Of a stretch of DNA of 58,150 nt, positions 1 through 58,150 are shown piece by piece (the first letter of the stretch is position 1; each line of letters starts with the position of its first letter). This DNA comes from a virus. Under the pieces are notes generated by a model. That model worked only from the letters and a program-made list of their open reading frames with translations. It ran no database searches and was not told the origin of the DNA. The translations under genes were made by a program, and so were the position numbers. The stretch covers positions 1 through 58,150 of IMG/VR virus record IMGVR_UViG_3300033141_003493; one strand, written 5' to 3'.

Positions 1-37
1 TCTCAGACTTTGGAATGTAGCAAGTCATCACGTACAT
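1..37 (-). CDS. Leftward small gene, 3' end cut by window edge
   Basis: Only the first twelve codons are inside the window, beginning MYVMTCYIPKSE. The start is supported by the same purine-rich ribosome-binding block (AAAGAAAGGGGGCAGC) that precedes other genes of this leftward cluster. It would be the next gene after 71-301 in the operon. No function can be assigned from so short a piece. If the sequence is circular it should run into the fragment at 57866-58150, but a direct join is out of frame by one base. Confidence 0.5.
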   Translation of the reverse strand, partial: MYVMTCYIPKSE

Positions 38-70
38 GCTGCCCCCTTTCTTTGGCAGAGGTGGGCGGGG

Positions 71-301
71 TTATCCCCGCCCTACCTCCGGCTGTAACTC
101 GCGCAGCTCATCAAAGATGAGCCGGTAGGCTTCCGCCCCGATGATGGCCCGCTCGCTGGCTGGCCGACCCTCCGCGCAAAACGTCGCCAGGTCCTGGGCG
201 TACCGCTCGGCGGAGTGGCCGAGCTGGAGGTATTCGGCCAGTGTGCACGTTTGCGCGGCGTATTGCTCGGCTACCATCTGCCGCAGTTGTTCCCTGTTCA
301 T
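71..301 (-). CDS. Small orphan protein, paralogue of the 53717-54130 gene
   Basis: A 76-residue soluble protein with no recognised domain. Its N-terminus (MNREQLRQMVAEQY, then TLAEYL and FCAEGR) matches the protein encoded at 53717-54130, so the two leftward clusters share a gene family. The start has a GAAAGAGGGCAAG ribosome-binding block. The stop codon lies in the loop of a GC-rich hairpin at 64-81. The charged helical sequence suggests a small binding protein, but nothing more specific is visible. Accessory or anti-defence role is inferred only from location. Confidence 0.7.
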   Translation of the reverse strand: MNREQLRQMVAEQYAAQTCTLAEYLQLGHSAERYAQDLATFCAEGRPASERAIIGAEAYRLIFDELRELQPEVGRG

Positions 302-318
302 CTTGCCCTCTTTCTTTC

Positions 319-350
319 GGGGCGGCCCCGGCTTTTACCAGAGCCGCCCC
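319..350. other. Intercistronic GC hairpin
   Basis: GGGGCGGC pairs with GCCGCCCC around a 16-nt loop, between two leftward genes. On the transcribed strand it is followed by A/G-rich sequence and the next ribosome-binding site, not by a U-run, so it looks like an RNA-processing or stability hairpin and not an intrinsic terminator. Confidence 0.5.
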
Positions 351-359
351 AGGCGAGCC

Positions 360-671
360 TTACGGCTCATACAACGGTCCGAAGTCGTCACTTTGCCGGC
401 GGACCCACGCCGTGGTATCCGGGTCGTCGTCGTAGTGCATATATGCGAGGTTGGCCGGTGTGGCCTCACGCCGTGGCAGCGGGCCACATGCGCCGGTTAC
501 GCGGCCGCCCTCCAGCCGGACGGCCCAGACCTCGCCGCTTCGCCGGTGCTGCCAGTACTGATATTCTGGCTCTACTCGAATCGTAAGCTTCGGGTCAAAG
601 TCGCATTCGAGGCACCGGAGCGCTGCGGTCTCCCAGTTCTCAAACGTTCCTAGCGGTGTTATATATCTCAT
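360..671 (-). CDS. Small orphan protein of leftward cluster
   Basis: A 103-residue, tryptophan- and tyrosine-rich soluble protein with no recognised family. It reads as alternating short beta strands (for example YQYWQHRRSGEVWAV). The start at 671 follows AAAGAAAGGGGGAACG. It sits between two hairpins, 319-350 downstream and 690-721 upstream. Function unknown; it belongs to the left accessory operon expressed from the promoter at 2005-2033. Confidence 0.7.
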   Translation of the reverse strand: MRYITPLGTFENWETAALRCLECDFDPKLTIRVEPEYQYWQHRRSGEVWAVRLEGGRVTGACGPLPRREATPANLAYMHYDDDPDTTAWVRRQSDDFGPLYEP

Positions 672-689
672 CGTTCCCCCTTTCTTTTG

Positions 690-721
690 GGGGCGGCTCC
701 GACAGAAGCCAGAGCCGCCCC
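690..721. other. Intercistronic GC hairpin
   Basis: Perfect 10-bp stem, GGGGCGGCTC with GAGCCGCCCC, 12-nt loop. It lies directly upstream of the ribosome-binding site of the 360-671 gene and just after the stop of the 727-933 gene. No U-run follows. Confidence 0.55.
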
Positions 722-726
722 ATGGC

Positions 727-933
727 CTATATCATTGCCCGCCGGGGCATTAGCCCCGTTGTGCCCTTGTCGCGCGGCCAGCGGTTGAGCGGCCAGTAGC
801 CAAACCGCCACCAGCGCCCACACTGCCGGCATTGCACTAGCCCGCGCCCCTCGTTGCTGTGGGGTGCGTCGGGTAACACAGTTCCACACGGGCACCGCCA
901 CCAGCCTTCTACTTTGTCCCATTCGGCGAACAT
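727..933 (-). CDS. Small zinc-ribbon-like protein
   Basis: A 68-residue protein with CPCG near residue 14 and CRQCG near residue 35, the spacing of a four-cysteine zinc ribbon, surrounded by tryptophans and arginines. It may bind nucleic acid or a protein partner. The start at 933 follows AAGGAGGTTATC, the same ribosome-binding block used at 1678 and 55666. Function unknown. Confidence 0.7.
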   Translation of the reverse strand: MFAEWDKVEGWWRCPCGTVLPDAPHSNEGRGLVQCRQCGRWWRFGYWPLNRWPRDKGTTGLMPRRAMI

Positions 934-946
934 GATAACCTCCTTG

Positions 947-1138
947 CTAGTCCGTCCCTGGGCTGATATAGTATTCGGCCCAGTCCGGTTTTACCTTGTG
1001 CCGTCCGGCGGTTTGGATATCCCACCGGTCGCCTTCGATCGTCCGGTATCGGACGATCAGATAAGGCTCTTGGTACCTTTGCGCCCAGCGCCTGGCCGCC
1101 CACTGCGCGGCGGCCAGGTTGGCGTAGTACTCTCGCAT
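947..1138 (-). CDS. Small basic/aromatic orphan protein
   Basis: A 63-residue protein beginning MREYYANLAAAQW. I chose the start at 1138 because AAAGGGGGACAA precedes it; the longer reading to 1192 would run through a strong hairpin and lacks such a site. The N-terminal half is a predicted helix and the C-terminal half strand-rich. It overlaps no neighbour. Function unknown; accessory operon member. Confidence 0.6.
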   Translation of the reverse strand: MREYYANLAAAQWAARRWAQRYQEPYLIVRYRTIEGDRWDIQTAGRHKVKPDWAEYYISPGTD

Positions 1139-1160
1139 TTGTCCCCCTTTGCCTAAAAGG

Positions 1161-1190
1161 GGCAAGGCGGGGGTTATTCCCCGCCTTGCC
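1161..1190. other. Perfect 12-bp hairpin with a stop codon in its loop
   Basis: GGCAAGGCGGGG pairs perfectly with CCCCGCCTTGCC around GTTATT; the TAA of the 1174-1434 gene lies in the loop. On the minus strand CCTTTT follows, so weak terminator activity is possible. Similar stop-in-loop hairpins occur at 64-81 and 56904-56931. Confidence 0.6.
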
Positions 1191-1434
1191 ATTCTACCGC
1201 GTCCTCATCGATGATGAGGATTTCCTGATCGTCGTCGTCCTGGCCGTCATCCGGCGCCCAGACGGCCAGCGTCAAACTCTCACCGCGGGCGCGGTCCCAG
1301 TTGTCCCGCGCCCAGATAAACCGGTCATCGTCCGGTATGCCGCGGACGCTGCGGATGCCGAACCGGACGATTGGCCAGGCTGCTTCGTCCAGCAGCCTAG
1401 CCAGTTCGTACAACCCTGAGACCGTCAACCTCAT
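1174..1434 (-). CDS. Small acidic orphan protein
   Basis: An 86-residue protein starting MRLTVSGLYELARLL, with a very acidic C-terminus (an Asp/Glu run around residues 66-80). The start at 1434 has CAGGAGGCATAAC upstream; upstream extension is unlikely because it would overlap the preceding gene. Acidic, DNA-mimic-like composition is common among phage anti-restriction proteins, but no homology is recognisable, so this is only suggestive. Confidence 0.65.
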   Translation of the reverse strand: MRLTVSGLYELARLLDEAAWPIVRFGIRSVRGIPDDDRFIWARDNWDRARGESLTLAVWAPDDGQDDDDQEILIIDEDAVEWQGGE

Positions 1435-1435
1435 G

Positions 1436-1678
1436 TTATGCCTCCTGATCGATACTGATATACCAGACCGCGCCGGTCCCATCTCGGCGCGTAATCTGGT
1501 AGTGGCCCACACGTGCCGAACCCGTGACGTAGTAGATGGGCTTGTTGGTGCTTGGGTCCCATTCCTCCCGCCACGTTCTGGCGAGGTCCGCGGCGTAGGC
1601 GCGGGCTTCGCCAAGTGTGGGGAAGGACTCCGCAATGTCCGGCATATAGCCGGGCATCCGCTGGCTTACTACATACAT
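1436..1678 (-). CDS. Small orphan protein of leftward cluster
   Basis: An 80-residue protein with a central helix (SFPTLGEARAYAADLARTW) flanked by strands, the shape of small alpha/beta phage proteins. Its stop lies one base from the start of the 1174-1434 gene, implying translational coupling. The start at 1678 uses GAAGGGAGGTTATC. No known family. Confidence 0.7.
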   Translation of the reverse strand: MYVVSQRMPGYMPDIAESFPTLGEARAYAADLARTWREEWDPSTNKPIYYVTGSARVGHYQITRRDGTGAVWYISIDQEA

Positions 1679-1697
1679 GATAACCTCCCTTCGGTTT

Positions 1698-1727
1698 CCC
1701 CGTGAGGGATATCATTCCCTCACGGGG
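1698..1727. other. Intercistronic 12-bp hairpin
   Basis: CCCCGTGAGGGA pairs perfectly with TCCCTCACGGGG around a 6-nt loop, between the first and second genes of the left operon. It is placed just before the ribosome-binding site of the 1436-1678 gene, as in the other leftward intercistronic gaps. Confidence 0.55.
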
Positions 1728-1738
1728 TAAGACCTAAC

Positions 1739-1963
1739 CTAAAGCGGACGCGCCCAGTACAGCGCCCAAGTGAGACCGTCGGGCACGTCCTGCGGTCCGA
1801 GGGTGCGCCAGGTACCATTGGCGGCATATGCCGCAATGGTCCGGTGACCCTGCCGCTTGGTCACGACGTACTCGGTGCCGTTGTCGCCGATGGCAACGGC
1901 GACCGGGTGGCCGTGGTAGCCGTAGAAGTGGCTGATGAAGTTGTGAACCTCGGACGGTAGCAT
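1739..1963 (-). CDS. First gene of left accessory operon; DGLTW-family orphan
   Basis: A 74-residue protein starting MLPSEVHNF. Its C-terminal motif PDGLTWALYW matches PDGLTWRLFW in the protein at 57234-57500, and both genes are the first gene downstream of an identical 87-bp promoter element. I chose the start at 1963 (AGGAGGTTTCC upstream) because the longer reading begins inside the promoter. Function unknown. Confidence 0.7.
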   Translation of the reverse strand: MLPSEVHNFISHFYGYHGHPVAVAIGDNGTEYVVTKRQGHRTIAAYAANGTWRTLGPQDVPDGLTWALYWARPL

Positions 1964-1997
1964 GGGAAACCTCCTTGGTGGTGATGGGTGTGTGCGA

Positions 1998-2084
1998 CGC
2001 TTACAATGTAACACACAGTTACGATTTTGTCAAGTCCCCGGGGCCTAGATTCGGGGATTCGTTGGAGATTTTCACAAAGTCCGC
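1998..2084. repeat. 87-bp perfect direct repeat, copy 1 (promoter element)
   Basis: This block is identical, base for base, to 57534-57620 and in the same orientation. It contains a leftward promoter and about 50 bp further upstream of it. Each copy stands in front of a leftward gene cluster whose first genes are paralogous, so the repeat marks a duplicated accessory cassette or a place where cassettes recombine. Confidence 0.95.
2005..2033 (-). promoter_or_regulatory. Leftward sigma-70-type promoter, copy 1
   Basis: On the minus strand TTGACA (2033-2028) is followed by a 17-bp spacer and TACATT (2010-2005). The -10 overlaps the near-palindrome TTACATTGTAA, a possible operator. It drives the genes from 1963 towards base 1. 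Confidence 0.75.
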
Positions 2085-2505
2085 GGTGGCAATCTGGGAG
2101 GAGGGTACACGGGGAACTTGGACGACATACATATATAGGTAGTGCGATCCCGGCACTTGGGGAACTTGGGCGAGGACCCGCGGACTTGGAGGATTGGCCG
2201 AGGATACGACATATATATGTGACGTGTTGATGGTGTAGGCTCGGGGATTCGCGGACTTGGAGACTTGGGGGATTCGCGGACTTGGATACCTCCGCCCGGC
2301 GAGGACGGTAGGATTGGAACACGGAGCCCCTACCGTAGACTTGGAGGATTGCAGACTTGGGGATTGGCGGACTTGGTGAATGGTAGGCTTGGAGGACCTA
2401 GATACCTCCACCCGGTGACGATGATAGGCTTGGTTTGCTGATGGTAGGCTTGCGGACTTGGAGGATTCGCGGACTCGGGGATTGGAGACTTGGAGCCCTT
2501 GGACG
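2085..2505. repeat. Iterated GGACTTGG array upstream of the terminase genes
   Basis: About 420 bp without a credible gene. It holds roughly a dozen ACTTGG units, often as GCGGACTTGGAGGATT, plus a larger repeat: 2285-2317 and 2401-2433 both read GATACCTCC(G/A)CCCGG followed by a related block. A perfect 12-bp AT palindrome, ACATATATATGT, lies at 2209-2220 with a related sequence near 2124. Position next to terS suggests a packaging (pac/cos) or replication site. All open frames here are repeat-derived. Confidence 0.75.
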
Positions 2506-3024
2506 ATGACAAGCGAAGGCAAGTATAGCCACGAGCTGCGGGAAGTGCTAGCCCGGTTGTCTCCCGCTGCGCTGCGAATGGTTGAGACACGGCTTAGCTG
2601 TCGGAGCGAAGCGGAGACCGCCCGGCGTCTTGGTCTGGACCCGTCAACGATATATACCTGCGCCGAGATAGACGATATACGCCTAGCCGTCTCGCTGTGT
2701 ATGCGCGAGCGAATAGCGTTACATCAAGAACGCCTTACACGATTGGCTAGCCGTGCTATCGAGGTACTAGAATCCGAGTTAGATAACCCTAGCCCACGCG
2801 GTCACAGATACGACGCTGCTATCGCAATATTAGACCGTGTGCTTGGCAAGCCGACGGAACGGGTACAACTACAGTCAGACGCCCTAGCCGAAGTCTCCCG
2901 CCTAGTCTCGACCCTACGCCAACGCATCCCGACCGTAGAAGAGTCACAACGCCGCAAACAGGCACAGATAGCAGCACCGGACCCGGAGCCCGCCCTACCC
3001 CCGTCTGGTCCCGCCGAGCAGTGA
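2506..3024 (+). CDS. terS: Terminase small subunit (probable)
   Basis: A 172-residue protein that would bind the packaging site and direct the large terminase. Residues about 25-50 form a helix-turn-helix (ETARRLGLDPSTIY); the middle is helical with the ILDRVLGKPTERVQ motif common in small terminases; the C-terminus is proline-rich. I chose ATG 2506 over 2458 because the extra residues are encoded by the repeat array. It is the first gene of the late operon, with the large subunit following. Packaging-site recognition in the adjacent array is inferred. Confidence 0.75.
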   Translation: MTSEGKYSHELREVLARLSPAALRMVETRLSCRSEAETARRLGLDPSTIYTCAEIDDIRLAVSLCMRERIALHQERLTRLASRAIEVLESELDNPSPRGHRYDAAIAILDRVLGKPTERVQLQSDALAEVSRLVSTLRQRIPTVEESQRRKQAQIAAPDPEPALPPSGPAEQ

Positions 3025-3304
3025 GGCTTGGGACATGGAGCCCCTCCCCTCCCGTTTTTGGAAACCCTTTTGCCCATTTCCCCTCCGCCCTGTATCCGCC
3101 AGAGTGACCGTGTGGCAGGGCCGCCGCGACTCTTGTCGCCGGCGATTGCAATCGCGGCGATTGGAAGTGGCAAGGCCACCGGCGATTGGAAATCGCATCG
3201 CTTTGCAGGATCAGTAAACAAAACACGGGGTTTAGGCCATGCTTAGCACCGTTTCGTTCGTCAAAATGCAGGATATGCTGCTAGGAACCGCAAGGAGGGA
3301 ATGC
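3025..3304 (+). repeat. Paired-hairpin repeats between terS and 3305 gene
   Basis: No gene is apparent. From about 3127 to 3199 there are consecutive hairpins, including GGCGATTGCAATCG and then the paired unit GTGGCAAGGCCAC plus GCGATTGGAAATCGC. This is the best-formed copy of the dispersed element described in the findings. Confidence 0.75.
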
Positions 3305-3565
3305 ATGGCAAGGCCATCGGCGATTGGAAATCGCATAGTGACCACATGCAGCGCGGCGAGGCCCCCGACGATTGGAAATCGCGCCGCCGACGATTGGGAA
3401 TCGTATCGTGACGACTGGGGGTCGTATGATGGTTGGTGGTTCCGGCTTGCTGATATTGATGCGGTGAAGCGTTACTTTGGTGGTTGTACGATTGTGCTCA
3501 AATCCGGCAACACGGTTAGTCTACAGGGTGAGGAGGCCGACAGGTTTATGGCCGACTTGACATAG
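3305..3565 (+). CDS. Small protein with hairpin-repeat-encoded N-terminus
   Basis: An 86-residue protein started from ATG 3305 after an AAGGAGGG site. The first half is encoded by three or four hairpin repeats and reads as repetitive (ARPSAIGNR, ARPPTIGNR, DDWESYRDDW). The second half, WWFRLADIDAVKRYF then GGCTIVLKSGNTVSL, looks like a genuine small beta-rich domain resembling short phage or FlbD-like proteins. The repeats may have invaded the 5' end of an older gene. Function unknown. Confidence 0.5.
   Translation: MARPSAIGNRIVTTCSAARPPTIGNRAADDWESYRDDWGSYDGWWFRLADIDAVKRYFGGCTIVLKSGNTVSLQGEEADRFMADLT
3307..3424 (+). repeat. Paired-hairpin repeats inside the 3305 gene
   Basis: One paired copy at 3307-3337 (GGCAAGGCC then GGCGATTGGAAATCGC) and three successive second-type hairpins at 3368-3424 (ACGATTGGAAATCG, ACGATTGGGAATCGT, ACGACTGGGGGTCGT). 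The stems show compensating changes, and the units are translated as part of a coding sequence. Confidence 0.7.
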
Positions 3566-3806
3566 GTGGCAGAGCCACCGACGGTTGAAACGTGAATAAA
3601 AGTCACGAGTAAATGCGTATATATAAGTGAAGAGTTTCTCTGGACGTTTTCACCACGCTGTGTGGCAAGGCCACCGGCGATTGGAAATCGCAACGTAGAG
3701 ATATTCTCCTGGCCTTCCGTGGCAAGGCCACCGGCGACTAGAAGTCGCCCAGAATCCCCCCTACTTTCCCCCAACGCGGCATTTGCCGCCGACGATTAGA
3801 AATCGT
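3566..3806 (+). repeat. Paired-hairpin repeats before the large terminase
   Basis: A 240-bp non-coding gap holding four copies: 3566-3594 (GGTGGCAGAGCCACC), 3661-3693, 3719-3750 (second stem GGCGACTAGAAGTCGCC) and 3776-3805. The last copy ends immediately before the terminase ATG and leaves no room for a Shine-Dalgarno sequence. The stretch 3600-3640 is AT-rich (GCGTATATATAAG) and could hold a phage promoter, but no -35 is convincing. Confidence 0.7.
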
Positions 3807-5129
3807 ATGGCAGAGTTAGCCCTTTGGGACATTCCGCTGGAGCTCAAGGAAGCCTTATGGGCGCACAGCGGTTACGTTCCCACCCCCGAACAACTAGCTG
3901 TCCATGCGGACAACTCCAGGATCAAGCAGGTCGTTGGCGGAGAGCGGGCCGGCAAGTCTCGCCTGACCGCCGAGGAGCTGTACTGCTGGGCCACCTACGA
4001 TCCGGGTCTCTACTGGATTGTAGGCCCGGACTACGATCTAGCCAGACCGGAGTTTGAGCACCTGGTCAGGGCTTTGGGAGTACAGATCAAAGACCTCTCT
4101 CAGCCGAAAGCAGGCTCCTGGGAGCTCAAGACCCACCTCGGGTCCCATGTAGTTACGAAGACCTCCACTGATCCTATGTCCCTGGCCGGGCGTGCTCCCA
4201 AGGGCATTGCTATGGTGGAGGCCGCCCAGCAAACCTACGAGGCCTTTCTGAGGGTACGGGGGCGGGTGGCCGAGACCCGGGGGCCGCTGATCCTTTCCGG
4301 GACTCTGGAGGGTGTCGCCTTCGTATCTTGGTATCACGACCTGTACAGGCGCTGGCGGGCCGACAACCCTGACGACGCTCGTTCTTTCTCCATCCCCACC
4401 TGGTCCAATACTGCCATTTTCCCCGGCGGCAGGGATGATCCCGAGATCAAGTCTCTGGAGGCCACCTACCCTCGGGACGTGTTTCTGGAGCGGTTCGGGG
4501 CCGAGCCCTCTATGCCTCTCAGTCTGGTCTTTCGTGAGTTCAGCCATCCGGAGCACGTTCAGACCTGCGTTCTCGACAAGAAGGAGGGCGTTCAGCTCTG
4601 GATAGACCCCGGATATGCGGGGGCTTACGCAGTGCTGGCCGTGCAGGTTCGGGACGAGCACGTGTACGTGCTGGACGAGGTTTACGAAAGGGGCCAGACC
4701 GCACACCAAGTCATTCAGGAGTGCAGGAGCCGCCCCTGGTGGAAGTATGTCAAAGCCGGGGTGATAGATATTGCCGCCAGGCAGCACCACGGTCAAGAGT
4801 CCCAACTGGAGATATGGGCGCATTTGACCGGCCTCCGACTCCATTCCCAGAAAGTCCCTATTCCCGATGGCATTCTCCGTCTCCGAACCTTCCTCGTTGA
4901 TCCCGAGACCGGGAAGCCCCGCATTACTTTCGACCCGAAGTGTGTCAACACTATCCGCGAGTTTGCCCTCTATCGGTACAAGGACGCAAAAGAGGGCCGC
5001 CCCATCTCAGAAACCCCGATTAGCGCCGACAACCACGCGATATCTGCTCTCATTTACGGCCTGGTGTCTAACTTTGGCTTTGTGCGGCTTCGCCGTGAGC
5101 GTATACGGGCCAGGATCAGCCGTAACTAA
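3807..5129 (+). CDS. terL: Terminase large subunit
   Basis: A 440-residue DNA-packaging motor ATPase/nuclease. The Walker A loop GGERAGKS lies near residue 45 and the Walker B candidate GIAMVEAA near residue 132. The C-terminal RNase H-like nuclease shows the acidic cluster expected: WIDPGYAG near 262, VIDIAA near 313 and SADNHAISAL near 410. I chose ATG 3807; an upstream TTG at 3783 would add eight residues encoded by a hairpin repeat. No ribosome-binding site precedes the ATG. The portal follows after a 64-bp hairpin-bearing gap. Confidence 0.9.
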   Translation: MAELALWDIPLELKEALWAHSGYVPTPEQLAVHADNSRIKQVVGGERAGKSRLTAEELYCWATYDPGLYWIVGPDYDLARPEFEHLVRALGVQIKDLSQPKAGSWELKTHLGSHVVTKTSTDPMSLAGRAPKGIAMVEAAQQTYEAFLRVRGRVAETRGPLILSGTLEGVAFVSWYHDLYRRWRADNPDDARSFSIPTWSNTAIFPGGRDDPEIKSLEATYPRDVFLERFGAEPSMPLSLVFREFSHPEHVQTCVLDKKEGVQLWIDPGYAGAYAVLAVQVRDEHVYVLDEVYERGQTAHQVIQECRSRPWWKYVKAGVIDIAARQHHGQESQLEIWAHLTGLRLHSQKVPIPDGILRLRTFLVDPETGKPRITFDPKCVNTIREFALYRYKDAKEGRPISETPISADNHAISALIYGLVSNFGFVRLRRERIRARISRN

Positions 5130-5147
5130 GCGATCTTTGCGGCCTTG

Positions 5148-5185
5148 CCGTGGCGGCAAAGCCGCTGACGATCACGAATCGTGAA
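5148..5185 (+). repeat. Paired-hairpin repeat between terL and portal
   Basis: GCGGCAAAGCCGC followed by ACGATCACGAATCGT: a diverged copy of the dispersed paired-hairpin element, ending a few bases before the portal ribosome-binding site. Confidence 0.7.
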
Positions 5186-5193
5186 GGACCACC

Positions 5194-7389
5194 ATGAGTG
5201 ACGAATACCCCGATCTGGACGCCCTGAAGGACCGCCTGAGGTCAGACTGGTCGGAGCGGGACCGCGTTATCAAGGAAATGCGCTCTCTGCGCTTTATGGA
5301 GTGGGAGCCAGAGGTCCCCGTAAGCATGGAGCCGGAGACGGTGAGATCGCCGATTGCTCACCAGATCGTGGAAAGAATGACCGGCACACTGACGGCCAAC
5401 CCCCCAACCATCACAGTTCCCCCTGCTGACGAGACCCAGGATGCCAGGGAACGATCCTCCAAGATGGAGAAGTTCCTGGCAGCGGGTATGCACAGGTTGC
5501 AACAGCAGTCGGACCAAGATGTCGTAGATCGGTTTATCGAGTCGCTCATCGCCGATGGTCACGGTTGTATGCGGATGCTCTATGCGCCGCAGCTGTGGCG
5601 CGGTTTCCCCCGCAAGACCAAGGATGAGGAAGACCGCGAGTACAACAAGCGGACCGAGATATGGAAAAAGGGGCGCTCCTTGCCGATTGCCTGGAACTGG
5701 GTAGACCCCCTTACTGTATATCCGCTGTACGGCGAGTTCGGGCTCTATGGCGTTCTGGAGATTGACGAAAGGGATCTTCTCACCCTCCACCCCGACAAGT
5801 GGAACATACAGAAGCCCGATTTGGAAAACCTATCCCGGCTCAACCGACGTAAGGGCACCTCGGTGGAGTTCGCTCAGTGGTGGACTCCAGAGACTCTCAC
5901 CTACTGGGTGGAGGGGGAGATCGTCCATCATCAGAAGCACAAGTACGGTGCTCCGCCCTATGTCTATGCCATGGGACTGGGCGCTGCCAGTACGGACCCC
6001 AAATACATGGGCATGTCCTGTATCTGGCCCATTCGGGAGCTCATTCCCTACCTGGATCGGCTGCTTTCCCAGAAGGCCACGGCTATTCGCATGTGGTGTT
6101 GGCCCACCGTGGTGGTCAGGCAAACGAACTTGAGCGATCTCATTGGCGCTGGGGAGGGGGAGACTCCGCTTAGGGAGATAAACATTGCTCCCGGTTCTAC
6201 GGTAAGTCTCTACCAGGATGAGGAGATCAGCTTCCTGACCTGGCAGGGGAACGGCCCCGATGCCGACGAGATGGTCCGGCTGGTGATGTCCATGATCGAG
6301 CGGGCCGGGCTCTCCGATGCCATGTACGGACAGTCTGCCGGCGAGTCGGGCTATGCACTGAACCAACTCATCGCCGCAGCCCGGATGCGCTTCAAGCCCA
6401 TCATCGCCCACGCGGAGCGGGCTCTGGAGATGCAGATGGAGGTGTTGCTGGACATCATCGAGAATCACGCCAAGCAGAAGCTCTACGTCTACCCCCGTGG
6501 GGAAAAGGGATGGATCGGTCTGGGTCCGGACGATATCAGGGGCTATCGCCAGGTTCGGGTAGAGCTGAACCCGGTTATGCCTACCGACGCCTATGCCAGG
6601 AGCTCCCAGGCTATCAACGAGGTGAACGCGGGACTTCGGAGCCGCGAGTCGGCCATGGAGATGATCGACATTCCCCAGCCCGATGAGGAGATGCGCCGCA
6701 TTCTGCTGGATAAGTGGAAGGCTGATCCCAAGGTGCAGCAGTGGCTCATAGACCAGGCTCTCAAGAAGGCCGGAATCATGCTCTCCCAGGGCGATATGAC
6801 TATGAGCCAGATACAGAAGGCGTATCCCGATATGCCCCCAGGATTGCAGCAAGCGGTATCGGCCAGGTTGCAGGCCAGCGCCCCTCCGGGGATGAGCGTA
6901 CAGCAACTGGGCATGAGGGAGCCTCCGCAGGGTGGATTTAGGCCCGGAGAGTCTCCCGGGATTGAGCAGGCCGGAATACCCATGGGGCTACCAATGGGAC
7001 AACCAATGGGACCACCAGTGGGGTTTCCAAGCGGCCCGGTAGCCATGGGTAACCCCCAGGAGCTGGTACAGCAGTATGCGCAGCTTGTTCAGGTGCTGGC
7101 CCAGAGGATGGGGATAACCGAAGAGCAACTGGTGCAGTGGCTCATTCAGCAAGCTCAGCAGCTGGGTATCCCGTTGCAGCAACTTATTCAGCAGTTAGCG
7201 GAAAGGATACTGGGCGGCGCTACGCCCACCGCCACGGGACAACAGTTTCGTGGGGCTGGGCCGCAGGTGATGGCTACACCCGGGGTTAGGGCTACGCCAC
7301 AGCCAGCTCGCGTAGGCAGAAGAGTGATGCCAAGTGGCATTGCTACAGGAATGGCACCCGCAGCAAAGCGCAGAGGAATAGAGTCCTAG
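5194..7389 (+). CDS. Portal protein
   Basis: A 731-residue protein that would form the dodecameric portal at one capsid vertex, through which DNA is packaged and to which the tail attaches. Recognition rests on size, position after terL, and portal-like sequence: an N-terminal helical stretch, a wing/stem core with SIAP-type beta strands, and AGLSDAMYGQSAGESGYALNQL near residues 370-390, a typical portal segment. The last 170 residues are low-complexity, with Met/Gly/Pro repeats (MGLPMGQPMGPP) and Gln-rich helices, possibly a long barrel or disordered tail. GAAGGA precedes the ATG. Confidence 0.85.
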   Translation: MSDEYPDLDALKDRLRSDWSERDRVIKEMRSLRFMEWEPEVPVSMEPETVRSPIAHQIVERMTGTLTANPPTITVPPADETQDARERSSKMEKFLAAGMHRLQQQSDQDVVDRFIESLIADGHGCMRMLYAPQLWRGFPRKTKDEEDREYNKRTEIWKKGRSLPIAWNWVDPLTVYPLYGEFGLYGVLEIDERDLLTLHPDKWNIQKPDLENLSRLNRRKGTSVEFAQWWTPETLTYWVEGEIVHHQKHKYGAPPYVYAMGLGAASTDPKYMGMSCIWPIRELIPYLDRLLSQKATAIRMWCWPTVVVRQTNLSDLIGAGEGETPLREINIAPGSTVSLYQDEEISFLTWQGNGPDADEMVRLVMSMIERAGLSDAMYGQSAGESGYALNQLIAAARMRFKPIIAHAERALEMQMEVLLDIIENHAKQKLYVYPRGEKGWIGLGPDDIRGYRQVRVELNPVMPTDAYARSSQAINEVNAGLRSRESAMEMIDIPQPDEEMRRILLDKWKADPKVQQWLIDQALKKAGIMLSQGDMTMSQIQKAYPDMPPGLQQAVSARLQASAPPGMSVQQLGMREPPQGGFRPGESPGIEQAGIPMGLPMGQPMGPPVGFPSGPVAMGNPQELVQQYAQLVQVLAQRMGITEEQLVQWLIQQAQQLGIPLQQLIQQLAERILGGATPTATGQQFRGAGPQVMATPGVRATPQPARVGRRVMPSGIATGMAPAAKRRGIES

Positions 7390-7595
7390 TGAAAGCACAG
7401 CGCGCCCTGGCCTGGATCGAAGCTGACGACGATCACCTCCCCGAGGATGGACAAGACGTTGTGGTACAGACCTTCGAGGGGGATGAATACGTACTGGACT
7501 ACGACGGCAGCGACCTAGATAAAGGCTTTATGGTGGAGTGGGAGCATGTAATGCGTTGGCGTCCGGCCATCGACGAGGACTACGAGGGGTGGTGA
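7389..7595 (+). CDS. Small acidic protein after portal
   Basis: A 68-residue acidic protein whose GTG start overlaps the portal stop codon by one base, implying coupled translation. It begins MKAQRALAWIEADDDHLPED; no family is recognised. A second copy of the portal C-terminal codons (AAKRRGIE plus stop) lies just downstream at 7615-7650, as if this gene arrived by insertion or duplication at the portal 3' end. Confidence 0.65.
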   Translation: MKAQRALAWIEADDDHLPEDGQDVVVQTFEGDEYVLDYDGSDLDKGFMVEWEHVMRWRPAIDEDYEGW

Positions 7596-7608
7596 CATGA
7601 TGCGAGCG

Positions 7609-7650
7609 GCGTGGCGACGGCAGCTAAGCGCCGGGGCATAGAGAGGTAGG
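7609..7650 (+). pseudogene. Remnant duplicate of portal 3' end
   Basis: Read in one frame this gives VATAAKRRGIER and a stop, against MAPAAKRRGIES and a stop at the portal terminus (7351-7389). The match spans about 13 codons and has no start or ribosome-binding site, so it looks like a leftover of a tandem duplication. Confidence 0.5.
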
Positions 7651-7655
7651 TACAC

Positions 7656-7982
7656 ATGATCTGTTTGCTGAATAGCGTAACTGAGTCCAAGAATCGTGTT
7701 CGTGTTGGTGTCATTCACTACAAGCCTGAGCGCCTGAGCGCTGGGGTGCGCAACGCGGGCATCATGGTGGACAAGACGGAGGCAGACCTGCCGCGACCCG
7801 AGCAGCGAAGGGGTATGACGGGGGTGCTCTACTTCAACCCGGCCACTAAGGCGTTCTGGTACGAGTATGTGCCGAGGCCATTGACGCAGGAGGAGTTGCT
7901 TGAGGACCTTCTGAGCCGGCTTGATGAGACCAATGCTCGATTGGACAACCTGATAGCACGGTTAGAGGCATCACGGAGCTAA
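7656..7982 (+). CDS. Hypothetical late protein with C-terminal helix
   Basis: A 108-residue protein. The last 40 residues (LLEDLLSRLDETNARLDNLIARLE) form a clear coiled coil, and the middle has the FWYEYVPRPLTQEELLE segment seen in small phage tail-associated proteins. It sits directly upstream of the propeller fibre genes and may be a trimeric coiled-coil adaptor, an inference only. A GTA-rich GAGAGGTAGGTACAC block precedes the ATG. Confidence 0.6.
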   Translation: MICLLNSVTESKNRVRVGVIHYKPERLSAGVRNAGIMVDKTEADLPRPEQRRGMTGVLYFNPATKAFWYEYVPRPLTQEELLEDLLSRLDETNARLDNLIARLEASRS

Positions 7983-7983
7983 C

Positions 7984-10026
7984 GTGACGCGGTATATTTA
8001 CTGTGGGGGCTATACAACCCAAACGGTCTGGCAGATCGACCCCTCGGACATGTCCAAAGTGGCGGAGAGCGCCGACTATGGGGGGGCTATCTACGAGCTC
8101 ACTACGGATGCTAGCTACGTCTACTGTGGGGGCTATACTCAAACGGTCTGGCAGATAGACCCGTCAGATATGTCAAAGGTAGCTGAGAGTGCTAGCTACG
8201 GCGGGTATATCAACGCTCTTGCTACGGACGCTAGTTACATCTACTGCGGGGGGGCTGGAAGCTACAAAGTCTGGCAGATAGACCCCTCGGACATGTCCAA
8301 GGTAGCAGAGAGCGCCGGCTATGGGGATCGGATCGAGGCTCTTGCTACGGACGCTAGTTATATCTACTGCGGGGGTCGCACCGAAACAGTCTGGCAGATA
8401 GACCCCTCGGATATGTCCAAGGTGGCAGAGAGTGCTGACTATGGCGGGGCTATCAACGCTCTCGCTACGGATGGTACTTACGTTTACTGCGGGGGCAATA
8501 CCGGAACAGTTTGGCAGATAGACCCCTCGGATATGTCCAAGGTAGCAGAGAGTGCCGACTATGGGGATCGGATCTACGCTCTTGTTACGGACGCTACTTA
8601 CGTCTACTGCGGAGGCTATATAATCAACAAAGTCTGGCAGATAGACCCCTCGGACATGTCCAAGGTAGCTGAGAGCGCTAGCTATGGGCAGACTATCTAC
8701 GGTCTCGCTACGGATGCTAGTTACGTCTACTGTGGGGGCTATAGCAAAGTCTGGCAGATAGACCCCTCGGATATGTCCAAGGTAGCAGAGAGCGCTAGCT
8801 ATGGGGGGACTATCAGCGCTCTCACTGTCACGAAGCAAGAGGAGGGAGGTGAGGAGGTCTACGCTGACCTCACGCTGAACCGCGTGATGGCACTTAGCGA
8901 TACCGGCCAAGCAGATGCGGCGGCTGGTCTGAACCTCGCTCGCACTTTGGATACTGTAAGCGGCCCAGGGGCAGCAGATGCAAATGGTCTGGCCACGCTT
9001 ACACGCCTGCTCGGTCTTGCTGATACAGGGCAAACCGATGCTGAGGGTAGTCTGAGCCTTGCTGCGCTGAGGGCATTGAGCAGCTTGGGATACTTGGAGG
9101 CAAGCCGAGCGGTGACGCTAAGTCATAGCCGCACTGCAACCGCTACAGCCATGGCTGACGGCCAAGGAGTGGTCAACCTGGCGTCCTCACGAGCTATCGC
9201 CGGGGCGAGTGAGGCGCAAGCCGAGGCATATGCAGCGTTGGCGCGGATAGTGGCCCTAAGTTTGGCCCGTGAAGCAACTGTGGACCAGACCCTCATGCTG
9301 GCGCTTGTCAGGGCTTTGGATGCCGGGGCAGAGGCAGGCGCCCAGGGAGCTAGCGTGCTTTCGCGGGCGCTGGCTCTGACTGACGCGGCGGAAGCTGACA
9401 CGGACGGCGTCCTGTCGCTACTGCGCTCACTCGGTGCTGATGCCGCAGCGCTGGCGGACGCAAGCGCGATGCTCACGCTGACACGTAGTGTGGCAGTGAA
9501 TGCGCTCGGCGCAGTGGAGGCCGCAGCAGGGCTTACACTGGCCATTCTCCAGGGTCTGGCCACGGTCGCCGACGTGGAGGTCCCAGGCGCTGTTGATGTC
9601 GCTTTGGCGCTCTCCATGGGGCTGGGTTTTGAAGCAACATCTCAGGCAATCGCCGAGGCTGAGGCCGCTCTGGGTCGCTACCTTGCGATGCTCCTAGAGA
9701 GCGAAGCTCAAGCTACTGTGACGGTGAGTCTGTCTCGCAGCGCGGGGCTGGACAGCGAGGCACAGCGTGTTGCAGATACCGAGGTTGTGTTGGCTGTAGA
9801 CCTTGGGGCAAGCGCCGGCAGCGAAGCTGTAGCAGACGGTGGGGTTGGCCTCGACCAGGTGCGGGCGGCGTTGGTCGTGGCGCAGGCCGTTGCAGCAGCT
9901 GGGATCGCTCTGGAGGCGATACGCGATATACAGATTGTCCGGGGTGTGCTGCTTGCCACCATCGTTATGCCGGCGAAGCGGACCTATCAGGTAGAGGCAG
10001 AAAATCGTGCACATACGGTACGGTGA
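7984..10026 (+). CDS. Propeller-repeat fibre/adhesin with Ala-rich region
   Basis: A 680-residue protein from GTG 7984. Residues 1-285 hold seven to eight repeats of about 36 residues with the core VWQIDPSDMSKVAES and YIYCGG, the pattern of a beta-propeller. Residues 295-640 are Ala/Leu-rich repeated helices. The C-terminus (RDIQIVRGVLLATIVMPA then RTYQVEAENR) is shared with the next gene. Probably a tail appendage that contacts the host surface; that role is inferred from its repeats and position. Cysteine in every repeat is notable. Confidence 0.65.
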   Translation: MTRYIYCGGYTTQTVWQIDPSDMSKVAESADYGGAIYELTTDASYVYCGGYTQTVWQIDPSDMSKVAESASYGGYINALATDASYIYCGGAGSYKVWQIDPSDMSKVAESAGYGDRIEALATDASYIYCGGRTETVWQIDPSDMSKVAESADYGGAINALATDGTYVYCGGNTGTVWQIDPSDMSKVAESADYGDRIYALVTDATYVYCGGYIINKVWQIDPSDMSKVAESASYGQTIYGLATDASYVYCGGYSKVWQIDPSDMSKVAESASYGGTISALTVTKQEEGGEEVYADLTLNRVMALSDTGQADAAAGLNLARTLDTVSGPGAADANGLATLTRLLGLADTGQTDAEGSLSLAALRALSSLGYLEASRAVTLSHSRTATATAMADGQGVVNLASSRAIAGASEAQAEAYAALARIVALSLAREATVDQTLMLALVRALDAGAEAGAQGASVLSRALALTDAAEADTDGVLSLLRSLGADAAALADASAMLTLTRSVAVNALGAVEAAAGLTLAILQGLATVADVEVPGAVDVALALSMGLGFEATSQAIAEAEAALGRYLAMLLESEAQATVTVSLSRSAGLDSEAQRVADTEVVLAVDLGASAGSEAVADGGVGLDQVRAALVVAQAVAAAGIALEAIRDIQIVRGVLLATIVMPAKRTYQVEAENRAHTVR

Positions 10027-10052
10027 AGCGCTAGAGCCATCACGGAGCTAAC

Positions 10053-11078
10053 GTGACGCGATATATCTACTGCGCGGGTGAGGCAGACGCCCCAACAGTT
10101 TGGCAGATAGACCCCTCGGACATGCTCAAGGTAAGAGAGAGTGCCGACTATGGTAGCTACATCGACGTTCTGGCTACGGATGCTAGTTATATCTACTGTG
10201 GGGGTTCTATCAAAGTCTGGCAGATAGATCCCTCGGACATGTCCAAAGTAGCGGAGAGCGCCGACTATGGTAGCTACATCTACGCCCTTGCTACTGATGC
10301 TAGTTACATCTACTGCGGAGGCCACGCAACCCAAACAGTTTGGCAGATAAACCCCTCGGATATGTCAAAGGTAGCGGAAAGCGCCGATTATGGGGGGATT
10401 ATCTACGCTCTCGCTGCGGATGCTAGTTACATCTACTGCGGAGGCCACGCAACTCGAACAGTTTGGCAGATAGACCCCTCGGACATGTCAAAGGCAGCAG
10501 AGAGTCCCAACTATGGCGGATATATCCGCGCTCTTGCTACCGATACTAGTTATATCTATTGCGGGGGTTCTACAACTCACACAGTTTGGCAGATAGACCC
10601 CTCGGATATGTCCAAGGTGGCCGAGAGTGCCGACTACGGTAGCGATATTGAGGCTCTTGCTACCGATGCTAGTTACGTTTACTGTGGAGGAGATAGTTGC
10701 ACAGTCTGGCAGATAGATCCCTCAGACATGTCGAGGGTGGCAGAAAGTGCTAACTATGGAGATTGGATCTACGCCCTTGCTACGGATGGCACTTATCTGT
10801 ACTGCGGGGGCTACACAAACTCAACAGTTTGGCAGATAGACCCTTCGGACATGTCCAAGGTAGCAGAGAGCGCTACATATGGCTGGTGTGTCCGCGCTCT
10901 TGCTGTCGCACAGTTGAAGGCGGTCTACGCTGACCTCACACTAAACCGCGTACACGATATACAGATTATCTGGGATGTATTGCTTGCCAACATCGCTATG
11001 CCGGCGAACCGGACGTATCGGGTAGAGGCAGAAGATCGTACATATACGGTACGGCGTCGGGAACACTTCATTGCGTAG
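10053..11078 (+). CDS. Second propeller-repeat fibre, duplicate lacking Ala-rich region
   Basis: A 341-residue paralogue of the previous gene, from GTG 10053. It has the same propeller repeats with core VWQIDPSDMSKVAES, then YADLTLNRV is joined directly to HDIQI and the shared C-terminal block (MPANRTYRVEAEDR). The Ala-rich 340-residue region is therefore missing or was inserted in the other copy. Even the sequence before the start is repeated (ATCACGGAGCTAACGTGACGCG). Likely alternative or co-assembled tail appendage. Confidence 0.65.
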   Translation: MTRYIYCAGEADAPTVWQIDPSDMLKVRESADYGSYIDVLATDASYIYCGGSIKVWQIDPSDMSKVAESADYGSYIYALATDASYIYCGGHATQTVWQINPSDMSKVAESADYGGIIYALAADASYIYCGGHATRTVWQIDPSDMSKAAESPNYGGYIRALATDTSYIYCGGSTTHTVWQIDPSDMSKVAESADYGSDIEALATDASYVYCGGDSCTVWQIDPSDMSRVAESANYGDWIYALATDGTYLYCGGYTNSTVWQIDPSDMSKVAESATYGWCVRALAVAQLKAVYADLTLNRVHDIQIIWDVLLANIAMPANRTYRVEAEDRTYTVRRREHFIA

Positions 11079-11100
11079 ATGCAGAGAATAAGGAGAGATA

Positions 11101-11607
11101 ATGGAAACGAGGGTAAGGGTCAAGCTGGCCAATCACTTTCGGGTCGAGGCGTGGCGTGGCGACAGGCTACTCTGGGTTGATGAGTTTGACAACTTGGTGG
11201 TCAACGAGGGCCTGGATGACGCGCTGGACAAGCACCTCAAGGGATCGAGTTATACAGCGGCTTGGTATGTCGGTCTGGCCGATGGTACGCCCAGTTTCGC
11301 CGCCGGCGATACGATGGCTAGCCACGCGGGTTGGTCGGAAGTTACAGCCTATGATGAGGCCAACAGGCCGACCCTGACGCTGGGCACCGTGTCCGGCCAG
11401 TCGGTGGACAACTCGGCCAGCAAGGCAGAGTTCACCATTAGTAGCAATGACACGACCATCGGTGGCGCATTCGTCGTGAGCGATAACACCAAGGGCGGGA
11501 CGACAGGCGTGCTCTACGGCGGTGGCGCGTTCAGCGCCGGTGACAAGACGCTCGACGACAACGACGTGCTGCGGGTGACGGTGACTTGCACGGCATCTGC
11601 GTCCTAA
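11101..11607 (+). CDS. Hypothetical phage structural protein
   Basis: A 168-residue protein with the recurrent phage pattern FDNLVVNEGLDDALD then TAAWYVGL, followed by a Gly/Thr/Asp-rich beta-sandwich-like half. I have seen this type in head-tail regions annotated only as hypothetical or tail-associated. AAGGAGAGATA gives a good ribosome-binding site. It lies between the fibres and the fibre-tail adaptor-like gene, which suggests a virion surface role. Confidence 0.6.
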   Translation: METRVRVKLANHFRVEAWRGDRLLWVDEFDNLVVNEGLDDALDKHLKGSSYTAAWYVGLADGTPSFAAGDTMASHAGWSEVTAYDEANRPTLTLGTVSGQSVDNSASKAEFTISSNDTTIGGAFVVSDNTKGGTTGVLYGGGAFSAGDKTLDDNDVLRVTVTCTASAS

Positions 11608-11619
11608 CGGCGGTGTAGC

Positions 11620-11826
11620 ATGGCTCGGGACGACACCATCGTAGATAGCGAATGGATCGTCCCCGACGGCCTGGTTCTCGATGACGAGAGCTTTACTACT
11701 AGCAAGACCGTGGTCTGGCTGACTGGTGGTACCGCAAAGACCCGTTATGAGGTCACGAACCGTATCACTACGTCAGATGGGCGAATAGACGACCGCACTA
11801 TTCTTATCTACGTTATCGAGCGATAG
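11620..11826 (+). CDS. Fibre-tail adaptor-like small beta protein
   Basis: A 68-residue protein with the pattern TVVWLTGGTAKTRYEVTNRI then SDGRIDDRTILIYV, which matches small immunoglobulin-like proteins annotated as phage fibre-tail adaptors. It would be a single beta-sandwich domain. Its place directly after fibre-related genes fits a linker between fibre and tail. Confidence 0.65.
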   Translation: MARDDTIVDSEWIVPDGLVLDDESFTTSKTVVWLTGGTAKTRYEVTNRITTSDGRIDDRTILIYVIER

Positions 11827-11851
11827 GGATAGGTGGAGGAGGAAATATCCA

Positions 11852-12679
11852 ATGGCTATGACGATTGAGGAGCGTCATGCGTACTGCCTCTACCCCGCAG
11901 TTCGTGTGAAGTCCGGGAAGACCATGGGGTCCGGAACGGTGGTCTACGTGGAGCCGGCTCCTGGTGAAGAGGGCCTATACGATATCTACGTTTTGACCAA
12001 CGAACACGTTGTTGATGATCTCATCAAGGTGGAGAAGAGGTGGAGCTCTCTGCTGAAGCGGGAGATTCCCACCGATGTGACGGGGCAGCCCGATGTGGAG
12101 TTCTTCACCTATGCCTATCGGTCTCGAACTGTAGGTGCTGCCGCCTATCAGTCAGAGATTGTAGCCTACGACAAGGATGAGGACTTGGCTCTGCTGAGGA
12201 TTCGTTCTCCCTACAAGCACGAGTACACGGCGCGACTGGTTCCCGAGGAGGAGATCAAGCAGCTGTGGGCCTTTGAGGAAGTCTGGAACGTTGGTTGTGG
12301 CATGGGCGCAAAGCCGGTTATTACCCGGGGCTATCTGAGCTCTTTCGGTTGGGATATTGACAACCGCGACTACATGCTTATCTCTGCTGCCAGCTACTTT
12401 GGGAACTCCGGTGGGGCAACCTTCCTGGAACGAACCGGTTGGATGATTGGCATTCCGGCCAGGATCGCGGTGGCCAACCTGGGGTTTAGCCCCGACGTGG
12501 TGACTCATCTGGGCTTCAGCATCTCTCCGGCGCGCATCTACGATTTCCTCAGAGCGCAAGTCTTCGACTTTATCATCGACCCGGACAAAACGTCACAGCA
12601 GTGCGAGGAAGAGCGGGGGCGTCGCAGGAAAGAGGACCAGTACCTCCAACTTCGAGAGGAACAGGAAAAGATAAGTTAG
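11852..12679 (+). CDS. Trypsin-like (S1 family) serine protease
   Basis: A 275-residue protein with the three catalytic landmarks of the chymotrypsin fold: His in VLTNEHVVDD (near residue 51), Asp in DKDEDLALLRI (near 111), and Ser in YFGNSGGATF (near 190). No signal peptide is present, and the C-terminal 35 residues are a charged helix. Bacterial relatives are HtrA-like without a PDZ domain. In a phage late operon it may replace the usual prohead protease, process virion proteins or act on host proteins. Ribosome-binding site GGAGGAGGAAA. Confidence 0.8.
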   Translation: MAMTIEERHAYCLYPAVRVKSGKTMGSGTVVYVEPAPGEEGLYDIYVLTNEHVVDDLIKVEKRWSSLLKREIPTDVTGQPDVEFFTYAYRSRTVGAAAYQSEIVAYDKDEDLALLRIRSPYKHEYTARLVPEEEIKQLWAFEEVWNVGCGMGAKPVITRGYLSSFGWDIDNRDYMLISAASYFGNSGGATFLERTGWMIGIPARIAVANLGFSPDVVTHLGFSISPARIYDFLRAQVFDFIIDPDKTSQQCEEERGRRRKEDQYLQLREEQEKIS

Positions 12680-12691
12680 AGGGGTGCGGAT

Positions 12692-12862
12692 ATGCCCTAC
12701 AAACTAAGCAAAAGCGGCAAGGCGGTGCTTGTCAAGCGGGGCAATCGTTGGGTTGTGCTGAAGCGTCATCCGACACGAGAGAAGGCGAGAAAGCACGTGG
12801 CGGCGCTCAACATAAATGTGCACCATCCCGAAAAGGCTCGGAAGAAGAGAAAGAAGAGATGA
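12692..12862 (+). CDS. Small basic protein (56 residues)
   Basis: A short gene reading MPYKLSKSGKAVLVKR through NINVHHPEKARKK and ending in a lysine/arginine run. Proteins of this type (basic, with RWVVLKRHPTREKA) are frequent in phage late operons upstream of internal or structural genes. Its stop overlaps the next start (ATGA). The strong positive charge suggests DNA or membrane binding; function is not established. Confidence 0.7.
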   Translation: MPYKLSKSGKAVLVKRGNRWVVLKRHPTREKARKHVAALNINVHHPEKARKKRKKR

Positions 12863-13242
12863 GCGAGCGGAACACTTTCGAGATTCTGCGTGATGCTCTG
12901 GTCGAGGATTTGCTGAATACTGTTGAGGCCATGGTCACTGAGCCGCCTTATGAGAGCGTGAAGCTGACCCAAGACGAGCAGCTAGAGCGTTATGCGAAGT
13001 ACCGAGATGATCCCCAGCACTGGGAGCAACTGCTGGACAAGGAGGGGTGGAGCCAGACGATACACGACGCTCTGATTCTGGAGCGTCGGTACAAGGAGCG
13101 TGAAAATGCCGAACCCGATTATGGACTGGGTTCTGAACGCCTTGAAGACCGGGGGGCTCGACCCGGGAGAGGTGGCGAAGATATTCGACCCAATCCGACG
13201 AGCACTGTCCGGGGAGGCCCAGGCCCTCGCCAATCTCTTTAG
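12859..13242 (+). CDS. Hypothetical protein overlapping next gene
   Basis: A 127-residue frame starting MSERNTFEILRDALVEDLLN from an ATGA overlap. The first 85 residues look like a genuine helical protein. The last 45 overlap the start of the next gene by 137 bp and are Gly/Arg/Pro-rich, typical of an out-of-frame read. Either the true protein is short and the tail is accidental, or an indel or frameshift near 13105 once joined the two genes. Confidence 0.6.
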   Translation: MSERNTFEILRDALVEDLLNTVEAMVTEPPYESVKLTQDEQLERYAKYRDDPQHWEQLLDKEGWSQTIHDALILERRYKERENAEPDYGLGSERLEDRGARPGRGGEDIRPNPTSTVRGGPGPRQSL

Positions 13243-13966
13243 CGGCGCACAAGCCCAGAACATATCTCCTACGCGATTCCCGATTACGCCCGGAGGCGTG
13301 GCGGGGTACGAAGGCTCTCGAACCACAACCCGTCCGTCCACGCTGGAAGCCACCCGTCTTCAGGCGGGTACGAGTCTCATCCCTGGGGCTAGTATCACGC
13401 CGACCGGCGGCGCTTATCCCGCCACACCCGGCGGCGTGGCGGGATACGAAGCCTCTCGACCCCCTGCTGTGCCGGGCTACATGGATGAGATGGCTTGGAT
13501 CTTCTTCGGCAAGAGCTATGACCAACTGACCCCTGCCGAACAGCAACAACTCCATGCCAAGGTTCAGCAGGCTTACGGCCTTGGTGGTACAACTGGTCGC
13601 CCCTACATGGCCGAACTTGCCGAGCAGCAGAGACAGTTCGATCTCACTCAGCAGTGGCTTAGAGAGCAACTTGCTGCACAGCAGGCTATGGAGCAGGCGG
13701 CATTGGCCCAGAGACGTAGGGAGATGGCTGCCAACCTTGGGCAGGGTATTGCCGGTTTGCAGTCCCAGCAGTGGGCGCAGGCCCTCCCCTATCAGCTGCC
13801 TGCTGGCGCTCAATACACCCCGGGGTACGAGCCTGGTGGGTTGATGTCTCAGATGGCGCGGCAGGCCGGAGTGCGATTTACCCCGGCACCAGTGGCTGAA
13901 TCACCAGCGCCCACTAGAGAGCAGATGGAAGCTTGGCTCGCCGATGCCATAGCCAGATTCGGCTAA
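13106..13966 (+). CDS. Putative internal virion protein, Gln/Ala-rich
   Basis: A 286-residue protein starting MPNPIMDWVLNALKTGG. It contains a PATPGGVAGYE-type segment twice (ITPGGVAGYEGSR and ATPGGVAGYEASR), a Gln-rich helical middle (AEQQRQFDLTQQWLREQLAAQQ) and a Gly/Pro-rich end. The composition resembles podoviral internal or ejection proteins and similar coiled-coil proteins. It leads a set of three such genes before the giant protein. Function inferred from composition and place. Confidence 0.6.
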   Translation: MPNPIMDWVLNALKTGGLDPGEVAKIFDPIRRALSGEAQALANLFSGAQAQNISPTRFPITPGGVAGYEGSRTTTRPSTLEATRLQAGTSLIPGASITPTGGAYPATPGGVAGYEASRPPAVPGYMDEMAWIFFGKSYDQLTPAEQQQLHAKVQQAYGLGGTTGRPYMAELAEQQRQFDLTQQWLREQLAAQQAMEQAALAQRRREMAANLGQGIAGLQSQQWAQALPYQLPAGAQYTPGYEPGGLMSQMARQAGVRFTPAPVAESPAPTREQMEAWLADAIARFG

Positions 13967-13968
13967 GC

Positions 13969-14000
13969 GATCCCCAATCGCCGGTGGCCTTGCCACTATA
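13969..14000 (-). repeat. Paired-hairpin repeat, reverse orientation
   Basis: On the minus strand this reads GTGGCAAGGCCACC then GGCGATTGGGGATCGC. It is one of two copies in reverse orientation and sits in a 50-bp intergenic gap before the next ribosome-binding site. Confidence 0.75.
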
Positions 14001-14020
14001 TCTTATAAGAGAGGTTGCGG

Positions 14021-15445
14021 ATGGATGCGATAACGGCAGGTGGTTATGGATGGTATCAGCCACTCATAAACCAGACGTTGGGCTATCTAGACTACCTGCT
14101 ATCTCGAGCCGGACTGACCGGCTATTACCAGGAACCCGAGGTGCCAGCGCCCACGGAGCGCGAAGCGCTCATGGCGATCTGGAATGACAGGCCGGACATA
14201 AAGGACTTATACGATAAGAACTGGGGCGAGGGCCAGTACGCCCCCTGGCGTGCTGTGGCCGACTGGCTGTCCTGGACCCCCGAAACGGAGGTGGAGCAGG
14301 CGGGTCGTGACCCTATTCAGTATGCCATTTCCTTGGGCCTGATCGAGCCGGGGAAAGAGGCCGGCGAGAAGGAGCCCACCCTGGCCATGCGGCAGTTCGA
14401 GGAGGCCCAGAAGGAGTGGTGGGCGTCTTTTGAGGAGGACCAACGCCGGGCGGATCGGGAGTTCTTACGACAGCAAGGGCTCGATGAGGAGGCTATTCGT
14501 CAATATGAGGAAGCCAAAGAGGAGCGATACTACCGCTACGGCGTCGTTGATGAGCAGTGGGAGAAGGAGTATCTCCGGCAGATTGGCCTCGATGAGGAGG
14601 ACATTCGGCGCTGGGATCTGGATCGGCAGGATCGCCTGGATGCCTTTGCCGAGGATACGCGACGCTGGGAGGCGGAACAGGCCCGCCTGCTGAATCTGGA
14701 TAAAGAGGACGTTCGGCGCTGGAACGCCATGTTTGCCCAGGAGCAGCTCAGGGATGAGCGGTCTTGGCAGCAGTGGTCTGACGAGTTCGAGTTCAAGAAG
14801 CAGGCCTGGGCGGAGGAGCTGGGGCTGGAGCGCGAGAAGTTCCGGTTCGAGTCCGGGCTTGCCGAGCGCCAGCAGGAGTTCTACGAGCGCATGGCCGAGC
14901 AGGGGTTGGGACTGGATTACCTCAATCTCTTGTCTGGGCTTCGCGGCCCCCAGGACTGGTTGCGGTACAGTCAGGCCAAGCGTGCTGCCCAAACGACGGA
15001 ACTGCCGGGCTTTGCTCAATCTTTCCTCACCGGGCAACCGATGGCCGGCTTCCAGGGAGCGGCTCCCGTTCCCGCAGCTAGTCCCGAGGGGTTACTGACC
15101 TGGCAGGAGCAGCTGGCTAAGGGTCTTGGTGTCTTGCCGGGTGCCGGGGCGCAGGCTGGTCAGGTCGTAGCAGAGCCCCAGCTTCAGCAGCCGGTCTCCA
15201 CGGCCTGGAACCCCTATACGGTTCAAGCCCAGCAGCAGACGCCCGCTGATTTCTGGTCGTTGCTGGCCCAGAATCCCCACAAGGTCAGTGCCGCTCAGGT
15301 TGCCCAAATGACCCCCTCTGAGCAGCAGATGCTGGCGGGGGCCGTGGAGAGCTATGGCGGCTGGTGGGAAGACTGGCTACGTGGGCTTAGTCAATCGGCC
15401 CCCAGAGGACAGGCTAACCCCTGGTCTACATGGAGGGGTTGGTAA
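14021..15445 (+). CDS. Putative internal virion protein with long coiled coil
   Basis: A 474-residue protein. Residues 110-300 are an extended charged coiled coil with a loose repeat (FLRQQGLDEEAIRQYEE, YLRQIGLDEEDIRRWD, LLNLDKEDVRRW): a three- to four-fold motif L-(R/N)-x-x-(G/L)-LDEE-x-I/V-R. The C-terminal third is Gln/Ala/Pro-rich. I chose ATG 14021, 6 nt after AAGAGAGG, over TTG 14015. It may be an ejected or core protein; this is inferred from neighbours and architecture. Confidence 0.6.
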   Translation: MDAITAGGYGWYQPLINQTLGYLDYLLSRAGLTGYYQEPEVPAPTEREALMAIWNDRPDIKDLYDKNWGEGQYAPWRAVADWLSWTPETEVEQAGRDPIQYAISLGLIEPGKEAGEKEPTLAMRQFEEAQKEWWASFEEDQRRADREFLRQQGLDEEAIRQYEEAKEERYYRYGVVDEQWEKEYLRQIGLDEEDIRRWDLDRQDRLDAFAEDTRRWEAEQARLLNLDKEDVRRWNAMFAQEQLRDERSWQQWSDEFEFKKQAWAEELGLEREKFRFESGLAERQQEFYERMAEQGLGLDYLNLLSGLRGPQDWLRYSQAKRAAQTTELPGFAQSFLTGQPMAGFQGAAPVPAASPEGLLTWQEQLAKGLGVLPGAGAQAGQVVAEPQLQQPVSTAWNPYTVQAQQQTPADFWSLLAQNPHKVSAAQVAQMTPSEQQMLAGAVESYGGWWEDWLRGLSQSAPRGQANPWSTWRGW

Positions 15446-15966
15446 TGCCCGGCATAAGAGATTGGGTAGAGCGCGCTTTGGTCTCGGCCGCAACAGCTGC
15501 CTCTGCGCTGGAGCGGCTGCCTGGTGAGGGCTATCGGGCTTACGAGGATTGGTTTTATGAAACAACGGCTCCGGGACAGGAGTTGATCGGTGACCTTGTA
15601 AAGGCCTGGTATCGTGGAGTGGCCGATCCTGTAGTAGGTGGTCTTTGGGCTGGCCTTACTGAAGCAAAGCCACCTATACAAAAGGATATCTCCGCGCTGT
15701 CTCCTCAGCAGATATATGAGGGATTGCAGGGAGGTCGTAGTTATCTGACGCCAGAAGAGAACCGGACATTGTTGGAGTGGCAGCGTCAGCAGGCCCTCGA
15801 AGCCCCCGAGTGGTTCCGAGTAGCGGGGCGTTACTATTACGACCCGTTTATGTGGGGCAACCTTCTGCTGGGTAATGTTTCTCATGTGCTTCGGATTCCC
15901 GACTTTTCCGTGCCGGTACTCCGGGAAATGTTTGAGGAAGAGCGCGAGCTCTCTGGGAGGATATAA
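15445..15966 (+). CDS. Hypothetical late protein before the giant gene
   Basis: A 173-residue protein starting MPGIRDWVERAL; its ATG overlaps the previous stop (TAATG) with GGAGGGG upstream. It is mainly helical with aromatic-rich segments (WFRVAGRYYYDPFMWG) and an ISALSPQQIYEGLQGG motif. It ends two bases before the giant gene, so the two are co-translated. A partner of the giant protein is plausible; no family is recognised. Confidence 0.6.
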   Translation: MPGIRDWVERALVSAATAASALERLPGEGYRAYEDWFYETTAPGQELIGDLVKAWYRGVADPVVGGLWAGLTEAKPPIQKDISALSPQQIYEGLQGGRSYLTPEENRTLLEWQRQQALEAPEWFRVAGRYYYDPFMWGNLLLGNVSHVLRIPDFSVPVLREMFEEERELSGRI

Positions 15967-15968
15967 CC

Positions 15969-18900
15969 GTGCCGCTGGCCGATTTCTGGCGATACATTCC
16001 AATCCGGGAGCACCTTTTCCAGGAAGAAGAGGAAGAGGAACCCCTGCGGCCCCCGCCTCCCGGTATGCGTCCTCCTGCCGGCATCCCGCCCGGCATAGCT
16101 CTCTCGGAGATTGCCACCCCAGAGGGGATGATCCCCGGTGGTGCCAGGGCGCCGCAGTTACAGCCCACTCCCACTCCGATCCCGACCCCTGTACAACCCG
16201 ATTCCCAATCGCCGGTGGCCCTGCCACCAATGCCGGTTCCCGTACAGCCAACACCGGCTCCTGTACAGCCAACGCCCCCTCCAGTAGTACGACCACAACC
16301 TGCTCCTGGTCCTGAGACCTGGGCGCGGGAACCCTCGCTCTGGGAAGCTATTGTGCAATCTGCGGAGGCGGCGATTGAGCCGATAGAGGAGCTTTTCGAG
16401 GGTCTACTCGCGCCGCCGGAGCCCATACAGCCTCCGCAGCCCCAGGAATACCGACGGCCTGCTGCCCCCTTCTTAGAAGAGCTGGCTGCGAGCTACGGCC
16501 TAGGTAAAGAAGCCACGGAGGTCTCTCCGGCTATTACCACGCTGGGGAGTGCGATTCAACTCTACGAAGAGCTTAGCGGACGGCGAACTCCCGAGGAGGT
16601 GATCGCTGAGTACGAGGAGAGAGTCCGGGCGCTGGGTGGCGAGCCCTTGTATGGTCCAAAGCCTACTCGTGAGGAGACTCTGGCTCTCTTCCAGTTGGCC
16701 AACGAGCGGGCTCTCTCGGTACCCCAAATCGCTAAGATATATCAGCTGGCTGACCAGGCGGGCATGGCCTCACGAGAGTACGTTGCTGCACCCGCAGGTG
16801 GAGCCGTGCAGACTGCCATTGACATATTACGTGGGAAGATGTCTGTACACGACTTCGCCACGGTAGCGGGGGCGCTGGGCGGTGTTAGCCCCGACCAAGA
16901 CCTCATCGAGCGGACGGCTCGCGCACTGGCGGGTGCCTATGCCTATGTGCGTCTCCGCGAGTACGAGATGCCCTGGCTAAGCCGTATTGTCGCAGAGACG
17001 ACACTCGATCCCTTTGGGCTCGTTGTGAACTCGTTGCTTTTCGGCTTGAAGCCCACCTCTCGTATTGGTCAGATACTACTGTTCGCATACAAGGCGCTGG
17101 ACAAGGTGGACTTAGCCTGCAACTACGCGACCATGACTCCCGAGCAGTTTATGACTGCCATGGCCTTCAATACTCTGGTCAGGCTGGGCATTGATTTTAC
17201 TGGCAAGGGTTTGGCGCGGCTAAGCCAAGAGTGGCAGGGCTTGGGCGATGCTCTGAAGACAAGCCGTAACAGGGCTGAGCTAGAACGCGAGCTTCTGCGC
17301 TGGGCGCAGAGGGATATCAAGGCCGAGATTCTGCGCGGCGTAGATTACGATTCGGCCACAAACATAGGACGGAGCGTGGGGGCTAGTCCTGAGGAGGTGC
17401 AAAAGGTTCTGGCGGAGGTCTTGGCTTCTGAGGGTAAGACTGCCGAAACCTCAAACCCCGCCTTGGCTCGGCGTCTGTGGCTGCGGTTTGCTGGACCCTT
17501 GTGGGACTATGGACGCATTCAACAAAAGTACGCTCAGGCCATGTTAGAGGGAGCCAAGCGCGACCCGCACACTTTGGACGAGATTGTAGAGGGAGCCAAG
17601 CGAGCAGAGATTCCCGGCCGCGTTGAGGAGACTCTGGAGTACGCTGCCGGTCGTTATCAGCCCTCCATTGAGCGACGCTATCGCCCCGAGGTGGTTGAGG
17701 AGCCCAAGCTCCCCACAGAACCTCCTACAGAGCCCCTTCGTCGTCATGTTGCCCCACGAGAGAGGCGTTGGGGACCAGAGCGCCCTACGCCAAAGCAGTT
17801 AGAGGAGACGGTTGAGCCGGAAGAGGCCATCCTTCGTTTCTGGAGCGAGTTCGGTTACGGGGCTATGAGCCCGGGGGAGTTTATGAAACGCCTCGAGCAA
17901 ATGGAGGCAGAGATTGAGCCCCGTTTGCCCGAGGAGCCTCGGCCCGCTGAGACAGGGCGTCCTCCCGAGGAATACCGGCCGTATGGGGAGCCCCCGGAGC
18001 TGCAGGCCTATTTTACCGAGGCGGATATCGAACCCATGAGCCCAGTGGACGCCCGATGGACTTTTGGGACTGATGAGGCATTCCGTTGGCGAGACCGCGG
18101 AGATGTTCAGAAGGGCAGGCCACTGAACATTGAGGAGGTCCCCGAGGTTGTCTATCACGCAACAGTGGATCTGCCCACCGTGCTCAAGCAGGGCGTCCTG
18201 CGAGGCCAAGTCGGTGGCGGCGGGCTGGGTGGTGGACAACGCTCCGGGGTTTCCGTAACGACGAAAGCCGAAGAGGCTCTACTTATTGTTCGTGAGTTCA
18301 GGCGGGCCGCCGAGATCGCCAGAGGCGGAGATCTGTCCGTACTGCTGCCACAGTGGGCGAGAGAAGACGCCCGGCTTGCCGGCTTGCCAGAAGACGCCCT
18401 GGACAAACTCGCTCAGAACTTTGTCAGAGAGTATCAGTGGCGGCAAAAGGAATACCCACAGTACGGCGCAGATAATGCCTGGACGAGTTATCGAACCTAT
18501 TTGATTACGCGCCAGAGTGCTGGCGGGCCACGTAACCCGATTCTATACGGAACTGTGGAGCAATATGCTGCTCTCGACCCCGAAAAGCTTGGCGTATTGA
18601 GCATTCCCAGGGAGAACCTTTATGCCTCCGGTGCTCTGGTAGTCCCTCGAGACGATGCCCTAAGCGAAATCCGGGTCTATGGCGATGTGCCGGTCCGCGA
18701 TGCGCAAGTAGTAGACCTTACAACGGGTCGGCCGTTACCTGCTGTAGAAACTCGCCCCTCTGAGGAATACAGGCCCTCCGAGAGACCCTTGGAGACAGAG
18801 CCGGAAATGGGTAAAAGACTGCCCGAGTATCCGTTCCCGCCGGGCGCATATACCCCAGAGGAGTTTGCCCAGATTCTGCGCGATATGGAAGAGCGGGGTC

Positions 18901-21900
18901 GGTTCCCCATGGGTACGGGCGCTGGTGGGTATGTGGAACCCGGTCGTGTTCCAGAGTTTGATCCGACTACACTACACCCCGCCCCTGAACTCGGACCCAT
19001 AGTTAGAGACGCCCTGGCTTGGCGGTATCTTACCGCGAAGCAAGGCCGCATGGCGCGCAAATCCGATCTGGACGACTGGCTTATGGATAGGTTCGGCCTG
19101 TCGGAAATAGAAGCACGCGACATCAGCAACTACATCGAAAGCCACTATCCCTTCTCTTTCAGAATCCGCGGCGGGCGGGCGGAGTGGTCTGTCAAAGAGT
19201 CCGGCGGTATGCCTGAGCCAAAACTCTCTGATTACCCTGACCTGGCAGTTTCTCCCGTATCACGAGCAGAAGAAGTGGAGGTTCAAGAACCTCGTCCGGC
19301 TGTTTCTGAGAAGCCGGAGCCAGAGCTGGGAGAGGCGAGAGAAGAGCCACTGGTGACTGCACGTTACGTCGTCTTCCCCCCATATACAGCCGGTCCTGGC
19401 GGTTCTGACAAGCGCAGACGCTTCCGACAGCGCCTGCGGCGGTATCGTGAGCGCATGGAGCAATACGGTCTCGAGGTGCGTTTCATCTGGGATGAGTTGG
19501 GTCCGCCCGAGTTCGAGGTACGCGGCACCCGCGAACAGATAGAAGCAGCCAAGGAAGGTACCAAACGTCTCAAACTGGAGTGGCAGCCGGAACGTCCTCC
19601 TGCCGTAGCGGAAAGGCCAGTACCGGAGCTGGGAGAACCTGCTGAGGAGCCTCGCCCAGAACGTCCTCCTGCCGTAGCGGAAAGGCCGGTACCGGAGCTG
19701 GGAGAAGCCAGAGAACAGCCGCTAGCAACTGCGCATTACGTCGTCTTTCCCGCAGATACAAACAGTGCCACCCGACGACGCTTGCGGCGCTATGCTGAAC
19801 GCATGAGGGAGTATGGGCTCCATGTACTTCCTATCTGGCGTGACGTGGGTCCCTGGGGCAAGATGGGTCCACCTGAGTTCGAAGTACGCGGCACCCGCGA
19901 ACAGATAGAAGCAGCTAAGGAGGGCACTAAGCGTCTCCAACTGGAGTGGCAACCAGAGTTCGAAAAGCCCGCCGAGGAACGTCGCCCGGAACGTCCCCCT
20001 GCGATAGCCGAGAGACCTCAGCCAGAGTTAGGAGAAGCCAGAGAAGAACCAATAGCAACCGCCCGTTACGCTGTCTTTCCCGCAGATACGGACAGTGCGA
20101 CCCGACAGCGCATACGGCGCTATGCTGAACGCATAAAGCAGTATGGGCTAAATGTACGTCCTGTCTACGTACCTTCTACCGAGCAGGAGGTAGGTCTGCC
20201 CGAGTTCGAAGTATTTGGTAGCCATGAGCAGGTAGAAGCAGCCAAGGAGGGCACTAAGCGCCTCCAACTGGAGTGGCAAGCGACAACAGAGTGGCAACCA
20301 AAGTTCATGAGGCCCGCTGAGGAACGTCGTCCGGAGCGTCCTCCCGCTGCTGCTGAGAGACCCGAACCAGAGCTGGAAAGGCCGCTGGAAAGAGAACCTA
20401 GACCTCCCGCTGCCGCTGAGAGACCAGCACCAGAGTTAGGAAAGCCAGCCGAGAGGCCTCGTCCAGAACGTCCTCCCGCTGTAGCAGAAAGACCCGAACC
20501 GGAGCTGGGAAAGCCGCGAGAGAGAGAACGTAGACCTCCCGCCATTGCTGAGAGACCAGTGCCAGAGCTGGGAAAGCCACCAGAAGAGGAGCGCAGACCT
20601 CCTGCCGTTGCTGAGAGACCGGTACCGGAGTTGGGAGATATCACGGTTCCAGAGCGAAAGACCTTCCCCGAGGAAAAGTTCGGCCCAGAGCCACACATCG
20701 TTGTGGCTACCGGCCCTGATCCCAACAAGGGTTATGAGTTTGTCGTTGATGTAGTTCCCGAAGATGAGCTGGTCACTTCTCACTCTTGGACCGGTGAGGA
20801 ACACATAGAGTACCCCCGTAACCTTCAGCCCCGCATAAGTCGGGCAGACCGGCCCTCGCGGGAACAGATCGCTCACATAGCTGCGACTCTACAGCCTCGA
20901 GAGCTGACCAAGGGTCTGGACATAGATCAGCCGGGGACCCTGGATACCGGCGCTCCCATCGTAGCCGACCACCTAAGTCCCGATGGTGAGCCCATCACTG
21001 CCGTAGAGTCCGGGAACGCCCGGGTCGAAGCCATCAGACTAGCCAAGGAGCAGTTTCCAGACCGTTACGAGGACTATCAGGTCCGGCTGCTGGAGGAGTT
21101 GAAGCGTTACCCCGACCTTGCAGCCAAAGCTGAAGACTTGATAGAGGAGGGGCGTGCCCCGATAGCGGTACGTCATCGGGTGAGTGACGTAGACCCCGAG
21201 GCCTTTGTAGATGAGGCCAATGTACCGGCTGTACAGGCGTACACTCCCGCGGATCAGGCCGGGGTGGATGCCCGACGCTACCTGACCGACGACATAGTAC
21301 GTAGCCTGGACGTTGAGAGAGACGAGGCCGGCGTCGAGCAACAACTGCGAGCACAACCCGAGTTCGTCCGGGGGTTCGTCAAGAAACTCCCCCAGCGAGA
21401 ACAGGCCGTGGATGAGCGGGGTGAGCCCACGCCCCAGACGATACAGCGTTTGGCCAACGCGCTTCTGGCCAAGGCGTTTCCCGGACCGGAGGGAGAGGAA
21501 CTTCGCAAGACCCTCACGGCGCGTTACCCTACCAGCATTCAGCAGGGGGTTCTGGACGCTGCGCCACAACTGGCCGTTGCCGAGACTCTGATCGCTGCGG
21601 GGGAAAGAGACCCAAGCCTGAGCATTGCCAAGGACTTGGCTAAGGTAGTCAACGTTTTGACCATCGTTGAGGATAGCAACACGACGGTGGCCAAATGGCT
21701 GACCAAAGAGCGGACCGAGCCCCGACTGCCGGGTGTGGAGAGTGTGCTGACTCCGGTACAGGAAGCTTTATTGGAGGCCCTGGACACGGTACGTCGTCAA
21801 CCAGCAGCGGTGCGGGAGTTCCTTCGGGCCTACGCCAGGAAAGTCGTTGCCGAGCCAACTCTGACCGTAAAGCCCCTCGCACCCGAGATGGCTCCCATCT

Positions 21901-24900
21901 CTAAGACCAAAGCTGACCTCATTCGTGAAGCCTCTACCGCCGTAAGGGAGAGAGAGGAGTTTGTCGGAACGCTCTTTGAGCTGGCGGACAAGGTAAAGGA
22001 CGCCGGACTGGACGCTGAGGTGGAAGGGGTTCCCCGATATGAGATTACCCCCCAGAGGTATCCCATACTTCGCGGCTTTATTGAGTCGGAGCCCGGCTGG
22101 TATGTTGCGGAAAGAGCTCAAGAAGCGTATTTGGCCGACCTCATCATTGCAGATATCCCCTTGCCCAGAAAGATTCTGCAAAGCATGGGCGACCCTCTGG
22201 GGATCGTGCTGGAGCGCATCGATGAGCGGCTAGAGGATGCCGTTGGTAAGGAGCGGGCTTTCCTTCAAGAGCAAAAGAAGCGAATCCAGGTTTTGTTGCC
22301 CCTGTCGGCAGCCGACCACGAGATAGCGACAGAGTTGCTGTCTCGGGAGAAAAAGACCTGGACCACCAGCACCGGCCCTGACGTGGCTTTGTACCAAGCC
22401 CTCAAAGAGCACGGGCTGGTCAAGGATAAGCGGGGGTTCTACGCCACGCCCCAGGGTAGCATCGTGCTCAAGAATCTGGGCACGGAGTTAGAGCCTCGTA
22501 TCAGGGTCACCATCGAACCGGCCCGCTACGTCGAGCCGTATGCCCTGCCCAAGCCGCCGCTCCTGCTGGAGGAAGAAGGGCTTCCCTATCCCCTGGAGTG
22601 GTTGCCAGAGGAAGGACGACGCGAGCCTACCGTTATCCCCATGGGTCCACAGGAACCGCCCAAACCCCCCAAACCACCCACTGTTCCGCCGGAGCCCCCC
22701 GGAGAACCCCCCAGGGAGCCACCCGAGGAGCCCGAAGAGGACTCTTTACAGAAGCTGTTCCGGGCCATGGGAATCGAGGAGCCCCTGCCGGAGGACTGGC
22801 ACCCGGTGGTCAAAAATATGTGGCAGAAGATGGTAGAGGGCACTTTTGACCGCTTTGAGCCAGCCCGCCGACTTCAGAAGGAGACCGGTATACCCATCTA
22901 TGACGAGCTGTGCCGTATGAGTGGTGTGGCGGAGCACGTCAATGTTCTCCGAATCAATGACTATGATCCCATCTTTCGGGACTTCAAAACGGTTGAAGAG
23001 AGTCTCCGCTTTTGGGCATACCTGCTGACTTACCATCTCGAAGACGTAAAGACGGCCCACCCTGATTACGAGCTACCCGCCAAGATGACTCTAGACGAAG
23101 TTCTAGATGCCCGGGCCAAGTTGCAGGCTGAATGGGGAGAGGAAAAAACCAAGACCATTGACCGTAAGGCGAGGGATTTCTGGGCGCTCAACGCCAAGAA
23201 CTTTATGAACCCGTCGGTGGAGACCGGGTATATCAGCCGGGCTCAGGCCGACACCATGCTCAAGAAGTATCCCCACTATCTTCCCCTTTATCGAGAAGGG
23301 TATGAGAATCTGGGGTTCTGGTTCGGCGTGGCTCAGGCTCGAGCATATATGCCTTCGCAGTTCAGTAAAGCCCTTTCTGAGGAGGGCTCAGAGCGGCCTC
23401 TGAGGAACATAGCCGAGGGATATTTCCAGGCTTTGTACATTCACACACAACGGAACTGGCGGAACATGGCCGCCAAGAGCTTGGTTCGAGCTTTACAACG
23501 CGCTTGCCCCGACGAGGTTCACCTCCTGAAAAAGATCGTAACTGAGGAGGGAGTAAAGAGAGCTCGGGAGTCGGTTCCACCGGAATATGGCGTGATTCGC
23601 TACCGCGAGGATGGCAATATCAAGGCCTACGTAGTGCCCAAGCCTTGGGAGATACTGGCTACTGGGGCAGATGTATACGCCATGGGTGCGATAGAAAACG
23701 CCTTCCGCACTCTGTCGGCGATCAAGCGAGCTATCGTTACTGAGTATAACCCCGCCTGGGTCGCGGTGAACATGATTTCCGACAGTCCAGAGGTGTTCTG
23801 GCGGCATCAGATTGCAGGCTTCTTTGACCCTCGTTGGTGGAAGGGCTTCTTGGGAGCGTTGACCCGAGGCGATGTCAACCAGACCAATGCCTTTATGCGC
23901 CAACGAGCTGAGGCTTACCGACGCGCTGCCGAAGCCGGAGCTTTCGCTGGAAGCATCTTTCATACTACTCTGCCGCCGGGGGCCGAGTATAAAAAGTACT
24001 CTCATGTACGAATCAAGTTCAATAGTGTAGCGGACGTGGTTCTAGCCTTGCCTAGATTGATTGCCAGGATCAACCAGGCGGTAGAGGCAGCGCCCAAGCT
24101 GGCTGCTTTTGAGAAACTGGAACGAGATCTGCTCAAGAGCGGTGCGGAGCTTGACCACGATGCTGTCGTAAGACTGGGGGCAGAGGCGGCACGTTCCACC
24201 TTCAACTGGGATATGGGTGGCAACGTCATGAAGCTTATGGGCCGAATGTTCTGGCCGATGAACGCCATGGTCCAGGTCCCCTACCAGAGTGTGCAAGCTC
24301 TTTGGGAAAAACCCTCTCGGGGCTTATGGTTGTTAGGGCTAGCATCGATCCCCACCACACTGCTTTTTGCTTACAATCGACAGTTCGATAGTTTTGCAAA
24401 GGTGCCCAGCTACGAGTATCTCAATAACTGGGTCATCATAATCGCTGAGGAAGAGCGCGAGCCCGACCCACGCTATCCGACCCAGGAAAAAGAGGTCTAT
24501 CCGGTCTGTATTGACATCCCGAAGCGAGGTTTCGTTCAGGCCCTTTCTGCCCCGTTTGAGGTTCTCTTACGAGAGATGGACGCCTCAGACCGCCACTACG
24601 TGGAGAACATCTTTGATGCGGTGTTACAGGGTGTCGCTGGGATGGTGCCCGCGCTGGCTAATCCTATAGCGGCGACTGAGCCCCACTTCTTGGGTGGGCT
24701 TTTTGCCCTGGACAGGAACTACGATGACTTTCGAAAGCAGCCTATCGTTCCCGAGGCGGAGTACACTACCCGCCCGCCAGAATGGCAGTTCGGCCCCGAG
24801 CAATCTCAACTGGCTATCGCCATCGGACAGCTATTCAAGGTATCGCCCAGGAAAGTAGAGTTTCTGTTACATGATTCCTACGGCGAGTGGGGCCGTGCCG

Positions 24901-25790
24901 CATCCTGGCTGTCGGATGTGTTAGTGGGTGCTCTCGGCGAGCCGGTAAGAGCCCCGGGTGAGGATCGTCGTCGGACTCTGACCAAGACGGAAGCCCTGGA
25001 GCGGGTGCCGATAGTCCGTCGTTTCGTAAGCACCAGGGGGACACAACTCCTTCGCACTGGATATGCCGAACTAGACGCCTCTTCGGAGCGCAACCGCAGG
25101 CTTCTTTATGAGAATGAGGAGGTCCGTCGGCTGGGGCTCGGGATTCACCCGCCGGGCAACGAGATTACGGTCCGGGGGGTTCCCATACGCCTGACCCCCC
25201 AGCAGCGGACGGCTATCAATGAGATATACGGCCCTTTGGCTAAGAGATACGTTGATGAGGTTACATCGTCCCCTACCTATCAGGAAATGCACGATGTATA
25301 CCGGGTCAAAGAGATCAACAAGGCCAAAGAGCGGGCCATGAAAGAGGCCAAAGCCCAAGTTCTGGGTACCGACTTTGGGGCCGAGATCCCCTATGGGTTG
25401 CTGGCCCCCGAAAGGGTCCAAAGGCTCTACAAGAGGTACACCGGTATCAGTCCTTATATCGGCATCCTACAAGACCCTGCTACCGGGGTGCCGCGCTTCG
25501 TAGACCTGGACGCCGATATGTATGAGCGGATCAGCGATGCCAAGTCCTGGATCAGCACCCTCCGCCAGACCATGGGTATCAGCACCCAACAAGCGGCTCT
25601 GTATTACGCAATGCAGACCGGCGACTGGCTGGGTTCACTGCTGAGCATGATGATGCAGATTCGCGTCAACCCCGCCAAGGCGGAGTATTGGGAGACCTAT
25701 CCTGAACTCCAGACTTACTATCCCAAGACTGAAGAATCCTCGTATCAGTCTCCCGTTGTCCCCTGGATCGAGTCCGCTCTCACCAGCTAG
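15969..25790 (+). CDS. Giant polyvalent virion protein (3,273 residues)
   Basis: One uninterrupted frame from GTG 15969, about 360 kDa. Visible regions: Pro-rich N-terminus (residues 20-160); helical region; an ADP-ribosyltransferase-like segment about 722-915 (VVYHATVDLPTVLKQGVL, SGVSVTTKAEEAL); three copies of an 80-residue alpha/beta unit (about 1130, 1254, 1364) separated by Pro/Glu repeats (RPPAVAERPVPELG); a ParB/DdrB-like domain about 1570-1770 (GAPIVADHL, ESGNARVEAI, PIAVRHRVSDVD); helical region; Pro-rich linker about 2225-2256; and a C-terminal thousand residues resembling large polyvalent protein-associated domains (NPAWVAVNMISDS; RSTFNWDMGG) with one hydrophobic segment near 2790. 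Such proteins are thought to enter the host with the DNA and act early in infection. Confidence 0.8.
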   Translation: MPLADFWRYIPIREHLFQEEEEEEPLRPPPPGMRPPAGIPPGIALSEIATPEGMIPGGARAPQLQPTPTPIPTPVQPDSQSPVALPPMPVPVQPTPAPVQPTPPPVVRPQPAPGPETWAREPSLWEAIVQSAEAAIEPIEELFEGLLAPPEPIQPPQPQEYRRPAAPFLEELAASYGLGKEATEVSPAITTLGSAIQLYEELSGRRTPEEVIAEYEERVRALGGEPLYGPKPTREETLALFQLANERALSVPQIAKIYQLADQAGMASREYVAAPAGGAVQTAIDILRGKMSVHDFATVAGALGGVSPDQDLIERTARALAGAYAYVRLREYEMPWLSRIVAETTLDPFGLVVNSLLFGLKPTSRIGQILLFAYKALDKVDLACNYATMTPEQFMTAMAFNTLVRLGIDFTGKGLARLSQEWQGLGDALKTSRNRAELERELLRWAQRDIKAEILRGVDYDSATNIGRSVGASPEEVQKVLAEVLASEGKTAETSNPALARRLWLRFAGPLWDYGRIQQKYAQAMLEGAKRDPHTLDEIVEGAKRAEIPGRVEETLEYAAGRYQPSIERRYRPEVVEEPKLPTEPPTEPLRRHVAPRERRWGPERPTPKQLEETVEPEEAILRFWSEFGYGAMSPGEFMKRLEQMEAEIEPRLPEEPRPAETGRPPEEYRPYGEPPELQAYFTEADIEPMSPVDARWTFGTDEAFRWRDRGDVQKGRPLNIEEVPEVVYHATVDLPTVLKQGVLRGQVGGGGLGGGQRSGVSVTTKAEEALLIVREFRRAAEIARGGDLSVLLPQWAREDARLAGLPEDALDKLAQNFVREYQWRQKEYPQYGADNAWTSYRTYLITRQSAGGPRNPILYGTVEQYAALDPEKLGVLSIPRENLYASGALVVPRDDALSEIRVYGDVPVRDAQVVDLTTGRPLPAVETRPSEEYRPSERPLETEPEMGKRLPEYPFPPGAYTPEEFAQILRDMEERGRFPMGTGAGGYVEPGRVPEFDPTTLHPAPELGPIVRDALAWRYLTAKQGRMARKSDLDDWLMDRFGLSEIEARDISNYIESHYPFSFRIRGGRAEWSVKESGGMPEPKLSDYPDLAVSPVSRAEEVEVQEPRPAVSEKPEPELGEAREEPLVTARYVVFPPYTAGPGGSDKRRRFRQRLRRYRERMEQYGLEVRFIWDELGPPEFEVRGTREQIEAAKEGTKRLKLEWQPERPPAVAERPVPELGEPAEEPRPERPPAVAERPVPELGEAREQPLATAHYVVFPADTNSATRRRLRRYAERMREYGLHVLPIWRDVGPWGKMGPPEFEVRGTREQIEAAKEGTKRLQLEWQPEFEKPAEERRPERPPAIAERPQPELGEAREEPIATARYAVFPADTDSATRQRIRRYAERIKQYGLNVRPVYVPSTEQEVGLPEFEVFGSHEQVEAAKEGTKRLQLEWQATTEWQPKFMRPAEERRPERPPAAAERPEPELERPLEREPRPPAAAERPAPELGKPAERPRPERPPAVAERPEPELGKPRERERRPPAIAERPVPELGKPPEEERRPPAVAERPVPELGDITVPERKTFPEEKFGPEPHIVVATGPDPNKGYEFVVDVVPEDELVTSHSWTGEEHIEYPRNLQPRISRADRPSREQIAHIAATLQPRELTKGLDIDQPGTLDTGAPIVADHLSPDGEPITAVESGNARVEAIRLAKEQFPDRYEDYQVRLLEELKRYPDLAAKAEDLIEEGRAPIAVRHRVSDVDPEAFVDEANVPAVQAYTPADQAGVDARRYLTDDIVRSLDVERDEAGVEQQLRAQPEFVRGFVKKLPQREQAVDERGEPTPQTIQRLANALLAKAFPGPEGEELRKTLTARYPTSIQQGVLDAAPQLAVAETLIAAGERDPSLSIAKDLAKVVNVLTIVEDSNTTVAKWLTKERTEPRLPGVESVLTPVQEALLEALDTVRRQPAAVREFLRAYARKVVAEPTLTVKPLAPEMAPISKTKADLIREASTAVREREEFVGTLFELADKVKDAGLDAEVEGVPRYEITPQRYPILRGFIESEPGWYVAERAQEAYLADLIIADIPLPRKILQSMGDPLGIVLERIDERLEDAVGKERAFLQEQKKRIQVLLPLSAADHEIATELLSREKKTWTTSTGPDVALYQALKEHGLVKDKRGFYATPQGSIVLKNLGTELEPRIRVTIEPARYVEPYALPKPPLLLEEEGLPYPLEWLPEEGRREPTVIPMGPQEPPKPPKPPTVPPEPPGEPPREPPEEPEEDSLQKLFRAMGIEEPLPEDWHPVVKNMWQKMVEGTFDRFEPARRLQKETGIPIYDELCRMSGVAEHVNVLRINDYDPIFRDFKTVEESLRFWAYLLTYHLEDVKTAHPDYELPAKMTLDEVLDARAKLQAEWGEEKTKTIDRKARDFWALNAKNFMNPSVETGYISRAQADTMLKKYPHYLPLYREGYENLGFWFGVAQARAYMPSQFSKALSEEGSERPLRNIAEGYFQALYIHTQRNWRNMAAKSLVRALQRACPDEVHLLKKIVTEEGVKRARESVPPEYGVIRYREDGNIKAYVVPKPWEILATGADVYAMGAIENAFRTLSAIKRAIVTEYNPAWVAVNMISDSPEVFWRHQIAGFFDPRWWKGFLGALTRGDVNQTNAFMRQRAEAYRRAAEAGAFAGSIFHTTLPPGAEYKKYSHVRIKFNSVADVVLALPRLIARINQAVEAAPKLAAFEKLERDLLKSGAELDHDAVVRLGAEAARSTFNWDMGGNVMKLMGRMFWPMNAMVQVPYQSVQALWEKPSRGLWLLGLASIPTTLLFAYNRQFDSFAKVPSYEYLNNWVIIIAEEEREPDPRYPTQEKEVYPVCIDIPKRGFVQALSAPFEVLLREMDASDRHYVENIFDAVLQGVAGMVPALANPIAATEPHFLGGLFALDRNYDDFRKQPIVPEAEYTTRPPEWQFGPEQSQLAIAIGQLFKVSPRKVEFLLHDSYGEWGRAASWLSDVLVGALGEPVRAPGEDRRRTLTKTEALERVPIVRRFVSTRGTQLLRTGYAELDASSERNRRLLYENEEVRRLGLGIHPPGNEITVRGVPIRLTPQQRTAINEIYGPLAKRYVDEVTSSPTYQEMHDVYRVKEINKAKERAMKEAKAQVLGTDFGAEIPYGLLAPERVQRLYKRYTGISPYIGILQDPATGVPRFVDLDADMYERISDAKSWISTLRQTMGISTQQAALYYAMQTGDWLGSLLSMMMQIRVNPAKAEYWETYPELQTYYPKTEESSYQSPVVPWIESALTS
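16197..16232 (-). repeat. Paired-hairpin repeat inside the giant gene
   Basis: On the minus strand GGTGGCAGGGCCACC then GGCGATTGGGAATCGG. It is translated in frame as part of the Pro-rich N-terminal linker (DSQSPVALPP), so the element tolerates insertion into coding sequence where the protein is disordered. Confidence 0.75.
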
Positions 25791-25899
25791 TTTCCCCCTT
25801 TAGGCTTTATCTGCCACGAGCAGATGAGCATATATTCCCAGTTTTCGGGCCGTAAGGCCCCCCACGCAATGGGCGCTCCATGCCCAGGAGGTGTTATCG

Positions 25900-26616
25900 A
25901 TGTCCCCAGAGACCTCTTCCGAGGCCGCCGGGCAGAACCCGGAAGAGCCACAGGAGCAACCCACGGGTGATGTTTCGCCAGAGACCACTCCCCGCGAGTC
26001 TTCCGAGGGCCAGGTACAGGAGCAAGGGTCACAGGACGAACTAGACGATGAGAAGCTGGAGCAACTGCTGAAGGATAAGAGGGTTCAGGCCCGCATCTAT
26101 CAGCAGGCCCAGTCTCTTGCTGATCGCAGACTGCACCAGGAACGCCTGCGTCGTGAACAGGAGGAGGAGCAGAAGAAGCTCCAACGGATGGACGACGAGG
26201 AATACGGGCGCTATCTGCGTCGCCAAGAGCGGCTACAGCAGATGGCTCAACCGCTTCTCACCCAGACCCTCGAAAAGGTCTTTACCGATGCGCAAGAACA
26301 AGCCCTCTCGACCATTGAGGACGAGGAGGCTCGCGCCGAGGTAGTGACCCGTCTGCAAGCCAATGAGTTCAAGTCACTCCCCGAGTTTCTCAAGGCGGTG
26401 GCCCAAGCACAGTCCGCCGTTGCTACCAAGAAACAGATACAGCGCGAGGCCAAGCGCCTCGAGAAGGAGCTCCGGGAGTCGATTCAGAAAGAACTCACTG
26501 CGGAACAGGCCGAGGAGCTGGTTCCCCAACTGGGCCGTGGAGTCCCGACGCGACGGGAAGTCCACGGCATAGAGGCTATTTCCGAAGGCTTCGCAGAGAG
26601 GCTCAAAAAGAAATAG
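25900..26616 (+). CDS. Capsid scaffolding protein (probable)
   Basis: A 238-residue acidic protein immediately upstream of the major capsid gene. The first 50 residues are Pro/Glu/Gln-rich and disordered, and the rest is a long charged coiled coil (RLHQERLRREQEEEQKKLQ) ending in a basic tail, EGFAERLKKK. This is the standard shape of a scaffold that interacts with coat protein through a basic C-terminus. I chose ATG 25900, 7 nt after AGGAGG, over GTG 25891. A short hairpin (GGGCC-GTAA-GGCCC) precedes it. Confidence 0.8.
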   Translation: MSPETSSEAAGQNPEEPQEQPTGDVSPETTPRESSEGQVQEQGSQDELDDEKLEQLLKDKRVQARIYQQAQSLADRRLHQERLRREQEEEQKKLQRMDDEEYGRYLRRQERLQQMAQPLLTQTLEKVFTDAQEQALSTIEDEEARAEVVTRLQANEFKSLPEFLKAVAQAQSAVATKKQIQREAKRLEKELRESIQKELTAEQAEELVPQLGRGVPTRREVHGIEAISEGFAERLKKK

Positions 26617-26650
26617 CCCCTGTGCCTCTATCCCCTAGAGGTACATAACA

Positions 26651-27580
26651 ATGGCTCTTACACTTGCACAAAGTGCTGTCCTGTGTCAGGACAAGCTGGT
26701 CAAGGGCATTATAGAGGAGCTCGTCAAGGAGTCGCCGCTTCTAAAGAAGCTGCCCTTCATGGAGCTCCAGGGTAATGCCCTGGCCTTGAATCGTGAAGAC
26801 GTTGACAACATGGGCAGCGTCCAGTTCTACCCCGTAGGCGGTGTGTGGACCGAGAGTACTGCTCAGTTCGAGCAGGCCACTTTCAGTCTGTACACCCTCG
26901 GTGGAGACGCGGACGTACCGACCCTGATTCAGCGGTCCCGGTCGAATATCAACGACCAGATGGCCGCGCAGGTGAAGGTCAAGACCAAGCTCATGGGTCA
27001 TGCCTTCGAGTACCAGGCTGTCTATGGCGTCGCCGCGTCGTCTCATGGCTTTGACGGCGTGCACACGCTCGTAAGCGACGATCAGCAGGTACACATGGTC
27101 GATTCCGGTACTAGCGGGGCGGCCCTGACCATCGCCAAACTGGATGAGTTGCTGGACTGCATCCGCGGCGGCCGAGCCGACATCCTCATGATGAACCGTA
27201 ACATTCGCCGTCGTCTGACTCAGTACCTGCGAACCGTGGGTTCTTACCAGACGGAGCGTGATGACTACGGGAACTTGTGGGAGATGTGGGGCGAGGTCCC
27301 CATCGTCATCAACGATGCCATAACCCAAGAGGAGTCGCTTGTTGACGGGGCTTACAGTGAGCCGACAGGCGGCAATACTTCCAGCATTTTCGCCATTCGC
27401 TTTGGCGAGGGCGATGGGCTGGTAGGTATTCAGAATGGCGGCATCGAGACGGACGTATTCGACAAACTGGAGACCAAGGACGCGATGCGCACCCGCATCC
27501 GCTGGTACTGCGGCATCGCCTTGTACTCCACGCTGGCCCTTGCCCGTCTGGACGGCATCACCGACGAAGCTATCAGCTGA
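26651..27580 (+). CDS. Major capsid protein (HK97-type fold, probable)
   Basis: A 309-residue protein that would form the icosahedral shell. It starts with a helical N-arm (LCQDKLVKGIIEELVKESPLLKKLPF), has GVWTEST and DADVPTLIQ segments like other phage coat proteins, MMNRNIRRRLTQYL in the middle and ends in RIRWYCGIALYSTLALARLDGI, a typical capsid C-terminus. Location between scaffold and decoration genes supports the call. Hairpins on both sides (26624-26640 and 27588-27638) may set a high expression level. Confidence 0.85.
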   Translation: MALTLAQSAVLCQDKLVKGIIEELVKESPLLKKLPFMELQGNALALNREDVDNMGSVQFYPVGGVWTESTAQFEQATFSLYTLGGDADVPTLIQRSRSNINDQMAAQVKVKTKLMGHAFEYQAVYGVAASSHGFDGVHTLVSDDQQVHMVDSGTSGAALTIAKLDELLDCIRGGRADILMMNRNIRRRLTQYLRTVGSYQTERDDYGNLWEMWGEVPIVINDAITQEESLVDGAYSEPTGGNTSSIFAIRFGEGDGLVGIQNGGIETDVFDKLETKDAMRTRIRWYCGIALYSTLALARLDGITDEAIS

Positions 27581-27587
27581 ACGTAGT

Positions 27588-27638
27588 GGAGGGGGATAGC
27601 GGCATTTGCCGCTACGGCCTCGCCGCATACCCCCTCCC
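27588..27638 (+). other. Nested hairpin after major capsid gene
   Basis: GGAGGGGG pairs with CCCCCTCC around an inner GCGGCATTTGCCGC hairpin, which is the first half of the dispersed paired element. No U-run follows, so partial termination or RNA stabilisation is more likely than a strong terminator. Confidence 0.55.
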
Positions 27639-27652
27639 AGAGGAGAACTAAC

Positions 27653-28036
27653 ATGGCTTACGCCGATAATACTCCGCGCACTGTGGCGGAGATGGCTCCA
27701 AGGTTTCCCATTACCCTGGCGGGGACAGTGGAGATGGGGGACTTGCTAGGTTACAGCAGCGGATGGGTACAGGCCGACGCTGACGCCGGTATCACCGCAC
27801 AGCTCATCGCGCTGGAAGCCGGCGACAGCGGCGATGTCATCAACGTCACGGCTGTGGCCATCGTCAGCTCCGTGTCGGATGCGACACCGGGCGACACTGC
27901 CTACCTGTCCACCACGGCCGGTGCTATTGCTGCTACGGACCCCGGGGACAGCAATACCCAGGAGGTGGGCGTCTTCCTGTCCGCCACCTCGGTGCTACTG
28001 GCCCCATTGTTCTACACTATCCCTGTTCTTGACTGA
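27653..28036 (+). CDS. Capsid decoration/stabilisation protein (probable)
   Basis: A 127-residue beta-rich protein directly after the major capsid gene, rich in Thr/Ala/Val/Gly with patterns such as GDLLGYSSGWVQADAD and GDTAYLSTTAGAI. This is the size, place and composition of DUF2190-like head decoration proteins that bind the mature shell. AGAGGAGAAC ribosome-binding site. A perfect hairpin follows. Confidence 0.7.
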   Translation: MAYADNTPRTVAEMAPRFPITLAGTVEMGDLLGYSSGWVQADADAGITAQLIALEAGDSGDVINVTAVAIVSSVSDATPGDTAYLSTTAGAIAATDPGDSNTQEVGVFLSATSVLLAPLFYTIPVLD

Positions 28037-28040
28037 TCGT

Positions 28041-28065
28041 AGAGGGGGAGCCCGTCTCCCCCTCT
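28041..28065 (+). terminator. Hairpin after decoration gene
   Basis: Perfect 10-bp stem AGAGGGGGAG-CCCGT-CTCCCCCTCT, just before the next ribosome-binding site. It lacks a U-run; it may attenuate transcription after the abundant capsid transcripts or protect their 3' end. Confidence 0.5.
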
Positions 28066-28078
28066 CATAGGAGGCCCA

Positions 28079-28921
28079 TTGAGTGCAACCCTCAAGGAGC
28101 TCCGTCAGGGCCTGGGACGTGATCTCCACGAACTCTACGTAGGACAGATCGTTACCGCAACGACCACGAGCTTTACCGACCCCTCCCTCATCGACTGGCG
28201 AGGGGCTGGCGATCAGAAGCTCGGTTCCGCCTGGGTGCGAATCAGTTCGGGTAACCAGGCCGGGACAACGAGGCGCGTCGGTTCCTACGATGATGAGGTC
28301 GGCAGGGTCATTGTTACCCGCGAGTGGACGCCCCCTGCTGGCGACGACGAGTACGAGCTCCACGTTTTGTTGAGCCCCGATGATATAGATCACTGTATCA
28401 ACCGCACCCTGCGACGATGCTACCAGCGGGGCTGGGAGGAACTCATCCCGGCTGCTGGACAGCGCCAGTACCCACTCGTTTTCTCTTGGATGCGCGACCC
28501 CCACCAAATCCGCCGGGTGTACTGGCGCGAGGGAGAAATGGACCAACAGCGGTTTTATCCCTTCCGGTGGTGGTGGGTGCAGGACAATGCCGGAGAGTAC
28601 ACCCTGCATGTCAGACCAACCACTGTGGCCAGCACCACGACCATCATGCTGGATGTGGTGCGGCCTTATGAAGAGCTGACCGACGACGCTGACACTACGG
28701 ACTGCCCCGAGGAGTGGGTCAAGGCCGGGGCGGAGATGGAAGTATATCGTCTGTTGTCTCACCGAGACCCCGCCCGAGACGCTACCCGTTGGAAACAACT
28801 CCAGATGGAAGCCGCCCAGCGGTTTGCTCGCCTGACTCGAGCCTACTCGCCCCGGCGTCAAGTTAGGGTGCAGCTACCCGATAGCGTATTGCGGAATCTA
28901 TCCTCGGATATTGCGAGATAA
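28079..28921 (+). CDS. Head-tail connector/adaptor protein (probable)
   Basis: A 280-residue protein from TTG 28079, with AGGAGG five bases upstream and no better start. Residues 90-180 (SPDDIDHCINRTLRRCYQRGWEEL, QYPLVFSWMRDPHQI) resemble podoviral and related adaptor proteins that join the portal to the tail. It follows the capsid genes and precedes a large tail protein, which fits. No catalytic motif is visible. Confidence 0.65.
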   Translation: MSATLKELRQGLGRDLHELYVGQIVTATTTSFTDPSLIDWRGAGDQKLGSAWVRISSGNQAGTTRRVGSYDDEVGRVIVTREWTPPAGDDEYELHVLLSPDDIDHCINRTLRRCYQRGWEELIPAAGQRQYPLVFSWMRDPHQIRRVYWREGEMDQQRFYPFRWWWVQDNAGEYTLHVRPTTVASTTTIMLDVVRPYEELTDDADTTDCPEEWVKAGAEMEVYRLLSHRDPARDATRWKQLQMEAAQRFARLTRAYSPRRQVRVQLPDSVLRNLSSDIAR

Positions 28922-28923
28922 TC

Positions 28924-30864
28924 ATGCCCAGCGGATATGATTTCACCATCGAGTATCAAGGACAGATACGCGGATACATGTTGGCCCGTGAAGGGCAGCT
29001 AGGGCGTGGGCAACGGGCTTGGCGCGTGGAGAACGTGGGGGCGTCCATCGCCCAGCGGATGCCTACTGAGCAACGGTACGGCAACCAACCGGCCGTTATC
29101 GAGGCCCCCATGGTGTTCAAGACCTGCCATCGGGGATACGGCGACGACCAGGTACGCAGCGGGGGTCGTTATCACTACGCCTTGAATGTAGACTGCCGCT
29201 TCCCCGACCTGGTGCTGCCGGGGCCTAAAAAGCACAGCCTGACGCTGCCCAACAGCGCCCATCATGTCAGCGGGTTCTTTGAGATGGACGACATGGTGTT
29301 TGCCATCGCGGGAAGGCGGTGCTTCGCCATGGACGCCGACGATGTAGTGACTGAGGCCAAAGATTTCGGTGCGGGCAAGGAGGCCAGCGCTTGTGCTGTC
29401 TTTCGTGGTACAGCATCCAAGTTCTCTACCGGAGCGCGGGCTTACGTGGCCATGGGGCACGATGAGCCCATCTACGAGCGTGCCCCCAATGCTGATCCCA
29501 CTCTGGGATGGAGTCAGGCCGCCAATGTCTATGCCGAGCGCTTAGCTACCTCAAAGGACCGACTCAACGGTAGTCCTGCACCCAATCTTGTGTACTGGGT
29601 TCAGAACGATCCTCTTCTCTCTGCCGACTGGACAACCGCCTACCCGGTCGGGGACTCTCGGCACCGTATTACCTCCTTGGTAGAGATGGGCGTGCTTTAC
29701 GTCGGCAAAGAGAACGGCTTGTACATCTTCGACCAGGACTATCAGGCCGTAACGGTGACGCCCGAGCTGGAGCACGTCCCCAACGTTTGGAACTGCTTCA
29801 ATATGATCGGGTGGCAGGGATCGCTATGGGTTCCCCATATCAGGGGGCTCCTGAACTACCAAAACATGGGAGCTAACGGGTTCGTGGTAACACCCGCTAC
29901 CCCTGGGTCCTGGACCACTGACGAGAACCCCGTCCGAGGCCGAGTAACGGCCCTGGCGGGGGATAACCGCTGGCTCTACGCGGCGGTGCTCAACCCGGAT
30001 GGTAACTCCTACATCCTGGCGGGCAGAAAGGCTTTTGAGGGCGAAGTTGGTCCCATCGTATGGCACCCTTTGGTCAGCCTGGGTGCTGTAGAGTGTCGCG
30101 CTTTGTATCTGTCGGGCTCGTATGCCAACCCGCGGTTGTACTATGGCGCAGGATACAATGCTGGCTACCTCATCCTTCCCCGAGTCGGTGAGGACCCGAT
30201 ACAGGACTCGAACTGCCGCTATGAGACAAGTGGGAGCCTCTACTACCCCGCCCACTCCTGGTTCACCCCCATCACGGTAAAAGTGTGGAAGTCCATCGAG
30301 ATCGAAGGCGACTACCTCACCGAAGCTCGCTACGTTGATGTGTACTACCGGATAGACGGCGGAACTTGGAGATATGCAGGAAGGGCGGATCGTTCCCCCA
30401 GGGATGTTATCGCCCTACCCCACGACACCCACGGCAGCCGCATCGAGCTCAGGCTGGACTACACCATGCCCTCGGACACACTGCCGTTTCGTTTGCGCAG
30501 TGTGGTGGTCCGGGGTGCTGAGAGACCCCAGACCGTCAAGGTCATCTCAGCTACGGTACGTTGCTGTGACAACCTGCCCACCTACGCAGGCCTGGAACGT
30601 CGCAGCGGTGCCGAAATACTCCAGGACCTGGAATCCTATGCCCAGGCCGGGGAGCCCGTGAAGCTCACGGACCCCCTGGGGAACGAGCGGTGGGTGCTGG
30701 TCCTTGCCCCCGTTGGGGAACAGGAATCCGCCCAGTACGGAGATGAGCCCCCCGAGATACTGGCGACCATACAGATGGCTACCTTTGAGCCCCCGGATAG
30801 ACCGGAACAGTACGAAACAGGTGCATACGGCACCGATAAGTATGGTGAGATTGCCTACGCATAA
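28924..30864 (+). CDS. Large tail protein (hub/stabilisation-like)
   Basis: A 646-residue beta-rich protein with many Trp/Tyr/Gly strands and repeated blade-like segments (GVLYVGKENGLYIFDQDY, DNRWLYAAVLNPDGNSYIL), consistent with a propeller core like podoviral tail-tube or nozzle proteins. The last 110 residues (GLERRSGAEILQDLESYAQ) look like an added tail domain. It overlaps neither neighbour, but the gap to the connector gene is only two bases. Tail role is inferred from order and fold. Confidence 0.65.
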   Translation: MPSGYDFTIEYQGQIRGYMLAREGQLGRGQRAWRVENVGASIAQRMPTEQRYGNQPAVIEAPMVFKTCHRGYGDDQVRSGGRYHYALNVDCRFPDLVLPGPKKHSLTLPNSAHHVSGFFEMDDMVFAIAGRRCFAMDADDVVTEAKDFGAGKEASACAVFRGTASKFSTGARAYVAMGHDEPIYERAPNADPTLGWSQAANVYAERLATSKDRLNGSPAPNLVYWVQNDPLLSADWTTAYPVGDSRHRITSLVEMGVLYVGKENGLYIFDQDYQAVTVTPELEHVPNVWNCFNMIGWQGSLWVPHIRGLLNYQNMGANGFVVTPATPGSWTTDENPVRGRVTALAGDNRWLYAAVLNPDGNSYILAGRKAFEGEVGPIVWHPLVSLGAVECRALYLSGSYANPRLYYGAGYNAGYLILPRVGEDPIQDSNCRYETSGSLYYPAHSWFTPITVKVWKSIEIEGDYLTEARYVDVYYRIDGGTWRYAGRADRSPRDVIALPHDTHGSRIELRLDYTMPSDTLPFRLRSVVVRGAERPQTVKVISATVRCCDNLPTYAGLERRSGAEILQDLESYAQAGEPVKLTDPLGNERWVLVLAPVGEQESAQYGDEPPEILATIQMATFEPPDRPEQYETGAYGTDKYGEIAYA

Positions 30865-30873
30865 AGGATCAAG

Positions 30874-32349
30874 ATGGCCTACATAAAGCCTAGTACCGGC
30901 GACACGGTAGAAGCAGAACACGTCAATCAGATAACTGACGTGCTGGACGGAACGAGCGGCGAGCCGGTGAAGCTCAAGAACAACGATTCCGTCGAGTACG
31001 TCTTGGACGTTCAGAACCTGGACACGGTGAACTCCCTCATTGCCAGATTCCGCAATGCTGCCGGCGAGACGGTCTTGGGCATTGTCAAGGAAGCGCTGAA
31101 CTTTGGCAAGCAGATCGTCTCCTCTGTGGCCACGGGTACGGCCCCCTTCTCCATTGCCAGCACTACGAAGGTAACAAATCTCAACGCGGACAAGGTAGAC
31201 GACTACGATGCACCGTTCCCATCGGCGGCCATTGCCGATGGAGCAGTAACAGAGGCCAAGATCAGCGCTGGTGCCATCACTTCCGCCAAACTTAGCTCTG
31301 GTGCCGTTACTGCCGGCAAGATTGCCACAGGTGGTGTGTCAGCCGCCGCGCAACTTGCTTCGAATGTAGTCGAGACAGCAAAGATCAAAGATCTGAACGT
31401 CACAGAAGCCAAGATTGCCACTGGCGCAGTGACAGAGACCAAGATCAGTACCGGCGCTGTAACGGAAGGCAAGATCGCCGACGGTGCGGTTACCAATACT
31501 AAGATTGCCTCTGGCGCTGTTACCTCCACGAAACTTGGTTCCGGCGCGGTGACCGCCGGCAAGATCGGCACAGGCGGGGTGAGTGCGGCGACGCAACTTG
31601 CTGACGGTATTGTAACCGAGGCCAAGATCGCCAATGGCGCTGTTACCTCCACAAAACTTGGTTCTGGTGCCGTTACTGCCGGCAAGATTGCCACAGGTGG
31701 TGTGTCTGCTGCAACACAGTTGGCTTCTAACGTAGTAGAGACAGCCAAGATCAAGGACGGTGCTGTTACCGAAAGCAAGATTGCCAATGAAGCAGTGACT
31801 ATCACCAAGATTGCTGACGGTGCCGTCACCAGCGCCAAGATTGTGGGTGGATCCGTGACAGAAGCCAAGATTGCCACGGGCGCTGTTACCTCTACGAAAC
31901 TTGCCTCTAACGCGGTAAGTAGTAGCAAGATTGCCACTGCCGCAGTGAACGCTGCGCATCTGTGTAGCGACATCGTGGATGATACCAAGGTGGGCAACCG
32001 GGTCCCGCAGTTTTATCGACGGCAGGGAGGGGATGCTACTAACTGGGACGTTACGGGAACCACTACCTATATGCCTGGCGCTGTGCGGATGGTTGGTGGT
32101 CGCATACAGATACACTTCAGCGATACACAGAACCTCGCAACGGTAGTCATTGGCTATGGCGTAACATTCTCCGGTCGCCCCCTGCTATTCTATTCCCTAT
32201 TCACTGATCTGTCCCAAAGCACACTCGAAGCAGTTCACATCGAACTGACCAACGCATCGACCACCGGTGTAACGATTTACGGCAAGCGCGCCAGCACATC
32301 GGGCACACTTGACCTGTATATGCACTGGCTTGCTATTGGCCCCGAGTGA
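30874..32349 (+). CDS. Tail fibre with AVTxxKI repeats
   Basis: A 491-residue protein. Residues about 110-360 are tandem repeats of 10-16 residues, core GAVTEAKIATGAVTSTKL, with periodic inserts GTGGVSAATQLA; this is a common triple beta-helix fibre shaft. The N-terminal 100 residues (IKPSTGDTVEAEHVNQITDVLDG) are typical virion-anchoring segments. The C-terminal 120 residues form a compact beta domain likely to be the receptor-binding tip or its base. The repeats are highly similar at DNA level and prone to copy-number change. Confidence 0.85.
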   Translation: MAYIKPSTGDTVEAEHVNQITDVLDGTSGEPVKLKNNDSVEYVLDVQNLDTVNSLIARFRNAAGETVLGIVKEALNFGKQIVSSVATGTAPFSIASTTKVTNLNADKVDDYDAPFPSAAIADGAVTEAKISAGAITSAKLSSGAVTAGKIATGGVSAAAQLASNVVETAKIKDLNVTEAKIATGAVTETKISTGAVTEGKIADGAVTNTKIASGAVTSTKLGSGAVTAGKIGTGGVSAATQLADGIVTEAKIANGAVTSTKLGSGAVTAGKIATGGVSAATQLASNVVETAKIKDGAVTESKIANEAVTITKIADGAVTSAKIVGGSVTEAKIATGAVTSTKLASNAVSSSKIATAAVNAAHLCSDIVDDTKVGNRVPQFYRRQGGDATNWDVTGTTTYMPGAVRMVGGRIQIHFSDTQNLATVVIGYGVTFSGRPLLFYSLFTDLSQSTLEAVHIELTNASTTGVTIYGKRASTSGTLDLYMHWLAIGPE

Positions 32350-32358
32350 GGAGGCTAA

Positions 32359-32664
32359 GTGAAAACTATCCACCGCTGCATTGAGGGCGCACTGCCCAGT
32401 ACTGAGGGAACACTGTACACCGTCCCCGTTGGCTGTCGAGCGACCTGGCGCTCTGCGTCGCTCGTGAACACCGACTCGACGGCGCGTATGAGTTACTTGC
32501 TGGTGAACGGTACCCACGTTCTGCGGGTCAACCTGGCCGCCGGGGATAGTGTGTACCTGGACGAACTGCCGCTGCTGGACGCTGGGGGCATTGTGAGCGG
32601 CTACGCGGCGGCGGCCGGCGTGGTGGAGTACATCCTCGGCGTCAAAGAGGAGCACGACGTATGA
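32359..32664 (+). CDS. Small fibre-associated beta protein
   Basis: A 101-residue protein from GTG 32359 with GAGGAGG upstream. The pattern VPVGCRATWRSASLVNTDSTARMSYLLVNG, LLDAGGIVSGYAAAAGVVEYIL matches small beta-sandwich proteins commonly found beside phage tail-fibre genes. Its stop overlaps the next start (ATGA). Probably a virion surface or fibre accessory protein. Confidence 0.65.
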   Translation: MKTIHRCIEGALPSTEGTLYTVPVGCRATWRSASLVNTDSTARMSYLLVNGTHVLRVNLAAGDSVYLDELPLLDAGGIVSGYAAAAGVVEYILGVKEEHDV

Positions 32665-33128
32665 ACTGGCGCAACATAAAAGGACACTTGCGACAGATAC
32701 TCGCCTCTCTGCACGTCGATGAGGACGCGACGATAGAGGGCGGCCTGAACGTCGGCACAGCGACAGGGGCGGAGACGGGCGATATCAAAGTTTCTGGTGG
32801 CATCGTGATTGGTAATACCAGCCTGGCGTCCTCTGCTACTGGGCAGTTTGTGTCACAAATCACCAATGCGGCACATGCAGCGGGAGAGGTTATAACGCTA
32901 CCGCTTAGATATGGCTTGGTATACGTTGCATCTAGCACCGCTGGCCATTCTGCACTATTTCGCGTGGATGCTTTTGCACAAGTTATCATCTCCGGTAGTA
33001 CCGCGCATTTTAGCATCACGAAAGACACCGCAAATAAGATAAATGTGTACAGGGAGGATTCCGCGATAAAAGTGCAGAACGGTTACAGTACGGTAAGGAA
33101 CTACACCATTCACGCCTGGGGTTGGTAA
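32661..33128 (+). CDS. Fibre tip or short fibre protein
   Basis: A 155-residue protein starting MNWRNIKGHLRQI, then DEDATIEGGLNVGTATGAETGDIKVSGG, a pattern typical of fibre shaft repeats that announce a trimeric fibre. The C-terminal 80 residues are beta-rich, ending YTIHAWGW. It is likely a receptor-binding component; specificity cannot be read from sequence. Confidence 0.65.
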   Translation: MNWRNIKGHLRQILASLHVDEDATIEGGLNVGTATGAETGDIKVSGGIVIGNTSLASSATGQFVSQITNAAHAAGEVITLPLRYGLVYVASSTAGHSALFRVDAFAQVIISGSTAHFSITKDTANKINVYREDSAIKVQNGYSTVRNYTIHAWGW

Positions 33129-33138
33129 GGGAGCACAC

Positions 33139-33207
33139 ATGCATATCACCACCCGAGACGCGATCACCCATCACGGGAAACAGTCCGGCTTGACAAGATG
33201 CAAATAG
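33139..33207 (+). CDS. 22-codon leader ORF before amidase
   Basis: ATG 33139 preceded by AAGGGAGC encodes 22 residues (MHITTRDAITHHGKQ...) and stops inside the amidase gene start region, overlapping ATG 33198. The amidase has no Shine-Dalgarno sequence of its own, so translation of this leader may be needed for amidase expression. Confidence 0.35.
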   Translation: MHITTRDAITHHGKQSGLTRCK

Positions 33208-33869
33208 TAGACCTGATAGACAAGCTGCCCCACAGCGGCGAGTACTCCAAACGTTACTGGCCGCCCTACTACGCTATCATACACCACTCCGCAACATCCC
33301 CCCGGGTCAGCCCCTACATCATCGCCGACTATCATGTAAACGTCAAGAAGTACCCTGCTATCGCTTATCATGCTCTGATATACCCCGACGGTATGGTCTA
33401 CCAGACCAACGACTGGGACGCTATCAGTTGGCACGCCGGCTGTGCCGCCGTTCATGGCCCCAACTGTCCCGACAACGCCAACCTCACCGGCATCGGAATA
33501 TGTCTCGTGGGGGATTTCACTAACGAACCGCCGGCACCAGCGCAACTGGAAGCGGCCGGAGAGCTCATCATCGAACTCTCCCGAATGTATGGTCCCCTGA
33601 AGATCATTGGCCACAAGGAGGCCCATGCAGCTCGAACACGCTGTCCCGGCGATACCTGGACAAGCTGGCGCGTGCAACTGGAGGACAAAGTGGAAGATCG
33701 CATCAAGACCGCCCGCTGGCACTGTGAGGAAGCAGTCCGTGAGATAGAGCGCGTTCTGGAAGTCCTGGAGATCAAACTGCTCCAGGCTGCCAGAGAGCGC
33801 TTGGTAGAGAAGGTCATCCCCCAGCTCTACGAGATGGAGAGACATGAAGATCGGATGGCATCTGGGTAA
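33198..33869 (+). CDS. N-acetylmuramoyl-L-alanine amidase endolysin
   Basis: A 223-residue zinc amidase of the Amidase_2/PGRP type that cleaves the bond between muramic acid and the peptide stem. AIIHHSATSP (His29/30) and the later IIGHKEAHAARTRCPGD carry the metal ligands. Residues about 165-223 form a charged helical tail, RWHCEEAVREIER then LLQAARERLVEKV, which reappears at the end of the next gene product. No signal peptide, so release depends on the holin at 51560. It overlaps the next gene by 26 bp. Confidence 0.85.
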   Translation: MQIVDLIDKLPHSGEYSKRYWPPYYAIIHHSATSPRVSPYIIADYHVNVKKYPAIAYHALIYPDGMVYQTNDWDAISWHAGCAAVHGPNCPDNANLTGIGICLVGDFTNEPPAPAQLEAAGELIIELSRMYGPLKIIGHKEAHAARTRCPGDTWTSWRVQLEDKVEDRIKTARWHCEEAVREIERVLEVLEIKLLQAARERLVEKVIPQLYEMERHEDRMASG

Positions 33870-34956
33870 TAAGAAGCCGGTTACCGACCTGGACTGGGAA
33901 ATATTGCGAACCGTGCCTCCGGGCGTGGTAGTGCTGTTACCCAAAGAGGGCATCAGCCCCGAGGACGGGAAACGCATCCTGGGAGTCAATCCCGCCTGTC
34001 ACTTTATCATCCGGCCCTACTTTTCTCCGAGAGAAGTTACCGGGCCGGTCCTCCAGGAGTATATCGACTTCTGCAAAAGTTGCATAGACGAGTGGCGCAC
34101 ACTGCCAGAGGGACAGAAACACCTCCAGGTGTTCAACGAACCCAACATGCCCCGGTGGGCTCAGTGGGAGGGCTTTGGCGACCAGCTTGAGGATATGAAG
34201 CGCTTTGAGGATTGTTTCGTAGCCGCTTATTCCCAACTCAAGCGCCACGACCCATCTTGGCTGATCGGCCTCACCCCCCTAACGCCCGGCAACCGCGACG
34301 TGTGGTTCCCGGGCGATGCCAGGGGCTACTACTATTTCCACGGTCCTTCTGGCTGCGCCGAGAACCTCACCGCGGAGCAGCGAACCAGGGCGTTTCACGA
34401 GTCTCCCTGTCGCTACTCCATAGAGATCGCGGACGAATACTACGATCACATCTACATTCACGAGACGAGGGAAGCCTATCGAGAGGGATGGTACGGGCTC
34501 CGGTTTAGTCGTTACAACCTGTATCGCCCTCCGAAGCCGGTGTGGATCACCGAGGCCGGGTTCCCCAACAAGGACAACATGCCTGAGTGGGCCGAATCTA
34601 GCCTCATCGCCTGGTTCGACCGACTGCTGACCGAAAACGTCACCGGTCTGGCCCTTTGGATTCTAGGCGACAATCCCCAGTGGGGGCCGATGTGGTATCG
34701 AGAGGGGAGGATTATCCCCACGGTATATGCCATCAAGCGGTGGCGCGATGCTCTGAACAACCTACAGGAGGAAGACCCCGTTATGCCACCCATGCGCATC
34801 GACGCAGCTGCTGTACACATCCGCTGGAACATCGAGGAAGCCATCCGGGAGATAGAGCGTGGGGATACGGAAGCTGCCAGAAAGCGTCTAAAGAGGCTGG
34901 TGAATCAACAGAACGGAGTGGCGTATCGATTGGAGCGGAATCTGAAGAGCGTGTAG
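33844..34956 (+). CDS. Clan GH-A-like glycoside hydrolase, second lysis/penetration enzyme
   Basis: A 370-residue TIM-barrel-type hydrolase. FNEPNMPRW (Glu99) fits the acid/base at the end of strand 4 and VWITEAGFPN (Glu237) the nucleophile at the end of strand 7 of clan A glycosidases; TLALWILGDNP-like strand 8 follows. The C-terminal 55 residues (HIRWNIEEAIREIER, AARKRLKRLV) match the amidase tail. It likely degrades a host surface polysaccharide or peptidoglycan glycan strand; substrate cannot be told. Confidence 0.75.
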   Translation: MKIGWHLGNKKPVTDLDWEILRTVPPGVVVLLPKEGISPEDGKRILGVNPACHFIIRPYFSPREVTGPVLQEYIDFCKSCIDEWRTLPEGQKHLQVFNEPNMPRWAQWEGFGDQLEDMKRFEDCFVAAYSQLKRHDPSWLIGLTPLTPGNRDVWFPGDARGYYYFHGPSGCAENLTAEQRTRAFHESPCRYSIEIADEYYDHIYIHETREAYREGWYGLRFSRYNLYRPPKPVWITEAGFPNKDNMPEWAESSLIAWFDRLLTENVTGLALWILGDNPQWGPMWYREGRIIPTVYAIKRWRDALNNLQEEDPVMPPMRIDAAAVHIRWNIEEAIREIERGDTEAARKRLKRLVNQQNGVAYRLERNLKSV

Positions 34957-34966
34957 GGAGGGGATC

Positions 34967-35875
34967 GTGACTAAGTGGTCACCGGCAGAAGATGCCCTCC
35001 TGCGCGTTCTGGTTGAGGAAAAGCACCTGGACTCGGCAGAGATAGCGGAGCACTTTCGCCAAGAGGGAATCCGTCGGACCCAGAAAGCCATTCAGAGATA
35101 CATCGCCAGACACAAGATCCGCGCCAAAGTCCCCCAATCTCCGGTTCCACCGCTACAGCAACTTACCGTTCAGGGCGACTTCCTGCTGCTGTTTGACATT
35201 CACTCACCGCTCCAGGATGCCGACTGGATCAATCGGGTCATGGAGTTGGCTCTGGACATGGGCATTGACTCCGTGGGAATCGGTGGGGACTTGGTAGAGT
35301 TCGACGCCTTTTCGCATTTTCGACGGAGCGAAGATTATGATATCAGAGATGAACTGAAGACCACTCGCAAGCTCCTCTCCGCGCTGGCTAACTTCGACCG
35401 GGTGATATTCAGCCCCGGCAACCACGAGGTACGGTTGTCTCGAAAGCTGAACTGGCTTCTGCCCGTGGACGAGTCGATGAAGCTATTCCTCGAATCACCC
35501 AAGGTGCAGATGACCAGTTTACACTGGTTCGAGGTAATCAGCGGCGGGGAAAAGTTCCGCGTCGAGCACCCCAAGAATACCAGCGTCCACGCCGCGCTGA
35601 TACCACAGAAGCTGTGTTCCAAGTTCCTGTGTCACATCATCGCTGGGCATGGCCATGACTGGGGCTTGGCCAGGGATGTATCGGACCACTTCTGGGCTAT
35701 TGACGCGGGGTGTTGTCTCGACCCTAAGCGAGTAGACTACTGCAACCGTGAGCACAGCACCAGACCCGTCATGAAGCGAGGGGCAGTCATTGTCAAAGAC
35801 GGTATACCGTTGCTGCTGTCACCGCACAACATTCAGTACTACGAGAAGACCCTTGATCCTAAAAACCCAATCTAG
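34967..35875 (+). CDS. Calcineurin-like metallophosphoesterase with N-terminal HTH
   Basis: A 302-residue protein from GTG 34967 (AGGGAGGGG upstream). Residues 1-50 are a SANT/Myb-like helix-turn-helix (WSPAEDALLRVLVEEKHLDSAEIAEHF). The rest has the metallophosphoesterase signature: FDIHSP, GGDLVEFD, GNHEVR and GHGHDWG. Related phage proteins are annotated as DNA repair exonucleases or phosphatases of unknown substrate. It is the last gene before a strong bidirectional hairpin. A role in DNA processing is plausible given the DNA-binding-like N-terminus. Confidence 0.8.
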   Translation: MTKWSPAEDALLRVLVEEKHLDSAEIAEHFRQEGIRRTQKAIQRYIARHKIRAKVPQSPVPPLQQLTVQGDFLLLFDIHSPLQDADWINRVMELALDMGIDSVGIGGDLVEFDAFSHFRRSEDYDIRDELKTTRKLLSALANFDRVIFSPGNHEVRLSRKLNWLLPVDESMKLFLESPKVQMTSLHWFEVISGGEKFRVEHPKNTSVHAALIPQKLCSKFLCHIIAGHGHDWGLARDVSDHFWAIDAGCCLDPKRVDYCNREHSTRPVMKRGAVIVKDGIPLLLSPHNIQYYEKTLDPKNPI

Positions 35876-35914
35876 CTGATAGCGGGCCGATGCCCCTCCC
35901 GTCGGCTCGTTATC

Positions 35915-35943
35915 CCCGCCCCCGGTTGCCCGCCGGGGGCGGG
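35915..35943. terminator. Bidirectional hairpin between late operon and integrase
   Basis: CCCGCCCCCGG pairs with CCGGGGGCGGG (11 bp, 7-nt loop), followed on the plus strand by TTATTTC. It separates the rightward late operon from the convergent integrase gene, whose stop codon begins at the next base. Confidence 0.75.
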
Positions 35944-36819
35944 TTATTTCAGGGCGCTGTCCACTGGTCTAGCGCGTTGGTGAATCGTCCGTAGGTCGTC
36001 ATCTACTTGCTTGAGATATCGCTCCAAGACAGCCAGTGAGGAGTGGCCCAAAAGGCGTTGTAGGGATATGAGATCGCCGCCGTTCCTGAGTACGGCCAGA
36101 GCAAAAGCTCGACGGAACATATGGGGAGTTGGCGGTTGCACACCGGCTCTCTTGGCCCGCCGTCTGAGCATCCCCCGTAGAGCGTCATAAGAGAGGCGTT
36201 TCCCCCGGTTGTCTAACCACAGGGGGCCTTCGAGCTCTCGGTGTCCAAGCCAGCGCAGGATGGCCGCCGTGGTGATATTGCCAACGAAGACCGACCGCCA
36301 CTTGCCGCCCTTGCCCCGGACGCGAATGACGCCACCCTCCAAGTCTACGTCATCCACGTCAAGGTCCAGAAGCTCACCACGCCGCAAGCCAGTATCCAAC
36401 AGAGTCAAGAGGATGGCTCGGTCTCGATCTCCCACAAAGTCCACATCACAGGTTTTCAGCAGGGCCTTCACCGTTTCCAGAGGAACGGGCTCCAGCGGTT
36501 CATCAGGAACCCTGGGCGCTGATACCTTTCGAGTGGGGTCCTCGATGCCATACTCCTCGGCACACCAGCGAAAGAGCGCTCTGGTCGCCCGATACGCCCC
36601 GTGGACTCCCCCGGGGTTGTGAGATTGGGCAAAGTCCACTAAGAATCTCCGCAGATGCTCGGGGCTGACGCGATTCATAGGTGTCTCGCCGACGAACCGG
36701 GCGAGATGAGCCAGTTGCTGCTTGTACCAGCGTATGGTGTAGGGAGACAGTCCCCGGGCCTGCCGATCCAGCAGAAAAAGTCGTACTATCGTGTGGACTG
36801 TTGGCGAGTTTGAAGACAT
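35944..36819 (-). CDS. int: Tyrosine recombinase integrase
   Basis: A 291-residue site-specific recombinase. Residues about 5-90 form the SAM-like core-binding domain (IVRLFLLDRQARGLSPYTIRWY). The catalytic domain has Arg in TGLRRGELL (about 146), Lys in GKGGKWRSV, the HxxR box in HMFRRAFA, LGHSSL and the nucleophile Tyr in ERYLKQ. Size suggests a XerC/D-like enzyme without an arm-binding domain. The tRNA-derived attP lies 66 bp upstream of its start. It should insert the phage into the host tRNA-Ser gene. Confidence 0.9.
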   Translation of the reverse strand: MSSNSPTVHTIVRLFLLDRQARGLSPYTIRWYKQQLAHLARFVGETPMNRVSPEHLRRFLVDFAQSHNPGGVHGAYRATRALFRWCAEEYGIEDPTRKVSAPRVPDEPLEPVPLETVKALLKTCDVDFVGDRDRAILLTLLDTGLRRGELLDLDVDDVDLEGGVIRVRGKGGKWRSVFVGNITTAAILRWLGHRELEGPLWLDNRGKRLSYDALRGMLRRRAKRAGVQPPTPHMFRRAFALAVLRNGGDLISLQRLLGHSSLAVLERYLKQVDDDLRTIHQRARPVDSALK

Positions 36820-36885
36820 AGAGAAGGGCGCCTCCTCTCCACTGATCGGGGTGTACTACGCCCTTTTCTACTGTTCTATCGCTAG

Positions 36886-36963
36886 CGGAGAGGGCGGGAT
36901 TTGAACCCGCGAGGCTTTTCGCCTACACGATTTCCAATCGTGTGGACCCTCGGTCGCCTCTAG
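36886..36963 (-). tRNA. attP: 3' part of tRNA-Ser(GGA), incomplete tRNA-like sequence
   Basis: On the minus strand the anticodon arm CACGA-TTGGAAA-TCGTG (anticodon GGA), the long variable arm GGCGAAAAGCC, the T arm CGGGTTCAAATCCCG and the acceptor strand CCTCTCCG are intact. The 5' half is degenerate: the D arm is reduced to GACC-GAG-GGTC, and only five of seven acceptor pairs form. This is what a phage attachment site carrying a tRNA 3' half looks like, not a working tRNA. A 12-bp direct repeat, AATCGTGTGGAC, occurs at 36936-36947 and 37027-37038. Confidence 0.75.
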
Positions 36964-37037
36964 ACAGCAGCGGAAGGGCATTACACAGGACTTCGAGGCA
37001 AAAGAGTAGAAATCTTTTGCGGCCCGAATCGTGTGGA

Positions 37038-37235
37038 CTATCGCGGCCCTATAAGCCCCGTGTCGCGCAGGAAGTAGCCAAAGGACGTCAGCACGGCGAC
37101 CCCCAGGGCGTCTACCCAACTCAGAGACCCCTGCGCAATCCATATGATGCCCAGGATGAGTAGGGCCACCGCCACGTAAACCAGTATCTTCTGTTTGGTG
37201 CCCCCGTAAGATTCGGGGCTGTTATGATCGACCAT
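37038..37235 (-). CDS. Small membrane protein near repressor
   Basis: A 65-residue protein with two hydrophobic segments, ILVYVAVALLILGIIWIA and ALGVAVLTSFGYFL, and a short soluble N-terminus (MVDHNSPESYGGTK). It sits between integrase and repressor, where temperate phages often carry lysogenic conversion or superinfection-exclusion genes; that role is only inferred. A hairpin-like AGGTT-ACAG-AACCT lies just upstream. No strong ribosome-binding site is seen. Confidence 0.6.
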   Translation of the reverse strand: MVDHNSPESYGGTKQKILVYVAVALLILGIIWIAQGSLSWVDALGVAVLTSFGYFLRDTGLIGPR

Positions 37236-37284
37236 TCCAGGTTACAGAACCTTTACAAACTCGAGCGACTCTGATAGAATGGCC

Positions 37285-37312
37285 TTGACTTATCAGCGTG
37301 TCGTGATATACT
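37285..37312 (+). promoter_or_regulatory. Rightward promoter facing the repressor gene, with palindrome
   Basis: TTGACT (37285-37290), 16-bp spacer, TATACT (37307-37312) with an extended -10 TGA directly before it. The expected start is followed by the near-palindrome ATGTTCTAAACAT at about 37327-37339. Transcripts would run antisense through the repressor gene, or express the possible 74-codon frame at 37354-37578. Confidence 0.6.
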
Positions 37313-37353
37313 GGGAGTAGAACGGATGTTCTAAACATTCCAGGGGGCAGCTC

Positions 37354-37578
37354 ATGTCACTCACCGATCTCATTCATCAGTTACATCCTCTGTGTCGGAC
37401 GTGTCCTCACTTTCTAGCTGCGTTAGAAGCCCTTGCAGACTGCGAAGATATTCCTCAGCAGCCTCCTGAACCTCTGGTTTCATGCCCCGGATTAGATTCA
37501 AAAGGCGAATCTCGTTCTCGCTGTATTCTGATTCGTGCTTTAGCCACCCAAGAGCGTGAAACACGTCTTCACGCCTGA
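37354..37578 (+). CDS. Possible small ORF antisense to repressor
   Basis: A 74-codon frame with AGGGGGC six bases before its ATG and a good promoter 42 bp upstream. It lies almost entirely opposite the repressor coding sequence, and its sequence (Cys/Pro/Leu/Arg mixed) shows no recognisable domain. It may be a real counter-regulator, or the promoter may simply make an antisense RNA. I consider it uncertain. Confidence 0.25.
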   Translation: MSLTDLIHQLHPLCRTCPHFLAALEALADCEDIPQQPPEPLVSCPGLDSKGESRSRCILIRALATQERETRLHA

Positions 37579-37771
37579 TCCCGAACAGCTTGGCTAACCG
37601 ATCTATGTTCTTCAGACTAGGCGCTCCGCCGTCGTATATCCAGCGACGCACAGCCGTATGAGCGATCCCCAGTTGCTCGCCGAGTTCGCTCATATTCAGG
37701 TCCAGCCTGTCCATGTGGCCAAGCAGCCAGTTGCCGAATGCCGTGGGACGATCTCTCTTTCTGTATCTCAC
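37370..37771 (-). CDS. XRE-family lysogeny repressor (cI-like)
   Basis: A 133-residue protein. Residues about 10-70 are a helix-turn-helix of the Cro/CI type (LNMSELGEQLGIAHTAVRRWIYDG, then LKNIDRLAKLFGI). The rest is a helical, acidic dimerisation tail; there is no LexA-like self-cleavage domain, so induction must work differently. The GTG start lies five bases after a perfect TATAAT, so the mRNA would be leaderless, as for lambda cI. Divergent early promoter and integrase nearby support a lysogeny-maintenance role. Confidence 0.8.
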   Translation of the reverse strand: MRYRKRDRPTAFGNWLLGHMDRLDLNMSELGEQLGIAHTAVRRWIYDGGAPSLKNIDRLAKLFGIRREDVFHALGWLKHESEYSENEIRLLNLIRGMKPEVQEAAEEYLRSLQGLLTQLESEDTSDTEDVTDE

Positions 37772-37775
37772 GGAG

Positions 37776-37805
37776 ATTATACCACAAAGTCACACAACTT
37801 GGCAA
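37776..37805 (-). promoter_or_regulatory. Leftward repressor promoter
   Basis: On the minus strand TTGCCA (37805-37800), 18-bp spacer, TATAAT (37781-37776). The predicted start point coincides with the repressor GTG codon. Its -35 lies 20 bp from the -35 of the divergent early promoter, so one operator region could control both. Confidence 0.7.
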
Positions 37806-37824
37806 GGCAGCCGCCGAGAAGCCC

Positions 37825-37853
37825 TTGACTTTTCTGAAAGTGTATGTTACAAT
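37825..37853 (+). promoter_or_regulatory. Rightward early promoter
   Basis: TTGACT (37825-37830), 17-bp spacer, TACAAT (37848-37853). The spacer contains the inverted repeat ACTTT-TCTG-AAAGT, a candidate repressor operator. It leads into the recombination/replication genes starting at 37948. The -10 region (GTTACAATGT) resembles that of the two leftward accessory promoters. Confidence 0.75.
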
Positions 37854-37947
37854 GTCCGCAAGCGAGCGACACAGGCGAGAGTTTTTTTGGCTGCCGTTGT
37901 CAGTCGGTGTTACAAAGTGCGTAAGGCGAAGGTTGGGAGGGGACGCT

Positions 37948-38136
37948 ATGCAGGTTTCCGAGAGGGCGGTCAAAAGCAAGGCGCAAACGTTTCGGTTGTC
38001 GGAAGCTGACCACAAGGCTCTGGGGGTTCTAGCTGCCCGAGAGCATCGCAACTTCTCTCAGATGATTCGAGAGTGTATCCGCAGAGAAGCAAGCCGACAG
38101 GGGCTGTGGAGAGAGTCAGATGAGCCAGCCACATGA
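37948..38136 (+). CDS. Ribbon-helix-helix DNA-binding protein
   Basis: A 62-residue protein with a basic N-terminal strand (KSKAQTFRLSEADHKAL) and two helices ending NFSQMIRECIRREAS, the pattern of Arc/MetJ/CopG regulators. I chose ATG 37948 because GGGAGGGG precedes it; longer readings enter the promoter. As first gene of the early operon it may act like a Cro or Arc repressor switching off early or repressor transcription. Confidence 0.75.
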   Translation: MQVSERAVKSKAQTFRLSEADHKALGVLAAREHRNFSQMIRECIRREASRQGLWRESDEPAT

Positions 38137-38527
38137 GAATGAGATCGAGGAGTATTTGAAGGCCCTAAGGGCGCAGAACCCCGAAACTGCGGACCTGCTG
38201 GAATATCATCTAAAGGGGGCCAAAGGACATCCGGGGTACTTTGCCCTAGAACTATGTCGGCTGGGGTTCGAATACGAGGAACACCCGGATTTGCCAAAGC
38301 TTACGCCAGAGCAACAAGGAATGCTCTTTATCATGAAGGCGGGCCTTTATGAGGCGCTTGCAATGCTAATACCTAACTTCACAGCTGTCATGACCGCTGA
38401 AGTTAGGTCGTGGGTCGATAGTACGATATGGCTGGCGCTGAACATAGGATTAGTAGAAGGAGGGAACCATGAGCGGAGAGGAGATGGAGTGGCTGGCGAG
38501 CAGGATAAGACAACTAGAGAAGGCTAG
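38120..38527 (+). CDS. Hypothetical early protein
   Basis: A 135-residue, largely helical acidic protein (IEEYLKALRAQNPETADLLEYHL) overlapping the previous stop by 17 bp. No family is recognised. The C-terminal 19 residues overlap the next gene. A palindrome-like CCTAACTTCACAG/CTGAAGTTAGG at about 38381-38407 lies inside the frame. Confidence 0.6.
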   Translation: MSQPHENEIEEYLKALRAQNPETADLLEYHLKGAKGHPGYFALELCRLGFEYEEHPDLPKLTPEQQGMLFIMKAGLYEALAMLIPNFTAVMTAEVRSWVDSTIWLALNIGLVEGGNHERRGDGVAGEQDKTTREG

Positions 38528-38669
38528 TAAGAGACAAGGCCGGATCATCGTCGGGCTGATTCGCCGGGTCACCGAGCTGGAGGGAGCAAACAATGAAGGA
38601 TGTCTTGAGGCGGCTGGCCGAGCCGTTTCCCGAGAAGACCATCCAGTGGCTACCACAAAGTGTCACTAA
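38469..38669 (+). CDS. Small coiled-coil protein overlapping rad52-like gene
   Basis: A 66-residue protein with a strong AAGGAGGGAACC ribosome-binding site. Residues 5-40 form a basic coiled coil (EWLASRIRQLEKASKRQGRIIVGLIRRV). Its last 25 codons overlap the next gene by 77 bp. It may be a partner or regulator of the annealing protein; function unknown. Confidence 0.55.
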   Translation: MSGEEMEWLASRIRQLEKASKRQGRIIVGLIRRVTELEGANNEGCLEAAGRAVSREDHPVATTKCH

Positions 38670-39519
38670 GGATGGGCAACGAGCCTTGGCGGTGGCCTAT
38701 ATCGACCCCCGGGATGTACAGCGCCGCCTGGACGAGGTGGTTGGTATGGACTGGTCTTTCCAGTGGGAACCAATCTCTGAGACAGAGGAGGTAAACAGCG
38801 CGGGGCGGAAGGACGTTCTAATCACGGTTCGGGGGACACTGACCGTGCAGGGTACTACGCGCTCGGACGTGGGAGAGGGACACAAGAGCCGAGCGGGTTA
38901 TAAGGCCGCCGTCTCCGATGCCATCAAACGTTGCGGAGTCCAGTTTGGCATCGGCCGTTATCTCTACTATCTGCCCAAGACCTGGGTCCCGTATGACCAA
39001 AATACCAAACAACTCAAATCCACACCCAAGCTACCGTCTTGGGCTTTACCAGGTGCGTCGTGGAACCAAGCAGATGGTCCAGCCAGAAGTGAAGAGCCCG
39101 AAGTAGAAGAGGAGCAAAGTGAGGAGGAACAAAGGGCCGCCGTCCGACGTGAGAGAGGCGATCCAAACATTCGACCCTGGACGCCCGAGACGCTAAAGAG
39201 AGAAATCGCTATTCAGGCCCTACACGGCTATCAGCGAGAAGCTACCGAGAAACAGAAACAGACGGTACGGATGGTGCTAAAAAACCTCTTCCCAGACGAT
39301 CCCGAGGCTGAGGCTAAACGACATATGTTGCTGGGCTACCTCACCGGCAACGAGAGCAGCAAGGAAATGACTGGCCCCATGGCCTCGGCCTTGATTGCGT
39401 GGGCGTCAGAACCGGCCTGGGAGGAGAGCAAAAAGGTTCTTGTACCCAGTAAGTTAGCCATCCAGGAGGCTGCCAACGTTATGCGGGTCTTGGCAATGAC
39501 TGCACAGGAGGGACTGTGA
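38593..39519 (+). CDS. Rad52-family single-strand annealing protein
   Basis: A 308-residue recombinase. Residues 15-150 match the Rad52/22 fold used by phages: YIDPRDVQRRLDEVVG, WEPISET, DVGEGHKSRAGYKAAVSDAIKRCGVQFGIGRYLYYL. The C-terminus is an acidic linker followed by a helical region. It would promote annealing and recombination of replicating phage DNA together with the PD-(D/E)XK exonuclease at 43439. GAGGGAGCAAACA precedes the ATG. Confidence 0.85.
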   Translation: MKDVLRRLAEPFPEKTIQWLPQSVTKDGQRALAVAYIDPRDVQRRLDEVVGMDWSFQWEPISETEEVNSAGRKDVLITVRGTLTVQGTTRSDVGEGHKSRAGYKAAVSDAIKRCGVQFGIGRYLYYLPKTWVPYDQNTKQLKSTPKLPSWALPGASWNQADGPARSEEPEVEEEQSEEEQRAAVRRERGDPNIRPWTPETLKREIAIQALHGYQREATEKQKQTVRMVLKNLFPDDPEAEAKRHMLLGYLTGNESSKEMTGPMASALIAWASEPAWEESKKVLVPSKLAIQEAANVMRVLAMTAQEGL

Positions 39520-39779
39520 GCGGTGGTCTCGGACAGCGCATTCGCATGGCACGCAACCTGGCCGGGTTGTCGCAGCGCCTGCTGGCCGAGCGCGTGGGTG
39601 TTGCGCCGGGGACGGTGAGCAACTGGGAGCACGGCCGCGACGCGCCCAACAGCCGCTACATCATCGTGCTGGCCGATGCGTGTGGAGTCCAACCGGAGTT
39701 CTTTTTCAGAACAGGAGAGGTGGAGCTCTCGCAGGGGCACGAGTCAGACATGTTAGGCGGGCAGCCGATCGAGAGGTAG
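39516..39779 (+). CDS. XRE-family helix-turn-helix regulator (Cro-like)
   Basis: An 87-residue protein from GTG 39516 overlapping the previous stop, with AGGAGGGACT upstream. The domain LGQRIRMARNLAGLSQRLLAERVGVAPGTVSNWEHG then PNSRYIIVLADACGV is a textbook Cro/CI helix-turn-helix. It is expressed with the recombination genes and may down-regulate early transcription or antagonise the repressor. Confidence 0.8.
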   Translation: MSGGLGQRIRMARNLAGLSQRLLAERVGVAPGTVSNWEHGRDAPNSRYIIVLADACGVQPEFFFRTGEVELSQGHESDMLGGQPIER

Positions 39780-39828
39780 GCGATGCACGACTAGAGCGTG
39801 GTTGTCGCAAACAGCCTGGGAGGGGCGT

Positions 39829-40059
39829 ATGGACGCTTGGAAGGAGATAAAGAAAAAGATTAGGAGAGACGCCAAGGTGGTCACGTGGAAGCAGAGGGGC
39901 AACTTCGCTTTCTGCGAGATAGAGTACGACGGTAAGAAGGGGTTGGGCTTTGCCAAGCGCAATCCAAATAAGGACGAGGACAACCCTGCCATCCGTGGCG
40001 AGGTAGCTTTCGGACGGGCTTGTGCGGATGTGGCCCGACAAATCACTGGACACCCGTAA
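39829..40059 (+). CDS. Small basic protein, early region
   Basis: A 76-residue protein starting MDAWKEIKKKIRRDAK, with GGGAGGGG upstream; the longer frame to 39802 has no site. Lys/Arg-rich N-terminal helix then beta segment (GNFAFCEIEYDGKKGLGFAKRN). Possibly nucleic-acid binding. No family recognised. Confidence 0.65.
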   Translation: MDAWKEIKKKIRRDAKVVTWKQRGNFAFCEIEYDGKKGLGFAKRNPNKDEDNPAIRGEVAFGRACADVARQITGHP

Positions 40060-40068
40060 GGAGGGGAA

Positions 40069-40503
40069 ATGTACAAAAGTATTCAGGCAGAAGCGTCGGA
40101 GCAGTTCAACAAGAAGCGATTGGAACGGAAAGACAAAGGAGAATATTGGCGCGACCGGCTTACCATCGAGGCTAAGTATGCTTTTGACAGGGAGCCCGAC
40201 AGCATCGACGTAAACGAGGGGTCCATAACCATCGACGGCCTGACCATTTATTGGCAGGGAGGGGACATTATAGAACCAGAGGGCTGGGTACTGAAGAAAG
40301 TCTGCCCGGACTGCGGAAAGACGCTGGTGACGCCGGTCATCCGCAACCTAGCCGAGTTGGGGGCAGCGCTGGAGGACTATGACAAGTTTGAGGGACACAC
40401 CTGCCCAAGCAAGAACTGGGGCCTGTCAGACGACGATATCTTTGAGATCGCAGACAGTATTGTAGATCAGGTGTGCAAAGTGCTCCGCGGAGAAATGGTA
40501 TGA
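40069..40503 (+). CDS. Hypothetical protein with zinc-binding cysteines
   Basis: A 144-residue protein. The N-terminal half is charged and helical; KVCPDCGKTLV near residue 78 and HTCPSKNW near residue 112 could bind zinc with only three cysteines plus histidine. GGAGGGGAA precedes the ATG. No recognised family; early-operon member. Confidence 0.65.
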   Translation: MYKSIQAEASEQFNKKRLERKDKGEYWRDRLTIEAKYAFDREPDSIDVNEGSITIDGLTIYWQGGDIIEPEGWVLKKVCPDCGKTLVTPVIRNLAELGAALEDYDKFEGHTCPSKNWGLSDDDIFEIADSIVDQVCKVLRGEMV

Positions 40504-40651
40504 GACAATAGGACCATATGACCGCCGAGGCTTGGCTCGACCGAGGCGGTATTACAAACCGCTGGGCTAATGGTCGGGGAGCGCCATTAGCCCAGCGGGG
40601 GTCAGCGCAGTATAGGAGACTGACATGCAGATATACGATAAGGAGTAGGAA
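40504..40651 (+). ncRNA. Structured intergenic region with two strong hairpins
   Basis: Hairpin 1 at 40521-40550: ACCGCC/GGCGGT closing an inner CTTGG-CTCGA-CCGAG stem. Hairpin 2 at 40560-40597: a perfect 14-bp stem CGCTGGGCTAATGG with CCATTAGCCCAGCG around a 10-nt loop. There is no U-run and no credible gene. Candidate attenuator or structured RNA; the call as RNA is tentative. Confidence 0.45.
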
Positions 40652-41056
40652 ATGAGAGACGAAGTATTAGCGCAGGCGACACGCGCTGACTTGGCCGACC
40701 ACCTCCGAGACCACTATGAACGGCTGTCGCGTGATTGTTGCGATTGGTCTAGCGCCATGCCGGAGGCTATCGACGCATGGGAGCGCGAGCCGAAGTTGCG
40801 TACCGAATGTGAGGCGTTGCAGACGCGGCTGTTAGACGCCGAGGCCGCGATTGGTTGCGCGTACAAGTTCCCGAGGCGGTATGGTGTCCACCTGCGGCGC
40901 TATATGGAGCGCTACGGTTTTGCAAACGCGGATGCGCTGCTGGACCACGTAGATGTACAGCGCTTCCGCAGGCACGTGGGAGCAGTTGACCGGTTCTTTG
41001 GTATAGGAACACGCGGTCAGAAGACGAAGGGGGAGCAGAATGTCACAGGAAGTTGA
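40652..41056 (+). CDS. Hypothetical early protein
   Basis: A 134-residue, charged helical protein (ADLADHLRDHYERLSRDCCDW; RYGVHLRRYMERYGF) with GGAGTAGGA before the ATG. Arg-rich C-terminal half might bind nucleic acid. Overlaps the next gene by 17 bp. No family recognised. Confidence 0.6.
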   Translation: MRDEVLAQATRADLADHLRDHYERLSRDCCDWSSAMPEAIDAWEREPKLRTECEALQTRLLDAEAAIGCAYKFPRRYGVHLRRYMERYGFANADALLDHVDVQRFRRHVGAVDRFFGIGTRGQKTKGEQNVTGS

Positions 41057-41300
41057 AGTGCCCACATTGCTGGGAAGCGCCCAGAGGCTTGAGAAGCAAC
41101 TCGAAGAGTTGCAGCGCCGTATTGGCATCTCTAGCCCCGATCCAGCGCCAGCGGAACCGGACTGGGGTGACCCATCGCGGATGCTGCACGACGTGTACGA
41201 GATCGATGCAATCCTGGGCCGATGTTCGTCCAGAGTCGACCTGATCCATGCTGCTGTGTACGAGATCTCTGTGGCACTGAGCGGGCCACAAAGTGCGTAA
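41040..41300 (+). CDS. Hypothetical small helical protein
   Basis: An 86-residue protein (SAQRLEKQLEELQRRIG; RMLHDVYEIDAILGRCSSRVDLI), two coiled-coil helices joined by a Pro-rich turn. AAGGGGGAGCAGA ribosome-binding site inside the preceding gene. Function unknown. Confidence 0.6.
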   Translation: MSQEVEVPTLLGSAQRLEKQLEELQRRIGISSPDPAPAEPDWGDPSRMLHDVYEIDAILGRCSSRVDLIHAAVYEISVALSGPQSA

Positions 41301-41597
41301 CTAGCTTTCACCACTGCGCCGCCCGCGACGGGCAGCGCGCAGACCCGGACGATCAGTCTAGGCGGCGGCGCGGTGGGAAGGGAGAACCGTTGGTAGGGCG
41401 CAACCCACGCAGAGGGGGTGATACACATACCGGACATCCAGTGGATAGTCCCGCAGCAAACAGTGAGTTGGCCACTCTACCGCCCGCGACGGGGACAGCC
41501 GACGGCAACGCCGTCAGGCGGGTTAGGCGCAATGCGCCGAGGGCCAGACTAGAGGGCGTATGGCTTGGCGGCGGTGGGGTGGTATGGAGGGGGTAGC
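41301..41597. other. 297-bp gap with short inverted repeats, no credible gene
   Basis: Contains the block CCGCCCGCGACGGG twice (about 41321 and 41481), the hairpin GACGGC-AAC-GCCGTC (about 41500-41514) and GGCGC-AAT-GCGCC (about 41526-41538). One long frame crosses it but has no start signal and an Arg/Pro-rich composition typical of chance frames. Confidence 0.5.
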
Positions 41598-42158
41598 ATG
41601 AACAATAAGGTACTGAAGCGGTGGGCCAAGGTGATCGAGCGCACTAGAGAGATGCTGAATGATAGCAAGTGGGCGCGAGTCGAGACTTGGCGTTGCATTG
41701 TAGACCTGGCGGAGGAAGTAGACCGCCTCCAAGAGGAGGTCGAGGTGCTTGACCATGGGGAGGCGGAGTCGCGGATGTATGTAGACTCGTTGGAGACGGA
41801 GCTGACGAAGTACCGTCAGTTGTGCAAGCAGTTTGGCGAGCGGCTACTTGACGGATACGGCGCGGTCTGTTGGTCGTGTACATATTGGTCCTCGGAAGAC
41901 GGCTGGTGTGAGAAGCGAGCCATGCACTGTTGCGATGCAGATCAATGCTACTGCGAGCATTGGCAACTACTTGGCCCTGATAATGCCCTACGGCAACTAG
42001 GTCAGCGCAATATTGATCTAACCAATGCTCAGAACGACATAGAGACGCTGCGAGCCGAGAACGAGCGGCTACGAAAAGCCCTACGAGAGCAAGCATTCGA
42101 TCATGAGACCGGCCTGCACCAGATCAGGCTTGACAGGAACACGACCGATGCTTCTTGA
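41598..42158 (+). CDS. Coiled-coil protein with Cys-rich CxxC/GWC/CEHW domain
   Basis: A 186-residue protein. Residues 1-80 and 135-170 are coiled coils. The centre, CWSCTYWSSEDGWCEK then CYCEHWQ, is a cysteine-rich module that recurs in the next protein (CGTCVYWCSADGWCGK, GCEHWW). The spacing C-x2-C-x-YW-x5-GWC-xn-C-EHW suggests a small metal-binding or disulphide fold. GGAGGGGGTAGC precedes ATG 41598. No known family. Confidence 0.65.
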   Translation: MNNKVLKRWAKVIERTREMLNDSKWARVETWRCIVDLAEEVDRLQEEVEVLDHGEAESRMYVDSLETELTKYRQLCKQFGERLLDGYGAVCWSCTYWSSEDGWCEKRAMHCCDADQCYCEHWQLLGPDNALRQLGQRNIDLTNAQNDIETLRAENERLRKALREQAFDHETGLHQIRLDRNTTDAS

Positions 42159-42480
42159 GATCGCACTTGTGTTTGGCGGGTTCATGCTGGGCATGGTCGT
42201 CATGTCCTGGCTGGCGAGCCGTGAGTATAAGCCACTCAATGAGCAGTGGCTCGAGGACTACGGCCCGTGTTGTGGCACCTGTGTATACTGGTGCTCAGCA
42301 GATGGCTGGTGTGGGAAGCAAGGCGATTACTACGACGAGGATGCACCAGGCTGCGAGCATTGGTGGTTGTTTGACCCTGATGACGACCATTGGCGACGCT
42401 TTGACCCCGATGATGTCATGCGTGTTGCGCGCATTGCAGAGGCGTATGAGCGGCAGGAACTGTTGCACAAGGATGGATGA
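42148..42480 (+). CDS. Membrane-anchored protein with the same Cys-rich domain
   Basis: A 110-residue protein starting MLLEIALVFGGFMLGMVVMSW, a membrane anchor or signal segment, followed by the CGTCVYWCSADGWCGK...GCEHWW module shared with the previous protein and an acidic DPDD-rich tail. Start ATG 42148 overlaps the preceding stop. The soluble/membrane pair of paralogues suggests interacting proteins, possibly at the inner membrane. Function unknown. Confidence 0.65.
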   Translation: MLLEIALVFGGFMLGMVVMSWLASREYKPLNEQWLEDYGPCCGTCVYWCSADGWCGKQGDYYDEDAPGCEHWWLFDPDDDHWRRFDPDDVMRVARIAEAYERQELLHKDG

Positions 42481-42718
42481 CAATATGCAGCGGCCACTGA
42501 TTGTCCGTTCCATGCTGAAACACCTGGCCGAGTTCGGTGACGCAGGCCGCTTCTCGCTAAGTGGCGTGCAGGTGGCTGAGCTCGTGGAGTACCTGCAAGA
42601 GATGGAGCGTCGGGCTCTACGCGGCGAGAGCTTACAACAGACTTATCGCCGGCTCCGTGCCAACGGCCACCTACACACAAACGAAGGCCAGGCGGAACTG
42701 GATCGGCTGACACGTTGA
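42473..42718 (+). CDS. Small helical early protein
   Basis: An 81-residue protein starting MDDNMQRPLIVRSMLKHL, overlapping the previous stop by eight bases. Predominantly helical with a charged amphipathic centre (VAELVEYLQEMERRALRGES). No recognised family. Confidence 0.55.
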   Translation: MDDNMQRPLIVRSMLKHLAEFGDAGRFSLSGVQVAELVEYLQEMERRALRGESLQQTYRRLRANGHLHTNEGQAELDRLTR

Positions 42719-42972
42719 GTCGGAGGCGCGCCATCGCTAGGCGATGCTATCAAGCTGACGATGAGGGCATCCTCTCATGGCGCGTAGTGCAGCGTTTGCT
42801 GGAGGTGCTCTTGGAACGCGACTACCCCGAGGAGCCGTTCTCGGGTCGGATAACGTTTCACATCGTGGACGGCGACGTCAGACGCCGTGAGGTGATACAC
42901 AGCCACCCAGTAGACAGCAACGCCAGCGAAATATCACGGGAGCGTACAAGCGCCTGGCGGTGCAGAGGATGA
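42715..42972 (+). CDS. Small basic early protein
   Basis: An 85-residue frame from TTG 42715 overlapping the previous stop (TTGA). Arg-rich start (SRRRAIARRCY) then ILSWRVVQRLLEVLLERDYPEEPFSGRITFHIVDGD, which looks like a genuine alpha/beta protein. The TTG start is uncertain. The 135 bp after it contain GC-rich inverted repeats but no gene. Confidence 0.5.
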   Translation: MSRRRAIARRCYQADDEGILSWRVVQRLLEVLLERDYPEEPFSGRITFHIVDGDVRRREVIHSHPVDSNASEISRERTSAWRCRG

Positions 42973-43108
42973 TACCGGCTCGCTACCGGAACCGCCATTA
43001 GCCGGCGGCCTACAGATCACGAAAGGAGGGACTCCCTGACCACCGCCGGCGACATGGCCGAGGCGTGAAGCCAAGCCACAGGAGCACCGTGACCCGAGGA
43101 CGTATCTT

Positions 43109-43411
43109 ATGCACACGCCTCGGCCAATAGATGTATGCAGAGAAGCTATGCAAACGACCATCTATCAATCCGTATTGCGAGATTACCGAACTGAGCCCAG
43201 TATCCCAATCGACATGCTGGCTCGTAAATATGGGATCACCCGCGCCCAAGTTCAGGGCATTCTTGAAGAGGAAACATGTCCCATCTGCGGCATCCTGGTC
43301 CGGCGTTGCGAAGAAGGCTACGACGAACAGAGTAAAGTCTGCAACGATTGTCATCAACGCTATCCGGAAAGAGCGGAAAGATGGATCAGAGTGCGAGCCG
43401 TGCCCCGGTAA
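43109..43411 (+). CDS. HTH plus zinc-finger small protein
   Basis: A 100-residue protein. Residues about 30-52 (IPIDMLARKYGITRAQVQGIL) form a helix-turn-helix; CPICGIL...CNDCHQRYP is a four-cysteine zinc site. The combination indicates a DNA-binding regulator of the replication region. Its start has only a weak ribosome-binding site. Confidence 0.65.
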   Translation: MHTPRPIDVCREAMQTTIYQSVLRDYRTEPSIPIDMLARKYGITRAQVQGILEEETCPICGILVRRCEEGYDEQSKVCNDCHQRYPERAERWIRVRAVPR

Positions 43412-43438
43412 GGACACGGCAATAGACAAAGGAGAGCA

Positions 43439-44296
43439 ATGCCTCCGATCATTACTAACAAGCACGGCTTACCAGAGCCCATAGTCAGAGCTGCCGAAGA
43501 CAATCAACATCGCACCAAGACCGGTGGTATCTCGGTGACCCAGCTCATTCTGCCGCCGCGCATTCGCATACTACAAGAACGCCACGACTACGAGCTAGAC
43601 GTTTCCGAGATGCTCTGGATGCTCGCAGGAACAGCACTTCACAAAGTCCTACAAGAGTATGAAGACGATGCACATTCCGAACTGTTCCTATGGGCGGACT
43701 TCACCCAAAACCTCAAGCTAGGTTCTTACCTGCTAACCGGAAACATAGACCGGCTAAAGAACGGGGTCCTCTCCGACTGGAAGTATACGTCGGTCTGGAG
43801 CGTCATCTATGGTCAGGACGACTGGGAACCACAAGTAAACCTGTATGCCGAACTTGCGCGACGCAACGGGCTGCGCGTTGATAGACTAGAAGTAGTGGCG
43901 TTTTTGCGAGACTGGAACAGCAAGAAAGCACAGTACGATACCACCTATCCACCATGCCAGCTGGCTATAATCCCCATCGAAATGTGGAGCCAAGAGCGCT
44001 GCCAAGAGTACATCCTGGAGCGGTTCCGGCTTCACCGCGACGCCGAAAAACTGGCCGACGAAGAGCTGCCCATGTGTACACCCGAGGAAAGGTGGGAAAA
44101 ACCAACAGAGTATGCGGTTATGAAGAGAGGAAGGCAATCGGCCGTGAGAGCGCACTTTGAGACTGAACAAGAGGCGGTGCTTTACGCAAAGCAAAACAAT
44201 ATACAGGGGGCCTACATCGAGATGCGTCCGGGCAAGTGCGCCCGTTGCGAGGGCAACTACTGTCACGTAGCAGAAATATGCGAGCGCCTGCAATGA
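43439..44296 (+). CDS. PD-(D/E)XK exonuclease (RecB/Cas4-like)
   Basis: A 285-residue nuclease. GTALHKVLQEYEDD supplies the helix-1 His/Glu, GNIDRL the first Asp, and SDWKYTS the D-x-K pair, the order of the RecB-like PD-(D/E)XK family. Four cysteines near the C-terminus (CARCEGNYCHVAEIC) could hold an iron-sulphur or zinc site, as in Cas4/AddB-type nucleases. It probably resects DNA ends for the Rad52-like annealing protein at 38593. AAAGGAGAGCA before the ATG. Confidence 0.8.
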   Translation: MPPIITNKHGLPEPIVRAAEDNQHRTKTGGISVTQLILPPRIRILQERHDYELDVSEMLWMLAGTALHKVLQEYEDDAHSELFLWADFTQNLKLGSYLLTGNIDRLKNGVLSDWKYTSVWSVIYGQDDWEPQVNLYAELARRNGLRVDRLEVVAFLRDWNSKKAQYDTTYPPCQLAIIPIEMWSQERCQEYILERFRLHRDAEKLADEELPMCTPEERWEKPTEYAVMKRGRQSAVRAHFETEQEAVLYAKQNNIQGAYIEMRPGKCARCEGNYCHVAEICERLQ

Positions 44297-44604
44297 TCGA
44301 GATACTTGTGGCCATCTACCTAGCCGCTGCCAAATACGACATTTCGGCAGACTACTTGCAATGCGTTGCGAGATACGAGTCCTCGTTTGACGCAGAAGCG
44401 GTTGGAGACGCGGGCCTAGCAGTGGGTCTTTACCAGTGGCACCCGGACAGTTGGAAATGGGCCAGGGAAAAGATGGGGAGAGATAGCGACTTGGAGCTCC
44501 GTAAAGAGCCGAGCGAGGCAGCTGAAACCGCCGCCTACATTATGAGCGAGTACAACTTATACCGCTGGTGGAGCGCAGACAGGCTGTGCCAATCACGGAG
44601 GTAA
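44293..44604 (+). CDS. Lysozyme-like transglycosylase domain protein
   Basis: A 103-residue protein whose ATG overlaps the previous stop (ATGA). The motif LQCVARYESSFDAEAVGDAGLAVGLYQWHPDSWKWA is the catalytic-Glu segment of lytic transglycosylases (E-S-x-F ... G-x-x-Q-x). There is no signal peptide or membrane segment. It lies among replication genes, unlike the two hydrolases in the late operon; it may be an extra lysis enzyme or have been recruited to another role. Confidence 0.7.
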   Translation: MIEILVAIYLAAAKYDISADYLQCVARYESSFDAEAVGDAGLAVGLYQWHPDSWKWAREKMGRDSDLELRKEPSEAAETAAYIMSEYNLYRWWSADRLCQSRR

Positions 44605-44607
44605 CTT

Positions 44608-44835
44608 ATGAAGACTATCCTTCTGGGTCCTAGGGCCAACATCTATCACTTAGCAGCGGTTGCCGAAGACGGCAGCGTTTCCCCGCTGTGTGGCGAGAAA
44701 CAGTACGACGAGGATACCTGGATTGTATCAAGAGAGCCACACCGATTCGTCATAGGACGCCTGAACAGAACCCCACGCGGGGGGAGCATAAGACGTCTAT
44801 GCAAACGATGTGAGAATGCCAAGCTATCGGATTGA
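44608..44835 (+). CDS. Small protein with CxxC
   Basis: A 75-residue basic protein (GPRANIYHLAAVAEDGSVSPLCGEKQY; RRLCKRCENAKL). Three cysteines, one CxxC near the end, could bind zinc. GGAGGTAACTT precedes the ATG. Similar short CxxC proteins with the pattern HL...G...LCG occur in phage and actinobacterial genomes without known function. Confidence 0.6.
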   Translation: MKTILLGPRANIYHLAAVAEDGSVSPLCGEKQYDEDTWIVSREPHRFVIGRLNRTPRGGSIRRLCKRCENAKLSD

Positions 44836-45043
44836 GATACCTCGCTTCTACATCTGCTTCGAGGAGCAGAAAGTAGACCCCGGGCTCTTGGGTCTGTTCC
44901 TGCTCCAGTGGTACCAATGGCTAGAAAAGACCGACAAGATTGACGTACACATCTTACACGAACACAGCGCGAAGTTCGGCGGGGATCAGCAGGAACAACA
45001 ACAATGCGCAAGTCATCCCTACCGCCAGAGTGGAGAATCCTAG
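44816..45043 (+). CDS. Small hypothetical protein before primase
   Basis: A 75-residue frame starting MPSYRIEIPRFYICFEEQ, overlapping both neighbours (20 bp and 40 bp). The first 55 residues (LLGLFLLQWYQWLEKTDKIDVHILHEH) look like a real alpha/beta protein. Start at 44816 or GTG 44810 is uncertain. Function unknown. Confidence 0.5.
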   Translation: MPSYRIEIPRFYICFEEQKVDPGLLGLFLLQWYQWLEKTDKIDVHILHEHSAKFGGDQQEQQQCASHPYRQSGES

Positions 45044-45948
45044 AGGGATCGGTCCAGTACGTCCAGAAAGTACCGGGCCGTCTGGAGTGGTCCAGCACAT
45101 GCCCGCAATGCGGCGGCACACCCCATGCCGACGGAGAGTGGCCGGACCGCTTTCGTATGTTCACCGATGGGAAGCCCCGGGCTTGGTGCCGGCAATGTGG
45201 GCTTATAGCCTTCCCAGACCAGTTTGGCAGTAACCGACCCGACGATGAAGACCTAGAGCGCTGGCGTCGGCAGCAGCAGGAAGTCGAGTTACGTCGCAAG
45301 CGAGAAGCAGAGCGGGCGCTGGCCCTTCTAGAAAACTTTTGGCTGGATTATCACCGGCAGATGACAGTAGAGGATCGTCGCTGGTGGCGTCGTCGAGGCG
45401 TCCCCGATAGTCTCCAAGACTTCTGGAAACTTGGGGCCGGCAGCGCAGATATCCCCGTTGATGGCCAATGGCAATCCTGGCCCACGGCCACCATCCCATT
45501 GCTGGCCCCTGGCGGACTCCGCAACGTCAAGCATCGCCTCAAAGACCCGCCTCGCGGCGTGGGGAAGTACCGCTACGAGGTGGCCCATGTCCCTGCGGCG
45601 CTATTCCTCTGCAACCCCGAGATACCACTAGAGGGGCACGTTTACTGCGTGGAAGGCGAGATAAAGGCCATGGTGACCTGGAGCACTCTACGTGACGAAG
45701 AACTGCCAATGGTCGGGCTGCCTGGTATCAGACCACCGCGAAGCTGCATCAAAGAGCTCCGGCGGGCAGAGCAAGTAACGCTGGTTGTAGACCCGGGCGC
45801 AGGTGAGCAGGGGGTGAGATTGGCCAAGGAACTCCCTGACTGCCGGTTGCTGGAGTGCTGCGCCAAGATCGATGATCTGATTCTGGCCACTCACGCAAAC
45901 AAGGACGATGTAGAAAGACTGCTCAGACAGGCAAGGAGGGTAATATGA
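45004..45948 (+). CDS. DNA primase (zinc ribbon plus TOPRIM)
   Basis: A 314-residue protein. An N-terminal zinc ribbon is formed by CPQCGG and WCRQCG (about residues 37-66). After a basic coiled-coil linker comes a TOPRIM-like region: VYCVEGEIKAMVTWS with the conserved Glu, and VTLVVDPGAGEQG with the acidic strand. This is the layout of phage DnaG-type primases that make RNA primers for the helicase encoded at 47179. It lacks a helicase domain of its own. Confidence 0.75.
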   Translation: MRKSSLPPEWRILEGSVQYVQKVPGRLEWSSTCPQCGGTPHADGEWPDRFRMFTDGKPRAWCRQCGLIAFPDQFGSNRPDDEDLERWRRQQQEVELRRKREAERALALLENFWLDYHRQMTVEDRRWWRRRGVPDSLQDFWKLGAGSADIPVDGQWQSWPTATIPLLAPGGLRNVKHRLKDPPRGVGKYRYEVAHVPAALFLCNPEIPLEGHVYCVEGEIKAMVTWSTLRDEELPMVGLPGIRPPRSCIKELRRAEQVTLVVDPGAGEQGVRLAKELPDCRLLECCAKIDDLILATHANKDDVERLLRQARRVI

Positions 45949-46061
45949 GGCCAACCTTTACGTAGGGGGTTTGCCCCCAAAGGGCTTAGGGACCAGCAGT
46001 TTGCTCTTAGAACAAGGGGCATAGAGTCGCCGAAGGGCTTAGCAGGAAAGCGAGGGGGACA
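45949..46061. other. Intergenic hairpin before replication initiator
   Basis: GGGGG-TTTG-CCCCC near 45965-45978 and a repeated AAGGGCTTAG (about 45979 and 46033). No gene is apparent. The hairpin could attenuate transcription between primase and initiator genes. Confidence 0.4.
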
Positions 46062-47186
46062 ATGGTAACAATGAGAGAGTTCTTGCAGTGGGAAGCCGTC
46101 AGCAAAGATACCATTGACTTCAAGAAGGCCTATGTGGACATGGCCGGCGGTGACCTAATAGCCGGCCTGATGTTGAGCCAAATCGTGTTCTGGCACCTGC
46201 CGGATAAGCGTGGGGGAAGCAAGCTGCGCGTAGAAAGAGACGGCTACCAATGGATAGCCAAGAAGCGCACCGATTGGTACGAAGAGTGTCGTATCAGTGA
46301 CCAGCGAGCTCGGCGCGCCCTCAAGCTTCTAACGGAGCTCAACCTCATCGAAACCAAAGTGTACAAGTTTGCGGGCGTCCCCACAACTCATATCCGCATC
46401 CTGCCCGAGCCATTCCTGGCCGCTTGGGAGAACGTCGTCAGATCGCTGTACTCAGATGGGGGTCAATCAGATCGTGAAGGTGAACCAGATGAGACCAATG
46501 GTTTTGACCGAAAGGACCAAGACCTCTTGGGCGAAAGAACCAAGTCCTCTTGGTTGATTTCACCAAGTCCTCTTACAGAGACTACTACAGAGATTACTAC
46601 AGAGAGAGAAGGTCCGGCTTCGCCGGGTTCTCCCCCTGCTGATTCTTTAGCTAAAGTAGAAGCTTTACCTCAAGCTTCTCGTAAGAAAGCTCCAGCAGGG
46701 GGAGAAGTAGAGAAGATCGAGAAGCTAGAGAAGACCGAGAGGGTAAGAAAAACCGAGAAGCTAAAGAAGAAGAAGAGCGTTCTGACCAAGCATCCGGCTA
46801 TACAAGCGTTTCGTAGTGCTGCTTACAGATACCCACCTCGCGCCTGGTACAAGGAAGTTGTAGAGGCCATTGGTGAGAGAGAGGAGGATGTAGGGCGGTG
46901 GCGCGCCCTCGTGCACGACTGGTGTGGGCGGGGTTGGAACCCGGGCAACGTCGCGGGGATGCTGGAGAAGTTCCGCAAGGAGAAGGCGTCTCATGTGATC
47001 GAGGGGTATCTGGGAGGTGTTTGCGGATGCGATCCGCCGTCACCAGACGAGATTCGTCCTGATGGTCGCATAGTTCGCAAGGGCTATCTCGGGGGTGTTT
47101 ACGGATGTGATCCGCCGTCGCCAAACGAGATTCGTCCTGATGGCCGTGTGGTTCGCAAGGGGTATCTCGGAGGTGTTTGTGGATGA
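46062..47186 (+). CDS. Replication initiator-like winged-helix protein
   Basis: A 374-residue protein. Residues 1-120 resemble phage replication initiators of the O/DnaD-like type: YVDMAGGDLIAGLMLSQIVFWH, then ISDQRARRALKLLTELNLIETKV, a winged helix. Residues 130-240 are a low-complexity Glu/Lys/Thr linker. Residues 245-300 (HPAIQAFRSAAYRYPPRAWYKEVVEAIG) form a second folded module. The last 60 residues are 26-residue repeats encoded by the 78-bp repeats. It should bind the origin and load the helicase encoded next. Confidence 0.7.
   Translation: MVTMREFLQWEAVSKDTIDFKKAYVDMAGGDLIAGLMLSQIVFWHLPDKRGGSKLRVERDGYQWIAKKRTDWYEECRISDQRARRALKLLTELNLIETKVYKFAGVPTTHIRILPEPFLAAWENVVRSLYSDGGQSDREGEPDETNGFDRKDQDLLGERTKSSWLISPSPLTETTTEITTEREGPASPGSPPADSLAKVEALPQASRKKAPAGGEVEKIEKLEKTERVRKTEKLKKKKSVLTKHPAIQAFRSAAYRYPPRAWYKEVVEAIGEREEDVGRWRALVHDWCGRGWNPGNVAGMLEKFRKEKASHVIEGYLGGVCGCDPPSPDEIRPDGRIVRKGYLGGVYGCDPPSPNEIRPDGRVVRKGYLGGVCG
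47006..47186 (+). repeat. 78-bp tandem repeat spanning initiator 3' end and helicase start
   Basis: Two full units and a third partial one. Each contains GGxGGTGTTTxxGGATG, which in the last unit is the ribosome-binding site and start of the helicase. Translated in the initiator frame it gives GYLGGVCGCDPPSPDEIRP repeats; the period is a multiple of three, so both frames are preserved. Confidence 0.8.
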
Positions 47187-48174
47187 GACACGTTCTGTGG
47201 TGTTCACGCCCAACGATGCGGTGCGTTTGGCCCTGGAGACGATTCGGGAACGTCGTGATGTCAAGAGGATTGGCGTAAGGACGGGCATCCCCACGCTGGA
47301 CGACTACCTGTTGCCGGCACGCCCGGGCGAACTCATAACCGTGTTGGGGAACAGTAGCAACTACAAGTCCGGGTTTCTGCAATGGTGGGCCAGGTATGCG
47401 GCCAGTGAGCTCGTGTCTGAGGAGCTCACTAACCAGTGTGTGATCTACGTGACTTGGGAGCAGGCTATCGAGGAGGTGCTGGCGTTTGACATGGCTTCGA
47501 CGGCTTCTATGTCGGTCGTGGACATCCTTTCTGGTCAGCTGAGCGATGACGAAGTTCAGCGGTTGGAGGAAGTTGTGGGGCCGCGTCGGGCCACTCTGCC
47601 GCTCTATCTGGTGGGGCATAGCGTTTCGGAGGGCCGGAAGCGTCCCGCGTTGACTCTGGACGTTGTGGGCAGGGCGCTGAACCTTATTCGCCGGGAGTTC
47701 GAGCTGACGCCCAGAATGATTCTGTTGGACTATCTCCAGATTATCGAACCCGGTAGGGGAGAGGACCGACGGATGCAGGTCTTTCACAACGTTCATCGCT
47801 GTAAGGACATGGCTCTAGCTATGTCCTGTCCTGTGGTGCTGGCTTCGCAGGCCAGGAGGAGCGTCATGGAGAAGCGTATCGCTGTTCCGGGCATAGCCGA
47901 CTCCGAGGAGTCCAGTAACGCAGAACATGCGTCGGACAAGATGCTGGGGCTTTGGATGCCCAAAACCAAGTATGCCGTTGGTGAGGAAGTGCCTATTGGC
48001 AAGGACAGGGACATCGAAGTGTCTGAGAGTCTGTTGTTGGTGAGGGTGCTCAAACAGAGGATGGGACCGGCGGGTCGGTTGTTTGATCTCTATGTCGACC
48101 CGGCAACGAACTACATTGGCCCGCGTGACGATAAAGAGGTTTTCTTTGAAGGGACTGAACCTATCCCGTTCTAG
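47179..48174 (+). CDS. DnaB-like replicative helicase (RecA-fold ATPase)
   Basis: A 331-residue hexameric-helicase-type ATPase. GIPTLDDYLLPARPGELITVLGNSSNYKSG is the DnaB-type Walker A region, VIYVTWEQ follows the expected strand, MILLDYLQII is Walker B, and VVLASQARR the H4-like motif. It lacks the N-terminal primase-interacting domain of bacterial DnaB. Start GTG 47179 after CGGAGG is preferred; GTG 47173 and an in-frame GTG 47095 in the previous repeat are alternatives. Confidence 0.8.
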   Translation: MDETRSVVFTPNDAVRLALETIRERRDVKRIGVRTGIPTLDDYLLPARPGELITVLGNSSNYKSGFLQWWARYAASELVSEELTNQCVIYVTWEQAIEEVLAFDMASTASMSVVDILSGQLSDDEVQRLEEVVGPRRATLPLYLVGHSVSEGRKRPALTLDVVGRALNLIRREFELTPRMILLDYLQIIEPGRGEDRRMQVFHNVHRCKDMALAMSCPVVLASQARRSVMEKRIAVPGIADSEESSNAEHASDKMLGLWMPKTKYAVGEEVPIGKDRDIEVSESLLLVRVLKQRMGPAGRLFDLYVDPATNYIGPRDDKEVFFEGTEPIPF

Positions 48175-48194
48175 TAATGCATGGGGTGGACTAA

Positions 48195-49748
48195 ATGTGG
48201 ACGATAGTCCGCGGTAACGCTCTGCACTTGCCGTTGGCGGATAGGTCCGTGCAGTGCGTTGTGACCTCGCCACCGTACTGGGGTCTGCGGGTATATGCTG
48301 GTGTTCAGCCGTCGGTATGGGGCGGTGATCCTGAGTGCGAGCACGACTGGGATGTAGCGTGCTATCGGCGTAGAAGTAACGATGACAAAGGGGGCGGGAA
48401 GCAACTTACCAACGTGGGCTCTACCGGGCGCGATGTGCCTATAGAGTATGCTACTTGTTCCCATTGCGGTGCGTGGTATGGCTGTCTGGGTCTGGAACCG
48501 ACGCCGGGTCTTTATGTGCAGCATCTGGTAGAGGTTTTTAGAGAGGTGTGGCGTGTGCTGCGCCCGGACGGGACCCTGTGGTTGAACCTGGGAGATACGT
48601 ACAACTCGAACCCGTCCTGGGGGCGTGGGCGGAGTACCCTAGAAAGCCGGCGACAAAGTGTTATTCCCCCGAAACCTGCGGGCGGCTGGTATGACCATAG
48701 CAAGACGGTCGATCTCAAGTCCAAAGACTTGGTAGGAATCCCCTGGCGTGTGGCTTTCGCGCTGCAAGCTGAGGGTTGGTACCTTCGCAGCGATATCATC
48801 TGGGCCAAGGGGCTGTCGTTCTGCCCGGCCTACAGTGGTTCCGTCATGCCCGAGTCGGTTGCTGATCGCCCCACATCCGCATACGAACATGTCTTCTTGC
48901 TGAGCAAAAGTGTGCGCTATTACTACGACAACGATGCGGTGAGGGAGCCGCAGGCTGGTTATATGTACAGGGGGCGTGGAGGTCTCAGTAAGGCGGATTA
49001 TGAAAATCGTAAATGGACAACGCGCTCCGATGGTCTCTCTCGTCCACCGATGACCATGAATAATCGTCAGTATCATGCCGCTGGGCGCAATCTGCGGAAC
49101 GTATGGGCTATCAATCCTAGCCCTTTTCGTGGCGCGCATTTCGCTACGTTCCCGCCCGCTCTTGTGGAGTGCTGTATCAAAGCGGGCACAAGTGAGTGTG
49201 GATGCTGCCCGCATTGCGGTGCGCCGTGGGAGCGGGTGGTGGAGAGAGAGGCGCTTGGCGAGAGGGATGACACAGGTCGTACACACGGCTTGGCCCCGCA
49301 ACGCCTGAATAGCCCTGGCGCGCCGCCTGAGCGCGGGTGGCAAGCAGCCCATACCACTATTGGCTGGCAACCAACCTGCGATTGCCCAGAACATGACCCG
49401 GTTCCGTGTGTCGTTCTGGACCCCTTTGCCGGTGCGGGGACTACGTTGCTGGTAGCGGACCGTTTGGGAAGGCATGGCGTGGGCGTGGAGTTGAGCGGTG
49501 AGTACTGTGATATGGCGCGTAAGCGCTGTTATCAGGATGCGCCATTGTTAGCATGGACCAGAGGGCAAGATGATTGTCGGGGTAACGCCGGAGATGTGGG
49601 AAGAGGTGTGCGCCCTGGCCCGTCGCAGGCATTTGCCCAAGGAGAGGCTGGGTATCAGGGGGGCCTGGCAGGGGTCGTCGCTGAAGACGCACCAGATGGG
49701 GCTCCTGGGCGAGCTGGCCGTGGCTCGGGTGTTGGCCTTGCAGATTGA
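48195..49748 (+). CDS. DNA methyltransferase (beta class, N4-C/N6-A type)
   Basis: A 517-residue enzyme. Motif IV TSPPYW is near residue 24 and motif I DPFAGAGTT near 416, the circular order of beta-class amino-methyltransferases. Two cysteine pairs (CSHCGAWYGC; CGCCPHCG) suggest zinc-binding inserts. The middle (EVWRVLRPDGTLWLNLGDTYN) is typical of phage and prokaryotic N4/N6 enzymes. The last 60 residues overlap the next gene by 179 bp and are Gly/Ala-rich, probably read-through past the ancestral end. It may protect phage DNA from restriction. Confidence 0.85.
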   Translation: MWTIVRGNALHLPLADRSVQCVVTSPPYWGLRVYAGVQPSVWGGDPECEHDWDVACYRRRSNDDKGGGKQLTNVGSTGRDVPIEYATCSHCGAWYGCLGLEPTPGLYVQHLVEVFREVWRVLRPDGTLWLNLGDTYNSNPSWGRGRSTLESRRQSVIPPKPAGGWYDHSKTVDLKSKDLVGIPWRVAFALQAEGWYLRSDIIWAKGLSFCPAYSGSVMPESVADRPTSAYEHVFLLSKSVRYYYDNDAVREPQAGYMYRGRGGLSKADYENRKWTTRSDGLSRPPMTMNNRQYHAAGRNLRNVWAINPSPFRGAHFATFPPALVECCIKAGTSECGCCPHCGAPWERVVEREALGERDDTGRTHGLAPQRLNSPGAPPERGWQAAHTTIGWQPTCDCPEHDPVPCVVLDPFAGAGTTLLVADRLGRHGVGVELSGEYCDMARKRCYQDAPLLAWTRGQDDCRGNAGDVGRGVRPGPSQAFAQGEAGYQGGLAGVVAEDAPDGAPGRAGRGSGVGLAD

Positions 49749-50112
49749 CACTGAGGCCCGGTTGTGTGGTGATGATGGTGCGGACCTGAGGTTGCCGGAT
49801 GGTAGAAGTGTGCAGGTGAAGTATCGGCAGAGGAGGGGATGGGACTATGGCTTAGCGGGGACCGATCTCGGTGAGCTGGCTGATGTGAATGTGCTCGTAT
49901 GGCCGGTAGACCAGGGCTGGCCGCCGGAAAGTGTTGAGGTGGTTGGCTATTTGTGCAGAGAGGAGTTCTGTGCGGAGAACGTCTATGTGCTGGACCGCCG
50001 GCATGGTAGAAGGCTCTGGGCCAAGCACAAGGCGTTTCATCCGATTGAGGATCTGGAGGGTGAGTATGTACTTGCGGAATCCGATGGCTCGCATGTTCCA
50101 GAGGCTGTGTGA
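49570..50112 (+). CDS. PD-(D/E)XK-like nuclease overlapping the methyltransferase
   Basis: A 180-residue protein. GLLGELAVARVLALQ supplies the helix Glu, and CGDDGADLRLPDGRSVQVKYRQRRG gives D-x(n)-V-x-V-K, the PD-(D/E)XK active site. Such small proteins act as restriction or repair nucleases. Its tight overlap with a methyltransferase raises a restriction-modification pairing, though the same fold occurs in phage repair nucleases. The frame looks genuine up to the acidic end. Confidence 0.65.
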   Translation: MIVGVTPEMWEEVCALARRRHLPKERLGIRGAWQGSSLKTHQMGLLGELAVARVLALQIDTEARLCGDDGADLRLPDGRSVQVKYRQRRGWDYGLAGTDLGELADVNVLVWPVDQGWPPESVEVVGYLCREEFCAENVYVLDRRHGRRLWAKHKAFHPIEDLEGEYVLAESDGSHVPEAV

Positions 50113-50290
50113 GGAGTTCTTTCGTAAGGAGTTTAGGCCGGAGTATATACATCCGGTCGAGGAGAGGATCGCTTTTTGGAGGGTGCTGGATGATAGGTGG
50201 GGTAAGGAGGCCGTATTCCGACACGGCAGGTGGATCGTCAAGATTCTGAACACCATCGAGGATGATGCGCGGGAGGTGGCATATGGCTAG
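50066..50290 (+). CDS. Small charged protein
   Basis: A 74-residue protein starting MYLRNPMARMFQRLCEEFF, with GGAGGG a few bases upstream, overlapping the previous gene by 47 bp. Helical, with EERIAFWRVLDDRWGKEAVFRHGRWIVKILN. No recognised family. Confidence 0.55.
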   Translation: MYLRNPMARMFQRLCEEFFRKEFRPEYIHPVEERIAFWRVLDDRWGKEAVFRHGRWIVKILNTIEDDAREVAYG

Positions 50291-50519
50291 CCGGTCCTCA
50301 GTCTGGTTCCGGTTCCATGTTGATATTATATGGGATGACGGCGGTCTGGGGCTTACATGGACTTTGTATAATGGTGCAGGAGAGGTGGCACTTCGCATTC
50401 TGGGGTTGGTTGTGTCTTTGGAGTGGTGGCCATCGGATGTGTGGGTAGCAGATGTCCAAGTTGCGTTGGGATGTCAAGAAGGACCGGAATCACACGAAGA
50501 TAGCCGGGGCCTTCCGTGA
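50283..50519 (+). CDS. Small Trp-rich protein
   Basis: A 78-residue protein starting MASRSSVWFRFHVDIIWDD, with GGGAGGTGG upstream. The first 55 residues are beta-like and tryptophan-rich; the last 20 overlap the next gene and look less authentic. Function unknown. Confidence 0.5.
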   Translation: MASRSSVWFRFHVDIIWDDGGLGLTWTLYNGAGEVALRILGLVVSLEWWPSDVWVADVQVALGCQEGPESHEDSRGLP

Positions 50520-50853
50520 GTTGGGCTGGGTGTGGATTGATACTCATTGGGCCGGTCAGTTTCACGCGGGTTTCCCTGATGGCCTGGCTTGTTGCGATGG
50601 CCGGGTGCTGTTTGTGGAGGTCAAGTCGGCGACGGGGCGGCTGAGCGGTGACCAAAAGGTGTTTCGGGAGTATCTGGGGAGCGATGCCGAATACGTCGTC
50701 TTGAGAAGCGCGGAGGAGGTCTATGACTTGGTTTGCGCTGGGGCTCGTGGTCGGGGCGATGCTGACGGTTTGGCTGATGCTGTGTTGGCTGAAGGCTCAG
50801 AATCTGAAAGTGATGTGTCGGGGCAGAAGGTGCTGGATAGAGTGGCGGGATGA
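50452..50853 (+). CDS. VRR-NUC nuclease (Holliday-junction resolvase-like)
   Basis: A 133-residue protein. AGQFHAGFPDGLACCDGRVLFVEVKSATGRLSGDQ carries the VRR-NUC pattern: PD, then ExK, then a Gln-containing helix. Stand-alone phage VRR-NUC enzymes cleave branched DNA. The last 43 residues, overlapping the next gene by 131 bp, are Gly/Ala/Asp-rich. It probably resolves recombination intermediates before packaging. Confidence 0.8.
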   Translation: MSKLRWDVKKDRNHTKIAGAFRELGWVWIDTHWAGQFHAGFPDGLACCDGRVLFVEVKSATGRLSGDQKVFREYLGSDAEYVVLRSAEEVYDLVCAGARGRGDADGLADAVLAEGSESESDVSGQKVLDRVAG

Positions 50854-50941
50854 CCCGTTTCGGTTGCCTTTTGATGAGCTGGCCGACACTACTGTGGAGC
50901 AAGAGATGGCCGAGTGGCTTGGGCAGGATGTAGATGAGTAG
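50723..50941 (+). CDS. Small membrane protein
   Basis: A 72-residue protein with GGAGG before the ATG. Residues 2-22 (TWFALGLVVGAMLTVWLMLCWL) span the membrane; the remainder is soluble and charged (EWRDDPFRLPFDELADTT). It overlaps the VRR-NUC gene. It is 600 bp upstream of the holin gene and could be a spanin-like or holin-modulating protein; no direct evidence. Confidence 0.6.
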   Translation: MTWFALGLVVGAMLTVWLMLCWLKAQNLKVMCRGRRCWIEWRDDPFRLPFDELADTTVEQEMAEWLGQDVDE

Positions 50942-50987
50942 GACAGCGCTGGGGGCCGGAGGTTGTTGAGCGGGTCTTGATGTGGAG

Positions 50988-51245
50988 ATGGCTATGCGCT
51001 ATGACGCGGGGCGCGGGATACTTCGACTGGCCGAAAACCCGTGGGAAGATGTAGATGACACGCTGGACGTGATCGGGTTTCTCCGTTGTCTTAGCCGCAG
51101 GCAGCGGAGCGTGGCCTTTCTCTGGATGATGGGGTGGACTCAGGCGGAGATTGGGGCGCTTTTGGGGATTAGTCAGCAGGCGGTTTCCAAGTGTTTGTCT
51201 TCGCATCGCCGAAAACACGGTGCACCGGACCCGGCGGGGTTGTAA
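50988..51245 (+). CDS. Sigma-region-4-like helix-turn-helix protein
   Basis: An 85-residue protein. LSRRQRSVAFLWMMGWTQAEIGALLGISQQAVSKCLSSHRRKHG matches region 4 of sigma-70-family factors and phage late-activator proteins such as ArpU. There is no region 2. It is encoded late in the rightward early operon, next to holin and HNH genes, so a role in switching on the late operon is a reasonable inference. Start 50988 is uncertain by a few codons. Confidence 0.7.
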   Translation: MAMRYDAGRGILRLAENPWEDVDDTLDVIGFLRCLSRRQRSVAFLWMMGWTQAEIGALLGISQQAVSKCLSSHRRKHGAPDPAGL

Positions 51246-51309
51246 ACGAGCCGTCTCCCCATGTTCTTATAGTAGACGGTATGTTAGTTTCTCGCCGGGA
51301 TATAGTGTC

Positions 51310-51567
51310 GTGGGTTTTGGTATTTGTGCGCTCTGTGAGCAAGAATCTTATCTCTACGGCTATCTCTGTCGGTCCTGCCGGGAGGCGATGGGTGTTGACC
51401 GGCTGGGGTATTCGGAGTGGCCCGAGGAGTTGCGCGACCTTATTACAGAGCATCAGCGGTGGCTGAACGGCTACCGGTATGAGTTTTCGGTTTCCGAACT
51501 GGGCGAAGGGGCGGCGCGGGATGTAGATAATCTGTTCTACGGGGAGGGGGAGGAGTCGTATGCGTAG
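51310..51567 (+). CDS. Small zinc-binding protein
   Basis: An 85-residue protein from GTG 51310. CALCEQESYLYGYLCRSC is a CxxC...CxxC zinc site; the rest is helical and acidic (EWPEELRDLITEHQRWLNG). A longer frame to 51151 overlaps the sigma-like gene and has no start signal. Its stop overlaps the holin gene. Unknown function. Confidence 0.55.
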   Translation: MGFGICALCEQESYLYGYLCRSCREAMGVDRLGYSEWPEELRDLITEHQRWLNGYRYEFSVSELGEGAARDVDNLFYGEGEESYA

Positions 51568-51961
51568 TAAGACTGTTGTTGACTGGGTGCTCCCTTTCCT
51601 CGGGGCGTTAGTCACTATGCTATTCGGACCGTGGAGCGTGGCTCTGCGTTTTCTGCTAATAGTGATGGTATTGGATGTCGTCTCTGGCTGGACCAGGGCT
51701 TGGATTCAGGCTCGCCTGTCGAGCAAGGAGTCCTGGAGGGGGTTTGCTAAGAAGTTATTGATTTGGTGCGCGGTGGCTTTGGCACATCAACTCTCTGGGC
51801 CGCTGGATTTCCCGGGCCTACGTGATCTAGTGGTCGGTTGGTACTGTATGTCTGAGGCCCTTAGTGTGCTGGAGAACCTGGCCGCTGCCGGGGTTCCGTT
51901 CCCCGACTGGCTTGCTGACCGATTGGAGGCAGCGAGGGGTGACAAGTTCAGATGCGGTTAG
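51560..51961 (+). CDS. Holin (Phage_holin_4/TcdE-like)
   Basis: A 133-residue membrane protein with GGGAGGAG before the ATG. Three hydrophobic segments are seen: WVLPFLGALVTMLFGPW, LRFLLIVMVLDVVSGW and AKKLLIWCAVALAHQ, followed by YCMSEALSVLENLAAAGVPFPDWLADRL, the family's characteristic C-terminal stretch. It would time lysis by opening the membrane for the amidase and glycosidase, which are encoded 16 kb away in the late operon. Confidence 0.85.
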   Translation: MRSKTVVDWVLPFLGALVTMLFGPWSVALRFLLIVMVLDVVSGWTRAWIQARLSSKESWRGFAKKLLIWCAVALAHQLSGPLDFPGLRDLVVGWYCMSEALSVLENLAAAGVPFPDWLADRLEAARGDKFRCG

Positions 51962-52235
51962 GTTTAGGGTTCTGCGGCGTGACAACTTCCGCTGCGTGGA
52001 CTGTGGTGCTTATCCCTGTTCGACCGTTCATCATATCATCAGCCGTCGGTACAAGGGTGCGTGGGACGAGAAGAATATGGTGACCTTGTGTCAGCGTTGT
52101 CATCTTGAAGGGCCGGGGCGTTCCGGTGCGCATTCTCACGAAGCCCGGAGGCGTCACCTAGAGTATCTGGAGCGTCGCTTCGGCTATGTCTACTCTGGGG
52201 GTCCTTGGCTGGAAGCGCTGGAAAGGGCCTCTTGA
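51939..52235 (+). CDS. HNH endonuclease
   Basis: A 98-residue protein from GTG 51939 (GCGAGGGG upstream). FRCVDCG and LCQRCH bind zinc; TVHHIISRRYKGAWDEKNMVTLCQRCH is the HNH catalytic motif. In many phages such an enzyme is encoded beside the terminase and assists packaging or cos cleavage; here the terminase lies across the leftward accessory cluster. Its 3' end overlaps the convergent DUF805 gene by 46 bp. Confidence 0.85.
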   Translation: MTSSDAVRFRVLRRDNFRCVDCGAYPCSTVHHIISRRYKGAWDEKNMVTLCQRCHLEGPGRSGAHSHEARRRHLEYLERRFGYVYSGGPWLEALERAS

Positions 52236-52552
52236 GTTTTGGGCTTGCCCGGTATCAGCGCTAGGCAGATGAAGAAGAAGAGATTGAGTACCGGAACGAA
52301 AGTTACCAGCACCCATGCCCCAGATGAGCGCATATCTTTCAGGCGTCGCAGTACGAGGGTGATGACGCCGATGGTGCCTAGGATGCTCAGGCTGGTTGGT
52401 GGATAGGCGCTCAGATCAGCCCCTAGGCTCCAGTCTATCACTGTGATGACTAGCGCCAGGATGAGCAGATACACGTAGCCCAGGACGAAAGCCAGGCGAC
52501 CTGCGGGCCGTCTTGCGTCAAACACCCTGAGCGGGTTCAGATAGTCGTTCAT
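52190..52552 (-). CDS. DUF805-family membrane protein
   Basis: A 120-residue protein. Hydrophobic segments: AFVLGYVYLLILALVITVI, LSILGTIGVITLVL, AWVLVTFVPVLNLFFFICLAL; the loop RRLKDMRSSGAWVL and the end LIPGKPKTQE match DUF805 (YhaH-like) proteins of bacterial inner membranes. In a phage it could be an acquired host gene or a superinfection or lysogenic conversion factor. It is the last gene of the right leftward cluster. Confidence 0.75.
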   Translation of the reverse strand: MNDYLNPLRVFDARRPAGRLAFVLGYVYLLILALVITVIDWSLGADLSAYPPTSLSILGTIGVITLVLRRLKDMRSSGAWVLVTFVPVLNLFFFICLALIPGKPKTQEALSSASSQGPPE

Positions 52553-52593
52553 TTAGTTCCCCCTGTACCTTACCAACTGAATAGAATCTACTC

Positions 52594-52634
52594 TACACCA
52601 GAGCAACGCCGGTGCTCGACGTTGCTCTGGTGTA
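52594..52634. terminator. Perfect 15-bp hairpin
   Basis: TACACCAGAGCAACG pairs with CGTTGCTCTGGTGTA around an 11-nt loop between the DUF805 gene and the small-gene cluster. It may separate DUF805 expression from the upstream operon; there is no U-run. Confidence 0.6.
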
Positions 52635-52647
52635 CAGCGGTATGTGT

Positions 52648-52941
52648 TTAGCTGCACCTCCTTTCTGCGGATGCGACCACGGTTACACCGGCCTCTGCGA
52701 AGGCGCGCTCGACCTCGCCGATGTAGTTCCAGGCGGCTGCGCCGTCCTTGGACATCTCGATGATCGGTGTGTCTGCGGGATAGATTAGCGCGTTGCCCGG
52801 CCTACTTCGTGGACGGTCCATCGTGAAGAAGGCGAACACGCTGTGGGCTCGCTTGTCTGCCGGTAGTTCGTCGAGGACACGAGCCGCGATGTTCTGTGCC
52901 TCTTCGAGCGTGACGCCCTTTACGTAGATTGTGCTGCGCAT
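52648..52941 (-). CDS. Small orphan protein, right cluster
   Basis: A 97-residue alpha/beta protein starting MRSTIYVKGVTLEEAQNIAARVLDEL, with a predicted beta-alpha-beta order and a charged C-terminus. AGGAGGTCTAAC precedes the ATG. No recognised family; it overlaps the upstream gene by 22 bp. Confidence 0.65.
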   Translation of the reverse strand: MRSTIYVKGVTLEEAQNIAARVLDELPADKRAHSVFAFFTMDRPRSRPGNALIYPADTPIIEMSKDGAAAWNYIGEVERAFAEAGVTVVASAERRCS

Positions 52942-53312
52942 GTTAGACCTCCTACTACTCTGCTGTCCGTATATGGCCCGCCGGAGTTTTGTCCACCGTG
53001 CCAACCGTGTAATACCTCGATCAGTACCCTCTCTCCGTCAATGGTTACCTCCCAGGTTTCGATCATATCCTGGTAGGTAACGCGGTCTAGGCCTGCGAGC
53101 TCATACGTGTCCCCGGCGCGCTTGGCGATTAGACGGGCGGTTATGACGTGGCCGTCCTCTTTGAGACACTGGATAAGCGTATCTAAAGACACGGCTCGGG
53201 GATTCCACACGGAGTTGTCCTGCTGTATGGACTCCCAACGAAGATTGTCTATCTCCCGTTGGACCGCTTGGGGCAGAGTAAGAGTCTCGCCCAGGCTGTT
53301 TGTTCTCTGCAT
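52920..53312 (-). CDS. Small orphan protein, right cluster
   Basis: A 130-residue protein starting MQRTNSLGETLTLPQAVQREID, with AGGAGGTGTGAC before ATG 53312. The middle is helical (VSLDTLIQCLKEDGHVITARLIAKRAG), the C-terminal half strand-rich (TWEVTIDGERVLIEVLHGWHGG). No known family. Confidence 0.65.
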   Translation of the reverse strand: MQRTNSLGETLTLPQAVQREIDNLRWESIQQDNSVWNPRAVSLDTLIQCLKEDGHVITARLIAKRAGDTYELAGLDRVTYQDMIETWEVTIDGERVLIEVLHGWHGGQNSGGPYTDSRVVGGLTCAAQST

Positions 53313-53313
53313 G

Positions 53314-53706
53314 TCACACCTCCTCATAACCCTCTTCGGAGAGCACATCCAAAAACTCTGCATCTACATTGTGCTCAAGTTCCGCGCCCCGAGCAGATAT
53401 GAGCGCTCGGAGATGTAGAGTATCGTTCGGCCACATGGCCAGCAAGTCAGAATACGTGGCGCAGCGGTGCTTCTGCGTAAAGATGGCCCAGCCTTCTTCC
53501 CAGCTGCCAACCTTCTCGTATCCGAGTATCTCCATCCGGCGATCAGCACGGTCGGCAATCTCGGCCCAGACAGGTCGCTCGTCTGGAGGCCTGTCCGGTA
53601 ACTCGTCTGGCCTGGGTAAGGTGAGCGCAACTGCACCGTTCTTGCCGAGCGTACATTCCACCCCATACGCCAGGCCCTCTACATAAACTGTCATGTGTCG
53701 GTTCAT
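53314..53706 (-). CDS. Small orphan protein, right cluster
   Basis: A 130-residue acidic protein (MNRHMTVYVEGLAYGVECTLG; PVWAEIADRADRRMEILGY). It ends one base before the next gene start and begins after AGGAGGGTTGAG. No recognised domain; accessory operon. Confidence 0.65.
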   Translation of the reverse strand: MNRHMTVYVEGLAYGVECTLGKNGAVALTLPRPDELPDRPPDERPVWAEIADRADRRMEILGYEKVGSWEEGWAIFTQKHRCATYSDLLAMWPNDTLHLRALISARGAELEHNVDAEFLDVLSEEGYEEV

Positions 53707-53716
53707 CTCAACCCTC

Positions 53717-54130
53717 CTAGCCGAACTGCACTAGGTAGTCTGGCCCGCCCTCTACCCGAATGATCGCGTTGTACGGTCCCCACCCCAGGACCTGTATGTC
53801 CAGGATCTCGTAGTCGCTCTCGGCAATAGCGGAGATATCCTCATCATCCGATGCGTCGCCGACTGGCTCCACCAACCATGGCGGCCGTTCATAGGGCCGG
53901 ATCATCTGCGCCGCCATGATGTTGCATTGGCGCAGGTCGTCCTCAATGTACTGTCGGACGACGTGCTTGATGTACTCGCGTTCCTCGTCGGAGCGGCCCT
54001 CTCCACAAAACCGCGTCAGGTCCGCAGCGTAGGATGCTGGAGAGTACCCCTGGCCGAGGTACTCTCGCAGCGTAGTCGTCTGGGCAGAGTACTGCTCTCC
54101 CACCATCTGCCGCAACTGTTCTCTGTTCAT
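53717..54130 (-). CDS. Orphan protein, paralogue of the 71-301 gene
   Basis: A 137-residue protein starting MNREQLRQMVGEQYSAQT. Its first 45 residues align with the 76-residue protein at 71-301 (QLRQMV, EQY, AQT, EYL, YAxDLxxFCxEGR). The remaining 90 residues are specific: helical then acidic. The longer upstream frame has no signal; GGAGGTGTGAC precedes ATG 54130. Function unknown. Confidence 0.7.
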   Translation of the reverse strand: MNREQLRQMVGEQYSAQTTTLREYLGQGYSPASYAADLTRFCGEGRSDEEREYIKHVVRQYIEDDLRQCNIMAAQMIRPYERPPWLVEPVGDASDDEDISAIAESDYEILDIQVLGWGPYNAIIRVEGGPDYLVQFG

Positions 54131-54131
54131 G

Positions 54132-54326
54132 TCACACCTCCAGTCCATATGCTTTGCGGAACCACGTTTTGGCTTCGGCGAGACTGTTCGCCTTGGCCAG
54201 CACGGTGTCTCGGTCGAGACGGTCACCCTCCGGTCTTGCTCCCACTACGTATCCGCCCCTGCTGGTCAATACCCAGTACACTTGCTCGCCTTCCGAGATT
54301 GTCTCTAGGATGTCGATCTTGTCCAT
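54132..54326 (-). CDS. Small orphan protein, right cluster
   Basis: A 64-residue protein (MDKIDILETISEGEQVYWVLTSRGGYVVGA, then a helix SLAEAKTWFRKAYG), beta-hairpin plus helix. One base separates it from the next gene. CAGGAGGGCTTAC precedes the ATG. The helix motif (LAEAKxW) recalls LGEARAYAADL in the 1436-1678 protein. Confidence 0.65.
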   Translation of the reverse strand: MDKIDILETISEGEQVYWVLTSRGGYVVGARPEGDRLDRDTVLAKANSLAEAKTWFRKAYGLEV

Positions 54327-54342
54327 GTAAGCCCTCCTGGTG

Positions 54343-54438
54343 CTACAGACATCCGCGGATGATGATGAGGATGGCCAAGCCTACGAAGTAGGCTGTAAGG
54401 TATGGCATTGCTGCCGATGGCGGCTTTCGTCTCATCAT
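54343..54438 (-). CDS. 31-residue single-span membrane peptide
   Basis: A very short gene, MMRRKPPSAAMPYLTAYF then VGLAILIIIRGCL: a basic N-terminus followed by one transmembrane helix. Its start overlaps the stop of the upstream gene (ATGA), and GGAGG lies about 11 bases before. Many phage inhibitors of host membrane processes have this size and shape, but no specific relation is visible. Confidence 0.5.
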   Translation of the reverse strand: MMRRKPPSAAMPYLTAYFVGLAILIIIRGCL

Positions 54439-54674
54439 AACCGTACTGCCTCCTCCGGGTATAGATAGGCTTCTACGTCGTCTCTGGCTAACTCCATGGC
54501 CTCATCTTCCGCCGTTGCCTCATCGTAGCCTTCGGCCAGCAGTTGCGCAAGTCGTATTGCGTATCTGTCCTCGTACATTCGGTCAAGGTATTGGCGATAG
54601 GACCGCGCAGCAGCGGCGCGGAGCGCCTCACCATCCGGGCGGTACCCGAGTATCCGCCTCAAGTTTTTCATCAT
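54435..54674 (-). CDS. Small helical orphan protein
   Basis: A 79-residue protein (MMKNLRRILGYRPDGEALRAAAARSYRQYLDRMYEDRYAIRLAQLLAEGYDEATAEDEAMELARDD, shortened here to its character: Ala/Arg/Glu helices). AAGGAGATATACG precedes the ATG inside the upstream gene, which it overlaps by 47 bp. Unknown function. Confidence 0.6.
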   Translation of the reverse strand: MMKNLRRILGYRPDGEALRAAAARSYRQYLDRMYEDRYAIRLAQLLAEGYDEATAEDEAMELARDDVEAYLYPEEAVRL

Positions 54675-55038
54675 CGTATATCTCCTTGGTTATTACCAGG
54701 GGGTATACCCCCGGCTCGTGCCGATATGCCCGTCGCCCGATGCGGATAAAGTACTCGGGCAGCGCATCGGCTAGCTTCTCTGCCCGCAGTCGCACATCTG
54801 CCTCGCAGCTCTCGTAGTGCTGTTTGGCTTCCCTGGCCCGACTCTGGAGTTCATCAAGCCGCTCTCGCCAGGCGTAAAAGTGCTCGATGCTTTCAAAGTA
54901 CTCTGGGGCGTTCTGTATGTGATAGTCCCGCGCCTGTGCTGCCTTGTCGGCGGCGGTCTTGGCCTCGGTCAGTCTTTCCTTGGCCGAGGCCCACTTCGCA
55001 AGAAGCCCCTCCAGTTGGTCCTGTGTTACGTCGTACAT
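54628..55038 (-). CDS. Coiled-coil orphan protein
   Basis: A 136-residue protein starting MYDVTQDQLEGLLAKWASAKERL. Residues 8-100 are a continuous charged coiled coil; the end (YFIRIGRRAYRHEPGVYPLVITKEIYDDEKL) is beta-like. AAAGGAGGTAAC gives a strong start at 55038. No family recognised. Confidence 0.65.
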   Translation of the reverse strand: MYDVTQDQLEGLLAKWASAKERLTEAKTAADKAAQARDYHIQNAPEYFESIEHFYAWRERLDELQSRAREAKQHYESCEADVRLRAEKLADALPEYFIRIGRRAYRHEPGVYPLVITKEIYDDEKLEADTRVPPGW

Positions 55039-55067
55039 GTTACCTCCTTTGGTAATCGGTTGATGGT

Positions 55068-55313
55068 TCATGGTGCTCCCCTCATCCTGAGGCCGACGTA
55101 CCCGCCGGCTCGGTACGCTGCTTGTGCTTCCTGGTATCGTTCTCTGCTTCTCTCGTACCAGTGCACGTGGGGGTTATTCTCACTGAAGACCACGAATGCA
55201 CTCTGAGCGTCGATGCCCTCGTACTCGCAAGCTCGCGCCCATGCTAGGCGTGCCGCCTCTTGTAGCAGGCTAAGATACTGCTCGGCTTGACGGTTCAGTT
55301 GCTTCTGGTTCAT
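55068..55313 (-). CDS. Small helical orphan protein
   Basis: An 81-residue protein starting MNQKQLNRQAEQYLSLLQEAARLAWARACEY. Its N-terminus is similar in style to the MNREQL family (71-301, 53717-54130). CAGGAGAGAATC precedes the ATG, inside the upstream gene end. Unknown function. Confidence 0.6.
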   Translation of the reverse strand: MNQKQLNRQAEQYLSLLQEAARLAWARACEYEGIDAQSAFVVFSENNPHVHWYERSRERYQEAQAAYRAGGYVGLRMRGAP

Positions 55314-55666
55314 GATTCTCTCCTGATCGCTTCCAACTGCCACGGCTGCCAGCGCTTCCAGTGGTTGGGCGGGCATACGCCTGACCAATCGCAGACGATA
55401 CAGCCCCGCGAATCGCAGATCGGGCAGCTTACGACTCGGGCACCTGGTACCTCCGGGTCTGGTGCCCAGTCGGTACCGCCGAGGATTCGCTCCCCCGTCT
55501 TGGTCTGTGCAGCCCAGTAGACAATGCTAAGCCCTCTCCGCCTCGCTTTCTCCCTTTGCTGGCTGATCTCGACTCGGTTCATTGCCGGCATCAACTCGTG
55601 TGTTTCTGGTGGGTCTGTTGGTCTTCTGGCGTAGCCGAGCACGTGATAGGTATAGCTGCGGCCCAT
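55310..55666 (-). CDS. Orphan protein with zinc-finger-like cysteines
   Basis: A 118-residue protein. VVSCPICDSRGCIVCDWSGVCPP holds CxxC and CxxC with a further cysteine, like DnaJ-type zinc modules. The N-terminus (MGRSYTYHVLGYARRP) is basic. Start uses AAGGAGGTTATC, the repeated block also found at 933 and 1678. It ends overlapping the next start by four bases. Confidence 0.65.
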   Translation of the reverse strand: MGRSYTYHVLGYARRPTDPPETHELMPAMNRVEISQQREKARRRGLSIVYWAAQTKTGERILGGTDWAPDPEVPGARVVSCPICDSRGCIVCDWSGVCPPNHWKRWQPWQLEAIRRES

Positions 55667-55706
55667 GATAACCTCCTTGTGGGCCTATTGTCGTTCGGCC
55701 TTGTGA

Positions 55707-56033
55707 CTAGCCGATCTGAACCTTGACGCCCTCAGTGTCTACGGTCCACTCTGCGGGGTCTTCGTTGCTGCTCTTGGTAAAGCCCCGGTTTATCCAGAGG
55801 CCGCCAGGCACGCACTCGGGGTGATGTTGAGCGTCAAAGCGTTGCGCGGCCTGGCAGATATACCGCCATGTCTTTTCGTGCACCCGTGGCCAGCCTTCGA
55901 TTTGGCGCACCTGCTGCCATGGTATACCCGTGGCCTCTATCACGTAGCGGTAGAGGTCCAAGAGCCAGTCGCCCTGGTTGCTTGCGTCTGCGAATGCGGC
56001 GTCGATTCGTTCCTTGCTCAACTTTACGATCAT
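55707..56033 (-). CDS. Orphan protein, right cluster
   Basis: A 108-residue protein starting MIVKLSKERIDAAFADASNQ, helical N-terminal two thirds (WLLDLYRYVIEATGIPWQQVRQIEGW) and beta-like end. AAGGAGGTTCAC precedes the ATG. The intergenic blocks on both sides share GGCCTATTGTCG, a repeated spacer. Function unknown. Confidence 0.65.
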   Translation of the reverse strand: MIVKLSKERIDAAFADASNQGDWLLDLYRYVIEATGIPWQQVRQIEGWPRVHEKTWRYICQAAQRFDAQHHPECVPGGLWINRGFTKSSNEDPAEWTVDTEGVKVQIG

Positions 56034-56115
56034 GTGAACCTCCTTGCCGGCCTATTGTCGCCCGACCGGCGGGGCTTGTGTTGCTCGGCCTTGGCGCTCA
56101 CGGTGAGCCGCCGGG

Positions 56116-56319
56116 CTAGTTTGTGGGTTTTACCGTTACCGTGATTCGCTTGGCCGACGCTCCGCTCTGGCTCCCCCACCTCTCCACTACCCATTTTTGG
56201 AGGTAGAGGCTGCCGATTCTTATCGGTTCGCCCGGTCCCGGCACCTCCTCGTATCGCAATGCGTTTTTGGTCTCTTTTGCGACCTCAAACGCTACGGTGA
56301 TACCGTCGTGTTCGGTCAT
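56116..56319 (-). CDS. Small orphan beta protein
   Basis: A 67-residue protein starting MTEHDGITVAFEVAKETKNALRYEEV, predicted all-beta with a basic C-terminus (KRITVTVKPTN). GGAGGTAACAG precedes ATG 56319. The pattern FEVAKETKNALRYEE resembles a family of short proteins found in phages and actinobacteria without known function. Confidence 0.65.
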   Translation of the reverse strand: MTEHDGITVAFEVAKETKNALRYEEVPGPGEPIRIGSLYLQKWVVERWGSQSGASAKRITVTVKPTN

Positions 56320-56681
56320 GCTGTTACCTCCTCGGCGTCTACCCGTAGCAGCAGATCGATCACCTGCTCGTAGATATGTGGATACCAACGGCAGCGCTCC
56401 AGCAGCTCCATCATCTGGCCCTGTTTCTCGGCCGGAGCCTGTGCGACCAGTTCCTTACCCCAGGCGATTAGCGCCCGCTCCGCCTCGATTAGCTCGTCGA
56501 GCGCTTCGCGGTATCCAGATTCATCATCAAGTCGTACCGCAGCCTCGGCGTAAGCCTGCAGCTGGTCATCTGTCGCGTGTCGGGGCAGCGGCGGCAGTTC
56601 TCCCCTCCGCCGGTTCCGCTCTTGCTCGGCGACCTCCAGGGCCGCCTTAGCCCAGATACAGCGCAACTGTACGGCGTTCAT
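56316..56681 (-). CDS. Helical orphan protein
   Basis: A 121-residue protein starting MNAVQLRCIWAKAALEVAEQERNRRRGELPPL, almost entirely helical with an antiparallel coiled-coil look. GGAGGGAGCA precedes ATG 56681; it overlaps both neighbours by four bases. No known family. Confidence 0.65.
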   Translation of the reverse strand: MNAVQLRCIWAKAALEVAEQERNRRRGELPPLPRHATDDQLQAYAEAAVRLDDESGYREALDELIEAERALIAWGKELVAQAPAEKQGQMMELLERCRWYPHIYEQVIDLLLRVDAEEVTA

Positions 56682-56878
56682 TGCTCCCTCCTTAGCCAAT
56701 CGCTGAGAACGGTTGTGCCAGTTTCGGCGTCGGCTGCTGCCTGGCACATGGCATTTAGCAACTCCCGCGCCCGAGCGTCGGCGGCCATTGCCCTGATCTC
56801 TCGCTCAGACGCGCCCAGGTGCATAGCCTCCGCCACTATCTCCTGACGTATCTCTATCGCCCGCTGAGTCATTCTCAT
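56678..56878 (-). CDS. Small helical orphan protein
   Basis: A 66-residue protein (RAIEIRQEIVAEAMHLGASEREIRAMAADARARELL), Ala/Glu/Arg-rich helices. GGGAGGCGACAC precedes the ATG; it ends in a four-base overlap with the next gene. It is the gene immediately after the Csx16-like gene in the operon. Unknown function. Confidence 0.65.
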   Translation of the reverse strand: MRMTQRAIEIRQEIVAEAMHLGASEREIRAMAADARARELLNAMCQAAADAETGTTVLSDWLRREQ

Positions 56879-56903
56879 GTGTCGCCTCCCTTCCTTTGCC
56901 GGA

Positions 56904-56931
56904 GGTGGGGCGGGGTTACACCCGCCTCACC
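56904..56931. other. Stop-in-loop hairpin after Csx16-like gene
   Basis: GGTGGGGCGGG pairs, with one bulge or mismatch, with CCCGCCTCACC; the TAA of the Csx16-like gene lies in the loop. Same arrangement as at 64-81 and 1161-1190. Confidence 0.5.
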
Positions 56932-57191
56932 TCATAAGCAACCAATGCCGCGCCCGCCGCGTCCATCTCGGCCGGCGTCAAGTCCTGCCCCCGCTGCTCC
57001 GGTCGGAGCCGGGGCAGGTCGATGGTGACCACCCGGGCGGCTTCCGCCGCCAGGTGGAGGGGCAGCGTCCCGTAAACGACACGGCCCCGAACGTCTTCGG
57101 CGGTAGCGTGCTCGATCACGCGCCCCGTGATTCCGTGCCGGCGCAGCCACTCAACCGCGCCGGCATGACGCGAAACGATCACGATATCCAT
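56916..57191 (-). CDS. csx16: Csx16-like protein, candidate viral ring nuclease/anti-CRISPR
   Basis: A 91-residue protein that matches the Csx16 family over its whole length: VSRHAGAVEWLRRHGI (residues 6-21), VIEHATAEDVRGRVVYGTLPLHLAAE (25-50), IDLPRLRPEQRGQDL (57-71) and EMDAAGAALVAYEV (75-88). Csx16 is known from type III CRISPR loci and, as I recall, recent work assigns cyclic tetra-adenylate ring-nuclease activity to it. Destroying this messenger would blunt type III immunity, as the unrelated viral AcrIII-1 does. No cas gene is nearby. It is the second gene after the right leftward promoter, so expressed early or in the prophage. AGGAGGTACAAC precedes the ATG. Confidence 0.8.
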   Translation of the reverse strand: MDIVIVSRHAGAVEWLRRHGITGRVIEHATAEDVRGRVVYGTLPLHLAAEAARVVTIDLPRLRPEQRGQDLTPAEMDAAGAALVAYEVRRV

Positions 57192-57233
57192 GTTGTACCT
57201 CCTCGCTGCTGAGGGCCTGCTTGACAGCATACG

Positions 57234-57500
57234 CTACCAATGCCAGGGTGGCGCGAAGCGATGATATTCATGTCCCCCCTCCTTTGGCGCTTTGGTCCAG
57301 AACAAGCGCCATGTCAAGCCGTCGGGTATCTGGCGCGGTGAGATATCCCCCGGCAGGCTGTCGGGTGGGAAGGTCCGGATTCTTATCCTTCCCTCTTGCC
57401 GGTAGAGGATATAATCGCCGCCGGTCCCCGGGTCTGTTGCGATTGCTCCAGGCCCGCCGCCTTCAAGCATAACGTGAAGCCATACCTCGGTCGGGATCAT
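57234..57500 (-). CDS. First gene of right accessory operon; DGLTW-family orphan
   Basis: An 88-residue protein starting MIPTEVWLHVMLEGGGPGA. The segment IPDGLTWRLFWTKAP matches VPDGLTWALYWARPL of the 1739-1963 protein, and both are first genes behind the identical 87-bp promoter element. AAAGGGGGCGGACC precedes the ATG. Function unknown; co-expressed with the Csx16-like gene. Confidence 0.7.
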   Translation of the reverse strand: MIPTEVWLHVMLEGGGPGAIATDPGTGGDYILYRQEGRIRIRTFPPDSLPGDISPRQIPDGLTWRLFWTKAPKEGGHEYHRFAPPWHW

Positions 57501-57533
57501 GGTCCGCCCCCTTTCGCCTATGGCTGTCTCACT

Positions 57534-57620
57534 CGCTTACAATGTAACACACAGTTACGATTTTGTCAAGTCCCCGGGGCCTAGATTCGGGGATTCGTTG
57601 GAGATTTTCACAAAGTCCGC
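57534..57620. repeat. 87-bp perfect direct repeat, copy 2 (promoter element)
   Basis: Identical to 1998-2084 over all 87 bases and in the same orientation; flanking bases differ on both sides. In a circular genome the two copies would bracket about 2.7 kb containing the left accessory operon. Confidence 0.95.
57541..57569 (-). promoter_or_regulatory. Leftward sigma-70-type promoter, copy 2
   Basis: TTGACA (57569-57564), 17-bp spacer, TACATT (57546-57541) on the minus strand, identical to copy 1. It drives the right leftward operon, including the Csx16-like gene. Confidence 0.75.
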
Positions 57621-57633
57621 AGGGAGGGCGAGG

Positions 57634-57822
57634 ATGGAACGCTTGGAGTTTGTGGCCGTACTCGCGCCAATACAATCTGCTGTCAAGATTCACCCCGAAG
57701 GCGGCGGGCGTCTGATCTTCGACGTAGACGATCAGAGCCTCCGGCGGATATGGCCGGTGCTGCCGGATTGGCGCGACATTTTGCTAAGGGTTACGGTGGA
57801 GCCTATGCCCGGCGCTCGGTAA
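57634..57822 (+). CDS. Small rightward orphan protein
   Basis: A 62-residue protein starting MERLEFVAVLAPIQSAVKIHPEGGG, with GGGAGGGCGAGG upstream. Short alpha/beta pattern with VDDQSLRRIWPVLPDW; its F-D-V-D-D and VLLRVTVEP features recall small phage proteins of unknown role. It is the only rightward gene within the accessory region and is divergent from the copy-2 promoter; it is closed by the hairpin at 57826. Confidence 0.65.
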   Translation: MERLEFVAVLAPIQSAVKIHPEGGGRLIFDVDDQSLRRIWPVLPDWRDILLRVTVEPMPGAR

Positions 57823-57825
57823 AAC

Positions 57826-57856
57826 TGGAGGCCCTAGCTCTATGCTAGGGCCTCCA
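57826..57856. terminator. Strong bidirectional hairpin
   Basis: Perfect 13-bp stem TGGAGGCCCTAGC-TCTAT-GCTAGGGCCTCCA between the convergent genes at 57634-57822 and 57866-58150. On the minus strand it is followed by GTTTTACC, so it can end the leftward operon too. Confidence 0.75.
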
Positions 57857-57865
57857 ACCGGCGGC

Positions 57866-58150
57866 TTAGGCCCAGCGCTCCACCCACGACCGTTCAAGTG
57901 TTTCGGCTGCTTGCTCGATGGTCTTCGGGTCATCTGGTGATAGGCCCCATTCTCCCGGGTGTTCTCGCATGTATCGGGCACACTCTTCAAAGTATTCTCG
58001 ATCATGTGCTGCAACCTTGGGGTTTAGCAGCCATGCCAGATTAGACAGGTCATGGTACGTCAGTTCCGCCGCACAGGGCAGCTGTGAGACGTACCGACCG
58101 ATTACGTCTTTGGTTCGTAGGTTGTAGCCCGCCGCCCGTAAGTATTTCGC
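57866..58150 (-). CDS. Leftward gene, 5' end beyond window
   Basis: A 94-codon open frame runs in from the right edge and ends at TAA 57866-57868. It reads AKYLRAAGYNLRTKDVIGRY, then LPCAAELTYHDLSNLAWLL and ends ETLERSWVERWA: a regular helical soluble protein with aromatic and acidic residues. It has no start inside the window. It is probably the last gene of the operon that begins at 1963 if the molecule is circular. Confidence 0.65.
   Translation of the reverse strand, partial: AKYLRAAGYNLRTKDVIGRYVSQLPCAAELTYHDLSNLAWLLNPKVAAHDREYFEECARYMREHPGEWGLSPDDPKTIEQAAETLERSWVERWA

Follow-up and report, generated by a model that had tools for sequence, protein, structure and literature searches.

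A stand-alone Csx16 on a tailed phage: a candidate type III anti-CRISPR from a branch of the family carried by viruses and plasmids

Introduction

How a type III CRISPR response is brought to an end depends on ring nucleases, and viruses are known to deploy such enzymes against CRISPR; for AcrIII-1/Crn2, recruitment of the cellular form from a viral source has been proposed. Csx16 is typically, though not obligatorily, located in a type III CRISPR locus. Biochemical work has established Csx16 as a ring nuclease specific for cyclic tetra-adenylate (cA4), which degrades cA4 and not cA6, and AlphaFold3 predicts a dimer with a Rossmann-like core of five strands (PMC12409355). By the same account, 2 of 28,114 phage genomes encode Csx16, and in published counts AcrIII-1/Crn2 predominates among phage ring nucleases (PMC12409355). 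Viruses and plasmids also carry Crn4b, AcrIII-2 and Acb1, proteins of families other than Csx16 that are thought, or have been shown, to eliminate cyclic nucleotide alarms or bind them up. The fold of Crn4 is unrelated and its specificity broad (PMC12830947), and no phage Csx15 is reported in PMC13148439.

A first-pass annotation of the phage record analysed here had proposed that its Csx16 follows an AcrIII-1-like viral strategy, and had stated that some Csx16 proteins cleave cyclic oligoadenylate. This agrees with the activity demonstrated for another member of the family, and the strategy is of a known type; a phage-borne Csx16, however, is not unprecedented. Because the protein has already been reported in two phage genomes (PMC12409355), the idea of phage Csx16 is not new; our literature search found no paper naming PF09652 together with phage. 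What the present data newly add is breadth, with Csx16 on 25 or more other viral contigs, and a distinct branch, borne by viruses and plasmids, in which one segment is shorter.

Results and Discussion

A csx16 gene in a tailed phage without type III cas genes

The DNA analysed (the window) is a complete IMG/VR virus record of 58,150 bases, classed as linear. By its gene content it is a tailed phage, with terminase, portal, major capsid protein and integrase genes, which upholds the earlier description of its csx16 as phage-encoded; the tyrosine integrase makes a temperate lifestyle likely.

3783-5129, plus strand: terminase large subunit (phrog_2, E=1.2e-15; PF17288)
5194-7389, plus strand: portal protein (phrog_64, E=1.4e-11)
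26651-27580, plus strand: major head protein (phrog_212, E=6.9e-60)
30874-32349: tail fibre
35944-36819, minus strand: tyrosine integrase (PF00589, E=1.9e-31)
38593-39519: Rad52-type annealing protein
47095-48174: DnaB-type helicase
48195-49748: N6/N4 DNA methylase
51864-52235: HNH nuclease

The structural genes gave no direct DNA match to known phages, and capsid, terminase and integrase matched known proteins only distantly (<40% identity); most of the hits belong to Actinomycetota and Pseudomonadota phages. No RAMP (PF03787) was found anywhere in the 58,150 bases. The record is thus without type III cas genes, csx16 lies outside any type III CRISPR locus, and the first-pass statement that cas genes are absent is supported for type III. 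The gene has the location expected of an anti-CRISPR: it is encoded by a phage, on a mobile element without the type III system that it would counter.

The small accessory genes among which csx16 had been placed form a minus-strand cassette at one end of the window, where an AGGAGG-like site precedes most ATG starts.

52190-58150, minus strand: cassette of small phage accessory genes that holds csx16 (ORFs, ribosome-binding sites)
56678-56878, minus strand: small accessory gene (66 aa) directly 3' of csx16, no assigned function (ORF with Shine-Dalgarno; no PADLOC match)
56916-57191, minus strand: csx16, 91 aa, predicted cA4 ring nuclease and candidate type III anti-CRISPR (PF09652, PADLOC, AF2, invariant residues)
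57195-57204, minus strand: Shine-Dalgarno stretch GAGGAGGTAC, 5' of the csx16 ATG
57234-57500, minus strand: small accessory gene 5' of csx16, no assigned function (ORF; weak L002 homologue, 38%; no Pfam match)

The csx16 reading frame occupies exactly 56916-57191 and encodes MDIVIVSRHAGAVEWLRRHGITGRVIEHATAEDVRGRVVYGTLPLHLAAEAARVVTIDLPRLRPEQRGQDLTPAEMDAAGAALVAYEVRRV. A strong Shine-Dalgarno site, GAGGAGGTACAAC, stands before the ATG at 57191, and this start (91 aa) is therefore favoured over the ATG at 57230 (104 aa). A plus-strand ORF antisense to the gene (56877-57212) was rejected; its similarity to loci L002, L003, L011 and L013 is a shadow of the conserved csx16.

Profile searches of the cassette neighbours gave no informative family matches. 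A related 65-kb phage contig, L002, has a csx16 that is 86-89% identical and shares several other small cassette genes with the window; among these are the genes at 55310-55666 and 53314-53706, with homologues at 66% and 53%, and ones at the opposite end (360-2014). Homologues of the small minus-strand genes at 360-2014 and 53314-57500 are packed within one 6-kb stretch of L002. Because the end genes sit together there, the two ends of the window would make up one accessory region, which suggests that they are joined in the real genome, whether permuted or circular. When the ends were joined in silico, no conclusive gene spanned the junction.

The protein is Csx16 from end to end

The first-pass annotation had recognised the Csx16 pattern throughout the protein from the motifs RHAGAVEW, GTLPLHLAAE and RGQDL. 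All three are present, and profile searches bear out the assignment. Residues 5-88 align with positions 2-90 of the 91-position Pfam model PF09652 (Cas_VVA1548, Csx16) at E=1e-21 and 77.3 bits, above the curated cutoff of 25 bits, and the PADLOC Csx16 model is matched at E=6.4e-22. The NCBIfam model TIGR02620 (Csx16, hypothetical equivalog) gives E=1.1e-11 and 44.8 bits, 1.5 bits below its curated cutoff of 46.35 bits; judged by its sequence, the protein is homologous to that family and a non-member by this stricter model. PHROGs holds no family for it. A PADLOC profile for a CARF-HEPN-Csx16 fusion (PDLC01842) also matches, and the existence of profiles for Csx16 fusions to CARF-HEPN effectors ties the domain to cOA signalling.

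In an alignment of 32 viral, plasmid and cellular Csx16 sequences, R8, H9, G41, L43, P44, R67, G68 and L71 are invariant. The window protein keeps them all, among them the Arg and His positions R8, H9 and R67. We know of no Csx16 catalytic residue that has been established experimentally; going by conservation, the active site appears to be retained.

AF2 models the protein at pLDDT 97.1 with five main strands alternating with helices, a prediction compatible with the derived Rossmann/CARF-like fold of five strands that is expected of Csx16. The model has no significant Foldseek match in PDB or BFVD (best E 0.098 and 0.047), and fold comparison is for this reason not counted as support. The non-significant hits include cA4-bound Cad1 (E 0.17) and AFV3-109 (2j6b, a Crn2/AcrIII-1 relative; E 0.82, TM 0.47). 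In a PDB sequence search, only designed ankyrin repeat proteins were among the matches listed; these were rejected as homologues, as the resemblance, which extends over 20-50 residues or so, comes from agreement between the ankyrin repeat motif PLHLAA and GTLPLHLAAE.

AcrIII-1/Crn2 (PF08960; SIRV1 gp29, AFV3-109) would resemble the window protein in its role, as a viral ring nuclease that removes cA4, and in being a small predicted alpha/beta protein. It differs in sequence, as PF08960 matches neither the window nor any of 23 other records searched, and the structural similarity to 2j6b is the non-significant one given above.

Purifying selection and base composition

Compared with its nearest relative in L002, csx16 has dN 0.089 and dS 0.58 (dN/dS about 0.15), a ratio by which the gene is under purifying selection. 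Its GC content is 70%, whereas the window as a whole has 58%, and its GC3 of 81% exceeds the 62-74% of the other genes that were measured; the excess is compatible with capture from a higher-GC genome. Recent capture from such a source is what one would expect if csx16 were a passenger cas gene, brought in by transduction or recombination and now functionless in the phage. The frame is intact, however, the ribosome-binding site is strong, selection against change is evident, and the nearest relatives are viral rather than cellular, so that we regard a mere passenger as very improbable.

Csx16 recurs in viruses that share little else

A profile scan of IMG/VR found csx16 in 18 other viral contigs, and a scan with a single member as query added 7 that the first pattern had missed, which makes the resulting 25 a lower bound. 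Neither a long-form alignment nor two other queries brought up contigs beyond those already found. All 25 proteins exceed the PF09652 cutoff. Two of them (L019 and L022) are identical where they overlap, so the distinct viral relatives number 24. One PHROG model detected a terminase in 10 of the initial 19 viral records, a number that includes the window. No RAMP was present in those 19 records or in six of the seven further ones.

No neighbour family is common to three or more of the viral csx16 loci, and the window ORFs beside csx16 are shared almost only with L002. The gene therefore travels as independent cargo, recurring in many viruses that have few or no other genes in common nearby.

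Among annotated phage records, two distinct viruses carry Csx16, the Methanobacterium viruses Drs3 (47% identity) and PhiF3 (32%), where it is labelled "putative CRISPR-associated protein". Like the window, they are virus genomes without cas genes, and no RAMP was found in either record; unlike the window, they have archaeal hosts, carry csx16 near the record ends and keep a longer form of the protein (see below). In the stretches compared they have no window gene in common besides csx16. They are probably the two phage Csx16 counted in PMC12409355.

Two forms of Csx16

To compare the viral proteins with cellular ones, we used a sample of 398 genomes, all Pseudomonadota. Csx16 scored above the cutoff in 12 of these, at 110-140 bits. 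RAMPs were present in 10 of 11 positive genomes searched, mostly on the csx16 contig, and in the twelfth (G020) they lie beside csx16.

CRISPR-locus copies resemble the window protein in matching the profile over its full length, in their invariant RH, G-x-LP and RG-x-x-L motifs, in the predicted five-stranded alternating alpha/beta fold and in length class. The window copy differs in standing alone on a phage and in falling below the TIGR02620 cutoff. A further difference lies in a short segment. Where CRISPR-locus Csx16 reads HLAAEVCARGARYLHLSL, the window copy is without the four residues after HLAAE; in the alignment, CRISPR-locus copies continue after the LPLHLA motif as HLAAEVCARGARYLHLSLDLP, whereas all viral-contig copies except L026 miss four residues of that segment and read HLAAEAARVVTIDLP or similar. 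The Drs3 and PhiF3 proteins retain the longer segment. Its absence accounts for the lower scores of viral copies on the PF09652 model, 41-77 bits as against 95-140 bits for CRISPR-locus copies.

In phylogenetic trees, the CRISPR-locus copies and one viral contig (L026) form a clade with support of 97/98 or 96/99. Every other aligned phage, virus and plasmid copy falls outside it, the window protein included (96/99), and the nearest relatives of the latter are viral, not cellular.

The missing segment might alter specificity. One could accordingly suppose that the viral branch has shifted to another cyclic nucleotide (CBASS products, cA3 or cA6), or that it holds cA4 as a sponge instead of cutting it. 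The separate branching of the viral copies, their lack of the CxRGARY-type segment and their far lower scores on the family model would fit a changed target, and some Csx15 relatives can act as sponges (PMC13148439). Against a new target, the viral copies retain the residues invariant across the family, whose sole characterised activity is cA4-specific. Sponging is disfavoured because type III systems are said to make much more signal than other pathways (PMC13148439). We consider either version unlikely, and prefer cA4 cleavage.

The pattern V[YI]G[VTA]LPLHLA, which is present, read by eye, in 16 of the 18 viral loci of the profile scan, was also used to scan species-representative genomes totalling 257 Gb. 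Three relatives were found, all long-form; the scan is not exhaustive, since a Deinococcus proteolyticus plasmid copy carrying the pattern was not returned.

These data bear on the question of who benefits. With the same chemistry, csx16 could serve the lysogen rather than lytic infection, by restraining type III responses that are set off by accident or turned on self, such as those that prophage transcripts might trigger, so that both the integrated phage and its host survive. Such a role would suit a phage with a tyrosine integrase, and limiting aberrant activation is the presumed task of cellular ring nucleases (PMC12409355). Yet csx16 lies in the accessory cassette, away from the integrase; Drs3, which the title of its paper (reference 26 of PMC8540584) calls a lytic archaeal virus, also has Csx16; and the 257-Gb collection, in which integrated prophages would show, yielded no short-form copy in that non-exhaustive scan. 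Service to the lysogen thus seems improbable to us as the main role, and action during infection the better reading.

A proposed role in blocking type III immunity

We propose, with a probability of about 0.72, that the window csx16 encodes a stand-alone ring nuclease of the virus type that degrades cA4 and so blocks type III effectors during infection. Membership in the virus and plasmid branch of a family that destroys cA4 makes it probable that the protein silences host defence. Csx16 would be produced during infection from the phage accessory cassette. Once host Cas10 detected phage RNA and made cA4, phage Csx16 would bind the cA4 and linearise it by cleavage, whereas cA6 would be expected to stay intact. 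Effectors that need cA4, such as Csx1, Can and Cam, would in consequence not be switched on, leaving the phage able to replicate. The supports computed here are the family profile, the phage location, the lack of type III cas genes, the invariant residues, purifying selection and recurrence. We infer the activity of this copy, cA4 as its target and anti-CRISPR protection: the enzymatic step from the family, and the benefit to the phage from the context.

The existence of a separate viral branch, represented in 25 or more uncultivated viral contigs, suggests that viruses remove cA4 by means of Csx16 more often than published counts imply. At somewhat less than even odds, this large branch specific to viruses and plasmids may act as a type III anti-CRISPR that is widespread among the tailed viruses infecting bacteria and archaea, and may even be the source of cellular Csx16. 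The viral set also provides a natural sequence panel with which to examine how specific and how fast these proteins are, and which way genes have moved between phages and CRISPR loci.

Csx16 on plasmids, and beside a viral type IV module

Large plasmids of Deinococcus, Allomeiothermus, Paenibacillus and an uncultured archaeon also carry Csx16 and are cas-free, with no RAMP in any of the four records; on Aeromonas and Allochromatium plasmids, Csx16 lies within real type III loci. The cas-free plasmid pMESIL02 of Allomeiothermus silvanus encodes two Csx16-like domains in tandem in one protein (L007, 5998-6783), possibly a single-chain version of the dimer. On the 510-kb Paenibacillus polymyxa plasmid pSC2, a Csx16-like domain is joined to an extra N-terminal half (L044, 4731-5279).

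Csx16 of the uncultured archaeal plasmid LC711081.1 (L006, 7995-8291) shares 57% identity with its counterpart on a viral contig (L017, 7995-8297), and the two group together with support of 99/94 to 100/100. This grouping points to exchange of Csx16 between plasmids and viruses, perhaps of archaea.

Virus-borne type IV-B systems are already known from Bathyarchaeia viruses (PMC10848311). One tailed-phage-like contig, among the seven that the single-member scan had added, IMGVR_UViG_3300037424_001387 (L047, 6059-8041; L055, 9321-11672), combines csx16 with a type IV CRISPR module, in which PADLOC recognises Csf1/Cas8 (E 4.7e-22), Cas11 (2.2e-29) and Csf2/Cas7 (1.8e-74); a Csf3-like and a CysH-like ORF were read by eye, as was a terminase-like ORF (L055, 1642-2952). 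The module is type IV-B-like, not type III, and lies about 2 kb from csx16.
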